Below are positions 1 through 42,126 of a stretch of 42,126 nt of DNA, one piece after another. A program made the translations under genes and the position numbers. The stretch's first letter is position 1; the number at the start of each line of letters is the position of its first letter. The notes under the pieces were generated by a model that saw only the letters and a list, made by a program, of their open reading frames with translations, had not been told where the DNA came from and did no database searches. Source of the stretch: Anaerolineae bacterium (lineage in GTDB: Bacteria; Chloroflexota; Anaerolineae; 4572-78; J111); assembly GCA_016931895.1 (NCBI GenBank), contig JAFGDY010000214.1:1-42126 (forward strand), written 5' to 3'.

Positions 1-134
1 AAAGGCCAAAGGCACGAACACGCCGCTCCAAGTTTCTGGCTCTGGCGCCTGCTACTTAACATAAATTCACCAACAGTATCATTAATTTCTAAAAATTCAT
101 AATTCCGCACCCCTTAAGGCGGTAATAGTTTAAT

Positions 135-166
135 CAAAGGAGTCCGGCGTGGGCCGGACTCCTTTG
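135..166. terminator. 14-bp perfect hairpin in the leading non-coding stretch
   Basis: Arms 135-148 (CAAAGGAGTCCGGC) and 153-166 are perfectly complementary around a 4-base loop. No clear T-run follows on either strand, so this may be a terminator for a gene left of the window, or simply a structured repeat. A smaller hairpin (7-bp arms 227-233 and 237-243) follows. The remainder of 1-350 shows no convincing gene: a 61-codon minus-strand frame crosses it but has no recognisable protein character and runs through the hairpin. Confidence 0.5.
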
Positions 167-350
167 GTTGGGAAATTGCATCATACGTTTTCCATTTTCC
201 AGCTTCCGCTTTATACTACTCCCCAGCCTGTAGGGTCTACAGGCGTTGTAACCTTGGTTGGCTGGTTGCGGTGCCGCACCACTGAATTGACAGATATTCC
301 AGGGATTCAGTAGGCTCAATACCCAACACTCTCAACGGAGGAAAAACCTT

Positions 351-839
351 ATGCCCTATACCCCTATCCTGGCCACGCTCGGCTACGTTATGTCGGCGGA
401 TGGCGCGGAGGTTTTACTGATTCATCGGAACAGCCGGGCGGGCGACCTGCACCTGGGCAAATACAACGGACTTGGCGGCAAGCTGGAACCGGACGAGGAC
501 ATTATCGCCGGGCTAAAACGAGAAATCCGCGAGGAGGCGGGGATTGAGTGCGAAGACCTTGTCCTGCGCGGCACCATCAGTTGGCCCGGTTTTGGCCAGG
601 GTGGCGAAGACTGGTTTGGCTTTATTTTTCGGATTGACCGCTTTAGCGGCACGCCTTACCCTGAAAACCCGGAAGGCACGTTAGCTTGGGTGCCGGTGAA
701 AAAAATCCTGGAACTCCCCCTATGGGCCGGCGACCGTTATTTTTTGCCGCTGGTCTTTAGTGATGACCCTCGCCAATTTCACGGCGTGATGCCCTATGAT
801 GGTGGCCAGCCGGTGAGTTGGGCCTATCATCTAATATAA
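351..839 (+). CDS. Nudix hydrolase (MutT/8-oxo-dGTP diphosphatase-like)
   Basis: This 162-residue protein carries a complete Nudix box at about residues 43-65 (Gly43, Glu49, then Arg57-Glu58, Glu61-Glu62 and Gly64), which binds the divalent metal for hydrolysis of nucleoside diphosphates linked to another group. Length and the N-terminal strand pattern match MutT/NUDT1-type housecleaning enzymes. The motif WPGFGQGGEDWFGFIF and the short C-terminal tail resemble the 8-oxo-dGTP diphosphatase branch, but the true substrate cannot be read from sequence. The ATG follows a GGAGG at 336-340. The stop lies inside the end of the converging P-loop gene, giving a 9-bp tail-to-tail overlap. Confidence 0.9.
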   Translation: MPYTPILATLGYVMSADGAEVLLIHRNSRAGDLHLGKYNGLGGKLEPDEDIIAGLKREIREEAGIECEDLVLRGTISWPGFGQGGEDWFGFIFRIDRFSGTPYPENPEGTLAWVPVKKILELPLWAGDRYFLPLVFSDDPRQFHGVMPYDGGQPVSWAYHLI

Positions 840-1562
840 ACCGGCTCGATATAACTTCCATAACCGGCCTAGCGTTTCCTCTAATCGCCTCCCCAATGCC
901 TCGCCCGGCCCCGTTGTCACATCATCCTCATTTTCAAAAACCACATAGGGTACTCGCCGGCCCTGGAGGGTGATAAATTCGGGATCGGCGGCGCTGACCT
1001 CCTCCCAATCGCTTTCTTTGTAAAGACGCTTTAGCTTCTCGTCCGGCAGGCCATGCTCCAAAATACTATCAGGCCGGTTGGGGTTGAACCGCCTGCGGTT
1101 TTTACGCAGCGACTCTGCAAAAGACACGTTAAGGTACAAAATCGTCGCTCGTGACAATACTTCTTCACTTAAATGGGCAAACGCGCGGGCAAAACCGCCG
1201 TGCTCCCTGCCCCGGGCAAACTCGATGATGGTAGTGAACCGATCATGATAGTGAGGGTTATCGCGCAGGCGTTTACTGTATTCCAGGCAAATTCGGTGGA
1301 TGAGCACGTCCCACAAATAAGGCCACTTGAAATAATTGTCTGCGGTAGTATGCAGCCGGGGGTGGCCAAACCGGCTCAAGATATGGTCTTCCTCAAACCA
1401 GGCCCACAGCATCGGAAAATCGTCAATTTCCTGAAACTCACCAACGTGAAAACGTTGGCGGCGAGAATCAAGATCGGTGCGCTTCAGATAATCAATAATT
1501 TCACTTTTACCGGCAGCGGGCCGGGCAATAAGCATAAGAATATCAAAAGTGTCTTTGTTCAT
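831..1562 (-). CDS. P-loop NTPase/kinase-like protein of unknown function
   Basis: This 243-residue protein opens with a strand and a Walker-A-like loop, ARPAAGKS at residues 13-20, in which the usual first Gly is Ala. This is the arrangement of small nucleoside- or zeta-type kinases: P-loop within 20 residues of the start and a downstream Arg-rich lid region (LRKNRRRFNP). I cannot name the substrate. I start at the ATG at 1562; an in-frame extension to 1625 adds a hydrophobic stretch over a GC-rich hairpin-like sequence and is unlikely to be translated. The gene converges on and overlaps the Nudix gene by 9 bp, so the two transcripts are antisense at their ends. Confidence 0.7.
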   Translation of the reverse strand: MNKDTFDILMLIARPAAGKSEIIDYLKRTDLDSRRQRFHVGEFQEIDDFPMLWAWFEEDHILSRFGHPRLHTTADNYFKWPYLWDVLIHRICLEYSKRLRDNPHYHDRFTTIIEFARGREHGGFARAFAHLSEEVLSRATILYLNVSFAESLRKNRRRFNPNRPDSILEHGLPDEKLKRLYKESDWEEVSAADPEFITLQGRRVPYVVFENEDDVTTGPGEALGRRLEETLGRLWKLYRAGLY

Positions 1563-1680
1563 TTTTACCCCAAAAAACAAAACCGCCGACCCAACCAGGC
1601 CAGCGGCTAAAAATGGCTTCTGCAAAAAGCCCCCCCCGGCACCTACGGAAATGATCTTGTGAGTGTCGCGTTAGCCCAAA

Positions 1681-1753
1681 TGCTGATGGGTGGATTTGAA
1701 CCACCGACCCCGAAATTATGAGTTTCGTGCTCTAACCACTGAGCTACATCAGC
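1681..1753 (-). tRNA. tRNA-Met (anticodon CAU)
   Basis: Read on the minus strand this is a 73-nt cloverleaf. The 7-bp acceptor stem GCTGATG (1753-1747) pairs with CATCAGC (1688-1682), and the discriminator is A at 1681. The D arm contains GCTC..GAGC, the anticodon stem CGAAA/TTTCG encloses loop CTCATAA (anticodon CAU), and the T arm carries GGTTCAAATCC. CCA is not encoded. The 5' end pairs normally, unlike an initiator tRNA, so it is elongator Met. An Ile tRNA with lysidine-modified CAU cannot be fully excluded by eye. Confidence 0.95.
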
Positions 1754-1796
1754 CTATCCACGTGTAAATTTTAGTCAAAAGGCGATGTGTGTCAAA

Positions 1797-2231
1797 TCAG
1801 GGCGTGGCCCTGGTATAACGAGGAAAAGAATCATGGCCAAAAAACAGTAACCACCAGGCCTCTACCGGGGTTTGGGCCGAAGGACCAATACTGACAACCT
1901 GCACATGTTGCTTGGGTGATTGGGCGACGGCTTCCGGGGTGGGCATTACTACCACCACGGTTTCGCCCGGACGCGCCCACTTTAACTCCCGGCGCGCCAC
2001 TTCTTCAATGTAAAGGTCGCTGGCTACATAACTCCGCCGAGCCAGTAATGTCTGTTGATAACTATGGGCTATAGCAACTTCCTGGCCCAGGCGTTCGGCT
2101 TCCCGCTGCACCCGATAATTGGCTGCGGCCCGGCGGCCCAGGTCAATGATCAAAAAAACAGAAATAGACAAAGCAATAATGGCCACAAATTGGGCCACCG
2201 GCACTTTGGCGCTTTGCCTTTTCTTAGTCAC
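1797..2231 (-). CDS. FtsB/DivIC-like septum formation initiator protein
   Basis: The 144-residue protein has a short basic N-terminus, one transmembrane helix (about 11-31), a coiled coil rich in Glu, Gln and Arg (about 35-65) and a small segment around EEVARRELKWARPGE. This order (TM, coiled coil, 'A+R-L-ARPGE') is the signature of FtsB/DivIC, bitopic proteins that bridge FtsL and FtsQ in the divisome. The last 45 residues, Pro-rich then hydrophobic with two Trp, extend beyond the usual family length. Translation starts at GTG (2229-2231) behind GGGAGAG. It lies downstream of the aminotransferase and just upstream of tRNA-Met on the same strand. Confidence 0.8.
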   Translation of the reverse strand: MTKKRQSAKVPVAQFVAIIALSISVFLIIDLGRRAAANYRVQREAERLGQEVAIAHSYQQTLLARRSYVASDLYIEEVARRELKWARPGETVVVVMPTPEAVAQSPKQHVQVVSIGPSAQTPVEAWWLLFFGHDSFPRYTRATP

Positions 2232-2338
2232 TACTTCTCTCCCAAATGAGAATGATCATCACCACTCTGCGTGGACGTTATCATCATACCTCACCTCAAA
2301 TAATATGTCAACCAAATTATGTAAACACGTAGCCGACA

Positions 2339-3676
2339 TTATAGCACCGCTGCTATTGCCTCGTGCAACAACCCAACAATTTCGTCCAATTGCTCCTCGG
2401 TAACAATAAAAGGCGGGGCAACCATCACCTGGTCGCCTTGCAGGCCGTCAATGTTGCCGCGGACGGGATAAAGGATCAGCCCCAGGTTAAAGGCGGCATC
2501 GGCTATTTTTGGGGCAACTTTGCGCTCCGCAGGGAACGGCATTTTGGTGGCGCGGTCTGCCACAAATTCCAGCCCCCACATCAAACCCTGGCCGCGAATA
2601 TCTCCCACATAGGGATGGTCGCCAAAAACGGCCCTTAATTTTTGACCTAATTTTTCTCCCTGCTGGCGAGCCGCTTCAACCAGGTTATGTTCTTGCAAAT
2701 AACGCAGCACGGCCAAGCCCACTGCCGCCCCCACCGGATGATGGGAAAAGGTGCCGCCGTGCGAAAAATCACCACGCCCGGCCCAAATAGTCTGAACATC
2801 CGCGCTCTTGACCGCCGTAATAGAGAGCGGGAAATAGCCCCCGCCAACGCCTTTGGCCATGGTAATCAGGTCTGGCTCAACACCCCAGCTTTGAATGGCA
2901 AACCACTGCCCGGTCCGGCCCAACCCGGTCATTACCTCGTCAACAATGAGCAAAAGACCATAGTGATCGCAGATTTGGCGGACGAGGGGCCAGTATTCGG
3001 CCGGAGGCACGGCTGCGACCAGACTGGCCCCGCTAATCGGCTCGGCGATGAAGGCGGCAATTGTTTCCGGGCCGTTTATTTTGATGGCGTCTTCCAAAGC
3101 GTGGGCGCAACGCAAGCCGCAAGCGGGATATTCTAAGCTAAACGGGCAACGATAACAATAGGGCGGCTCGATGTGGGGCGTTTGCCACATCATTGGTTGG
3201 TAGAGTTGGCGCAAACCGGCTCGCCCGCTCACGGCCAGCGCGCCCAGAGTGGTGCCATGATAACTGTGCCAGCGAGAGATCACCAGATAGCGGTTGGCCT
3301 GGCCGCGCTCAACCTGCACCTGCCGCACAAATTTGAGCGCCGTCTCCACAGCCTCGGAGCCGCTGCCCAAATAGAAAAAACGAGGATTTTCCAGGGGTGT
3401 CACCTTAGCCAGGGCGGCGCTGTAATCTTCAAGGGCCTGGCTGGTGAACATGGTGGCGTGAACGTAAGCCACGGCTTGAGCCTGTTCGGCCAGCGCCCGG
3501 ACAATCTCCGGCACAGCGTGGCCAACATTCACCAAAATGGGACCCCCGGAAGCGTCAAGGTAACGCTTGCCCTCAACGTCAAACAGATAGATACCTTCGC
3601 CGTGCGCTATCATTGGCCGAGGATGGGCCATGCGCCGGTAAAAAACGTGTCCGTTGAATTCTTTATATTCGGTCAT
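2339..3676 (-). CDS. class III PLP-dependent aminotransferase
   Basis: The 445-residue fold-type I aminotransferase shows the GSEAVE phosphate-binding turn (about 106-111), the WHSYHG segment (about 137-142), the PLP-nitrogen Asp in IVDEVMTGLGRTG (about residue 246) and the Schiff-base Lys in ITMAKGVGGG (about residue 275). It belongs with omega-amino acid, ornithine and 4-aminobutyrate aminotransferases. A four-Cys insert (YCYRC...CGLRC, about 183-200) is typical of one aspartate-aminotransferase-family branch of unassigned substrate. A GTG at 3677-3679 directly precedes the chosen ATG; AGAGG lies upstream. No neighbouring catabolic gene indicates the amino donor. Confidence 0.9.
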   Translation of the reverse strand: MTEYKEFNGHVFYRRMAHPRPMIAHGEGIYLFDVEGKRYLDASGGPILVNVGHAVPEIVRALAEQAQAVAYVHATMFTSQALEDYSAALAKVTPLENPRFFYLGSGSEAVETALKFVRQVQVERGQANRYLVISRWHSYHGTTLGALAVSGRAGLRQLYQPMMWQTPHIEPPYCYRCPFSLEYPACGLRCAHALEDAIKINGPETIAAFIAEPISGASLVAAVPPAEYWPLVRQICDHYGLLLIVDEVMTGLGRTGQWFAIQSWGVEPDLITMAKGVGGGYFPLSITAVKSADVQTIWAGRGDFSHGGTFSHHPVGAAVGLAVLRYLQEHNLVEAARQQGEKLGQKLRAVFGDHPYVGDIRGQGLMWGLEFVADRATKMPFPAERKVAPKIADAAFNLGLILYPVRGNIDGLQGDQVMVAPPFIVTEEQLDEIVGLLHEAIAAVL

Positions 3677-3835
3677 CACTTCTGCCTCTGGGCAAATATA
3701 TTTTGGTTATGAATATAAGCGTAGTTGATAAAATAAGCAAAAAGATTTGGCTGCGGTTTCCATAATGTCTGGTGGTCTGGTATAATGGTAAAAGAATGGG
3801 CGGGTTGGCGTGGTTGAGGAAAAATTAAAATTGAA

Positions 3836-3864
3836 TTGACGCCCATTGGTGAATGTGATACACT
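3836..3864 (+). promoter_or_regulatory. sigma70-type promoter of pgeF, probably leaderless
   Basis: TTGACG (3836-3841), a 17-bp spacer and TACACT (3859-3864) form a good -35/-10 pair. Transcription would begin around 3870-3872, two to four bases before the ATG at 3874. No Shine-Dalgarno is present, so the mRNA would be essentially leaderless. A second -10 candidate, TATAAT at 3781-3786 with a weaker -35 (TTTCCA, 18-bp spacer), could give a longer transcript. Confidence 0.5.
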
Positions 3865-3873
3865 CATTTGGTT

Positions 3874-4692
3874 ATGGCCCGGACAACATCCGATAGCGTG
3901 TATGCGGTTACGATCCAAAATCTGGGGCTGTATCGTATCCGCGCCTTCGCTGCTTATCCCCGTTTGACCCACGCTATCTTCAGCCGCAGAGGAGGGGTTA
4001 GCCAGGAGCCTTATCATTGGTTGAACCTGGGTTCGGCCGTTGGCGATGACCCCAACGCCGTGGAAAAGAATTTTCAGCAGGCCTGCGCCGCCCTTGAGGT
4101 GTTGCCTGAGCAGGCCGTTTCGTGTCACCTGGTGCATGGCGTTGATATTTTAACCGCCACTCAGAGCCGGCGGCAGCAGTTTATGGGTAAAGCCGATGGT
4201 CTGATCACAAATGAACCAGACGTTTATCTATTTATGCGTTTTGCCGACTGCACGCCGCTTATTTTTTTTGACCCGCTGGGCGGGGCGGTTGGGTTAACCC
4301 ACGCCGGTTGGCGTGGCACCATGCAAAACGCGGCCGGAGCCACGGTATCGGCTATGGTTGGCCGCCTGGGATGTCAACCGGAAAATATCATGGCCGTGAT
4401 TGGGCCGGCCATTGGCCCGTGTTGTTATGAGGTAGGCCCCGATGTGATAGCGGCGGCTGAAAAAAGTTTTTCCAACTCGGCCGGGCTGTTCATTGGCGGC
4501 AATGGAAACGTTAAATTTGACATGTGGGAAGCTAACCGGCGGCAATTGGCCGCCAGCGGGGTTAAACAGATCATTCAATCGGAAATCTGCACGGCCTGCC
4601 ATACGGCTGAATTCTTCTCGCACCGGGCTGAACAGGGTCGAACCGGGCGATTTGGGGTCGTCATTGGGCTAAGAGGAGCGGCCGGTGCCTAA
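3874..4692 (+). CDS. pgeF: peptidoglycan editing factor PgeF (YfiH/laccase-domain family)
   Basis: The 272-residue protein matches the YfiH/DUF152 family, earlier called multicopper polyphenol oxidases and now known to remove misincorporated residues from peptidoglycan precursors. Zinc/active-site residues are visible: His in SCHLVHG, Cys in ADCTPLIFFD, and His in THAGWRGT. IGPAIGPCCYEVG and CTACHTAEFFSHR are the other family blocks. I start at ATG 3874; an in-frame TTG lies two codons upstream at 3868. It leads a run with yggS, proC, yggT and yggU, and its last 8 bases overlap yggS, implying translational coupling. Confidence 0.93.
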   Translation: MARTTSDSVYAVTIQNLGLYRIRAFAAYPRLTHAIFSRRGGVSQEPYHWLNLGSAVGDDPNAVEKNFQQACAALEVLPEQAVSCHLVHGVDILTATQSRRQQFMGKADGLITNEPDVYLFMRFADCTPLIFFDPLGGAVGLTHAGWRGTMQNAAGATVSAMVGRLGCQPENIMAVIGPAIGPCCYEVGPDVIAAAEKSFSNSAGLFIGGNGNVKFDMWEANRRQLAASGVKQIIQSEICTACHTAEFFSHRAEQGRTGRFGVVIGLRGAAGA

Positions 4693-5440
4693 TATCACGG
4701 TAAACGTTGAAACGGTTTATCAACGGATTAACGCCGCGGTCAAACGAGCCGGGCGAAACCCCGCTGAGATAACGCTGGTGGCGGTCACCAAAACCCACTC
4801 CCTGGAAACGGTCATTGCCGCTTACCGGGCCGGGCTGCGCCATTTTGGCGAAAACCGGGTTCAGGAGGGGCGGACCAAAGTGATGGAAATGGCCGGATGG
4901 CTGGCGTGTAATTTGCCGGAACATGAAGCGCCAACCTGGCACCTGATCGGCCATTTGCAAAGCCGCCAGGTAGGAGCCGCGTTGGGCCAATTTAGCTTGA
5001 TGCATGCCGTGGATAGTTTGAAGCTGGCCCAACGCCTCAACCGTCTGGCCGAACGCGACGATTACCCGCCAGTGGAGATACTGCTGGAATGTAACGTTTC
5101 GGGCGAGGCCAGCAAATATGGTTTTGCCCTTGACGCCTGGACTTCGGACAGCGGGCAATTAAACACTTTCCTGGAATCCATCGCCCACATGGCTAAGCTT
5201 GACAGAGTCGTAATCCGGGGGCTGATGACCATGGCTCCCTTGGGCGACCACCCGGAGGAAACCCGTCCGGTTTTTCAAAGCCTGGCCGGCTTAAGGGCCA
5301 GGTTGCAAAAAGAAATGCCGGAAATTGCCTGGCAACATTTGTCTATGGGCATGACGGATGATTTTGAAGTGGCAATTGAAGAAGGGGCCACAATCATTAG
5401 AGTTGGTCGCGCCCTTTTTGGAGAAAGGTTAACATGCTAA
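4685..5440 (+). CDS. yggS: YggS/PLPBP family pyridoxal phosphate homeostasis protein
   Basis: This 251-residue single-domain PLP-binding protein of the alanine-racemase-fold family has the PLP Lys in LVAVTKTHS (Lys36), the HFGENRVQEG block, WHLIGHLQSRQ, and the phosphate-binding LSMGMTDDFEVAIEEG near the C-terminus. The family controls free PLP and branched-chain amino-acid balance and has no established enzymatic reaction. Translation begins at GTG 4685 within the end of pgeF, preceded by AGAGGAG. The 3' end overlaps proC by 7 bp. The yggS-proC pairing is widely conserved in bacteria. Confidence 0.95.
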   Translation: MPNITVNVETVYQRINAAVKRAGRNPAEITLVAVTKTHSLETVIAAYRAGLRHFGENRVQEGRTKVMEMAGWLACNLPEHEAPTWHLIGHLQSRQVGAALGQFSLMHAVDSLKLAQRLNRLAERDDYPPVEILLECNVSGEASKYGFALDAWTSDSGQLNTFLESIAHMAKLDRVVIRGLMTMAPLGDHPEETRPVFQSLAGLRARLQKEMPEIAWQHLSMGMTDDFEVAIEEGATIIRVGRALFGERLTC

Positions 5441-6261
5441 AAAACACCAAAATTTGTTTTATTGGGGCCGGGGCTATGGCCACCGCCATGATCGCCGGGG
5501 TAACCAAAAAAGGCTTAATTGAGCCAAAAAACATTATCGCCAGCGACCCCTACCCGGCCCAGCTTGAAAAATTGGCCCAACGTTACCAGATCAACACTAC
5601 CCAGGACAACCTGGAGGCCGTTAAGGACCAAGACATTGTGATTTTGGCAGTCAAACCGCAAAATTTAGCTGAAATTGGGCAAGAACTGCGGGGACACATC
5701 CCTTCGAAAGCACTGGTGCTATCTATCATTGCCGGCGCCAACATTGCCAAAATCAGTCAGGCCCTCCACCACTACCGGGTGGTGCGGGTGATGCCCAACA
5801 CGCCGGCGCGAGTGGGTAAAGGCATATCGGTGTGGATGGCTACAGACGAAGTCACCGAAACCCAACGACAACAATCCCAGGCCATCCTGGCCGCTTTGGG
5901 CGAAGAAATTTACGTGGATAAGGAAGATTACCTGGATATGGCCACGGCCCTCTCCGGCACCGGGCCGGCTTACGTATTTTTGTTTATGGAGGCGATGATT
6001 GACGCCGGGGTGCACATGGGGTTTTCTCGACGGGTGGCCGAACAGTTGGTTTTCCAGACCATAGAAGGTTCGGTGGCTTTTGCCCGCGATAGCGGCCGCC
6101 ACGCGGCTGAGCTGCGCAATATGGTCACCTCACCGGGCGGTACCACCGCCGACGCCCTTTACCAATTGGAAAAAGGCGCGTTTAGAACCGTTCTATCAAA
6201 AGCCATCTGGGCCGCTTACAAAAAATCTCGCTACCTGGGAGGACTGGATAACAATGGCTGA
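5434..6261 (+). CDS. proC: pyrroline-5-carboxylate reductase
   Basis: The 275-residue enzyme makes the last step of proline synthesis, reducing 1-pyrroline-5-carboxylate with NAD(P)H. The N-terminal Rossmann loop is IGAGAMATAM (about 10-19). VKPQ, RVMPNTPARVGKG, ALSGTGPAYVFLFMEA and the P5C-binding VTSPGGTTADAL follow in the standard order and spacing. AAAGG precedes the ATG at 5434, inside yggS. The stop (6259-6261) overlaps the start of yggT by 8 bp. No proA or proB lies nearby. Confidence 0.96.
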   Translation: MLKNTKICFIGAGAMATAMIAGVTKKGLIEPKNIIASDPYPAQLEKLAQRYQINTTQDNLEAVKDQDIVILAVKPQNLAEIGQELRGHIPSKALVLSIIAGANIAKISQALHHYRVVRVMPNTPARVGKGISVWMATDEVTETQRQQSQAILAALGEEIYVDKEDYLDMATALSGTGPAYVFLFMEAMIDAGVHMGFSRRVAEQLVFQTIEGSVAFARDSGRHAAELRNMVTSPGGTTADALYQLEKGAFRTVLSKAIWAAYKKSRYLGGLDNNG

Positions 6262-6523
6262 CTTTTTGGTGCTGCTGATAAACATAGTGTTTCAAGCCCT
6301 GTGGTGGGCCATTCTGATTAGAGTATTACTCTCTTGGTTGCCCATGGCCGGCGTGCGGATAGACCCCTACAACCCGGCCATCAGATTTCTTTATGCCATT
6401 ACCGACCCTATTTTAGAACCGCTACGCAAATTCACCACCATTGGCATGATTGACCTAAGCCCTTTAGTGGCTTTGATCGGGCTGGATATTTTGAGAAGGC
6501 TTTTAATTTCTCTTTTAATATGA
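6254..6523 (+). CDS. yggT: YggT family membrane protein
   Basis: An 89-residue integral membrane protein with hydrophobic segments at about 3-25 and 63-85. The conserved stretch LLSWLPMAG...YNPAIRFLYAITDPILEPLR is diagnostic of YggT (PF02325). Homologues (CCB3 in chloroplasts, YlmG in Gram-positives) act in membrane organisation near the division site or in cofactor attachment; the exact role here is unknown. The reading frame is open further upstream inside proC, but ATG 6254 with AGGACTGG before it fits the family length. It overlaps proC by 8 bp. Confidence 0.9.
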   Translation: MADFLVLLINIVFQALWWAILIRVLLSWLPMAGVRIDPYNPAIRFLYAITDPILEPLRKFTTIGMIDLSPLVALIGLDILRRLLISLLI

Positions 6524-6552
6524 ACCAACTCTACGTAATTTGAGGTAGCAAG

Positions 6553-6573
6553 GCGTATTGCGTATTGCGTAAA
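6553..6573. repeat. short heptad tandem repeat (GCGTATT)
   Basis: Two exact copies of GCGTATT (6553-6566) and a degenerate third (GCGTAAA) lie in the gap between yggT and the DUF167 gene. The following bases (CGGCATACG...) partly mirror the unit. No other feature is visible in the gap. Confidence 0.6.
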
Positions 6574-6652
6574 CGGCATACGAAATATGGCATATCTATT
6601 CAAATGGAGTATTACAGGGCCAATTCCATAAAGCAGACTAGGAGAATGGACC

Positions 6653-6952
6653 ATGCGAGAAATCCAATTTAAGATCACCAAAGCCGAAGAAGGCGCGGCC
6701 TTTGCCGTGCACGTAGTGCCTAAATCAATGAAAAACGAAGTGGTGGGCAAACATGGCGACGCCCTCAAAATCCGGTTGAAGGCCAACTCTGCCAGCGGCA
6801 TTGCCAATAGTACGCTGATCAACTTTTTGGCCGACAAGCTCAAAGTTGACCGCAAAGACGTTGAGGTGGCCGCCGGCCAAACTTCAACCGAAAAAATGGT
6901 TATTGTGGTGGGCCTCACCCCGGTTGAGGTGGAAGCGCGCTTGTTGGGTTGA
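6653..6952 (+). CDS. yggU: DUF167/YggU family protein
   Basis: A 99-residue protein matching DUF167 (PF02594). FAVHVVPKSMKNEVVG near the N-terminus and KIRLKANSASGIANSTLINFLAD in the middle are the conserved strand and helix. The function is not established; the fold is a small alpha/beta domain. AGGAGA lies about 10 bases before the ATG. It follows yggT by 129 bp, completing the conserved yggS-proC-yggT-yggU order, which supports common ancestry of the cluster more than a shared pathway. Confidence 0.9.
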   Translation: MREIQFKITKAEEGAAFAVHVVPKSMKNEVVGKHGDALKIRLKANSASGIANSTLINFLADKLKVDRKDVEVAAGQTSTEKMVIVVGLTPVEVEARLLG

Positions 6953-7027
6953 ACAGGGTAATGGGGAACCTTTACGCCCCAACCAACGTCTTATCCGGTA
7001 AGACAAACAGGTTGGAGGTGGTTTTTG

Positions 7028-7528
7028 ATGCGATATTTAAACAACAAAATTTGTTTTTTAATGATTATGATTTGGGTGGCTATGGCCGTTGGGGGATGTG
7101 GTTCCCGGGCCGGCCAAGATATTCCGGCGGAAACAACCATCGAAGCGCAGGCGGCCCCGACGGCTACACCTCAACCCAGCCCCACGCTGCTCAAAGAGAT
7201 GATCGAGCCTATTTCCCCCGTTTCTCCCTTATCGCCGGTTCCCCCCGCGATGGCCTTTGAAAAAGTTGAACCCATTAAAGGCAGCGAAACTGCCCTGGCT
7301 GCGGCAATAGACCACCTGGCCCAACACGCCGGCGTTCCCCCCGCCAAAATCACCCTAGTTTCAATGGAAGAAAGGCAGTGGAGCGACGCCAGCCTGGGCT
7401 GTCCCCAGGAAGGGTTTATGTATGCCCAGGTGATTACCCCCGGCTACCTGATAGTGCTGGAAACCCAGGGCCGGCAGTATGAATACCATACAGACACTAC
7501 CGACAACGTAGTTCTGTGTGAAGAGTAA
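7028..7528 (+). CDS. small secreted lipoprotein, unknown function
   Basis: The 166-residue protein has a lipoprotein signal ending in AVGGC (Cys24), a Thr/Pro-rich linker (about 35-65), and a C-terminal domain of about 85 residues. That domain holds EERQWSDASLGCPQEG, YAQVITPGYLIVLE and YHTDTTDNVVLCEE, with two Cys that could pair across it. I know similar 'W-DASLGCP...' domains as recurring in Chloroflexi and actinobacterial exported proteins, but no function is assigned. GGAGGTGG at 7014-7021 favours ATG 7028 over the adjacent TTG at 7025. It may be cotranscribed with the DUF167 gene (75-bp gap). Confidence 0.75.
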   Translation: MRYLNNKICFLMIMIWVAMAVGGCGSRAGQDIPAETTIEAQAAPTATPQPSPTLLKEMIEPISPVSPLSPVPPAMAFEKVEPIKGSETALAAAIDHLAQHAGVPPAKITLVSMEERQWSDASLGCPQEGFMYAQVITPGYLIVLETQGRQYEYHTDTTDNVVLCEE

Positions 7529-7731
7529 CCGGATCTTCTTTCAAGTTGACCATTGGCGATGCGGATAGCCGGATAAACCCTTGTGAATCCAAATTCTTCA
7601 ATGGCCAATTGCTTTGACCACCGGCTAATTTGCGCACAAACCAGTTTCATGGTTTCATGTCCTCATACAGGATAAAATATAATTTATTCCCCAAACCTTT
7701 AAAATTCTATAACGTAAGGAGATAATTTACT

Positions 7732-8853
7732 ATGGGTAAAGTGCGGGTGGCTATTATTGGCGTGGGAAACTGCGCTTGCGCTCTGGTGCAAGGGGTACAA
7801 TATTACCGCAACGCCGCAGCGGATGAATTTGTGCCGGGCTTAATGCACGTTAACCTGGGGGGTTATCATGTAGGTGATATTGAGTTTACAGCCGGTTTTG
7901 ACGTAGACGCCAACAAAGTGGGAAAAGACCTTGCGGAAGCCATTTGGGTGGAGCCAAATAATACCATAAAATTCTCCGATGTGCCTCAACTGGGCGTGCC
8001 GGTATACCGGGGGATGACCCACGATGGAATCGGCAAATATTTGGCCCAAAGAATAAAAAAGGCCGGCGGCCCAACCGACGACGTGGTAGGCATTCTCAAA
8101 GACACCAAAACCGACGTGGTGATCAGCTTTTTGCCCGTTGGCTCAGAAATGGCTACCAAATGGTACGTTGAACAGATATTAGACGCCGGCTGCGCCTTTG
8201 TTAACTGCGTGCCGGTTTTTATTGCCCGCGAGGGCTACTGGCAACGCCGCTTTGAAGAGAAAAATCTGCCCGTTATCGGCGACGACATCAAAAGCCAGGT
8301 GGGAGCCACCATCACCCATCGGGTGCTCACCCGCCTGTTCCGGGAACGAGGCGTAAGGCTTGATCACACCTACCAGCTCAACTTTGGCGGCAATATGGAC
8401 TTTTTCAACATGCTGGAACGAGAACGGCTGGAATCTAAAAAAATATCCAAAACCAACGCCGTAACCAGCCAGTTGGATTATGAAATGCCCGCCGATGATG
8501 TGCATGTGGGGCCGTCGGATTATGTGCCGTGGTTGACCGACCGGAAGTTTTGCTACATCCAGATGGAGGGGACCACCTTTGGCGACGTGCCGCTGAAGGC
8601 GGAAGTCAAATTAGAAGTTTGGGACAGCCCTAATTCGGCAGGAGTGACCATTGACGCCGTGCGCTGCGCCAAGCTGGCCCTGGATAGAGGCATCTCCGGC
8701 GCGGTAATGGCTCCATCGGCCTACTTTATGAAGTCGCCGCCGGTGCAATACCACGACGACGAAGCCCGCGAACGTACCGAAGCCTTTATTGCCGGCCGGG
8801 AATTCACCCCCCGTTTTGAGCAGCCGCCTAAAACCAACGTTCCCCAAAAATAA
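7732..8853 (+). CDS. ino1: inositol-3-phosphate synthase (myo-inositol-1-phosphate synthase)
   Basis: The 373-residue NAD-dependent isomerase converts glucose 6-phosphate to inositol phosphate, the entry to inositol lipids and compatible solutes. The NAD loop is [13 protein letters not shown] (about 9-21). Other blocks include [10 protein letters not shown], the [11 protein letters not shown] catalytic segment, [12 protein letters not shown] and [15 protein letters not shown]. The length matches the shorter actinobacterial/archaeal form, not the eukaryotic form of 500 or more residues. AAGGAG lies 11 bases before the ATG and a TATAAT sits at 7678-7683. A strong terminator separates it from transketolase. 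Confidence 0.93.
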
Positions 8854-8879
8854 GCCGCGTGACCCTTTTAAAACACTTT

Positions 8880-8914
8880 AGACCTTTAGGGTTTTGCTGA
8901 CCCTAAAGGTCTTT
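8880..8914 (+). terminator. rho-independent terminator after inositol-phosphate synthase
   Basis: Arms 8880-8892 and 8900-8912 form a 13-bp perfect stem with a 7-base loop, followed by TT then A. It lies 27 bp after the ino1 stop. The transketolase ribosome-binding site (AAAGGAG, 8921-8927) begins within 10 bases of the stem, so this structure could also attenuate or hide tkt translation. Confidence 0.8.
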
Positions 8915-8934
8915 ATCAGCAAAAGGAGTAAAGA

Positions 8935-10947
8935 ATGCCCCAGACAGAACTCGAACAACTTTGTGTTAACACTCTTCGTACCCTGGCCATTGACGGCGTG
9001 CAAAAAGCCAATTCCGGCCATCCCGGCATGCCAATGGGCGCAGCCGATATGGCTTACGTGCTCTGGAGTCAATTTTTACAGCATAATCCCAAAAATCCTG
9101 ATTGGTTCAACCGGGACCGGTTTGTGCTGTCGGCCGGGCACGGCTCAATGCTGCTATACGCCCTGCTGCACCTGACCGGCTACGACTTGCCCCTGGCCGA
9201 ACTAAAGCAATTTCGCCAATGGAACAGCAAAACGCCCGGCCACCCTGAATATGGCCTCACCCCTGGCGTGGAAACTACTACCGGCCCGTTAGGCCAGGGT
9301 TTTGCCAACGGCGTGGGCATGGCCATTGCCGAGGCGTTTTTAGCCGAAACCTTCAACCGCCCCGGCCATAAAATTATTGACCATTATATTTATGCCATTG
9401 TCAGCGATGGCGACTTGATGGAAGGCGTGTCTCATGAAGCGGCTTCCCTGGCCGGTCACCTGAAATTGGGCAAAATAATTTACCTGTACGACGACAACCA
9501 CATTTCCATTGACGGCCGCACCGATTTATCCTTTACCGAAGACCGGCTGAAACGGTTTGAGGCTTACCATTGGCATACCCAGCAGATTGACGGCCATGAC
9601 CGGGCGGCTGTAGCCCAGGCCATTAAAGCGGCCCAGGCAGTTGCCGATAAACCTTCGATCATCGCCTGCCGCACCACCATTGGCTACGGCAGCCCCAACA
9701 AGGCCAATACCGCCGGGGTGCATGGCGCTCCCCTGGGCGCGGACGAGGTCCGGCAGACCAAAGAAGCCTACGGGTGGGACCCCGATAAAACATTCTACAT
9801 TCCCGATGAAGCCCTGGCCCAATTCCGCCAGGCGGTGGACCAGGGAGCCAAACGGCAAGCGGAATGGGAAGCCAAGCTGGCCGCATACGCCAAAGCCTAT
9901 CCCACCGAATTTGAGCAGTTCCGCCGCGCCATTTCCGGCGAACTGCCCGAAAATTGGGAAAAGGCGTTGCCCGTTTTTGCCGCCGGTGAAAGTGTGGCCA
10001 CTCGCAAGGCTTCGGGCCAAACGCTTAACGCCATTGCCCCGGTCATCCCCAACCTCATCGGCGGCTCGGCAGACCTGGCCCCCAGCAATAACACTTATTT
10101 GAAAGATTATCCCGTTTTTGGCAACGACACTTTTGCCGGTCGTAACTTTCACTTTGGCGTGCGCGAACATGGTATGGGCTCCATTCTCAACGGGATGGCT
10201 TTGCACGGCGGGGTGATCCCCTACGGCGGCACGTTTTTGGTTTTTGCCGATTATTGCCGCCCGGCTATTCGCCTGGCCGCGTTATCCCACATCCCTTCTA
10301 TCTTTGTATTTACCCACGACAGCATTGGGCTGGGCGAAGACGGCCCCACCCACCAGCCGGTCGAACAAATAGCCTCGCTCCGGGCCATTCCCAACCTGCT
10401 CGTCATCCGGCCCGCCGATGCCAACGAAACCATCCATGCCTGGAAAGTGGCCCTGGAAAAACGAGATGGGCCGGTGGCTTTGCTCCTGACCCGCCAGAGC
10501 TTGCCCGTTTTCGACCGTTCTAAAATGGGCGACGCCGCCAACCTGGCCAAAGGAGCCTACGTGCTGCTGGACACCGACAAAGTGTACCCGGACGTTATCC
10601 TGATTGGCGACGGCTCAGAAGTACAACTGGCCGTGGAAGCCTACCATAAACTGGCCGAGCAGGGCATTGGGGCGCGGGTAGTGAGCATGCCTTGTTGGGA
10701 ATTGTTCAAGCAACAAGCGGAGGAGTACCAAAACTCGGTGCTACCCGCTTCGGTTAAAGCCAGGGTGGGGATAGAAGCCGGGGTGACCATGGGCTGGGGA
10801 CAGTGGGTTGGGCCGCAAGGGATAGTGATTGGGCTGAATCGTTTTGGCGCTTCGGCCCCATACAAAACCCTTTACCAGCAGTGGGGCTTTACCACGGAAA
10901 ACGTGGTGTTGCGCGCCCTGGAGGCTATTGACAAATCTAAACGGTAG
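8935..10947 (+). CDS. tkt: transketolase
   Basis: The 670-residue thiamine-diphosphate enzyme moves two-carbon units between sugar phosphates in the pentose-phosphate and Calvin-type pathways. The standard sequence blocks are in order: [15 protein letters not shown] (about 27-41), [14 protein letters not shown], the ThDP/Mg motif [13 protein letters not shown] (about 157-169), [19 protein letters not shown] in the pyrimidine domain and [19 protein letters not shown]. Full-length, with no missing domain. AAAGGAG precedes the ATG. RpiA starts 5 bp after the stop, so they form an operon. Confidence 0.96.
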
Positions 10948-10951
10948 CAAA

Positions 10952-11641
10952 ATGTCGCCTGTAGAACAGTTCAAAAAACAAGCCGCTGAAAAGGCAGTTG
11001 AGCGAGTCAGAGATGGCATGGTGCTGGGGCTGGGCACCGGCACCAGCACCAAATACGCCATCATCAAAATTGGGCAATTGTGGCAGGCGGGAGCCTTAAC
11101 CGACATCGTGGGCATCCCCACCTCGCAAGAAACCGAGGCCCTGGCCAAAGAGTACGACATTCCCTTAACCACCCTTGACAAGCAGCCGGTGATTGACTTG
11201 GCCATTGACGGGGCCGATGAGATTGACCCTAACCTTGACCTGATCAAAGGTTTGGGCGGCGCGCTGGTTCGGGAAAAAATCATTGAGATCGCCGCCAAAT
11301 CTTTGATTATTGTGGCGGATAGCCGCAAGCAGGTCAAAAAGTTAGGCACACGCAGCCCGTTACCCGTGGAAGTGCTCCAATTTGCCTGGAAAGCTCAGGC
11401 TGGCTGGCTGGCCAGCCTGGGTTGCACGGCTGTTTTACGCGGCAGCGAAAAGAACCCTTACGTCACCAATAATCACCACTACATTCTTGATTGCACGTTT
11501 CCCCACGGCCTGGATAACCCCGCTGAATTGGACGTGATGCTCAACAACCGGCCCGGGCTGGTAGGCCATGGCCTCTTTTTGAACATGGCCACCGAAGCCA
11601 TTATTGCCGGGGAGGATGGCATCCGGGTGATCAGAAAATAA
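10952..11641 (+). CDS. rpiA: ribose-5-phosphate isomerase A
   Basis: The 229-residue enzyme interconverts ribose 5-phosphate and ribulose 5-phosphate. The family blocks are present: LGLGTGTSTKYAI (about 25-37), DLAIDGADEIDP (about 83-94), LGGALVREK with the catalytic Glu/Lys region, and IIVADSRKQVKKLG. Translation starts at ATG 10952, 5 bp after the tkt stop; the frame extends back into tkt but that part is a shadow. Pairing with transketolase in one operon fits the non-oxidative pentose-phosphate branch. Confidence 0.95.
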   Translation: MSPVEQFKKQAAEKAVERVRDGMVLGLGTGTSTKYAIIKIGQLWQAGALTDIVGIPTSQETEALAKEYDIPLTTLDKQPVIDLAIDGADEIDPNLDLIKGLGGALVREKIIEIAAKSLIIVADSRKQVKKLGTRSPLPVEVLQFAWKAQAGWLASLGCTAVLRGSEKNPYVTNNHHYILDCTFPHGLDNPAELDVMLNNRPGLVGHGLFLNMATEAIIAGEDGIRVIRK

Positions 11642-11656
11642 TAGAAGGATGAGACC

Positions 11657-12883
11657 ATGCCTGAATCACCCTACCCCATGATCCCCCTCGAGGAAGCGCT
11701 GGCCATCATTCAGCGCGAAATACAGACTTTGCCGGCCATAACCATGCCTTTTCATAAGGCTTTGGGTTTAGTTTTAGCCGAAGATATTTTTGCCGATGAG
11801 CCGATGCCGCCCTTTGCGGCAGCCGGCATGGACGGTTTTGCCGTTGTTGCAGCCGACGGCCCCGGACCGCGCCGGATTGTGGGCGATCAAACCGCCGGCT
11901 ACGTGGCCGATGTGCACGTTGAACCGGGTGCTGCCGCCCGCGTCACTACCGGCGCGCCCGTTCCGCCCGGCGCAGACGCGGTGGTGATGGTTGAGCAAAC
12001 CGAGGAGAAAGAGGGCCAGATTGATATTCTGCCCGGCGACATTCAAGCAGGGGCCAACATCCGGCCGGTGGGTGAAGACATTGAAGCCGGACAGTTGGTG
12101 TTAGCCAAAGGCGCGGTTTTAGGCCCGCCGGAGTTGGGACTGTTGGGCACGGTGGGTAAAACCCAAATCTCTGTCCACCGCCGGCCAGTGGTGGCCGTTA
12201 TGTCTACCGGCAACGAAATTGTGGAGCCTCACCAAAATCCCCAACCCGGCCAGATTCGAGACGCCAATCGGTTTACCTTGATAGGCGCGGTTGAACAGGC
12301 CGGGGCAGAAGCGCTTGATTTGGGCATTGTGGAGGACCAGACGCAGCACTTGCAAGAAACAATCGAGCGCGGCCTGGCCGCAGCCAATGTCCTGATCACT
12401 TCTGGTGGGGTTTCGATGGGCCAGCTTGACCTGGTGAAACCCTACCTGGCCGCGCGGGGAACCCTTCACTTTGGCCGGGTCAGAACCAAACCGGGCAAGC
12501 CGGTCACGTTTGCCACCGTTGAGGGTAAGCCCTGTTTTGCCCTGCCCGGCTTTCCGGCCAGCGCCCTGGTCAGTTTTGAAATTTTTGTCCGGCCCGCCCT
12601 GCTGAAAATGGCCGGCCATCCCCAACTTTACCGTCCCCGCGAAAAGGCAATCCTGGCCCACGCCATAAAACACGATGCCAGTCGCACCGAGTTTCAGCGG
12701 GTCGCGCTTGCGCGCCAACCCCATGGCGCGCTCATCGCCGCCACCACCGGCTTCCAGGGTTCAGGCCGTTTATTGTCAATGGTGGGGGCCAACGGGTTGA
12801 TTGTGTTGCCACACGGCCAGGGAGATTTTGCCGCCGGGGCCGTGGTGGAGGCCGTGATTCTGGGGCCGGTTGAGATGGAGTAG
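11657..12883 (+). CDS. moeA: molybdopterin molybdenumtransferase MoeA
   Basis: The 408-residue protein inserts molybdate into adenylylated molybdopterin. Blocks in order: PPFAAAGMDGFAV (about 53-65), TGAPVPPGADAVV, the MPT-binding-domain STGNEI...GQIRDANRF, LITSGGVSMGQLDLVKPYL, and PGKPVTFATVEGKPCFALPGFPASALVSFEI. The C-terminal domain IV is complete. AGAAGGATGAG precedes the ATG, 15 bp after rpiA, so it appears to ride in the tkt-rpiA transcript. No other molybdenum-cofactor gene or molybdoenzyme is visible in the window, so the linkage looks incidental. Confidence 0.95.
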   Translation: MPESPYPMIPLEEALAIIQREIQTLPAITMPFHKALGLVLAEDIFADEPMPPFAAAGMDGFAVVAADGPGPRRIVGDQTAGYVADVHVEPGAAARVTTGAPVPPGADAVVMVEQTEEKEGQIDILPGDIQAGANIRPVGEDIEAGQLVLAKGAVLGPPELGLLGTVGKTQISVHRRPVVAVMSTGNEIVEPHQNPQPGQIRDANRFTLIGAVEQAGAEALDLGIVEDQTQHLQETIERGLAAANVLITSGGVSMGQLDLVKPYLAARGTLHFGRVRTKPGKPVTFATVEGKPCFALPGFPASALVSFEIFVRPALLKMAGHPQLYRPREKAILAHAIKHDASRTEFQRVALARQPHGALIAATTGFQGSGRLLSMVGANGLIVLPHGQGDFAAGAVVEAVILGPVEME

Positions 12884-12890
12884 GCATAAG

Positions 12891-12919
12891 TTGCCAAATT
12901 CAGCACAATGTGTCACAAT
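12891..12919 (+). promoter_or_regulatory. candidate promoter of the LPETG/PKD surface gene
   Basis: TTGCCA (12891-12896), a 17-bp spacer and CACAAT (12914-12919) could drive the surface-protein pair from the 65-bp gap after moeA. The match is moderate (4 of 6 at the -10 element), and read-through from moeA is equally possible. Confidence 0.3.
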
Positions 12920-12948
12920 GTAACCGTACATTCTATTTTGGAGGGAGA

Positions 12949-14226
12949 ATGTTTATGCTGCCTTTCAAACTACATTCTCTGGCAAGGATTGGGCTTGTTG
13001 TAAGTTTTGGTTTGGCCCTGATTTTGGGTTCAGGTTTATTATACGTTGCTGCCGCCCCTCCGTCGCAATTTCCCATTAATTCGGTCACCCTTATCAGCGA
13101 CCCTCCCCCCCCCGATCCCAATTTCCCCGGCCAATTTGTCGAGCGAACCATCCTACAGAACAATCTGCTTGACCCTGGCGGAACCACGCAATGGCGTTTC
13201 CCTACCTTTGATGACAGTAGTTGGCTAAACTCTTACCCGGTGGTGAGACTTCCGGCCTGGGGAGACCCGCTGGGCAACCCTGCTTCCCCGGCCGATTTCA
13301 TCTGGGGCGGCTCACCCGGAGTTGGCCCCGATGCCAACGGCCGTTATCAGATTCCCAATACGCCTAACCCACGCCAATATCTTTTTTTGCGCAAAAATTT
13401 TTGTATTCCCATCAACGCCAGCCTTAATTCAGTTGCGGTAGTCAACCCGTTGCGCCTGCAAGTAGCTGCTTCACCCGGCAATGCTTCTGTTTACTATAAT
13501 GGCACTGCTTTGGTAACGGGCTTGCCCGGCGATGAAACAGGAGCTTTTTATAACCTGAACCTGTTGCCCGGTCTGGTCAACTCGGTGCGGCGCATTGGCC
13601 GCAATACCCTGGCCATGCGGGTGCGGGATGATTTGGCCGACACCAGCGCCGGGGTAGCCTATCAACTGCAATTCAACTATAATATTGACCCTGCCGCCCT
13701 GACCATAAATAGCAATCCCCCCAGTCCTACCACCGCCAACACCGCCATCACTTTTAGCCAGAATAACAACGGTTTGAGCGGGGATGGCCCCTTTACCTTT
13801 GAATGGAACTTTGGCGATGGCACCACCAGCACCGCAGCCGCGCCGGTAAAAGCCTATGCGACACCCGGCACCTATACCGTTGTCCTCACCATGACCGACC
13901 GTTTTGGCTGCCCTTCGGCCCCGGTTTCTTTAATTTATGAGGTGCAGCCCCAACCCACCGCCACGCCTACCAATACCCCTATAGCTCCCCCACCCTCTTC
14001 TGACGATGATGATGACGATGTATTGCCAACCCCAACCGCCACAGCCACGCCAACGCCAACTCCAACCGCCACGCCTGCCGGCCCGGTATATCTACCTGAA
14101 ACCGGCTTATTAGCCGAGCCTGCCTCCCCGCACTCGTCTCCCTTGGTGTTTACGGTAGGGATTATCAGCCTGGCTTTATTAGGCGCAGGTTACCTGGCGC
14201 GACGTTGGCTCAAAAGCGGTGATTGA
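12949..14226 (+). CDS. exported PKD-domain protein with LPETG cell-wall anchor
   Basis: The 425-residue protein starts with a signal peptide (hydrophobic core about 12-35). An N-terminal beta-rich region contains a jellyroll-like stretch (FLRKNFCIP...VYYNGTALVTG), followed by a PKD domain around residues 245-330 with the hallmark FEWNFGDGT and YATPGTYTVVLTMTD. After it come a run of six Asp, a Thr/Pro stalk, the sortase motif LPETG (about 382-386), a hydrophobic helix and an Arg/Lys tail. This is a complete sortase substrate. GGAGGG precedes two possible ATGs (12949 and 12955); the second has better spacing. The next gene starts 12 bp downstream. Confidence 0.85.
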   Translation: MFMLPFKLHSLARIGLVVSFGLALILGSGLLYVAAAPPSQFPINSVTLISDPPPPDPNFPGQFVERTILQNNLLDPGGTTQWRFPTFDDSSWLNSYPVVRLPAWGDPLGNPASPADFIWGGSPGVGPDANGRYQIPNTPNPRQYLFLRKNFCIPINASLNSVAVVNPLRLQVAASPGNASVYYNGTALVTGLPGDETGAFYNLNLLPGLVNSVRRIGRNTLAMRVRDDLADTSAGVAYQLQFNYNIDPAALTINSNPPSPTTANTAITFSQNNNGLSGDGPFTFEWNFGDGTTSTAAAPVKAYATPGTYTVVLTMTDRFGCPSAPVSLIYEVQPQPTATPTNTPIAPPPSSDDDDDDVLPTPTATATPTPTPTATPAGPVYLPETGLLAEPASPHSSPLVFTVGIISLALLGAGYLARRWLKSGD

Positions 14227-14238
14227 GGAGTGTATCAG

Positions 14239-15459
14239 ATGAAAAAAGTCTTTCTATCCAGCTTGACCCTGACCACCCTGGTCCTCTTTGGCCTGGTTGC
14301 CTTTATCGTTATCGCCCGTCCTGGCCTGGGGCAGAGTAATAACCTGGCCGCCGTGGCCGATGTCTCCCAACCTGTGGTGGCCGTCTCATTTGATTTTGAC
14401 CCCCAACTGGTTGACTACCAGGTTTCTCAACCTGACTACGCCTGGATTGACCTTAGCGACAGCAGCGATGAACAAATCAAACCGGCCGACTTTGAAGATA
14501 ACGTGGGGTCAGCCGCCATTGACCTTGGTTTTTATTTCCCCTTCTTTGACCATGTTTATCGGCAAGTGCGGGTGAGCGACAACGGCTATCTCTATTTTGG
14601 CGGCGAACAGACCGACGGCGGTTCCACCCCCCAGGCCGTGCCTTCTCAAGAGGACCTTATTCATAATCTCATTGCGCCGTTAGGCGCAGACCTGTTCCGT
14701 AACCCGGCCGACTCGGTGGTTTATATTGCCCGGCAAACAGAGCCGGACCGCCGGTTGGTGGTTCAGTTTGAAAACGCTTATTGGTGCTGCAACCTGGAAG
14801 CGGCCAATAATTTTCAGGTTATACTGTATCCCGACGGCCGGATTCTGACGCAATACCAATCCGTGCAAAGTCAAGACCCGGCCCACGCTTACGTTACGGT
14901 TGGTCTGGAAAATGAGGACGGCTCGCGGGGGCAAAGTTTTTACACCGGCCTGTTAAACAAAACCGATGTTTTTAAGAGTGAATTAGCCGTGTTGTACAAC
15001 CCCGGCGACACCGTATTGGGCCGGTTGCTTTTTATGCCTGAAACCGGCCATGCCCAGGCCGCGCCGGGACAAAGCGCCACTTTCAACACAGACTTGCTTA
15101 ACCTGAGTGGGGTTGACAGTACCTTCACCATTACCCACACCCTACAAGTCAACGGCGTTGACGTTCCCCTGCATCCTGTGGCCGCAGAGGAAAGTCAAGA
15201 GGCAGATGCACCGGATGAGTCTACCGGGCCGGAAGGAACGGCTGAACCACCGGCAACCTGGGGCATAAAAACCCTAACTGAACCCGGTCAGGTTAACCAT
15301 ACCGAGGCCGGGCCGCTGGCGGTTGAGATCATCATTCCTCAAACTGCGCAAGCGGGCGACGTAGCCGTGATCACCTTCCGCGCTCTGCCCGACGCCATAA
15401 CCGAGTTAGAAGCAGTAGCCACCTTCACCATCGAGGTAACGTCCGCCAACCCGGAATAA
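14239..15459 (+). CDS. secreted protein with WCC-containing beta module, no anchor
   Basis: The 406-residue protein has a signal peptide (about 1-32) and no C-terminal membrane segment, so it should be released or held by another protein. Residues about 85-260 carry a module (GFYFPFFDHVYRQVRVSDNGY, IAPLGADLF, VVQFENAYWCCNLE, FQVILYPDGRI, VTVGLENEDGS) that recurs in the gene at 15866. It resembles the nidogen-like 'FYG-xY-VSSNGYLxF' beta domains of secreted bacterial proteins. The rest is an acidic linker and a beta-rich tail. GAGGAG (14225-14230) supports ATG 14239 over the GTG at 14230. Cotranscribed with the LPETG gene. Confidence 0.8.
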   Translation: MKKVFLSSLTLTTLVLFGLVAFIVIARPGLGQSNNLAAVADVSQPVVAVSFDFDPQLVDYQVSQPDYAWIDLSDSSDEQIKPADFEDNVGSAAIDLGFYFPFFDHVYRQVRVSDNGYLYFGGEQTDGGSTPQAVPSQEDLIHNLIAPLGADLFRNPADSVVYIARQTEPDRRLVVQFENAYWCCNLEAANNFQVILYPDGRILTQYQSVQSQDPAHAYVTVGLENEDGSRGQSFYTGLLNKTDVFKSELAVLYNPGDTVLGRLLFMPETGHAQAAPGQSATFNTDLLNLSGVDSTFTITHTLQVNGVDVPLHPVAAEESQEADAPDESTGPEGTAEPPATWGIKTLTEPGQVNHTEAGPLAVEIIIPQTAQAGDVAVITFRALPDAITELEAVATFTIEVTSANPE

Positions 15460-15461
15460 AG

Positions 15462-15555
15462 CATGTCATTTCGAGGCCATAGGCCGAGAAATCCCCGGAA
15501 TCTAGCTCAAAAACATTACGCCGTAGGGATTTCTCGCTACGCTCGAAATGACATG
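15462..15555. repeat. nested inverted-repeat element (GTCATTTCGAG type)
   Basis: Left arm 15462-15475 (CATGTCATTTCGAG) is complementary to 15542-15555, and GAGAAATCCC inside the left arm matches GGGATTTCTC at 15526-15535. The whole forms a roughly 94-bp imperfect hairpin. The GTCATTTCGAG...GAGAAAT vocabulary is that of a dispersed intergenic repeat seen in many bacteria. A small stem AGCCT/AGGCT followed by TTTT (15557-15574) comes next and may terminate the upstream gene. Confidence 0.75.
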
Positions 15556-15599
15556 GAGCCTACGTCAGGCTTTTCAGACAGGCTCTAAAAATTCTCTAT

Positions 15600-15865
15600 T
15601 AGGCAACATTTTTCGGGCCAAGTCCCGGACAAGGCGCAGAACCTTAAAAGTAAAAAGCTTGCCCCAAAAGCTGAATTTTTGAGATTTTACTCTCTGCCCA
15701 AGCTTAAAATTTTCTATTCTCTGGGCCAACCCCGAAACCTTTTTTGCCAGTTCTGGACTCCTATTTTTAGAACTAAAACGATTGACGATGATTTGCTGAT
15801 TTACTAATTTGCGGGCAACCTTTGCTTGCCTTTGTCCATTTACTATTACCAAAGGAGGGAATCCT
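15600..15865 (+). other. long untranslated leader before the DUF11 gene, possibly structured
   Basis: About 265 bases without a gene precede the strong ribosome-binding site AAAGGAGGGA (15851-15860). A two-level stem is visible: AGTAAAA (15649-15655) pairs with TTTTACT (15685-15691) around AGCTT/AAGCT (15656-15660 and 15668-15672). I match it to no riboswitch class I know. A minus-strand frame here has no protein character. Confidence 0.35.
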
Positions 15866-18800
15866 ATGAACCGCAGCCTTAAAGTTATCATCGCCGTTAT
15901 CGGCGCCTTTATCCTGTTGAGCCTGGCCCTGGCCAGCATTATTTCTTTGACCCCCACCGAAGTGGCCGCCGCCCCACCGGCTGCCCCTCCTGCCCGGCCA
16001 GCCAATCCAGGCAGCAGCGTATACACCCTCTACGACAACCTGTGGATACCCAGTGAAGACCCGCCGGCCCACTACGAGTGGGTTGAAATCAACAACAGCG
16101 CCGATTATGCCTGGGATTTGGGCGACCCTGATGAAGAAAACAACGTCTCTCCCAATTTTCCCATTGGTTTTATCTTCCCTTTTTACAATGATTTTTACAC
16201 CCAATTTCGGGTGAGCGAAAAAGGCTTTATCTTTTTTGAGCACCCAAATGTAGATGTTGGCCCCGGCACTGCGTTACCTGATATAATTGCCGATCAAACT
16301 CCTGGTGGTATTCCCAATGATACGGATAACTTCATTGCCCCCTTCGCCGGCGACCTATTTGGTTATCCCGGCATTTCTCGCGTTTATATCAGAAACGACA
16401 CCAGCCCCCGGCGCGCCATCATCGAGTTCGAGAATGTAGTCTGGTGTTGCGGGCCGTACAACCCCCGCACGTTTCAAATTATTCTTTATCCCAGCGGCGA
16501 TATTGACGTGCAATATCGCAAAATCACCAATTTTTCCGGCAACCTGGACGACGGGCAAACCGTGCGGCTGGGGCTGGAAAACCTGGAAGGTACAGAGGGT
16601 GATGTTTATAACCAGGGTCTCTTTAACGATATTGATGCCGCCGTGCCGGCCTATTTACAAGACAGCCTGGACGTTTATTACAACGCCGAATTCACCGCTC
16701 CCCACGTCATCTTTTGGCCGGATAGCGAGCGCATCTGGGACGACCCCGGCCATCCCATCAATGTCTCGGCCAATCTCTACCTGGCCGCCCCCGAAACCGT
16801 CACCCGCAGTTTCAACATCATGACCAGTTCGTTGGTCGTCAGCTCGATTCTGCCCGCAAGTACTTGGGCCGACAACATCACCCATACCACCTTTGTGCCG
16901 GTGTTCAGCGGCACGTATAGCGCCACCGTGCAATTTGTGCTGACGGTCCCCGTTGGCGCCAACTTTTGGGACGTAGCCACCGCCACCTTTGTGGCTGAAT
17001 CTGTTGAATCTCCACCCACTACAGATACCTTTACCGTTGTCTACGGTCCCGCCCACCGCGATCTGCAAATCCAAAAAGACCTCAACCCTAATATCTGGCC
17101 AGCCAGCGGCGGCGCCTTCCGCTACCGCCTGATCATTACCAACACCGATTACAACAACAGCGACCGGGCCGCCATCGCCCGCAGCGTGGTGGTGACAGAC
17201 CTGCTCCAGACGGGTGTGGCTTACGAAGATTGTCGCAGGCAACCCTACTATCAAAGCTGCGGCGGTGCAGCAGCCACCAGCACCGTGGCCGGAGGAACAG
17301 TTTTTACCTTGACCGTTGGCGATATGAATATTGATGAAACCCGAACCATCTACCTGGAATTGCGGGATAACGGGGCCTTTCGACCAATCAATAATACCGC
17401 CCACATCACCTTGACGGATGGGATTGAATTGGGTGACGGCCCCAATAACCATGACAGCAGCGCCCCCATCAACGCAGCCGACCCACAGCAGGATTTACAT
17501 ATTGAAAAACATTATTGGTACAATAACGATTACGTGGCCGCCGGCCAGTCAATTCCGTTTGACATTGACCTGTACAATGATGGCTCAACCGGCCATTCAG
17601 GCAATGTGCCGGTTGATAATGTGGTAGTAGTGGACGTGCTGCCGGAAGACACAACCTTTGACCGGGCAGAATTATACTACGAGGGACCGGCGCTGAGTCC
17701 GGAAGGGTCAATAGCGCCCACCATCAGCGGGCCAATGAGCAGAACATTGACCTTCACCGTTCCGAAGGTAGACAACGGCTACTGGAATGAGCTACACCTG
17801 ATCGTGTGGATCAGTATTCCCCCCACCATCCCGGTTGGCACGTACTTGACCAACACGGCAACCGTTCAAAATGGCCCCTCGGCCACAGAAACCGTGATCA
17901 TAGGCAGCAATTACATTGACCCCTTTGTGGATAAAGGGCCAACCCCGGACTATGATGGCAATATTGTTCAGCCGGAACCGGGCAAAAGTTACACCTACTG
18001 GATCACGTACGGCAATCGCAGCGTGCTCACCCAAGCCACCAACTTCATCATCTCCGATACCCTGCCCGCTTCCGTCACCCTGGTCAGCGCCTCGCCGGGC
18101 GATTATTTGACCGGGCCGTTTATCAGCGCCGTTTCCGGGCAAACGGTCATCAGTTGGTATACCTCTACTTTGCCCGCCGGGGCCATGGGGGAAGTCATGA
18201 TCATGGTTGACCTTGACAGCGACGTGCCCCCCGGCACCGAATTGGCCAATACCATCGTCGCCACTTACACCGGCACTTTTACCCCCTCCACCACCGACGA
18301 TGACACGGACGTTTTCACTATTGAAGTAGCTTCCGACTTTAACGGCTCCCAGAAATTGGTGAACAATCCCACCCCTTCCGCCGGCAGCGAGGTTGAATAT
18401 ACCATTTTGATCAGCAATACGGGGGCGGCTACTACTTATACGGTTATTGACACGCTGCCGCCAGAGTTGACCTATGTTTCCAGTAGTGACCCACAACCGG
18501 CCACGACACCGCCACCGGGTACAGCCGGGGGCAATATTACCTGGGCCGGTTCTATCAATGAAAACAGTCAGGTAGAACTCAAATTTAGGGCCAGGATAAC
18601 AGAAACGGCTGTAACGGGAGACGTTATCTCCAATACGGCCAATATTGCCACTGCCGGAGGAGTCAAAATCAATCGCCGGGTTGACGTGACCGTGGCCGGG
18701 GGCGTTTTTGCCAACTCCAGCAAAACGGTCACTCCCAACCCCGTGGCCAGGGGCGGCCAGGTGGAGTATACCCTTACCATTTCCAACAGCGGCAGCGCTG

Positions 18801-19117
18801 CTGGCGCCATTACCGTCACCGACTCCCTGCCGCCCTCGGTGACGCTGCCCAGCGCCTTTAACCCCAGCGCCGGCAGTGTGACCCCTCCCGGCGGCGGCAG
18901 CCGGGTCTTTACCTGGACGGCCACCGTGGGAGCTAACCGCAGCGAAACCCTGAGGTTTGAGGTGACGGTGTCCACGGCCGTAACCAATGGAGATAGGATT
19001 GAGAACGTGGCCTGGCTGGAGACCGGCGGAGTTTCGGTTTCCATCCCGCTGAGATCCACCCTGCTCATCCAGGAGGTATCCGGCGGGATATACCTGCCTA
19101 TCATCGTCAAGCAGTAG
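15866..19117 (+). CDS. large secreted DUF11-repeat protein ending in YLPIIVKQ
   Basis: The 1083-residue exported protein has a signal peptide (about 1-30). A WCC-containing module (about 75-270) is paralogous to the preceding gene (GFIFPFYNDFYTQFRVSEKGF, IAPFAGDLF, IIEFENVVWCCG). A beta-sandwich region follows, then five DUF11-type repeats starting near residues 400, 545, 686, 825 and 951; the last two are canonical (VEYTLTISNSG...VTDSLPPSV). DUF11 domains are Ig-like stalk units, sometimes isopeptide-crosslinked. It ends with GGIYLPIIVKQ and has no LPxTG or membrane helix. ATG 15866 is set by AAAGGAGGGA; an upstream in-frame start at 15809 would displace the signal peptide. Confidence 0.85.
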   Translation: MNRSLKVIIAVIGAFILLSLALASIISLTPTEVAAAPPAAPPARPANPGSSVYTLYDNLWIPSEDPPAHYEWVEINNSADYAWDLGDPDEENNVSPNFPIGFIFPFYNDFYTQFRVSEKGFIFFEHPNVDVGPGTALPDIIADQTPGGIPNDTDNFIAPFAGDLFGYPGISRVYIRNDTSPRRAIIEFENVVWCCGPYNPRTFQIILYPSGDIDVQYRKITNFSGNLDDGQTVRLGLENLEGTEGDVYNQGLFNDIDAAVPAYLQDSLDVYYNAEFTAPHVIFWPDSERIWDDPGHPINVSANLYLAAPETVTRSFNIMTSSLVVSSILPASTWADNITHTTFVPVFSGTYSATVQFVLTVPVGANFWDVATATFVAESVESPPTTDTFTVVYGPAHRDLQIQKDLNPNIWPASGGAFRYRLIITNTDYNNSDRAAIARSVVVTDLLQTGVAYEDCRRQPYYQSCGGAAATSTVAGGTVFTLTVGDMNIDETRTIYLELRDNGAFRPINNTAHITLTDGIELGDGPNNHDSSAPINAADPQQDLHIEKHYWYNNDYVAAGQSIPFDIDLYNDGSTGHSGNVPVDNVVVVDVLPEDTTFDRAELYYEGPALSPEGSIAPTISGPMSRTLTFTVPKVDNGYWNELHLIVWISIPPTIPVGTYLTNTATVQNGPSATETVIIGSNYIDPFVDKGPTPDYDGNIVQPEPGKSYTYWITYGNRSVLTQATNFIISDTLPASVTLVSASPGDYLTGPFISAVSGQTVISWYTSTLPAGAMGEVMIMVDLDSDVPPGTELANTIVATYTGTFTPSTTDDDTDVFTIEVASDFNGSQKLVNNPTPSAGSEVEYTILISNTGAATTYTVIDTLPPELTYVSSSDPQPATTPPPGTAGGNITWAGSINENSQVELKFRARITETAVTGDVISNTANIATAGGVKINRRVDVTVAGGVFANSSKTVTPNPVARGGQVEYTLTISNSGSAAGAITVTDSLPPSVTLPSAFNPSAGSVTPPGGGSRVFTWTATVGANRSETLRFEVTVSTAVTNGDRIENVAWLETGGVSVSIPLRSTLLIQEVSGGIYLPIIVKQ

Positions 19118-19143
19118 CCGGAAGCTATTTTTGCCGGCAAAAG

Positions 19144-19176
19144 AAAGAGGGGCAGACACAATCTGCCCCTCTTTTA
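19144..19176. terminator. bidirectional rho-independent terminator
   Basis: Arms 19144-19156 and 19162-19174 form a 13-bp stem (AAAGAGGGGCAGA) with a 5-base loop. The plus strand continues with T, and the minus strand with CTTTCTTTTGC. It sits between the converging DUF11 gene and ybaK, and can serve both. Confidence 0.85.
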
Positions 19177-19222
19177 TAGTTGTTCGGCCAAAATTCAAAA
19201 GCTGGGTAAGAGCCAGGAGAGC

Positions 19223-19702
19223 TTATTCCTCCGCCTTCAAATCCGCAGCCACGCCTGCCGTGACCCGCGCCAGATCATCCGGCGAAACGGCGAAAACGGC
19301 GTTGGGCGTGCCGGCCGCGGCCCAGATAACGTTGAATTGCCAGAAGTCCTGGTCAATGTAAACGGGCAGCCTGGTTTGATGACCAAAGGGGGGCACGCCG
19401 CCAATGGCAAAGCCGGTGGCCGCCCGCACCGTGTCCGCATCGCCTCGTTTCACTTTTTTCCGGCCCACGCCGCACAGAGCCGCCAGCTTCTTTTCGTCCA
19501 GCCGGTTAGGGCCGCTGACCAGGGCCAGGGTTGGCCGGCCGTCAACCACAAACAACAAAGATTTGACAATCTGGGCCGGGGCACAACCAATGGCCCGGGC
19601 CGCGTCGTCCGCCGTGCGGGTAGGAACGGCAAACTCTTTAACGGTAATATTTAACCCCAACGCTTGGGCCACAGCAACCACTTTTTGGGCAGTTGGATGC
19701 AT
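19223..19702 (-). CDS. YbaK/EbsC family aminoacyl-tRNA deacylase
   Basis: The 159-residue single-domain protein belongs to the YbaK/ProX/INS editing superfamily, which hydrolyses mischarged tRNAs such as Cys-tRNA(Pro). Visible blocks: AAR-AIGCAPAQIVKSLLFVVDG with the conserved Lys (about 47), RLDEKKLAAL, and GFAIGGVPPFGHQ (about 100-112), the substrate-pocket loop. The exact amino acid edited is not readable. It stands alone on the minus strand downstream of cimA, separated by a 125-bp gap carrying a heptad repeat. Confidence 0.88.
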   Translation of the reverse strand: MHPTAQKVVAVAQALGLNITVKEFAVPTRTADDAARAIGCAPAQIVKSLLFVVDGRPTLALVSGPNRLDEKKLAALCGVGRKKVKRGDADTVRAATGFAIGGVPPFGHQTRLPVYIDQDFWQFNVIWAAAGTPNAVFAVSPDDLARVTAGVAADLKAEE

Positions 19703-19751
19703 ACTTAACCCTCTAGAGATAGTTCATCCGGTACGGAGATTTACCCTTTGG

Positions 19752-19780
19752 CGACCAACGACCAACGACCATTGACCAAT
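19752..19780. repeat. heptad repeat array A (CGACCAA)
   Basis: Two exact CGACCAA units (19752-19758, 19759-19765) are followed by degenerate CGACCATT and GACCAAT units. It lies between cimA and ybaK, and is the shortest of three arrays with the same vocabulary. Confidence 0.7.
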
Positions 19781-19826
19781 GTCCTTTGTGGTACATCAGG
19801 TAAAAAAATCCCGGCAAAATTATAAA

Positions 19827-21404
19827 CTATCCCATCCTTTTGTTATTTAGCAGCGCGTATTCCATGCTATCAATCAAGGCCCGCCAACTGGCCTCGATGA
19901 TGTTGGTATGAGCGCCCACCGTGGTCCAGATATGCCCCGAAGCGTCGTCGTGAAAATCAATCATCACCCGGGTGTGGGCGGCGGTGCCGGAGTCGCTGTC
20001 AAGAATACGGACCTTGTAATCGGTCAGGTGAAGGTTTCTGAGCTGCGGAAAATCCTGGTACAGCGCCCGGCGCAGGGCCACGTTCAAGGCATTCACCGGC
20101 CCGTTCCCTTCGGCCACCGTGTGCCGCACTTCATTGCCAACTTTTATTTTTACCGTTGCTTCGGTAAAAAGACCGCGGCCCTGCCGGTTTTCGGTAATGA
20201 CCATAAAGTCAACCACCTCAAAAAGGGGTTGATAACCGTTGGCCACCCGGCGCAGCATGATGTCTATAGAGGCCGAAGCGCCCTCAAAGGTATAGCCCTG
20301 GTTTTCCAGCTCTTTGACTTGTTCCAGCACCTGCTTTGCCTCGTCGCGGCTGGTATCCAGGCCCAGCTCTTCGGCTTTGTGCAAAATGTTGCCCCGGCCG
20401 GAAAGTTCAGAAATAAGGTTGCGTTTCTCATTGCCCACCAGGGTGGGATCCATGTGCTGGTAGCTCTCTTCAATTTTGCGGATAGCGGCCATGTGGATGC
20501 CGCCCTTATGGGCAAAAGCGCTATGGCCCACAAAAGCCTGGCGCGTATTGGGCGCCATATTGGCTAATTCGTCCACGTAGCGGGAGAGTTGGGTTAAAGT
20601 GGCCAGTTGCTCCGGGCCAACACACCGATACCCCATTTTGAGCTGTAAATTGGGAATAACGCTAATAAGATTGGCGTTGCCTACTCGCTCGCCGTAGCCG
20701 TTGATGGTGCCTTGCACGTGCGCCGCTCCGCCGCGCACGCCGGCCAGGCTATTGGCCACGCCCAGTTCAATGTCGTTGTGGGCGTGGATGCCCAATTGGG
20801 CTTGGGGAAAACGTTCGGCCACCCGTTTGGTGATTTCCTCAATTTCCCAGGGAGTGGCGCCGCCGTTTGTTTCGCACAATACCAGGCAGTCGGCGCCGCT
20901 TTGCATGGCGGCTTGCAGGGTGAGCATGGCGTATTCAGGATCGGCCTTGTAGCCGTCAAAGAAGTGCTCGGCGTCAAAAATAACTTCTTTAGCCCGCTCT
21001 TTGAAATACCGCACGCTTTCGGAAATCATGGCCAGGTTTTCTTCCAGCGTTGTCTCCAACACGTGATGCACGTGCAAATTCCAGCCTTTGCCCACCAGGG
21101 TGACCACCGGGGTGTTGGCGGCAACCAGGGCCTGGATGTTGGCGTCGGCATCGCAAGTGGTGCCTTTATAGCGAGTGCTGCCAAAGGCGGCAATTTTAGC
21201 ATGCTTTAAATTTAACTCATGTTGCCGCGCAAAAAATTCGGCGTCTTTGGGATTGGAACCGGGCCAGCCGCCTTCGATGTAGTGAACGCCAAACTCGTCC
21301 AACTTTCGGGCAATTTTTAATTTATCATGGCAAGATAGGGAAACCCCTTCACCCTGGGTGCCATCCCGCAGGGTGGTATCGTACAAAAGTATTTGAGTTG
21401 TCAT
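19827..21404 (-). CDS. cimA: (R)-citramalate synthase
   Basis: The 525-residue DRE-TIM metallolyase condenses pyruvate with acetyl-CoA to citramalate, starting the threonine-independent route to isoleucine. The catalytic TTLRDGTQGEG (about 9-19), IEGGWPGSNPKDAEFF (about 43-58), the metal-binding HAHND and a C-terminal LeuA-type allosteric domain (about 380-525) are present. The GGWPGSNPKD block separates this family (TIGR00977) from 2-isopropylmalate synthase. GGAGGT lies 6 bases before the ATG. The upstream gap holds a possible leader peptide and hairpin. LeuC and LeuD, which would process citramalate, lie upstream in the same block; leuB is not visible. Confidence 0.92.
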   Translation of the reverse strand: MTTQILLYDTTLRDGTQGEGVSLSCHDKLKIARKLDEFGVHYIEGGWPGSNPKDAEFFARQHELNLKHAKIAAFGSTRYKGTTCDADANIQALVAANTPVVTLVGKGWNLHVHHVLETTLEENLAMISESVRYFKERAKEVIFDAEHFFDGYKADPEYAMLTLQAAMQSGADCLVLCETNGGATPWEIEEITKRVAERFPQAQLGIHAHNDIELGVANSLAGVRGGAAHVQGTINGYGERVGNANLISVIPNLQLKMGYRCVGPEQLATLTQLSRYVDELANMAPNTRQAFVGHSAFAHKGGIHMAAIRKIEESYQHMDPTLVGNEKRNLISELSGRGNILHKAEELGLDTSRDEAKQVLEQVKELENQGYTFEGASASIDIMLRRVANGYQPLFEVVDFMVITENRQGRGLFTEATVKIKVGNEVRHTVAEGNGPVNALNVALRRALYQDFPQLRNLHLTDYKVRILDSDSGTAAHTRVMIDFHDDASGHIWTTVGAHTNIIEASWRALIDSMEYALLNNKRMG

Positions 21405-21485
21405 TGGAACCTCCGCAATAAAATATAGAAAATAGAATCTAGAAATTAGATGGATATGGGACTCCTCTAATTTCTCATTTTTTAT

Positions 21486-21545
21486 CTCTAATTTTTAGAG
21501 CGGCCCAATGCGACGGGCGACGGTCATTGAGTTGACCCTCGCCCG
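21486..21545 (-). promoter_or_regulatory. candidate attenuator hairpins in the cimA leader
   Basis: On the minus strand a stem of 13 positions with one mismatch (21545-21533 with 21526-21514, 6-base loop) is followed by a 6-bp hairpin CTCTAA/TTAGAG (21500-21486). The second is not followed by a T-run, so simple intrinsic termination is not obvious. Translation of the overlapping peptide would open the first stem. Confidence 0.4.
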
Positions 21546-21590
21546 TTTGACACCTCTGGGAACACCAATAGTTGCTTGGTGCAATTCCAT
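21495..21590 (-). CDS. possible 31-codon leader peptide upstream of cimA
   Basis: A small frame starting at ATG 21588-21590 encodes a basic 31-residue peptide (MELHQATIGVPRGVKRAR, then ending RRIGPL). Codons for Ile, Val and Leu are scattered (about eight), not clustered as in classic attenuators. No good Shine-Dalgarno is visible. What makes it worth listing is that a 13-bp stem with one mismatch (21514-21526 with 21533-21545) lies wholly within its codons, and a second hairpin (21486-21500) covers its stop. Both sit 80-185 bases before the cimA start. Confidence 0.3.
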   Translation of the reverse strand: MELHQATIGVPRGVKRARVNSMTVARRIGPL

Positions 21591-21623
21591 AAGACTATAA
21601 ACTTTCTGTAAAGTGGATTTAAT

Positions 21624-21730
21624 ACGAACGACCACCGACCACCGACCGACGACCAGTCCCACTGTTCGTCGGTCGTACTTCATCCTTCGTCGGTGGTCGT
21701 TCGTCGTTCATCGTTGGTCGTCGTTCGTCC
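21624..21730. repeat. heptad repeat array B with inverted repeat
   Basis: The stretch is built of ACGAACGACCACCGACC-like units on the left and their complements on the right. Arms 21624-21639 and 21689-21704 are a perfect 16-bp inverted repeat with a 49-base loop. It ends a few bases before the class II aldolase stop codon. Confidence 0.8.
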
Positions 21731-21734
21731 TTTG

Positions 21735-22826
21735 TCAAGCAACCTCAAGCTCAAGGGTATTGAGGTCGTTCAGTTCGGCAAAGGCTTTTAACATCCGGTC
21801 TACAAAAGACTCCTGGCCTTTACGCAGCCAAACCCGGGGATCGTACATTTTTTTATTGGGCTTATCCGGCCCTTCGGGATTGCCGATCTGGCCTTGCAAA
21901 TAATCCTTCTTTTCCTGGTAATAACGGTGAACGCCATCCCAGAAAGCCCATTGCAGGTCGGTGTCAATGTTCATTTTCACCACGCCGTAGGCAATAGCTT
22001 CGCGGATTTCTTCGGGGCTGGAGCCGGAGCCGCCGTGGAACACAAAACTGACCGGCTTTGGCCCGGTGTTGAATTTTTCTTGCACGTAATTATTGGAGTT
22101 AAGCAGAATCTTGGGGGTCAGGTGAACGTTACCGGGTTTGTAAACACCGTGCACATTGCCAAAGGCGGCGGCAATGGTGAACTTATCGCTTACTTTCATC
22201 AGCTCTTCGTAGGCGTAAGCCACTTCTTCGGGCTGGGTGTAGAGCCGGGCGCTGTCAATGCCGGTGTGGTCCACCCCATCCTCTTCCCCGCCGGTTACGC
22301 CCAGTTCAATTTCCAGGGTCATGCCCATTTTGCTCATTCGTTCCAGGTAGCGTTTGGAAGTTTCGACATTGTCTTTGATGGGTTCTTCCGACAGATCAAG
22401 CATGTGCATACTATACAGCGGCACGCCATACACTTTGTAAAATTCTTCGCCGGCGTCCAGCAAACCGTCAATCCAGGGCAGCAGTTTGCGGGCGGCATGG
22501 TCGGTGTGCAAGAGCACGCGAGCGCCATAAAGCGCGGCCACTTCGTGCACGTGGCGCGCCCCAGAAACTGATCCAGCAATGGCCGCCTGCTGATTTTCAT
22601 TACTCAACCCTTTACCGGCAAAAAAAACGCCGCCGCCGTTAGAAAACTGCAAAATAACCGGCGCGTTGGCCTTAACCGCCGATTCCAGCACACCATTGAC
22701 GCTTTCGGTGCCCACCACGTTGGCCGCAGGCAAGGCAAATTCGTTCTTTTTGGCAACGGCAAAGAGTTGTTGCACTTTGTCGCCAGTAACCACGCCTGGC
22801 GCCAGAATGTCTTTGAGTTTTGGCAT
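21735..22826 (-). CDS. fbaA: class IIA fructose-bisphosphate aldolase
   Basis: The 363-residue zinc aldolase cleaves or makes fructose 1,6-bisphosphate. Visible are the ALPAANVVGTESVN N-terminal block, the zinc/active-site LLHTDHAARKLLPWID (Asp and His, about 104-119), EIELGVTGGEEDGVD, the zinc His in AAFGNVHGVYKPGNV, FHGGSGSS with another zinc His, and KMNIDTDLQWAF. Length and the Gly-Gly-Glu-Glu-Asp loop are those of the long, E. coli FbaA-like class IIA form. AGGAGA supports ATG 22826 over an upstream in-frame codon. It follows the unrelated class I aldolase by 33 bp. Confidence 0.94.
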   Translation of the reverse strand: MPKLKDILAPGVVTGDKVQQLFAVAKKNEFALPAANVVGTESVNGVLESAVKANAPVILQFSNGGGVFFAGKGLSNENQQAAIAGSVSGARHVHEVAALYGARVLLHTDHAARKLLPWIDGLLDAGEEFYKVYGVPLYSMHMLDLSEEPIKDNVETSKRYLERMSKMGMTLEIELGVTGGEEDGVDHTGIDSARLYTQPEEVAYAYEELMKVSDKFTIAAAFGNVHGVYKPGNVHLTPKILLNSNNYVQEKFNTGPKPVSFVFHGGSGSSPEEIREAIAYGVVKMNIDTDLQWAFWDGVHRYYQEKKDYLQGQIGNPEGPDKPNKKMYDPRVWLRKGQESFVDRMLKAFAELNDLNTLELEVA

Positions 22827-22859
22827 TTTGATGTCTCCTATCAATATTTAGATGTGATA

Positions 22860-23912
22860 CTAGGCAATGGTAATACTTTCATCCAGATAAACATCCTGGA
22901 TGTGATTCAGCAATTTGGCGCCTTCGGCCATGGGGCGTTGGAACGCCTTGCGACCGGAAATCAAGCCCATCCCGCCGCCGCGTTTATTGACTACGGCAGT
23001 GTAAACGGCCTCGGCAAAATCGTCGGCCCCGGAAGGCCCGCCGGAGTTAATCAGGCCCACCCGGCCCATGTAGTTGTTGGCCACTTGCCAGCGCACCAGG
23101 TCAATGGGGTGGTCGGTGCAGAGGTCGCCGTACATTTTGGGATGGCTTTTGCCAAAGCCAATGGCCTTAAAACCGCCGTTTTTGGTAGGCAGTTTTTGTT
23201 TGATGATGTCGGCCTGGATGGTAGCGCCCAGGTAATTGCCCTGGCCGGTGGTATCGGCGGCGTCGTGGTAATCCACGCCCTCTTTTTTGAATTCTGAGTT
23301 ACGCAGGTAGCACCACAACACGGTGGCCATTCCCAGTTCATGGGCGTATTCAAAGGCTTCGCTCACTTCCACAATCTGGCGGCTGGACTCCTGGGAACCA
23401 AAGTAAATGGTTGCGCCAACGGCTACAGCCCCCATATTCCAGGCTTCTCTGATGCTGCCAAAAAAAATCTGGTCGTATTTGGCCGGATACGTCATCAACT
23501 CGTTGTGATTGAACTTGACCAGGAAAGGGATTTTGTGGGCATATTTGCGCGCCACCGAACCAAGCACGCCAAAAGTAGAAGCCACGGCATTGCAGCCGCC
23601 GGCCAGGGCCAACTTAACAATGTTTTCGGGATCAAAATAGGCCGGGTTAGGGGCAAAAGAAGCCCCGGCGGTGTGCTCGATGCCCTGGTCAACGGGCAAA
23701 ATGGACAAATAACCTGTGCCCGCCAACCGCCCGGTGTTATACAACATTTGCAGGCTACGCAACACTTGCGGGTTACGATCCGACTGCGCCCAAACGCGGT
23801 CAATAAAATCAGGGCCAGGGACATGCAGGGATTCCTTGGAAATACCTTTACAAACGTGGCCTAACAAATCATCTGCTTTATCGCCAAGCAGTTTTACTAT
23901 ATCGGTTGCCAT
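22860..23912 (-). CDS. fbaB: class I fructose-bisphosphate aldolase (DhnA/FbaB type)
   Basis: The 350-residue protein belongs to the archaeal-type, Schiff-base class I aldolases. Blocks include [11 protein letters not shown] (about 72-82), [47 protein letters not shown] and [10 protein letters not shown] with the family Lys. It needs no metal, unlike the following gene. AAGGAAG lies before ATG 23912. It has its own 137-bp upstream gap with a perfect palindrome, so it may be expressed independently of leuD. Two analogous aldolases in tandem suggest condition-dependent use (metal or redox) or separate glycolytic and gluconeogenic roles. Confidence 0.93.
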
Positions 23913-23930
23913 GATTTTACTTCCTTTCAA

Positions 23931-23947
23931 ATAACAACTATTGTTAT
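23931..23947. promoter_or_regulatory. perfect palindrome upstream of class I aldolase
   Basis: ATAACAA-CTA-TTGTTAT (7-bp arms, 3-base centre) lies 18 bp before the aldolase start, next to its ribosome-binding site. It could be a repressor operator or a small RNA hairpin. A TATAAA-type -10 lies further upstream at about 24007-24012 on the minus strand. Confidence 0.4.
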
Positions 23948-24049
23948 GTAAAATTTTTTAATTTGAAGCAAAGAGTATTGTCTATCTCTTTTTATCTTAG
24001 GCGTTTTATAAGAATTTAAGAGTGGCAGATGTCACCTTTGGGTGAAATG

Positions 24050-24658
24050 TCATTTTAGCGTATTGACCCGCTCCGGGTGGGTTGTTTCGTAGGCGGCAAT
24101 GCTTGGGGCGTGGCCTTGTAAATAACCAAGTTGGTCAAGGCCGTTGAGAATGCAGGTTTTGCTAAAGGGATCAATGGGAAATTCCACCTGGCGGCCATCG
24201 GGTAAGATTAGTTTTTGCCGTTCCAGATCAATAGATACGGTAGTGTTGGGTTCTTCTTCTATCAGGCTTTTTAACTGCCAGTGAGTTTCATCATCCACTA
24301 TCACCGGCAGCAGCCCCAACTTAAGGGAGTTGTTGCGGAAGATGTCGGCAAAACTGGTTGAAATCACCGCCCGAAAGCCGTAGCCCATAATGGCCCAGGG
24401 CGCGTGTTCTCGGCTGGAGCCACAACCAAAATTATCGCCCGCCACCAAAATTTTGGCCTGGCGGCCGTGGTCGGTGTTTAAGATAAAATCCGCTCTGGGC
24501 GAACCATCGGCGTGGTAGCGCCAGTCAAAAAACAGAGCGTCGCCCAGGCCCTGTTTATCCGTCACCTTCAAAAAGCGGGCCGGGATAATTTGGTCGGTAT
24601 CAATGTTTTCGGTGGGGATGACGATCATAGTGGCGGTGAGTTTAGTGAATTTTTCCAT
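24050..24658 (-). CDS. leuD: 3-isopropylmalate dehydratase small subunit
   Basis: The 202-residue swivel domain pairs with LeuC to isomerise isopropylmalate, or (R)-citramalate when CimA is used. IPTENIDTDQIIPARFLK (about 14-31), GDNFGCGSSREHAPWAI (about 84-100) with the substrate-binding Gly-Ser-Ser-Arg, and FADIFRNNSLKLGLLPV are the family blocks. Length is standard for the bacterial LeuD. GAGGT precedes the ATG, 40 bp after leuC, indicating one transcript. Confidence 0.96.
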   Translation of the reverse strand: MEKFTKLTATMIVIPTENIDTDQIIPARFLKVTDKQGLGDALFFDWRYHADGSPRADFILNTDHGRQAKILVAGDNFGCGSSREHAPWAIMGYGFRAVISTSFADIFRNNSLKLGLLPVIVDDETHWQLKSLIEEEPNTTVSIDLERQKLILPDGRQVEFPIDPFSKTCILNGLDQLGYLQGHAPSIAAYETTHPERVNTLK

Positions 24659-24698
24659 TGGCTAACCTCGTAAAATGTGGCCTATGTTGACGTGGCCC

Positions 24699-26114
24699 TT
24701 AGCCCATCGTTCTGACATCCGTAATCTTGCCCGCAACCGCCGCCGCTACCGCGGTCAAGGGGCTGGCCAAAAACGTCCGCCCGCCCTTGCCCTGGCGACC
24801 CTCAAAATTGCGATTGCTGGTGCTCACCGCGTATTGCCCCGGCTCCAATTCGTCGCCGTTCATGGCAATGCACATCGAGCAGCCGGACTCGCGCCATTCC
24901 GCCCCCGCTTCTTTAAAAATCTTGTCCAGCCCTTCGGCCTCGGCCTGCTGTTTGACCTGCTGCGAGCCGGGCACCACCAACATTCTTACTTTCTCATCAA
25001 CCTTGCGTCCCTTGATGAGCGACGCCGCCCGGCGCAGGTCGCTTAAACGGGAGTTGGTGCAACTGCCCAGGAAAACAACGTCAACCCTGTGGCCCAACAA
25101 TGGTTGGCCGGGTCGCAAGTCCATGTAGGCTAATGCTTTTTCCAGGGTTTGCCGCTCGCTTACGTCTTTAAGGCTCTGCGGGTCGGGAATAACGCCGCTG
25201 ACGGGTATGCTCATGCCGGGGTTGGTGCCGTAGGTGATCATCGGCTCCAGGGCATTGGCGTCAATAACAATTTCTTTGTCAAAGATCGCTCCTTCGTCGG
25301 TGGGCAGGGTGCGCCAGTGGGCTACCGCGGTTTCCCAGGCTTTGCCCTGAGGCGCATGCGGGCGCCCGGCCAGGTAGTCAAACGTGGCATCGTCCGGCGC
25401 CACCATGCCGGCCCTGGCGCCACCCTCAATGGACATATTGCAAACGGTCATCCGCTCTTCCATGGACAGGTTGCGAATGGCGCTGCCCATATATTCAAAT
25501 ACGTAGCCGGTGCCGCCGCCAATGCCAATGCGGGAGATGAGGTTGAGAATAATGTCTTTGGCCGAAACGCCCCGGCTTAAGGTTCCTTCGACTTTTACGG
25601 CGCAGGTTTTGGGTTTCACTTGCAGCAAACATTGAGTAGCCAGCACGTGCTCAATTTCGCTGGTGCCAATGCCAAAGGCCAGCGCGCCAAACGCGCCATG
25701 GGTGCTGGTGTGGCTGTCGCCGCAAACAATGATCATGCCCGGCTGGGTCAGGCCCAATTCCGGCCCAATCACGTGAACAATGCCCCGGGTGGGGCTGTGC
25801 ATGCCATGCAGCGGGAGGCCAAATTCCGCGCAGTTTTTTTCAAGCTGGCCGATCTGGCGAATGACCATCTGGTCCGAGATGGGGACGTCTGGCGGAGTGG
25901 TCGGAATACCGTGATCCATGGTAGCCACGGTTTTATCGGGCCGGCGCACCGTGAGGCCCTTTTCCCGCAAGCCGGTGAAAGCCTGGGGTGAGGTAACCTC
26001 GTGAACAAGGTGCAGGTCAATATAAAGCACCACGGGGTTGCCCGGTTCGGCCGCCACAATATGATCATTCCAAATTTTTTCAAAGAGGGTCTGGGGGTGT
26101 CCCTTGGTTGGCAT
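24699..26114 (-). CDS. leuC: 3-isopropylmalate dehydratase large subunit
   Basis: The 471-residue aconitase-family subunit carries the [4Fe-4S] ligands, Cys in [13 protein letters not shown] and the Cys pair in [12 protein letters not shown]. Other blocks are [55 protein letters not shown] and [16 protein letters not shown]. It opens the five-gene minus-strand block leuC-leuD-fbaB-fbaA-cimA. The ribosome-binding site is weak (AAAGG, 12-16 bases upstream), and the 320-bp gap before it carries heptad array C and an inverted repeat. Confidence 0.96.
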
Positions 26115-26163
26115 CTATCTTACTACCTTTATCTAGCGTTACTCAGGCCGGGTTGCATTTGCA

Positions 26164-26243
26164 GCGAACGACCAACGACCAATGACGAACGACCAACAGC
26201 CAATGACGAAAACCGGTCGTTCGTCGTTCGTCATTGGTCGGTC
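26164..26243. repeat. heptad repeat array C with 18-bp perfect inverted repeat
   Basis: CGACCAA, TGACGAA and close variants fill the left half. Positions 26176-26193 (CGACCAATGACGAACGAC) are exactly complementary to 26223-26240, with a 29-base loop. This lies about 60 bp upstream of leuC. Confidence 0.85.
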
Positions 26244-26262
26244 TTAAGTTAATCAGGTACAG

Positions 26263-26310
26263 CAAGGGCGAAGCTTATTAGCGGAATCAATCCGGCTTGC
26301 TTCGCCCTTG
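26263..26310. repeat. nested inverted repeat between iron-ADH and leuC
   Basis: CAAGGGCGAAGC (26263-26274) pairs perfectly with 26299-26310; the 24-base interior contains a small CGGA/TCCG hairpin. No T-run follows on either strand. The rest of the 26115-26434 gap, apart from array C, shows nothing recognisable. Confidence 0.65.
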
Positions 26311-26434
26311 ATTATCAGCGGTGATAATTAAATTTTCAGGGGTAAGTTTAGCACAGGGTGTGAAATTAGGCTAATGGGAGCCATGTTTATAGACCGGCAT
26401 TACCGTTATGATCCCCCAGATCGGTCTGGATCCG

Positions 26435-27595
26435 TTAATTTGCCATTTCTGCTTCAAGAATGGCGGTTAATTCCGCCTCGGTCAGCAAAATGGGATTGCC
26501 TTTCATGCTGCTGGCTTTTTGGGCTTTGGCGACGGCGGCCGGGAAGTCGGCTCTGGTAAATCCATAATTGTCTAAAGGCGGCACTTGCAGGATTTGGCTC
26601 AATTTTTGCACCCAGGCCACCCCGTCGGCGGCTGTGGCCGTAGCCTGGCCGGTAAGCAATTGGGCAATTTCATTGTAACGGCTCAAGGCGGGCGAGCCTG
26701 GCTCGCGAGTTTGCAAGGCCCGGACATTAGCCTCCATTACGTAAGGCAGCAGCCGGGCGCAGATAACGCCGTGGGGGGCGGGAAACATCCCCCCCAGCGG
26801 GCCGGCAAAACCATGCACCGCGCCCAATTTGGCATTGGCCAGGGCAAAACCGCCAAACAGACTCGTGACACACATGTCTTCTCGCGCGGCCGCGTCGTGC
26901 CCAACCTCGTAGGCGCGTTGCAGGGAATGAGCGGCCCGCTGAATGCCGGCGCGGCATAGGGCATCGGTAATGGGGTTAGGGGTATTACACACATACGGCT
27001 CTATCACCTGGGTCAGCGCGTCCAGGCCCGTGCTGGCAGTGACCGCAGGCGGCATAGAGTAGGTCAGTTCGGGGTCAATCACGGCCAGGCGCGGCAGCAT
27101 CAACGGGCTGCGCAAACTCACCTTCACCTGATGCTCTTTAGAGGCCAACACCGCATTGCGCGTGACCTCGGCGCCGGTGCCGGCGGTGGTGGGCAGGGCA
27201 ATGTAGGGGACAGACGCCTGGGTAAGGGGTTGCCCCCGGCCAATAACTTCCAGGTAGTCAAACAAATCGCCGGTGTTGGTGATGAGGGCGGCAATGGCTT
27301 TGCCTGTATCCAACACGCTGCCCCCGCCCAGGCCAATTACCAGATCACACCCGGCGGCGCGGGCTTGTTTTACACCGTCCAGAACCAACGTAGCGGTTGG
27401 CTCGCCGGATACGTTAAAGGTTAAGGCGGCTACGTTTTGTTGTTTGAGTTGGTCTAACAAGGGGGCGGCCCGCCGGGTAGTGCTTCCGACCACAACCAGG
27501 GCGCGCCGGCCCATCTCGGCGGCCCATGGGCCAATTTTTTGGAGCGTACCCGGGCCAAAAACGATATGGGTAGCCGTAGCAAATTCAAACTGCAT
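26435..27595 (-). CDS. iron-containing alcohol dehydrogenase
   Basis: The 386-residue group III dehydrogenase has the NAD-binding LVIGLGGGSVLDTGKAIAA (about 89-107), ALPTTAGTGAEVTRNAV, and the metal-ligand region with LGAVHGFAGPLGGMFPAPHGVICA, whose His residues with an upstream Asp bind Fe2+. Homologues include maleylacetate reductases and lactaldehyde or butanol dehydrogenases; the substrate cannot be assigned. The ATG at 27595 lies 2 bp after the stop of the ABM gene, with GGTGG before it. The tight pair suggests a small catabolic or detoxification unit. Confidence 0.92.
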   Translation of the reverse strand: MQFEFATATHIVFGPGTLQKIGPWAAEMGRRALVVVGSTTRRAAPLLDQLKQQNVAALTFNVSGEPTATLVLDGVKQARAAGCDLVIGLGGGSVLDTGKAIAALITNTGDLFDYLEVIGRGQPLTQASVPYIALPTTAGTGAEVTRNAVLASKEHQVKVSLRSPLMLPRLAVIDPELTYSMPPAVTASTGLDALTQVIEPYVCNTPNPITDALCRAGIQRAAHSLQRAYEVGHDAAAREDMCVTSLFGGFALANAKLGAVHGFAGPLGGMFPAPHGVICARLLPYVMEANVRALQTREPGSPALSRYNEIAQLLTGQATATAADGVAWVQKLSQILQVPPLDNYGFTRADFPAAVAKAQKASSMKGNPILLTEAELTAILEAEMAN

Positions 27596-27597
27596 GG

Positions 27598-27903
27598 CTA
27601 CCACCCTTCATCGTCAGGATAAAGATTGGCGTACTTGATGCTGCGGCGCGGCGCGGCCATCATAGGCGCTACGGCATCGCGCCATTTTTGATAGTGAGCG
27701 GTTTCTTTGTGCCGGGCCGGGTCGTCCGGCGCGCGGTAAACTTCAACCAAAACAAAGCGAGCCGGATCATCTTGCTGCTGGATAACGTCAAAGCGGGCAA
27801 TGCCGGGTTCCTCCACACTCCGGCGGGCGTTTTCCAGAGTAGCCTCCTTAAAAGCTTCCACCTGGTCCGGCTTAACATGGACAAATACGTGCACAATAAG
27901 CAT
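27598..27903 (-). CDS. antibiotic-biosynthesis-monooxygenase (ABM/LsrG-like) protein
   Basis: This 101-residue ferredoxin-like alpha+beta protein reads [19 protein letters not shown] at the start, then [19 protein letters not shown] and [18 protein letters not shown]. These are the conserved strands and helices of the ABM family (PF03992), which includes quinol monooxygenases and the AI-2 isomerase LsrG. Such proteins act as dimers without cofactors. GGAGGT precedes the ATG. It is the first gene of a two-gene unit with the iron alcohol dehydrogenase. Confidence 0.88.
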
Positions 27904-28157
27904 GGTTTTACCTCCCCAAAAAAATGTGAATGATCAATGTTGCTTTCCGGGATTTGTTTTTATTATACCAGCATCATAAAAATGAAAGAAAATTACCCCT
28001 CGCGGCAGGGCCTGTCCGACATTTTAGGAGACCGGTGGGTGTGAATCTGTGCTATACACAGACGGTGTCCCCCCAATTCCCCCCTGTACCTTCCAAAAAT
28101 TTTGGACGCACCCTGCGGCCAGGTAAAACATTATGTAACTTAAAATCAGGCGGGTTA

Positions 28158-28186
28158 TTGATTCTATTGCCTACCTGTGATACAAT
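28158..28186 (+). promoter_or_regulatory. sigma70-type promoter of the exported protein at 28234
   Basis: TTGATT (28158-28163), a 17-bp spacer and TACAAT (28181-28186) predict a start near 28193 and a 40-base leader. Otherwise the 27904-28233 gap shows no gene or repeat that I recognise. Confidence 0.55.
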
Positions 28187-28233
28187 GAAGTAGTGAATAT
28201 TATGGAAAGTCTTATTGGGCGGGAGTGACCATA

Positions 28234-29091
28234 ATGAAATCCAAACTATTGAGGCTATCCTTTTTTCTGGTCTTTTTGCTCTGGCCAGGATTCTTTAACG
28301 TTGCCCCGGCTCAAGCTGGAGACCCTGATGATACCATTGGGCCACCTAATCAAAATCATCTTGTTTGTATAGATAAAAACAGTCTTTTAATTGTAGATTT
28401 AGATAGTGATGCCTTTGAGGGATCTGAGACAATAGGCTTTTTTGACCCTGAGATTGAAGTTGACGTTAAACAACTTGAAAAGGACTGCGAAGCGGCTGAA
28501 GATTTTGAAAGGTTGTTCGACCCTAGTGCTGACTTTACCGTTGATTATTTTCGGCAGACTCGTATCGAAGGACATGTTTTTGAATTTCATCCAGATCCTA
28601 ATGGGCCGGGCGGGTGGACGGCCGTTCGCTCCCGCGATGTCCCCGTTGTGGCCTCAGGCCCCGGGTTTGAAATATTCTGGGGTTCTGAAAAAGATGGATT
28701 TTATTTTTTTAACAACCTGGGAGAAGGCCCTGTCACCCTCAATTTACGATTACCTCCTGATGCTTATCCCATTAATCCAAATATTACGGTTATGTCAAGG
28801 GGCTTTGCTGAAACCTGGCCAAATATTGATCTTGGGTTTTATCGGGGCGACGTACCCCCTGATGATGTTGAAGAGTTGCGTCTGCCTGGCGACCATCCAA
28901 TTAGCACATTGATCCCAGGTGATACAATATTGGACACGGACGAATACGGCAATATTTTAGGTATGCCCAACGTAGGTGGTGCTTTGTCGCCAGATAGGCC
29001 GGCGGTGATCATCATTTTGGCCGCTGTAATGTTGGTTATCTTGCCGGCGGCCGGCATCCTTAAGATCCGACGCAACCGCCCTGAAACGTAG
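28234..29091 (+). CDS. exported membrane-anchored protein, unknown function
   Basis: The 285-residue protein has a signal peptide (about 1-27, ending AQAG), an acidic extracellular domain of about 220 residues rich in Asp, Pro and aromatic residues, and a C-terminal transmembrane helix (about 252-275) followed by a basic tail, so it should be a type I membrane protein. It lacks LPxTG. I recognise no family; the domain contains WTAVRSRDVPVV and GFAETWPNIDLGFYRGD, suggesting a beta sandwich. GGGAG precedes ATG 28234. Base composition is more AT-rich than its neighbours. It appears monocistronic, bounded by a promoter and a terminator. Confidence 0.7.
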   Translation: MKSKLLRLSFFLVFLLWPGFFNVAPAQAGDPDDTIGPPNQNHLVCIDKNSLLIVDLDSDAFEGSETIGFFDPEIEVDVKQLEKDCEAAEDFERLFDPSADFTVDYFRQTRIEGHVFEFHPDPNGPGGWTAVRSRDVPVVASGPGFEIFWGSEKDGFYFFNNLGEGPVTLNLRLPPDAYPINPNITVMSRGFAETWPNIDLGFYRGDVPPDDVEELRLPGDHPISTLIPGDTILDTDEYGNILGMPNVGGALSPDRPAVIIILAAVMLVILPAAGILKIRRNRPET

Positions 29092-29110
29092 TGCCCTACC
29101 CCGACAAATC

Positions 29111-29144
29111 AAAAACCGATGTCCATTCCGGCATCGGTTTTTTT
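29111..29144 (+). terminator. rho-independent terminator
   Basis: AAAAACCGATG (29111-29121) pairs with CATCGGTTTTT (29132-29142) and runs into further T residues. It ends the 28234 gene and, read on the other strand, the convergent SPFH gene. Confidence 0.85.
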
Positions 29145-29171
29145 GTTCATTCTCAAGCCGGCCGCCAGATT

Positions 29172-29900
29172 TCACCGGGCAATGGCCTCCAATCGTTTGA
29201 CCGTAAGCCGGGAAGGCGTTGGCAGGTAGGCGTCCCAGCGGAGCACTTCGTCAAGTTGGTAGACCCCCCGCACCACTTCACGCGTGGTCGGGTCAATCTG
29301 GCGAATGGCTTCATCCAGGGCTTCAATAGCCTTGGCCTTGTTCAGAGCTTCGGCTACTTCGGCGGGCAGTTCAATGGCTTGCAGGTTGAGGCTGGATAAG
29401 ACAATGCCCAACCCCCTGACCCGTTCGGCAACTAATTGACCCAATTGGCGTTCGATCCGGTCACGGATAGCAGGTTTGAATATATCTTTCACAGCGTAGT
29501 GGCCCACCAACTTGCGCAAACAAATATCAACGTTGCGGGCAATCGCCCTGTTGGCGTTAGATAAACCGCGCAAACGCTGGCTGACCTTCTCGGTAATGAG
29601 TTCAGGCGACAACGCATACACCCCGGACCAATTGACGTTGAGCAACAAGCCGTCGCTGGCGGCAATAGCGGTAGTTTGACCGGCCGCCAACTTGGCCTTA
29701 GTTTCAACCACAAAATCCATTTTTTCAAAAGGGCGAAGGACGTGCCGACCGGCCGGCAGCACCCGCTCAATAAAGCCGTCTCGATCAACGGTAATGCCCA
29801 CGCTATCCTCCGGCACAATCTGCGTTTTTACCCGGCGAAACGCAGCCACGCCGATAGCCAGCAAAATCAGAAACGTTATGGCCAAAATGATTACGTACAT
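29172..29900 (-). CDS. SPFH/band 7 (stomatin-prohibitin-like) membrane protein
   Basis: The 242-residue protein has one N-terminal membrane helix (about 2-20), then an SPFH domain (about 27-190: VPEDSVGITVDRDGFIERVLPAGRHVLRPF, and RDRIERQLGQLVAERVRGLGIVLSSLNLQAIELP). The helix EVAEALNKAKAIEAL follows, and the C-terminal tail is shorter than in slipins. SPFH proteins oligomerise on membranes, organise microdomains and often control proteases; no partner such as a NfeD-type protease lies next to it. AAGGAGG precedes the ATG. The upstream gap carries a promoter and two matching operators, so it is probably an inducible or repressed gene. Confidence 0.88.
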   Translation of the reverse strand: MYVIILAITFLILLAIGVAAFRRVKTQIVPEDSVGITVDRDGFIERVLPAGRHVLRPFEKMDFVVETKAKLAAGQTTAIAASDGLLLNVNWSGVYALSPELITEKVSQRLRGLSNANRAIARNVDICLRKLVGHYAVKDIFKPAIRDRIERQLGQLVAERVRGLGIVLSSLNLQAIELPAEVAEALNKAKAIEALDEAIRQIDPTTREVVRGVYQLDEVLRWDAYLPTPSRLTVKRLEAIAR

Positions 29901-29969
29901 CTCTTGCGCCTCCTTAACCTATTGTCTTGTGCGGGCGGCAGTCATTTCAGGTGTGACGGCGACCCCGAA

Positions 29970-29986
29970 AGTGTATCTTTTACACT
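29970..29986. promoter_or_regulatory. operator 1, AGTGT-N7-ACACT, over the SPFH -10 element
   Basis: A perfect inverted repeat AGTGTATCTTTTACACT; the arms extend to AGTGTA/TACACT. It shares arm sequence and spacing exactly with operator 2, which argues for a protein-binding site and not a chance palindrome. Repression by blocking the -10 is the simplest reading. Confidence 0.6.
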
Positions 29987-29998
29987 ATTTATTGTTAA
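29970..29998 (-). promoter_or_regulatory. promoter of the SPFH gene
   Basis: Read on the minus strand, TTAACA (29998-29993), a 17-bp spacer and TACACT (29975-29970) form a -35/-10 pair (5/6 and 4/6). Predicted start is near 29963, about 63 bases before the ATG. The -10 lies inside operator 1. Confidence 0.5.
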
Positions 29999-30014
29999 AA
30001 AATAAATCAACAAC

Positions 30015-30035
30015 TTAGTGTTAATTTCACACTAA
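30015..30035. promoter_or_regulatory. operator 2, TTAGTGT-N7-ACACTAA, upstream of the SPFH -35
   Basis: Arms 30015-30021 and 30029-30035 are perfectly complementary (7 bp each) around 7 bases. The core AGTGT-N7-ACACT is the same as operator 1, with centres 47 bp apart. A degenerate third site (TTTGT-N7-ACACT, 30056-30072) lies 39 bp further on. Confidence 0.6.
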
Positions 30036-30086
30036 ATATACTCCTAAAAACCGTTTTTGTCAATAGCACACTAACAATTTTAAGGT

Positions 30087-30797
30087 TCATATAAACGTCC
30101 CGGATTTTTGCCACCAGTGGAACTCGCCATGCAGGATAGCGGTGGCGCGTAAATCAGCGGCTAAATGTACTTCATCAGCGGCGGCAATCAGCGCGCCGGT
30201 AGTCAAACGACCTTGTTGCGCAAGCAGGATTTGGGCTGTTTTTACAGCCTGGCGTTGTTCGTCTGCCGATACTCCGCCACCGGCCAGCCCCTCAATCCAC
30301 AAACCGCGATAGGTGAGGGTGTCTACGGGTACCAGCGTGACATTTTTTAAATACGTGTTTACCCCATCACCCGCTTCAGGCGACCACAAGAACAATTTAT
30401 ATACCTGGCCGTCGGTAAGATAACCGGCCCGTTCAAATGTCCGCTGGCTGGCAATATTGTCAATCCGCACCACGGCCCGGGCCAGGTTGACTTGCCGCTG
30501 CCGCGCATCCTGCCAGGTGGCTTCAACCAACTTTTGCCCTATCTGCCGGCCCCTGCTGGCCGGTCTGACCGCCAACAAATCAACCTCCCAGCGGCGAACG
30601 TTATGCTGGCCCCTTGTTAGAAAAGCCGAAACAAAACCAACGATTTTTTTGTCTGCCGCGGCCACCCAAACGGTGGTGGTATCGCTTTTAAGATGCGCAC
30701 GACAAAGGCCAAAATCAAGGGCTTCTCCCCATACCGCTTGCACCACGGCGGCAAGGCCATCTATATCCTTCAGCGTTGCCCGGCGAATTTTGCTCAT
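30087..30797 (-). CDS. GNAT family N-acetyltransferase with C-terminal extension
   Basis: The 236-residue protein begins with a GNAT domain (about 3-145: RATLKDIDGLAAVVQAVW, then VDLLAVRPASRGRQIGQKLVEA with the acetyl-CoA loop R/Q-x-x-G-x-G/I, then ASQRTFERAGYLTDGQ). About 85 further residues, with a helical, Ala/Leu-rich stretch and a WW pair near the end, match nothing I know. GGAG lies before ATG 30797; an upstream in-frame ATG at 30809 is less well placed. The substrate is unknown. It is upstream of the SPFH gene on the same strand, but the long promoter gap between them argues for separate control. Confidence 0.85.
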   Translation of the reverse strand: MSKIRRATLKDIDGLAAVVQAVWGEALDFGLCRAHLKSDTTTVWVAAADKKIVGFVSAFLTRGQHNVRRWEVDLLAVRPASRGRQIGQKLVEATWQDARQRQVNLARAVVRIDNIASQRTFERAGYLTDGQVYKLFLWSPEAGDGVNTYLKNVTLVPVDTLTYRGLWIEGLAGGGVSADEQRQAVKTAQILLAQQGRLTTGALIAAADEVHLAADLRATAILHGEFHWWQKSGTFI

Positions 30798-30906
30798 TAG
30801 TTTCTCCAAAAATCCATGGCAAGGTTCATCATTCCTTTGGCTGCATTGTTATAATACATCGTTCCCTCCTTTTGTTCAATGACGATAGGATGTCGTTTGA
30901 CCAATA

Positions 30907-31017
30907 ATTCCCGTTACGAGTTAGTGGTCCTCCTCTAACTCCTCCCTCAGGGGGGGAAACCGGCCAACGTCCCCCTGCTGGGGGAAATTGAGGGGGGCTT
31001 TCTGCCAAACCGGGAAT
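30907..31017. repeat. nested inverted-repeat element with G/C runs
   Basis: Outer arms ATTCCCG (30907-30913) and CGGGAAT (31011-31017) enclose C-run/G-run hairpins, the clearest being CCCCC-TGCT-GGGGG at 30971-30984. The rest of the 30798-31151 gap contains only a TATAAT at 31105-31110, a likely -10 for the transporter. Confidence 0.55.
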
Positions 31018-31151
31018 CGCTGATATGAACCCATCTCGTTTGCCAGGAGACAAGATCAACCCCTTTTCCTTAGATGTATTTTAGCCCTCAGGCACACAGG
31101 ATGGTATAATGATTCTCGAAAATCGTTGTGCGATTCTGCAAACCTTAAAGA

Positions 31152-32636
31152 ATGTCAAATCATACCCGTGCCGCAAAGGCGCCCCCTCAACCCGACTACT
31201 CCCGCAAGTGGCTGGCTATGGCCGCAGTGGCCACCGGCGTTTTTTTGGGCACCATTGACGGCAGCATCATCAATGTTTCTCTGCCCACCATGATGCAAGT
31301 GCTGCAAACAGATTTTCCCACCATTCAATGGGTTATTTTGGGGTATCTGCTCACCATCACCTGTTTGCTGCTCAGTATGGGCCGGCTGGCCGACATCCGG
31401 GGCAAAAAGAAAATCTATCTCCTGGGCTTTGTTATTTTTACGCTCAGTTCAATGCTGTGCGGCCTTGCGCCCGGCGCGGGTTGGCTGGTAGGCTTTCGCA
31501 TTGTGCAGGCCATCGGCGCGGCAATGGTGACGGGGCTGGGGATGGGTATTGTCACCGCCGCCTTTCCCCCTCAAGAACGGGGCAAAGCCCTGGGCATTAT
31601 GGGCACCATCGTCTCGGTGGGTATTGCCACCGGCCCGGCCTTGGGCGGCCTGTTGATTGGCACTATTGGCTGGCGGGCCATCTTTTTTGTCAACGTGCCG
31701 GTTGGCTTTATTGGCGTGTTAATGGTGCGGGCTTTTGTGCCTGAGGATGTACCATCCGGCCAACAACGATTTGATTTTGCCGGGGCGGGCACGCTATTTG
31801 TCAGCCTTTTAAGCCTATTGCTGGCGCTGACGCTGGGCCAACGGTTGGGGTTCACCGCGCCGGTTATCCTGGCCTTACTGGTCAATTTTGTTTTTTGCCT
31901 GGCTCTCTTTCTGTGGGTTGAAAGTAAAGTGGTCCAGCCCATTATCAATTTGACCATGTTTCGCAATCCGCTCTTTAGTTTTAGCCTCTTGACCGGCTTT
32001 ATGACCTTCATTGCCCTGGGCGGGTCTTTTATTTTGCCCTTTTATCTGCAAAACGTATTAGGCTATGAGGCCATCCAGGTGGGCCTGCTTTTAACGGTAC
32101 TGCCGCTGGCGTTGTCTATCACCTCACCCTTGAGCGGCGCGTTGTCTGATCGTTTTGGCACGCGAGGCCTGGCCACAACCGGGCTGTTAATTATTGCCTC
32201 CACCTTTTTGTTGCTAAGTACGCTGAAAACAGACACCTCTACTCTGGGCTATATTTTGCGCGTTGCGCCGCTGGGGATTGGGATGGGCATGTTTCAATCA
32301 CCCAATAACAGCGCCATCATGGGCGCGGTGGGCAAGCAGCGGCTGGGGGTTGGCTCCGGCTTTCTGGCCATGACCCGCACCCTGGGCCAGACCGCCGGCG
32401 TGGCCGTGATTGGGACCATTTTTGCCGCCCGCGCCGCCATGTACGACGGGCAGGCCATTAGCGCCGAAATTGACGCCGTGAGCGCCCCGGCCCTGGTGCG
32501 GGGTCTGCACGATGCCGCCATTCTGGTGGGAATGATGATGTTTGTGGCCGCCGGCATTTCGGCGGTGGGGCTGTGGAAAAAGTGGGAACATAAACCCAAA
32601 AGAGAAAGCCAGGCCGCGTCGCAGGTGTCTTCATGA
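31152..32636 (+). CDS. DHA2-family (EmrB/QacA) MFS drug exporter
   Basis: The 494-residue transporter appears to have 14 membrane helices, as expected for DHA2 drug:H+ antiporters. Diagnostic features are the TM1 motif with Asp in GTIDGSIINVSLPTM (about 34-48), motif A GRLADIRGKKK after TM2, and motif C around GIATGPALGGLLIG in TM5. A second-half motif A copy, SGALSDRFGTRGL, follows. The substrate is unknown, and no adjacent regulator or fusion protein (EmrA) is visible. The ribosome-binding site is weak (TTAAAG). It stands alone on the plus strand. Confidence 0.92.
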   Translation: MSNHTRAAKAPPQPDYSRKWLAMAAVATGVFLGTIDGSIINVSLPTMMQVLQTDFPTIQWVILGYLLTITCLLLSMGRLADIRGKKKIYLLGFVIFTLSSMLCGLAPGAGWLVGFRIVQAIGAAMVTGLGMGIVTAAFPPQERGKALGIMGTIVSVGIATGPALGGLLIGTIGWRAIFFVNVPVGFIGVLMVRAFVPEDVPSGQQRFDFAGAGTLFVSLLSLLLALTLGQRLGFTAPVILALLVNFVFCLALFLWVESKVVQPIINLTMFRNPLFSFSLLTGFMTFIALGGSFILPFYLQNVLGYEAIQVGLLLTVLPLALSITSPLSGALSDRFGTRGLATTGLLIIASTFLLLSTLKTDTSTLGYILRVAPLGIGMGMFQSPNNSAIMGAVGKQRLGVGSGFLAMTRTLGQTAGVAVIGTIFAARAAMYDGQAISAEIDAVSAPALVRGLHDAAILVGMMMFVAAGISAVGLWKKWEHKPKRESQAASQVSS

Positions 32637-32648
32637 TTTCTGTAAAAG

Positions 32649-32687
32649 CCAAAGCGGCATCAGAACAATATTCTGATCCCGCTTTGG
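32649..32687. terminator. hairpin between converging transporter and esterase genes
   Basis: CCAAAGCGG (32649-32657) pairs with 32679-32687, then one C-C mismatch, then ATCAGAA/TTCTGAT (32659-32665 and 32671-32677) with a 5-base loop. The minus strand continues CTTTTAC, so it suits the esterase better; it also follows the transporter stop by 12 bp. Confidence 0.75.
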
Positions 32688-32741
32688 AAAAAATTCCAAA
32701 CGTTAATTAGGATGATGTTATGGCCTCCTTCTCATTTTCAT

Positions 32742-33608
32742 TCATCTTTCGCCTTGCAGAACAAACCGCAACCCCCGGTTAAAGGCTTCCGGTTTATTAC
32801 CCGAATGTCGCTCCCCCTCAATTATTCGTGTCTCCATTTTGAGTTCCTGGTAGCCACGTTCGTTCATAACCTCTATGAAGGCCTTGACCGGCGGAGCCAA
32901 CTCCTCCAATTCACCGACGCTCAAGAACAGTTTGACCGGCAGGTTCTGATGCTGGGCAGCATACTCGGCTTCCTGCTTAAAGATAGCCCCGTTGCCAAAG
33001 GGCACGGCCGGGCTGGCCGATACGTATCCGCTAAATAGCTCCGGTTCGGCAAACAGGGCATACAAAGCAAACAGGCCGCCAAACGAACTGCCCATCAGCA
33101 CTCTTTGAGAGGCGTCGGCCCGATAGTGTGTTTCAATCAGGGGCATCAACTCCTCCTTAAAAAAAGCCAGAAATTGGGCGGCATCGCCGGAACCCGGCAA
33201 CGAGGCTTCCGCTGCCGGGGTGTAATCCATGGCTCTGAGCGCCTCGTAATTCGGATTGTCCCCGGAGTAGGTAATACCAACAATAATGATTTCAGGGATG
33301 AACTTGTCGTAATAAAGACCGCCGTAGATGGAATCAAGTAGCTTGAAGTCCCACTGCCCATCAAGCACGTAGAGCACGGGATACCGGCGCGCTTCATCCG
33401 GCGCGTATTCCTCCGGCAGGCGGATGTAAAGATCGTAGGTGCGGCCGGTGTTTGTAGATTTGAGAGTTCTGACCTCCGAGTTCGGAAGCGTCACCTGGGA
33501 CAAGGCCGAATTGCTGGCCGCCGGTGTTGCTTGGGCGCACGCGCTGATAATCAATAAACAGCCCAACCCGCCAAGCGTAAATAGATAGGGTTGAAATGAA
33601 AACGTCAT
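32742..33608 (-). CDS. secreted lipoprotein esterase (enterochelin-esterase/esterase D-like)
   Basis: The 288-residue alpha/beta hydrolase has a lipoprotein signal ending LIISAC (Cys24), then an esterase (PF00756-type) domain. YPVLYVLDGQWDF, the nucleophile Ser in LMGSSFGGLFALY (about 168-180), VSASPAVPFGNG and a C-terminal His in GERHSGNKPEAF complete a plausible triad. Related enzymes cleave siderophore, acyl-sugar or S-formylglutathione esters; the substrate is unknown here. AAGGAGG lies 11 bases before ATG 33608. An upstream in-frame start at 33632 would spoil the signal peptide. Confidence 0.88.
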   Translation of the reverse strand: MTFSFQPYLFTLGGLGCLLIISACAQATPAASNSALSQVTLPNSEVRTLKSTNTGRTYDLYIRLPEEYAPDEARRYPVLYVLDGQWDFKLLDSIYGGLYYDKFIPEIIIVGITYSGDNPNYEALRAMDYTPAAEASLPGSGDAAQFLAFFKEELMPLIETHYRADASQRVLMGSSFGGLFALYALFAEPELFSGYVSASPAVPFGNGAIFKQEAEYAAQHQNLPVKLFLSVGELEELAPPVKAFIEVMNERGYQELKMETRIIEGERHSGNKPEAFNRGLRFVLQGER

Positions 33609-33672
33609 GGGATTGAATTCCTCCTTAATCATAAAAAGTGAATAGTAGATGGTGAAAAGTAAACATCTATTC

Positions 33673-33765
33673 TCAGTAGATCCAAAATGTTGTTTGGAGT
33701 GGGCATTTTAATGCCAAAAAAACGCACTAAAGTGCGGACTACCAGCCCAAATTTGGATCTACTGA
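33673..33765. repeat. 93-bp nested palindromic element (MITE-like)
   Basis: A 14-bp perfect terminal inverted repeat (TCAGTAGATCCAAA at 33673-33686; complement at 33752-33765) encloses two smaller perfect palindromes, GGCATT-TT-AATGCC (33702-33715) and CGCACT-AA-AGTGCG (33723-33736). It would fold as a three-arm structure. No clear target-site duplication is visible. It sits in the gap between the phosphatase and the esterase. Confidence 0.8.
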
Positions 33766-33861
33766 TTCTTTATTTTTGCAGTTTTAACGCCAGCCATAAG
33801 CAGAGGTAATAGTTCTTCGATGGCGGGGGCCAGGCTATTGTAGTACAGCATTAAACCACAA

Positions 33862-36336
33862 TCACATTACTCGCAGCACCACCATTGTCATATCGTCGTG
33901 CTGTTTGGCCCCGCCCACAAAGGCGGTGACGGCGTTTTTCAATTGCAGAACCACCTCGGCAGCGGGCAGACCGTCGCAACCGGCCATAAATTGCTCTAAT
34001 CGCTCAAATCCAAACATTTCGCGCCGGGGATTCATGGCCTCAACCACTCCGTCGCTGCACAGCAGAATAAGGTCGCCGGGTTGCAGGTCAAACTGGTAAG
34101 CGCGATATTTTACCTCGGCCAACACGCCCAGGGGTAAACCGCTTACGTCAATATATTGACAATCCCCCTGGCGGCGCAATAACGGCGAAATCAAACCGGC
34201 ATTGCTGGCGCTAAAATTCAATCCCTGCCCCGGCTGGTGCTGGATAATGGTGTAAAGCAGGGCGGTATTCACGCCGCCTTTCAACTGGGCGTGGAGTAAG
34301 CGGTTCATCTCGGCCAGCAATTCGGGCGCGCGCAGATGGTGGGGCGATTTGGCCTGCAATGAGCTGACCGTCACCGCCATAAACAGGGCGGCAGACACGC
34401 CTTTGCCCGATACGTCGCCCACGGCAATGCCCACCCGCCGGTCGTCAAACTTGAGGTAATGATAAAAATCTCCCCCCACCTCCTCGGCGGGCATTGAAAA
34501 GCCCACAATCTCCACCCCCGCCAGCACCGGGTCTGCGGCGGGCAACAAACTTAACTGAATGCGGCGCGCAATCTCCAGATCGCGCTGGGCGCGCGCCTGG
34601 GTGGCTAATTTTTCGTGCAATTGCGCATTCTCCAGGGATACCCCGGCCTGGCGGGCCAAAGTTTCGATCAGATTGATCTCCTCCCGCTGATAATATTCCC
34701 CAGATCTTTTTGGCCCCAAACCGTATAAACCCACCAATTTGTCGCCCGATAGCAGCGGCGCGCAACACCACATCCCGGCCTGCTGCAATCTATGCAGGGG
34801 TGAGGGGTATAGCCTCTCGCTTCCGCTGCCGTGCAGCCAAACCAGCCGCCCTTGTTTTAAGCGATGATATTCAGGGCTGTTTTGCGGCGGCAAAGCATCA
34901 AGAATGACCCGCCCGCTTTTTAAATTGAGCCGGGTCGGAATGGTCTGCGTGAGCAATTGCAGCCAATCATTGAGCAGCAGACTGGTGGCCAAATCCCGGC
35001 TCAGTTGGGCCAAGATGGCGGCGTAATTGAGCTTGTTGCGGTAAAACAGGCGATCAATGAAGCGTTGCACATAATCACGCAGGGGGGTAAACAAAAAGGC
35101 CACTACTAGAGCAGAAACAAAAAAAACGCTGGCGTTACCTGTTCCTGAAGCCACAACCGACGACTGCCCCAACAGCCCCACAAAGGTAAACACCAGAGCC
35201 AGGTAAACTATGCCCAGCACAATGGTCAGGGCGGCATACACCAGGCTGGCCTTAATGATTAATTCAATATTCCACAGCCGGTAACGTAAAATAGCCACCG
35301 CCACAGAAAAGGGAACAAAAAGTAGTAACAGGCTGGAAATTTCTTGGGGGAGCAGGCGCAGGCCAAATAACAGGTAAGGCAGATCCATCAAGAGAACATT
35401 GGGCAGCGTAGCCATCACCGCGCCCCAAGCTATCCAGCGAAGTTGATTTTTGGGCACCACGCCGCGAGTGGTGAAATAGGTATGCACCAACACGGCGCAG
35501 GCCAACAATAAGTAAACGCTGTAAATGGCCTTGCTCCAGGGATAGGCCACAGTATGGCAATGGTGCAAGTTTCCATCTACGCTCATTATAACAGCCAGCG
35601 TGACCACCGGATTCAGGAGATGGAGGGGGAGGGTTACATAGGGCCAGCGTTTTAACCAGGCTTTGGGTTGAGGAAAGCTAAAGCTAAACACCAGCACGTA
35701 GCTATAGGTAAACCAGCGAGTCAGCAGGCGCAGAGGGATAAATAGCCACAACAAACTCCAGCCCAACTCGGCGCCCAATACGGGGGGGATTTCATTTTGC
35801 TCAATCAGGGCCATCAGCAACATAACCAGCGCCGCCACGCGGCCAACCAAATCCCTGCCCCGCGCCTTAAGAATAACCCAACCGGCAATTAGAAAAGCGG
35901 CCCCAACCACAAAATGGATCAAAAATTGGCGGCCTGGCGGTCCCAGAGGCGACCGTCCCAGCGGAACCAACAATGGTTGTGTTTCGCCGTTGCGGCCCAC
36001 GGTGATCTCGGTGATAGGCCGGGAATGGTTGAGGCGTTGGATAATGCCGGGCAAGGTACGCCAGCGTTGGTCCAGCCACCAGTCTAAATCATGATCTTGA
36101 ATGGCGAGGATTACATCGCCCTGGCGCAAACCACCCGGCTCTATTGAGGCGATACCCAAAACCTGGATCGGTTCCTCTCGTACAGCGATGGTGCTTCCAT
36201 CAACCGGCACCAACAAATAAACGAATAAGTTGGCCAGGCTGAACAGCAAAACAAAAACAAGCACCAGCCACACCAAGACGACTGCGCCGTTCTCTGTCCA
36301 CTTTTTTAGTTTGTCCCGGCCGAGGTAAGTCATCAT
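33862..36336 (-). CDS. membrane PDZ-GAF-SpoIIE/RsbU-type serine phosphatase
   Basis: The 824-residue protein has TM1 (about 19-42), a PDZ-like domain outside the membrane (about 55-125: VLGIASIEPGGLRQGDVILAIQ), a block of about eight helices (about 140-430), a GAF-like domain (about 440-600) and a PP2C/SpoIIE phosphatase. The linker ARRIQLSLLP and metal-binding EEVGGDFYHY, VGDVSGKGVSAALFMA, LCSDGVVEAMNP and QHDDMTMVVLRV are intact, so it should dephosphorylate an anti-anti-sigma (STAS) partner or similar. No STAS or HPK gene is adjacent. ATG 36336 has a weak ribosome-binding site; a TTG start at 36429 is possible. Confidence 0.85.
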   Translation of the reverse strand: MMTYLGRDKLKKWTENGAVVLVWLVLVFVLLFSLANLFVYLLVPVDGSTIAVREEPIQVLGIASIEPGGLRQGDVILAIQDHDLDWWLDQRWRTLPGIIQRLNHSRPITEITVGRNGETQPLLVPLGRSPLGPPGRQFLIHFVVGAAFLIAGWVILKARGRDLVGRVAALVMLLMALIEQNEIPPVLGAELGWSLLWLFIPLRLLTRWFTYSYVLVFSFSFPQPKAWLKRWPYVTLPLHLLNPVVTLAVIMSVDGNLHHCHTVAYPWSKAIYSVYLLLACAVLVHTYFTTRGVVPKNQLRWIAWGAVMATLPNVLLMDLPYLLFGLRLLPQEISSLLLLFVPFSVAVAILRYRLWNIELIIKASLVYAALTIVLGIVYLALVFTFVGLLGQSSVVASGTGNASVFFVSALVVAFLFTPLRDYVQRFIDRLFYRNKLNYAAILAQLSRDLATSLLLNDWLQLLTQTIPTRLNLKSGRVILDALPPQNSPEYHRLKQGRLVWLHGSGSERLYPSPLHRLQQAGMWCCAPLLSGDKLVGLYGLGPKRSGEYYQREEINLIETLARQAGVSLENAQLHEKLATQARAQRDLEIARRIQLSLLPAADPVLAGVEIVGFSMPAEEVGGDFYHYLKFDDRRVGIAVGDVSGKGVSAALFMAVTVSSLQAKSPHHLRAPELLAEMNRLLHAQLKGGVNTALLYTIIQHQPGQGLNFSASNAGLISPLLRRQGDCQYIDVSGLPLGVLAEVKYRAYQFDLQPGDLILLCSDGVVEAMNPRREMFGFERLEQFMAGCDGLPAAEVVLQLKNAVTAFVGGAKQHDDMTMVVLRVM

Positions 36337-36600
36337 GGATTTCTTTATCCACCTGATACGGCAAGAAACCAATTTCAAATGATCCTTGAAGACACTTAGT
36401 AAAACAGCATCGCGCCCAACAAGGCGCAAGGATGGTCACTGAACGTCAGCACTCAAATATCAGTATACTCCAGGTTAAGGTTAAAAGGAAATGGAAAAAT
36501 ATTCCTATGGGGCCGGAAGGTTGATTATATTTTTGAAACAGGAGGGCATGGTGAAGCCAGAGAATTTCTCTGCCGACTGAAATGGGATACCTGCAATGTT

Positions 36601-37737
36601 TTATGAGGAAAAAAGCGGCAATTGATAACCGGGCTGGCGGCCATTGAGCAAAATGTAAGGCGCAGCGCGAGAGGTCCATATCCCCATCTGTTTGAGTTGC
36701 TGCAAATCATTCAGGCAACCTTCTCGCCGGGCATTAATAATGGCCTCCGCCGATTTGGGACCAATCCCGGGGACGCGCAGCAGTTCGGCCCGACTGGCCC
36801 GGTTGATTTCTACCGGGTGCTGGAGACACTGCCGCGCCCAGATTAATTTAGGGTCACTGGTGAGGGGCAAATTACCTTGGGCATCAAAGGGGAGTTCCTG
36901 TAAATTAAAGCCGTAAAAACGGAGCAACCAATCGGCCTGAAACAGGCGATGCTCTCGCAACGGCGGCGTTTTGGGCATATTTTCAAACGGGGTATTGGAC
37001 ACAGGATTAAAAGCTGAATAGTAGACGCGGGCCAGATTGGCCTCCCGGTACAGGGTGTTGACCGTGGTCAACAATTCCCGGTCGGCTTCCCCTGCCGGGC
37101 CAACCACAAACTGGGTGGTCAGGCTGGGCCGCTTGACCCACGGCTCCAAGCGATGTTGATTTTGGCGCAGCCAGTACAACGGCGGCAATAGTTCTTGCCA
37201 AAAATCCTTTTTGGGGGCCAATCGCGCCAGCCGGTTTTCATTGGCTCCTTCCAGATTGATGGAGAGGCGGTCGGCCAGCCGGGCGGCCTGCTCAATTTGG
37301 GCGGTTTCTGCGCCAGGCATAATTTTGAGATGCACATAGCCCATGTATTCATACTTGCGACGGACCAGTTCCACGGTGGCCAGCATCTTATCCATCACCC
37401 TGGCTCCGCCGCCGGCCACTCCGCTACTCAAAAATAGACCATCCACCAGCTTTTTGCGCTGCATCTGGTCAAAGGCTTCGGCCAATTCCTCCGGCGTTAA
37501 GGAGACGCGCTGATAGTTACGGCCTGCCTGAAAGGGACAATAGTAACAATTGCGCTCGCAGGCGCTGGTTTGCATAATGCGCATCACCGGAATTTTGCCC
37601 CGCTGCGGATGGGTTACGTAAGCGCGACTGTGGGCAATGAATTGTTCTTTTCTTTCTTGACTCGTGAGCGCGGGCGGCCCTTCGCAATCAAGGGCGGCAG
37701 CCTGCTCCAGTGTGTCAACTTTTTGGCGCAGGTCCAT
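36601..37737 (-). CDS. radical SAM protein with helix-hairpin-helix tail (DNA modification/repair-linked)
   Basis: The 378-residue protein has the radical SAM cluster CERNCYYCPF (C-x3-C-x2-C, about 59-66), followed by a TIM-barrel domain (LFLSSGVAGGGARVMDK, HLKIMPGAE, SINLEGANENRL) and a C-terminal HhH motif (INRASRAELLRVPGIGPKSA, about 310-330). This matches the family annotated as putative DNA modification/repair radical SAM proteins (TIGR03916), normally paired with a UdgX-like uracil-DNA glycosylase/DUF4130 gene. No such partner is in the window. The ATG sits 6 bp after a consensus -10, so the transcript is probably leaderless. Confidence 0.88.
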   Translation of the reverse strand: MDLRQKVDTLEQAAALDCEGPPALTSQERKEQFIAHSRAYVTHPQRGKIPVMRIMQTSACERNCYYCPFQAGRNYQRVSLTPEELAEAFDQMQRKKLVDGLFLSSGVAGGGARVMDKMLATVELVRRKYEYMGYVHLKIMPGAETAQIEQAARLADRLSINLEGANENRLARLAPKKDFWQELLPPLYWLRQNQHRLEPWVKRPSLTTQFVVGPAGEADRELLTTVNTLYREANLARVYYSAFNPVSNTPFENMPKTPPLREHRLFQADWLLRFYGFNLQELPFDAQGNLPLTSDPKLIWARQCLQHPVEINRASRAELLRVPGIGPKSAEAIINARREGCLNDLQQLKQMGIWTSRAAPYILLNGRQPGYQLPLFSS

Positions 37738-37743
37738 AAAATA

Positions 37744-37772
37744 ATTATAAGAACTGATGTTCTTTCTGTCAA
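37744..37772 (-). promoter_or_regulatory. perfect consensus promoter of the radical SAM gene
   Basis: On the minus strand TTGACA (37772-37767), exactly 17 bp, then TATAAT (37749-37744). The ATG begins 6 bp after the -10, where transcription should start. Confidence 0.75.
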
Positions 37773-37825
37773 ATAATCTGGGGGGATACTGGCGAATGTC
37801 CCTGACAAATAACCTAATCCAGCCA

Positions 37826-37854
37826 TTGCATTTGGGTTTCCAATGTTATACAAT
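37826..37854 (+). promoter_or_regulatory. candidate promoter of the fucosidase gene
   Basis: TTGCAT (37826-37831), a 17-bp spacer and TACAAT (37849-37854) would start transcription near 37861, giving a leader of about 63 bases that includes the ribosome-binding site. Confidence 0.45.
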
Positions 37855-37923
37855 CAAAAGGTAAGGTAAACAATTGGTTGAGGCAATCCAGCCCTCATCA
37901 GTCGCAATCCAAGGAGGATTAAA

Positions 37924-39207
37924 GTGTTACAACCCAAACCCACCCCCGGAGACAGCGCGTGGTTTGTCCACGACCGTTTTGGCATGTTCATTCACTGGGG
38001 TCTATACGCCCTGCCCGCCCGGCACGAATGGGTTAAAAGCCGTGAGGAGATTTCTGATGCGGATTACCAAAAATATTTTGAACAATTCAACCCCACTTTG
38101 TACCACCCCCAACAATGGGCGCGCGCGGCCCGGGAAGCGGGAATGAAATACGCCGTTATCACTGCCAAGCATCACGAAGGCTTTTGCTTGTGGAATACCC
38201 AATATACCGACTACAAAGTGACCAACACGCCCTACGGCAAAGACCTGCTCACGCCCTTTGTGGAGGCCTTTCGCGCCGAGGGTTTGCGGATTGGTTTTTA
38301 CTACTCCCTGCTTGATTGGCATCACCCGGATTTTCCCATTGACATCCACCATCCCCTCCGCAACCATCCCGCAGCCGCCAAAATGAATACGTCGCGCACT
38401 ATGTCGGTTTATGCCGAATATATGCGTAACCAGATACGGGAACTGCTCACCAATTTTGGCCAGATTGACGAACTCTTCTGCGATTTTTCTTACCCCAACC
38501 GGGCCTACCAGGGCCTGCCCGGCAAAGGCCGCCAAGATTGGGAAAGCGAGAAACTGGTCAAACTCATCCGTGAGTTGCAACCAAACGTCATGCTCAACAA
38601 CCGGCTTGACCTGCCTGAAGCCGCCGACTTTTACACCCCGGAGCAAATCCAACCCCCGAAGTGGGTTCGCATCAAGGGCCAACCCGTACTCTGGGAAACT
38701 TGCCAAACCTTCAGCGGTTCCTGGGGTTATCACCGCGACGAAGAAACCTGGAAAAGTCCCGGCCAGTTAATCCGCATGCTGATCAGCACCGTTGCCTGCG
38801 GCGGCAACCTACTGATGAACGTCGGCCCTACCGCTCGCGGCACGTTTGACCGGCGGGCGCTCGACGCACTGGCCGTTTACCGAGATTGGATGGCTGTCAA
38901 CAGCGCCGCTATCTACGGCTGCACCCAGAGTGAATTCACCCCGCCGCAGGATTGCCGATTGACCCAAAATGGCAAGAGACTCTATATTCATGTGTTTGCC
39001 TGGCCGTTCATGCATCTGCTGGTAAAAGGATTGGCGGGCAAAGTGAAATACGCTCAATTTCTACACGATGGCAGCGAAGTGCTGCTGGACGCCATTCCAG
39101 AGTGGCAACTGGAACACATGCAAATATCCAATGATACTCTGATTTTGACCCTGCCGGTTAAAAAACCCAACGTAGTGGTGCCGGTTATTGAACTGACCCT
39201 GAAATAA
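37924..39207 (+). CDS. alpha-L-fucosidase (glycoside hydrolase family 29)
   Basis: The 427-residue protein has the GH29 opening WFVHDRFGMFIHWGLYALPARHEW (seen in parts at about 13-36), then AVITAKHHEGFCLW with the substrate-binding His pair (about 78-90), and the nucleophile region ELFCDFSYPN, where Asp187 is the expected catalytic residue. A C-terminal beta sandwich follows. There is no signal peptide, so it appears cytoplasmic, which would require import of fucosylated sugars. GTG at 37924 follows GGAGG (37912-37916). No sugar transporter or fucose operon lies alongside. Confidence 0.92.
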   Translation: MLQPKPTPGDSAWFVHDRFGMFIHWGLYALPARHEWVKSREEISDADYQKYFEQFNPTLYHPQQWARAAREAGMKYAVITAKHHEGFCLWNTQYTDYKVTNTPYGKDLLTPFVEAFRAEGLRIGFYYSLLDWHHPDFPIDIHHPLRNHPAAAKMNTSRTMSVYAEYMRNQIRELLTNFGQIDELFCDFSYPNRAYQGLPGKGRQDWESEKLVKLIRELQPNVMLNNRLDLPEAADFYTPEQIQPPKWVRIKGQPVLWETCQTFSGSWGYHRDEETWKSPGQLIRMLISTVACGGNLLMNVGPTARGTFDRRALDALAVYRDWMAVNSAAIYGCTQSEFTPPQDCRLTQNGKRLYIHVFAWPFMHLLVKGLAGKVKYAQFLHDGSEVLLDAIPEWQLEHMQISNDTLILTLPVKKPNVVVPVIELTLK

Positions 39208-39239
39208 AAAACGAAACACAGGAACCGTCATCATCAATG

Positions 39240-39278
39240 AACAAACCGCACCTTATCACCCTGGGTGCGGTTTGTTGT
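39240..39278 (+). terminator. rho-independent terminator after the fucosidase gene
   Basis: AACAAACCGCACC (39240-39252) pairs with 39264-39276 over 13 bp with an 11-base loop, followed by a G/T run. It lies in the 97-bp gap before the converging LPETG gene. Confidence 0.7.
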
Positions 39279-39304
39279 TGTGGTCAAACTTGTTTTAACC
39301 AGGA

Positions 39305-42022
39305 TTAATGACCTTTTTTTGATCTCTGCCTGACATAAAGTATGGCCGTACCTATACCCAGTAAACCCAGTATTAATAATGCCCCATTAACAACCATGTT
39401 AATTCTGGCCCCGTTGGTTATGCCTGTTTCCGGCAAAAACATGACCGGCAGGTCAACGGGAGTAGCCGTAGGAACGACCTCGGCAATAGGCGTGGAGGCG
39501 GGGGTTGGGGTAGGAGTAGGAGTAAGGGTTGGGGTGGGGGGCGGAGGATCGTCGTCGTCTGGTGTTGGTTGAGGGGCAGGGGGTGGTGGAGGGGCAGGGG
39601 GTGGTGGCACAGAAATATTCAAATTAGCATCATTATGACAGACCAGAGGAGGTAAGCCATCACTGCGTTCTGCGCCGGGAACCGTTACGCGGACGGTAGT
39701 GTTGGTTGAAGTGGCAACCTGGTTGACGGTAAACCCAACCAGCAAGTTAATCGTGCTGGCTGGAGTGAGGTTGCCAAAGGCAGGAATAAGGTTATGCCAA
39801 CTAATCACACCCGTGCCTACCAGATCGGGATCGACTGAGGCACTCTGGAAAGTCAAGTAAGTTGCGTTGAAATTATCTTGTAAGGGTAACTTGGTAATGG
39901 TGATATTACTGGCATTGGTAATGGTCAAATTAAACGTGATGGCCTGGCCCGGGGCCACAATGCCATCAGCCGGGTTCACCAGGGTTTTGTCAATAAGCAA
40001 AACAGGCGTAATTGGGCCGGTGGGCACCAACACCGTCACCGTGTCATCCAAAGATATATCCCGCGAACTGGCTATAGCGCGATTGGTAATCGCTCCACCG
40101 GTACTGTTAACCACGGCGTCAAAGGTAAGCTCACCAGTTCCTCGAGCGCTGAGCGGGCCCGTATCAAGGCTTGCCAGAAAAAGCTGGTTGGCTTGCGCAT
40201 CTGGCACCGCCGCGCCATTGAGAACCATGGAATTAGGCACATAAGCAAGTTGTCCACCAGAGGGCAAAACATCTTGAAGCCTGACTTCATTAATATTATA
40301 AGCAGCATTGTTCAAATAAAATAATCTAAACCGAACCGTATCATTTAAGGTAATGGAACCGCTACAGTCAGTGTCTTCAACCAGGCCAAAGGTTTTTTGC
40401 ACATTCAGCGAAGTTAAGGGCACAATGCTGGTCCCAACGTCAATAGAAGGGAGCGCCCGGTCAGCATCCTGGTCTTGTCCCCAAACAGCCGCAAACGGCG
40501 TCCTATCAGTGGTATAAAGCACCGCGCCGGTCATATCCAGATCAACGGTATCGGTAATGGACACTTCCGCCCGGGCCGGAACACTCACAGTTCTATCAGG
40601 AGTGCCGTCATTATCGTAATCTACCAAAACGGTAGTTGTAGTGGTAGCGGAAACATAAACCCGAGACTCGTTACCAGTACCAGCCGGGGGCGGGCGCCGG
40701 CTGGGCCCCCAGGCTATCAAATATTGAGAGGTCAAACGTTCAACCGGCATCAACGCATATCCCCAGTCTTGTTCAAGATTTTGATCAAACGCAGCCACTA
40801 TGTAAAAAGGACGATTATCATTAAGATTGGTAAAATGCATGCCGGTACGATTATTAATGAGGGCAGCAGGGGGATACTTGGCTGTACTATAAGGCAATAC
40901 GGGCACATTTTGAGATGTGCCGTCATCTCTTGTGGCGCTTATGGTTAGAGGGTTGGCCTGATCTGGGTTAAAAATCCAATAATCGCCATCAGAACTGCGG
41001 GGGCCCAAATAGTTTTTCTGCCATTGGTCCAGAGGAACAATAGTGTAAGCGCGCGCTTCATAATTAGAACCGGGGTTGGCTGTAAGCACATGCACCTGGA
41101 TCGGGTGGTCTATATCTTGCGAACTGACTATCGCGCCGGTCAACACACTTTTGGTTGGGTCTGCGCCGCCAAGATCAGTCAAATCTATACCCGCCTGGTC
41201 TCCTACCCGGGTAAACTGCTCGCCCCGATTTAAGGTAACCACAAAGGAATCCGTCCCCCCCGGGCCATCCAGATCAATCGTTACCCGGGTACCGTCAACC
41301 GCTGCCTGCACATTCAAGCCAACCACCGCAAAGCCACCCCGGCTTCCCACCAGATTTTCTCCAACAGGGATAATATAGTTAGCGCCCCATTGATTGGTGG
41401 GGTACAATTCCCAGGCACCGGCGTACAGAATACGAATGTCACGACCATTCGGATTACTATATTCGGGGAATTGAATTGGCCAGAGAGCCAAAGATAAAGA
41501 AATGGGGCCGCCAATGGCCGTCAGCATATCGCCGCCATCAAAAAATACCTGGTTGGAATCACGAGTGCCGGCGGCATCTAATACCACCTCATTGTTCAGG
41601 GTAATGATGGCTCCCGCATTCAGCACATCAGCGCCAAAACCCGGTGGGATGCCATTGGCCGGGTCATTATCTCCCCATATCTGGGTTCTGGCATTGCCAG
41701 AAACTTGAATAGGCGATGTTAGGTCGGGTTCCAGGCTGTTCTCCCAATGGTCGTAGTAAACTACGGTACCGTCTCGATACACGGCAATGGAAATTGTGGT
41801 TTCAATATCATCACCAATTTGACTTGCAGCCTCCCCAAAGAAACTTTGATCGAATCCTTCATCAAACTGATCGTCCATTATTTCCGCAGGATACGGAATA
41901 AAAAAGGTAAAAGCGTCAATGCGCCCTCCCTGCTGGGCCTTAGCCTGGGTAACCAGCCAAAAGCCACCCGCCAAGCAAGCCGCTATTAGAACAAATAAAT
42001 TCAAATTTCTTTTGATCTTCAT
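39305..42022 (-). CDS. large LPETG-anchored surface protein with DUF11 repeats
   Basis: The 905-residue exported protein has a signal peptide (about 1-30). A beta-rich N-terminal region of about 500 residues includes WGANYIIPVGENL, FAVVGLNVQAAVDGTRVTID and VSSQDIDHPIQVHVLTA, resembling the IgGFc-binding-type domain of other secreted bacterial proteins. Two DUF11-type repeats follow at about 560-690 and 690-800. A Pro-rich linker, four Asp and a Thr/Pro stalk then precede LPETG (863-867), a hydrophobic helix and the tail RQRSKKGH. Architecture is that of a cell-wall adhesin or stalk. GGGGAAG precedes the ATG. It shares the Asp cluster and stalk with the protein at 12949. Confidence 0.85.
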   Translation of the reverse strand: MKIKRNLNLFVLIAACLAGGFWLVTQAKAQQGGRIDAFTFFIPYPAEIMDDQFDEGFDQSFFGEAASQIGDDIETTISIAVYRDGTVVYYDHWENSLEPDLTSPIQVSGNARTQIWGDNDPANGIPPGFGADVLNAGAIITLNNEVVLDAAGTRDSNQVFFDGGDMLTAIGGPISLSLALWPIQFPEYSNPNGRDIRILYAGAWELYPTNQWGANYIIPVGENLVGSRGGFAVVGLNVQAAVDGTRVTIDLDGPGGTDSFVVTLNRGEQFTRVGDQAGIDLTDLGGADPTKSVLTGAIVSSQDIDHPIQVHVLTANPGSNYEARAYTIVPLDQWQKNYLGPRSSDGDYWIFNPDQANPLTISATRDDGTSQNVPVLPYSTAKYPPAALINNRTGMHFTNLNDNRPFYIVAAFDQNLEQDWGYALMPVERLTSQYLIAWGPSRRPPPAGTGNESRVYVSATTTTTVLVDYDNDGTPDRTVSVPARAEVSITDTVDLDMTGAVLYTTDRTPFAAVWGQDQDADRALPSIDVGTSIVPLTSLNVQKTFGLVEDTDCSGSITLNDTVRFRLFYLNNAAYNINEVRLQDVLPSGGQLAYVPNSMVLNGAAVPDAQANQLFLASLDTGPLSARGTGELTFDAVVNSTGGAITNRAIASSRDISLDDTVTVLVPTGPITPVLLIDKTLVNPADGIVAPGQAITFNLTITNASNITITKLPLQDNFNATYLTFQSASVDPDLVGTGVISWHNLIPAFGNLTPASTINLLVGFTVNQVATSTNTTVRVTVPGAERSDGLPPLVCHNDANLNISVPPPPAPPPPPAPQPTPDDDDPPPPTPTLTPTPTPTPASTPIAEVVPTATPVDLPVMFLPETGITNGARINMVVNGALLILGLLGIGTAILYVRQRSKKGH

Positions 42023-42066
42023 AGATCTTCCCCTTTTTTAATAGGGTGTGTTTCAAATCAGTTGAA

Positions 42067-42120
42067 GGAGTGCAGAATTCATTCTGCCTCTGCCAAAAAG
42101 CGGAATAAATTCCGCACTCC
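42067..42120. repeat. nested palindromic element at the right end
   Basis: Outer arms GGAGTGC (42067-42073) and GCACTCC (42114-42120) enclose two perfect palindromes, GCAGAAT-TC-ATTCTGC (42072-42087) and GCGGAAT-AA-ATTCCGC (42100-42115). The layout is the same as in the element at 33673-33765. It lies 45 bp upstream of the LPETG gene start. Confidence 0.8.
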
Positions 42121-42126
42121 AGGGGT

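Follow-up and report, generated by a model that had tools for sequence, protein, structure and literature searches.

DUF11 is treated in the literature as an adhesin stalk domain. In Litorilinea aerophila, a species of Chloroflexota, arrays of DUF11 assemble into grappling-hook filaments (PMC13319060); its protein GhlA carries 49 DUF11 domains and lacks a signal peptide. Other points of comparison are the NIDO domain (PF06119; Pfam gathering cut-off, 25 bits) and the gliding adhesins RemA and RemZ of Flavobacterium johnsoniae (sequence in PDB 8GL6), which are exported by the type 9 system via a C-terminal domain. Disulfides between adjacent cysteines have been described at a sugar-binding site, in the arabinofuranosidase 1wd4, where the bond touches the bound arabinofuranose; and at a mechanical site, in the A2 domain of von Willebrand factor, where a role as a latch has been proposed and is itself debated.

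We compared these systems with three adjacent genes, here named B, A and D, of an Anaerolineae contig. They lie in a window (the whole stretch of DNA that was analysed) of 42,126 nucleotides and have the following features:

12910..14226 (+): gene B, exported; N-terminal domain, PKD domain, Thr/Pro/Asp-rich linker and sortase-type tail
14092..14106 (+): LPETG sorting motif of B; a hydrophobic stretch and the basic tail ARRWLKSGD come next, as read from the translation
14239..15459 (+): gene A; signal peptide, NIDO-like module and one further domain, no anchor seen
14398..15039 (+): NIDO-like module, copy A, placed by its homology to D and a NIDO score of 16.9 bits
14782..14790 (+): WCC motif of copy A, residues 185-187 counted from the GTG at 14230
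15462..15555 (.): inverted repeat with 14-base perfect arms, in the intergenic space that separates A from D
15866..19117 (+): gene D; signal peptide, N-terminal NIDO-like module, DUF11 stalk and C-terminal YLPIIVKQ
16040..16720 (+): NIDO-like module, copy D, placed by alignment with A and by a class-wide profile search
16442..16450 (+): WCC motif of copy D, Trp193-Cys194-Cys195
19091..19117 (+): C-terminal YLPIIVKQ and stop of D, a tail that recurs in this genome

The reading frames of A and D are both open, on a single contig. The best start of A is the ATG at 14239 (the mechanical ORF start is the GTG at 14230), and D starts at the ATG at 15866, preceded by AAAGGAGGG. This start lies 406 bases downstream of the end of A, and the inverted repeat (arms CATGTCATTTCGAG...CTCGAAATGACATG) is found in between. 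By BLASTP, A and D share 33% identity over 242 residues (124 bits, E=2e-34). The module common to both measures about 180 residues and contains, in the same order in the two translations, the blocks GFYFPF/GFIFPF, RVSDNGY/RVSEKGF, IAPLGADLF/IAPFAGDLF, FENAYWCC/FENVVWCC, VILYPDG/IILYPSG, and GLENEDG/GLENLEG (A/D). A sequence-only reading of this DNA had proposed such a homologous module with six ordered blocks in two exported proteins, one free and the other on a DUF11 stalk. All six blocks were recovered, both proteins have signal peptides, and the domain scan placed the stalk on D, with A as the free copy. The first block, proposed as F-[YF]-FPF, exists in both copies but reads F-I-FPF in D, and is hence F-[YI]-FPF. 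The further domain of A (about 15028-15456) had no Pfam match.

A genome-wide search found A and D as the only two close copies of the module. A recent duplication within the genome is not supported, as A is 44-45% identical to its relatives L009 and L010 from elsewhere, versus 35-36% to D. The four sequences form one clade (support 98/97), within which the tree leaves the branching order open; by sequence, we class A as a free module of the same clade as D, L009 and L010. Two remote copies were also observed in this genome (L004 on contig C178 and L005 on contig C265), both lacking CC and forming the extracellular part of membrane histidine-kinase-like proteins.

The profile search suggested by the sequence-only reading, with a profile built from copies A and D, traced the family to 109 of the 396 genomes of the class. 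The module is thus not peculiar to these genes but a variant of a large NIDO-like family: 28 of the 31 aligned modules matched Pfam NIDO with E values no higher than 1, the best being 9.8e-12, and the relatives L018, L031, L033 and L034 scored 35-46 bits, above the cut-off. Copy A scored 14.1-16.9 bits, below that value, and copy D was not listed; single-sequence Pfam and NCBIfam scans of the module gave almost no matches. We therefore file the A/D module as NIDO-like by sequence, not as a NIDO member. It shares with NIDO the opening third of the profile (GF.F.FYG..Y....V.SNG..F); however, copy A covers only positions 3-57 of the 186, and the CC hairpin falls outside the matched part.

A profile of the 31 modules also matched the PDB sequence 8gl6_D, annotated as RemA (E=1.6e-17), a match that indicates kinship, not structure; a sequence search of the PDB with the module found no resolved structure. 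Residues 45-191 of this protein align over most of the module, but its hairpin reads YFYNGNNG, without CC, and the C-terminal domain used for type 9 export was not found in A or D, in which no Pfam or NCBIfam model of such a sorting domain matched.

Elsewhere, relatives of the module were observed in varied settings. In other Chloroflexota classes (L204-L222), it follows subtilase-like or carboxypeptidase-like sequences, according to N-terminal parts read by eye, and one subtilase-like copy (L206) reads FCC at the same hairpin. On viral contigs we found one distant relative only, a NIDO-like module (17 bits against NIDO) in a 351-residue protein (L172:1920-2975, contig IMGVR_UViG_3300030333_008666). 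Judged from sequence, the module is widespread, extracellular and nidogen-like, with an accessory or binding role. Adhesion is not its only possible role, since it is also found as the outer part of sensor kinases and as an accessory domain of proteases.

The stalk of D scored 122.6 bits against DUF11 (cut-off, 24.6) in five stretches, which gives D the stalk that forms part of the definition of a fibrillar adhesin. Like GhlA, D is a Chloroflexota surface protein with DUF11 domains arranged as beads on a string; unlike GhlA, it has about five of them, begins with a signal peptide, and carries a NIDO-like module at the N-terminal end. D also contains an isopeptide-forming domain (TIGR04226, 51.3 bits), which makes mechanical load on the stalk plausible.

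The C-terminus of D drew attention to a motif, YLP[LIV][IV]x[KR], located a few residues ahead of the stop in D, L009, L010, L046, L048, L049, and L090. As a DNA pattern it had 34 matches in the genome, versus 0 for the reversed control; 22 of the 30 matches read fall within 10 codons of a stop, and it occurs in 17 of 388 ORF tails of the collected loci, versus 0.07 expected. No NCBIfam or Pfam model matched the tail of D. This motif is possibly an unnamed sorting tag of exported Chloroflexota proteins.

Gene B begins with a signal-peptide-like sequence and contains a PKD domain (PKD_4, E=2.7e-16). With its LPETG motif, hydrophobic stretch and basic tail, and with sortases encoded in the genome, it has the features of a sortase substrate; the five sortase genes all lie outside the window, in which none was found. 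The N-terminal domain of B (13051-13698) had no Pfam match. It was found again only in L010 and, in part, at the end of a contig in G354, and in none of the 399 further genomes sampled across the phylum. Only 12 bases separate the stop of B from the ATG of A, so that cotranscription of B and A is likely, as far as the sequence can indicate.

Adjacent B-, anchor- and D-type genes were observed again in L010, from Chloroflexi bacterium SpSt-1153, where three consecutive genes with overlapping ends were identified:

1385-4729: B-like gene, 35% identical to B (E=1e-44)
4675-5133: small Pro/Thr-rich protein ending in LPESG and a membrane stretch
5130-11792: D-like WCC-DUF11 gene

B resembles the first two of these genes joined, which supports a joint function. 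D is the full-length counterpart of the L009 and L010 proteins, given 31-34% identity over 840-920 residues, stalk included. This synteny was found in L010 only, plus the incomplete contig in G354; the cluster is patchy, since the genus mate G221 had no module at the threshold used. Insertion of the cluster at an otherwise conserved site found no support, as the left and right flanking genes lie apart from one another in the relatives checked. Signal peptides, adjacency in L010, the LPETG anchor and the five sortases together support the earlier proposal that these genes are parts of a surface assembly, in that they form a surface cluster.

With respect to the cysteine pair, the translation of A contains two cysteines, which are the CC pair, and that of D contains the pair and two distant cysteines in the stalk. 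Among 144 aligned modules, CC occupied the WCC hairpin columns in 21, neither position was cysteine in 123, and a single cysteine was never observed; in 16 of the 21, the pair was the only cysteines of the module. A well-described family in which the pair is not conserved would count against the sequence-only reading. This is in part what we found, as CC is conserved in a subset of modules and not family-wide, but it is either complete or missing and appears repeatedly across divergent branches. Since most members lack it, the pair must be dispensable for the fold or basic function of the module. CC at any position was found in 24 of 129 collected modules, versus a shuffled mean of 1.06 (maximum, 5), a count inflated by shared descent, seven of the copies being a tandem array in the protein L047; its recurrence at the hairpin is far above chance.

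The joint presence or absence of both cysteines is as predicted for a bonded pair, and a vicinal disulfide appears, from the sequences, to be the likeliest state of CC. VKOR, which drives the formation of disulfides outside the cytoplasm, is among the enzymes that this genome encodes. Bonds between chains, e.g. from A to D, or binding of a metal or cofactor would also account for a module in which, in either copy, no other cysteine is available, and A and D are neighbours that could pair. However, one protein (L047) has seven CC modules in tandem in a single chain, single-copy CC proteins exist, and no histidine column accompanies the pair across modules. We consider these partnerships improbable.

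The evolutionary history of the pair was followed on a tree built without the motif columns. The CC state changed 9 times in total, versus 18.8 after shuffling; the label is thus clustered, and part of its count reflects shared descent, as would be expected if the pair were a neutral, functionless trait of a few related modules. At least five of the changes, however, are forced by supported branches, and half pairs are absent from all 144 modules. In addition, L127, L138, L149, and L053 carry CC at another loop, and here too the module has no further cysteine. Neutrality is thus a very improbable account of the pair. In the sister modules L045 (CC) and L050 (none), from one genus, both cysteines differ at once.

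Structure prediction gave models of low confidence, with an AlphaFold mean pLDDT of 48 for A (four-row alignment) and 56 for the module (five rows; 55.6). In the module model, CC is placed in a hairpin turn between strands 120-130 and 133-144, with a sulphur geometry that is untrustworthy at this confidence. The best fold matches of this model reached a VIA-align Z of 5.6 and a Foldseek E of 0.084; the top rows include large beta-sandwich domains of glycosidases and indicate no clear fold. No NIDO entry was present among the Foldseek and VIA-align matches, an absence that carries no weight.

The position predicted for CC, between two strands, is also what would be expected if the bond did no more than pin the hairpin turn, replacing an aromatic-small turn for stability against heat or proteases, without ligand contact. 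This is the main rival to a role in ligand binding, although we regard it as rather unlikely. At these columns, modules without CC mostly combine an aromatic residue with a following Gly, Ser, Ala or Asn (YG, FG, WA, YS, FS, YN), and the 123 modules lacking the pair are compatible with such a substitution. The residue ahead of CC, by contrast, was W in 6 and H in 6 of the 21 modules (D in 3, G in 2, F in 2, also R or E), and a bias towards W or H in 12 of 21 would be needless for a pure turn. This bias is a weak point against the turn-pinning role, because half of it comes from one tandem array and close kin.

The location of the D module at the end of a potentially load-bearing stalk raises another role for a bonded pair, i.e. 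a redox- or force-sensitive latch, with the hairpin opened by pulling on the stalk or by reduction, for which the von Willebrand factor A2 proposal offers a precedent. If bonded here, the pair would resemble that of A2 in joining adjacent cysteines at a mechanical site, but the proteins are unrelated and the bond is, in our case, a prediction. Furthermore, the A2 pair sits at the end of its domain, whereas CC lies in an internal hairpin, and copy A has no stalk yet keeps the pair. We give the latch a small chance of being correct.

We prefer, at slightly below an even chance, the reading in which the locus encodes a surface adhesion apparatus. In this reading, D would be a fibrillar adhesin, and a vicinal-disulfide hairpin at its tip would serve as a rigid platform for the ligand. 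B would be a surface protein anchored by sortase and a partner of the fibre; D would display a NIDO-like binding tip at the N-terminal end of its DUF11 stalk; and A would be a free, secreted copy of the tip with one extra domain. The CC pair, in the hairpin turn that precedes the FQVILYP strand, would be oxidised to a vicinal disulfide; in most relatives an aromatic and then a small residue occupy this position. Beside the Trp, the bond would create a rigid hydrophobic edge in contact with the ligand, for which a glycan or some other polymer of the surface is the likeliest candidate. Two points favour the platform: disulfides between adjacent cysteines are known to contact sugars, and the pair stands in place of an aromatic residue, in many cases next to W or H. 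A bonded pair would be similar to that of 1wd4 in joining adjacent cysteines at a sugar-binding site, although that protein is unrelated and the bond is here a presumed one. For the family as a whole, we tentatively propose, at a probability well short of even, that the vicinal-disulfide hairpin is an interchangeable element of NIDO-like surface modules in Chloroflexota. It would have been acquired or dropped as a whole several times, even in more than one loop of a shared fold, and might tune ligand binding or the mechanical strength of fibres on the surface.

The family, the stalk and the anchor are of known kinds, and the recurrent twin-cysteine hairpin is the part for which no published description was found in the open-access literature, which is weak evidence of absence. 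Surface proteins of Chloroflexota have been little tested so far. The B-A-D cluster unites at one locus a sortase anchor and two tips, one free and one stalked, and the all-or-none twin-cysteine loop provides a cheap and concrete handle on how surface modules work. Should the bond be confirmed, a widespread bacterial module would prove to contain a rare type of bond.
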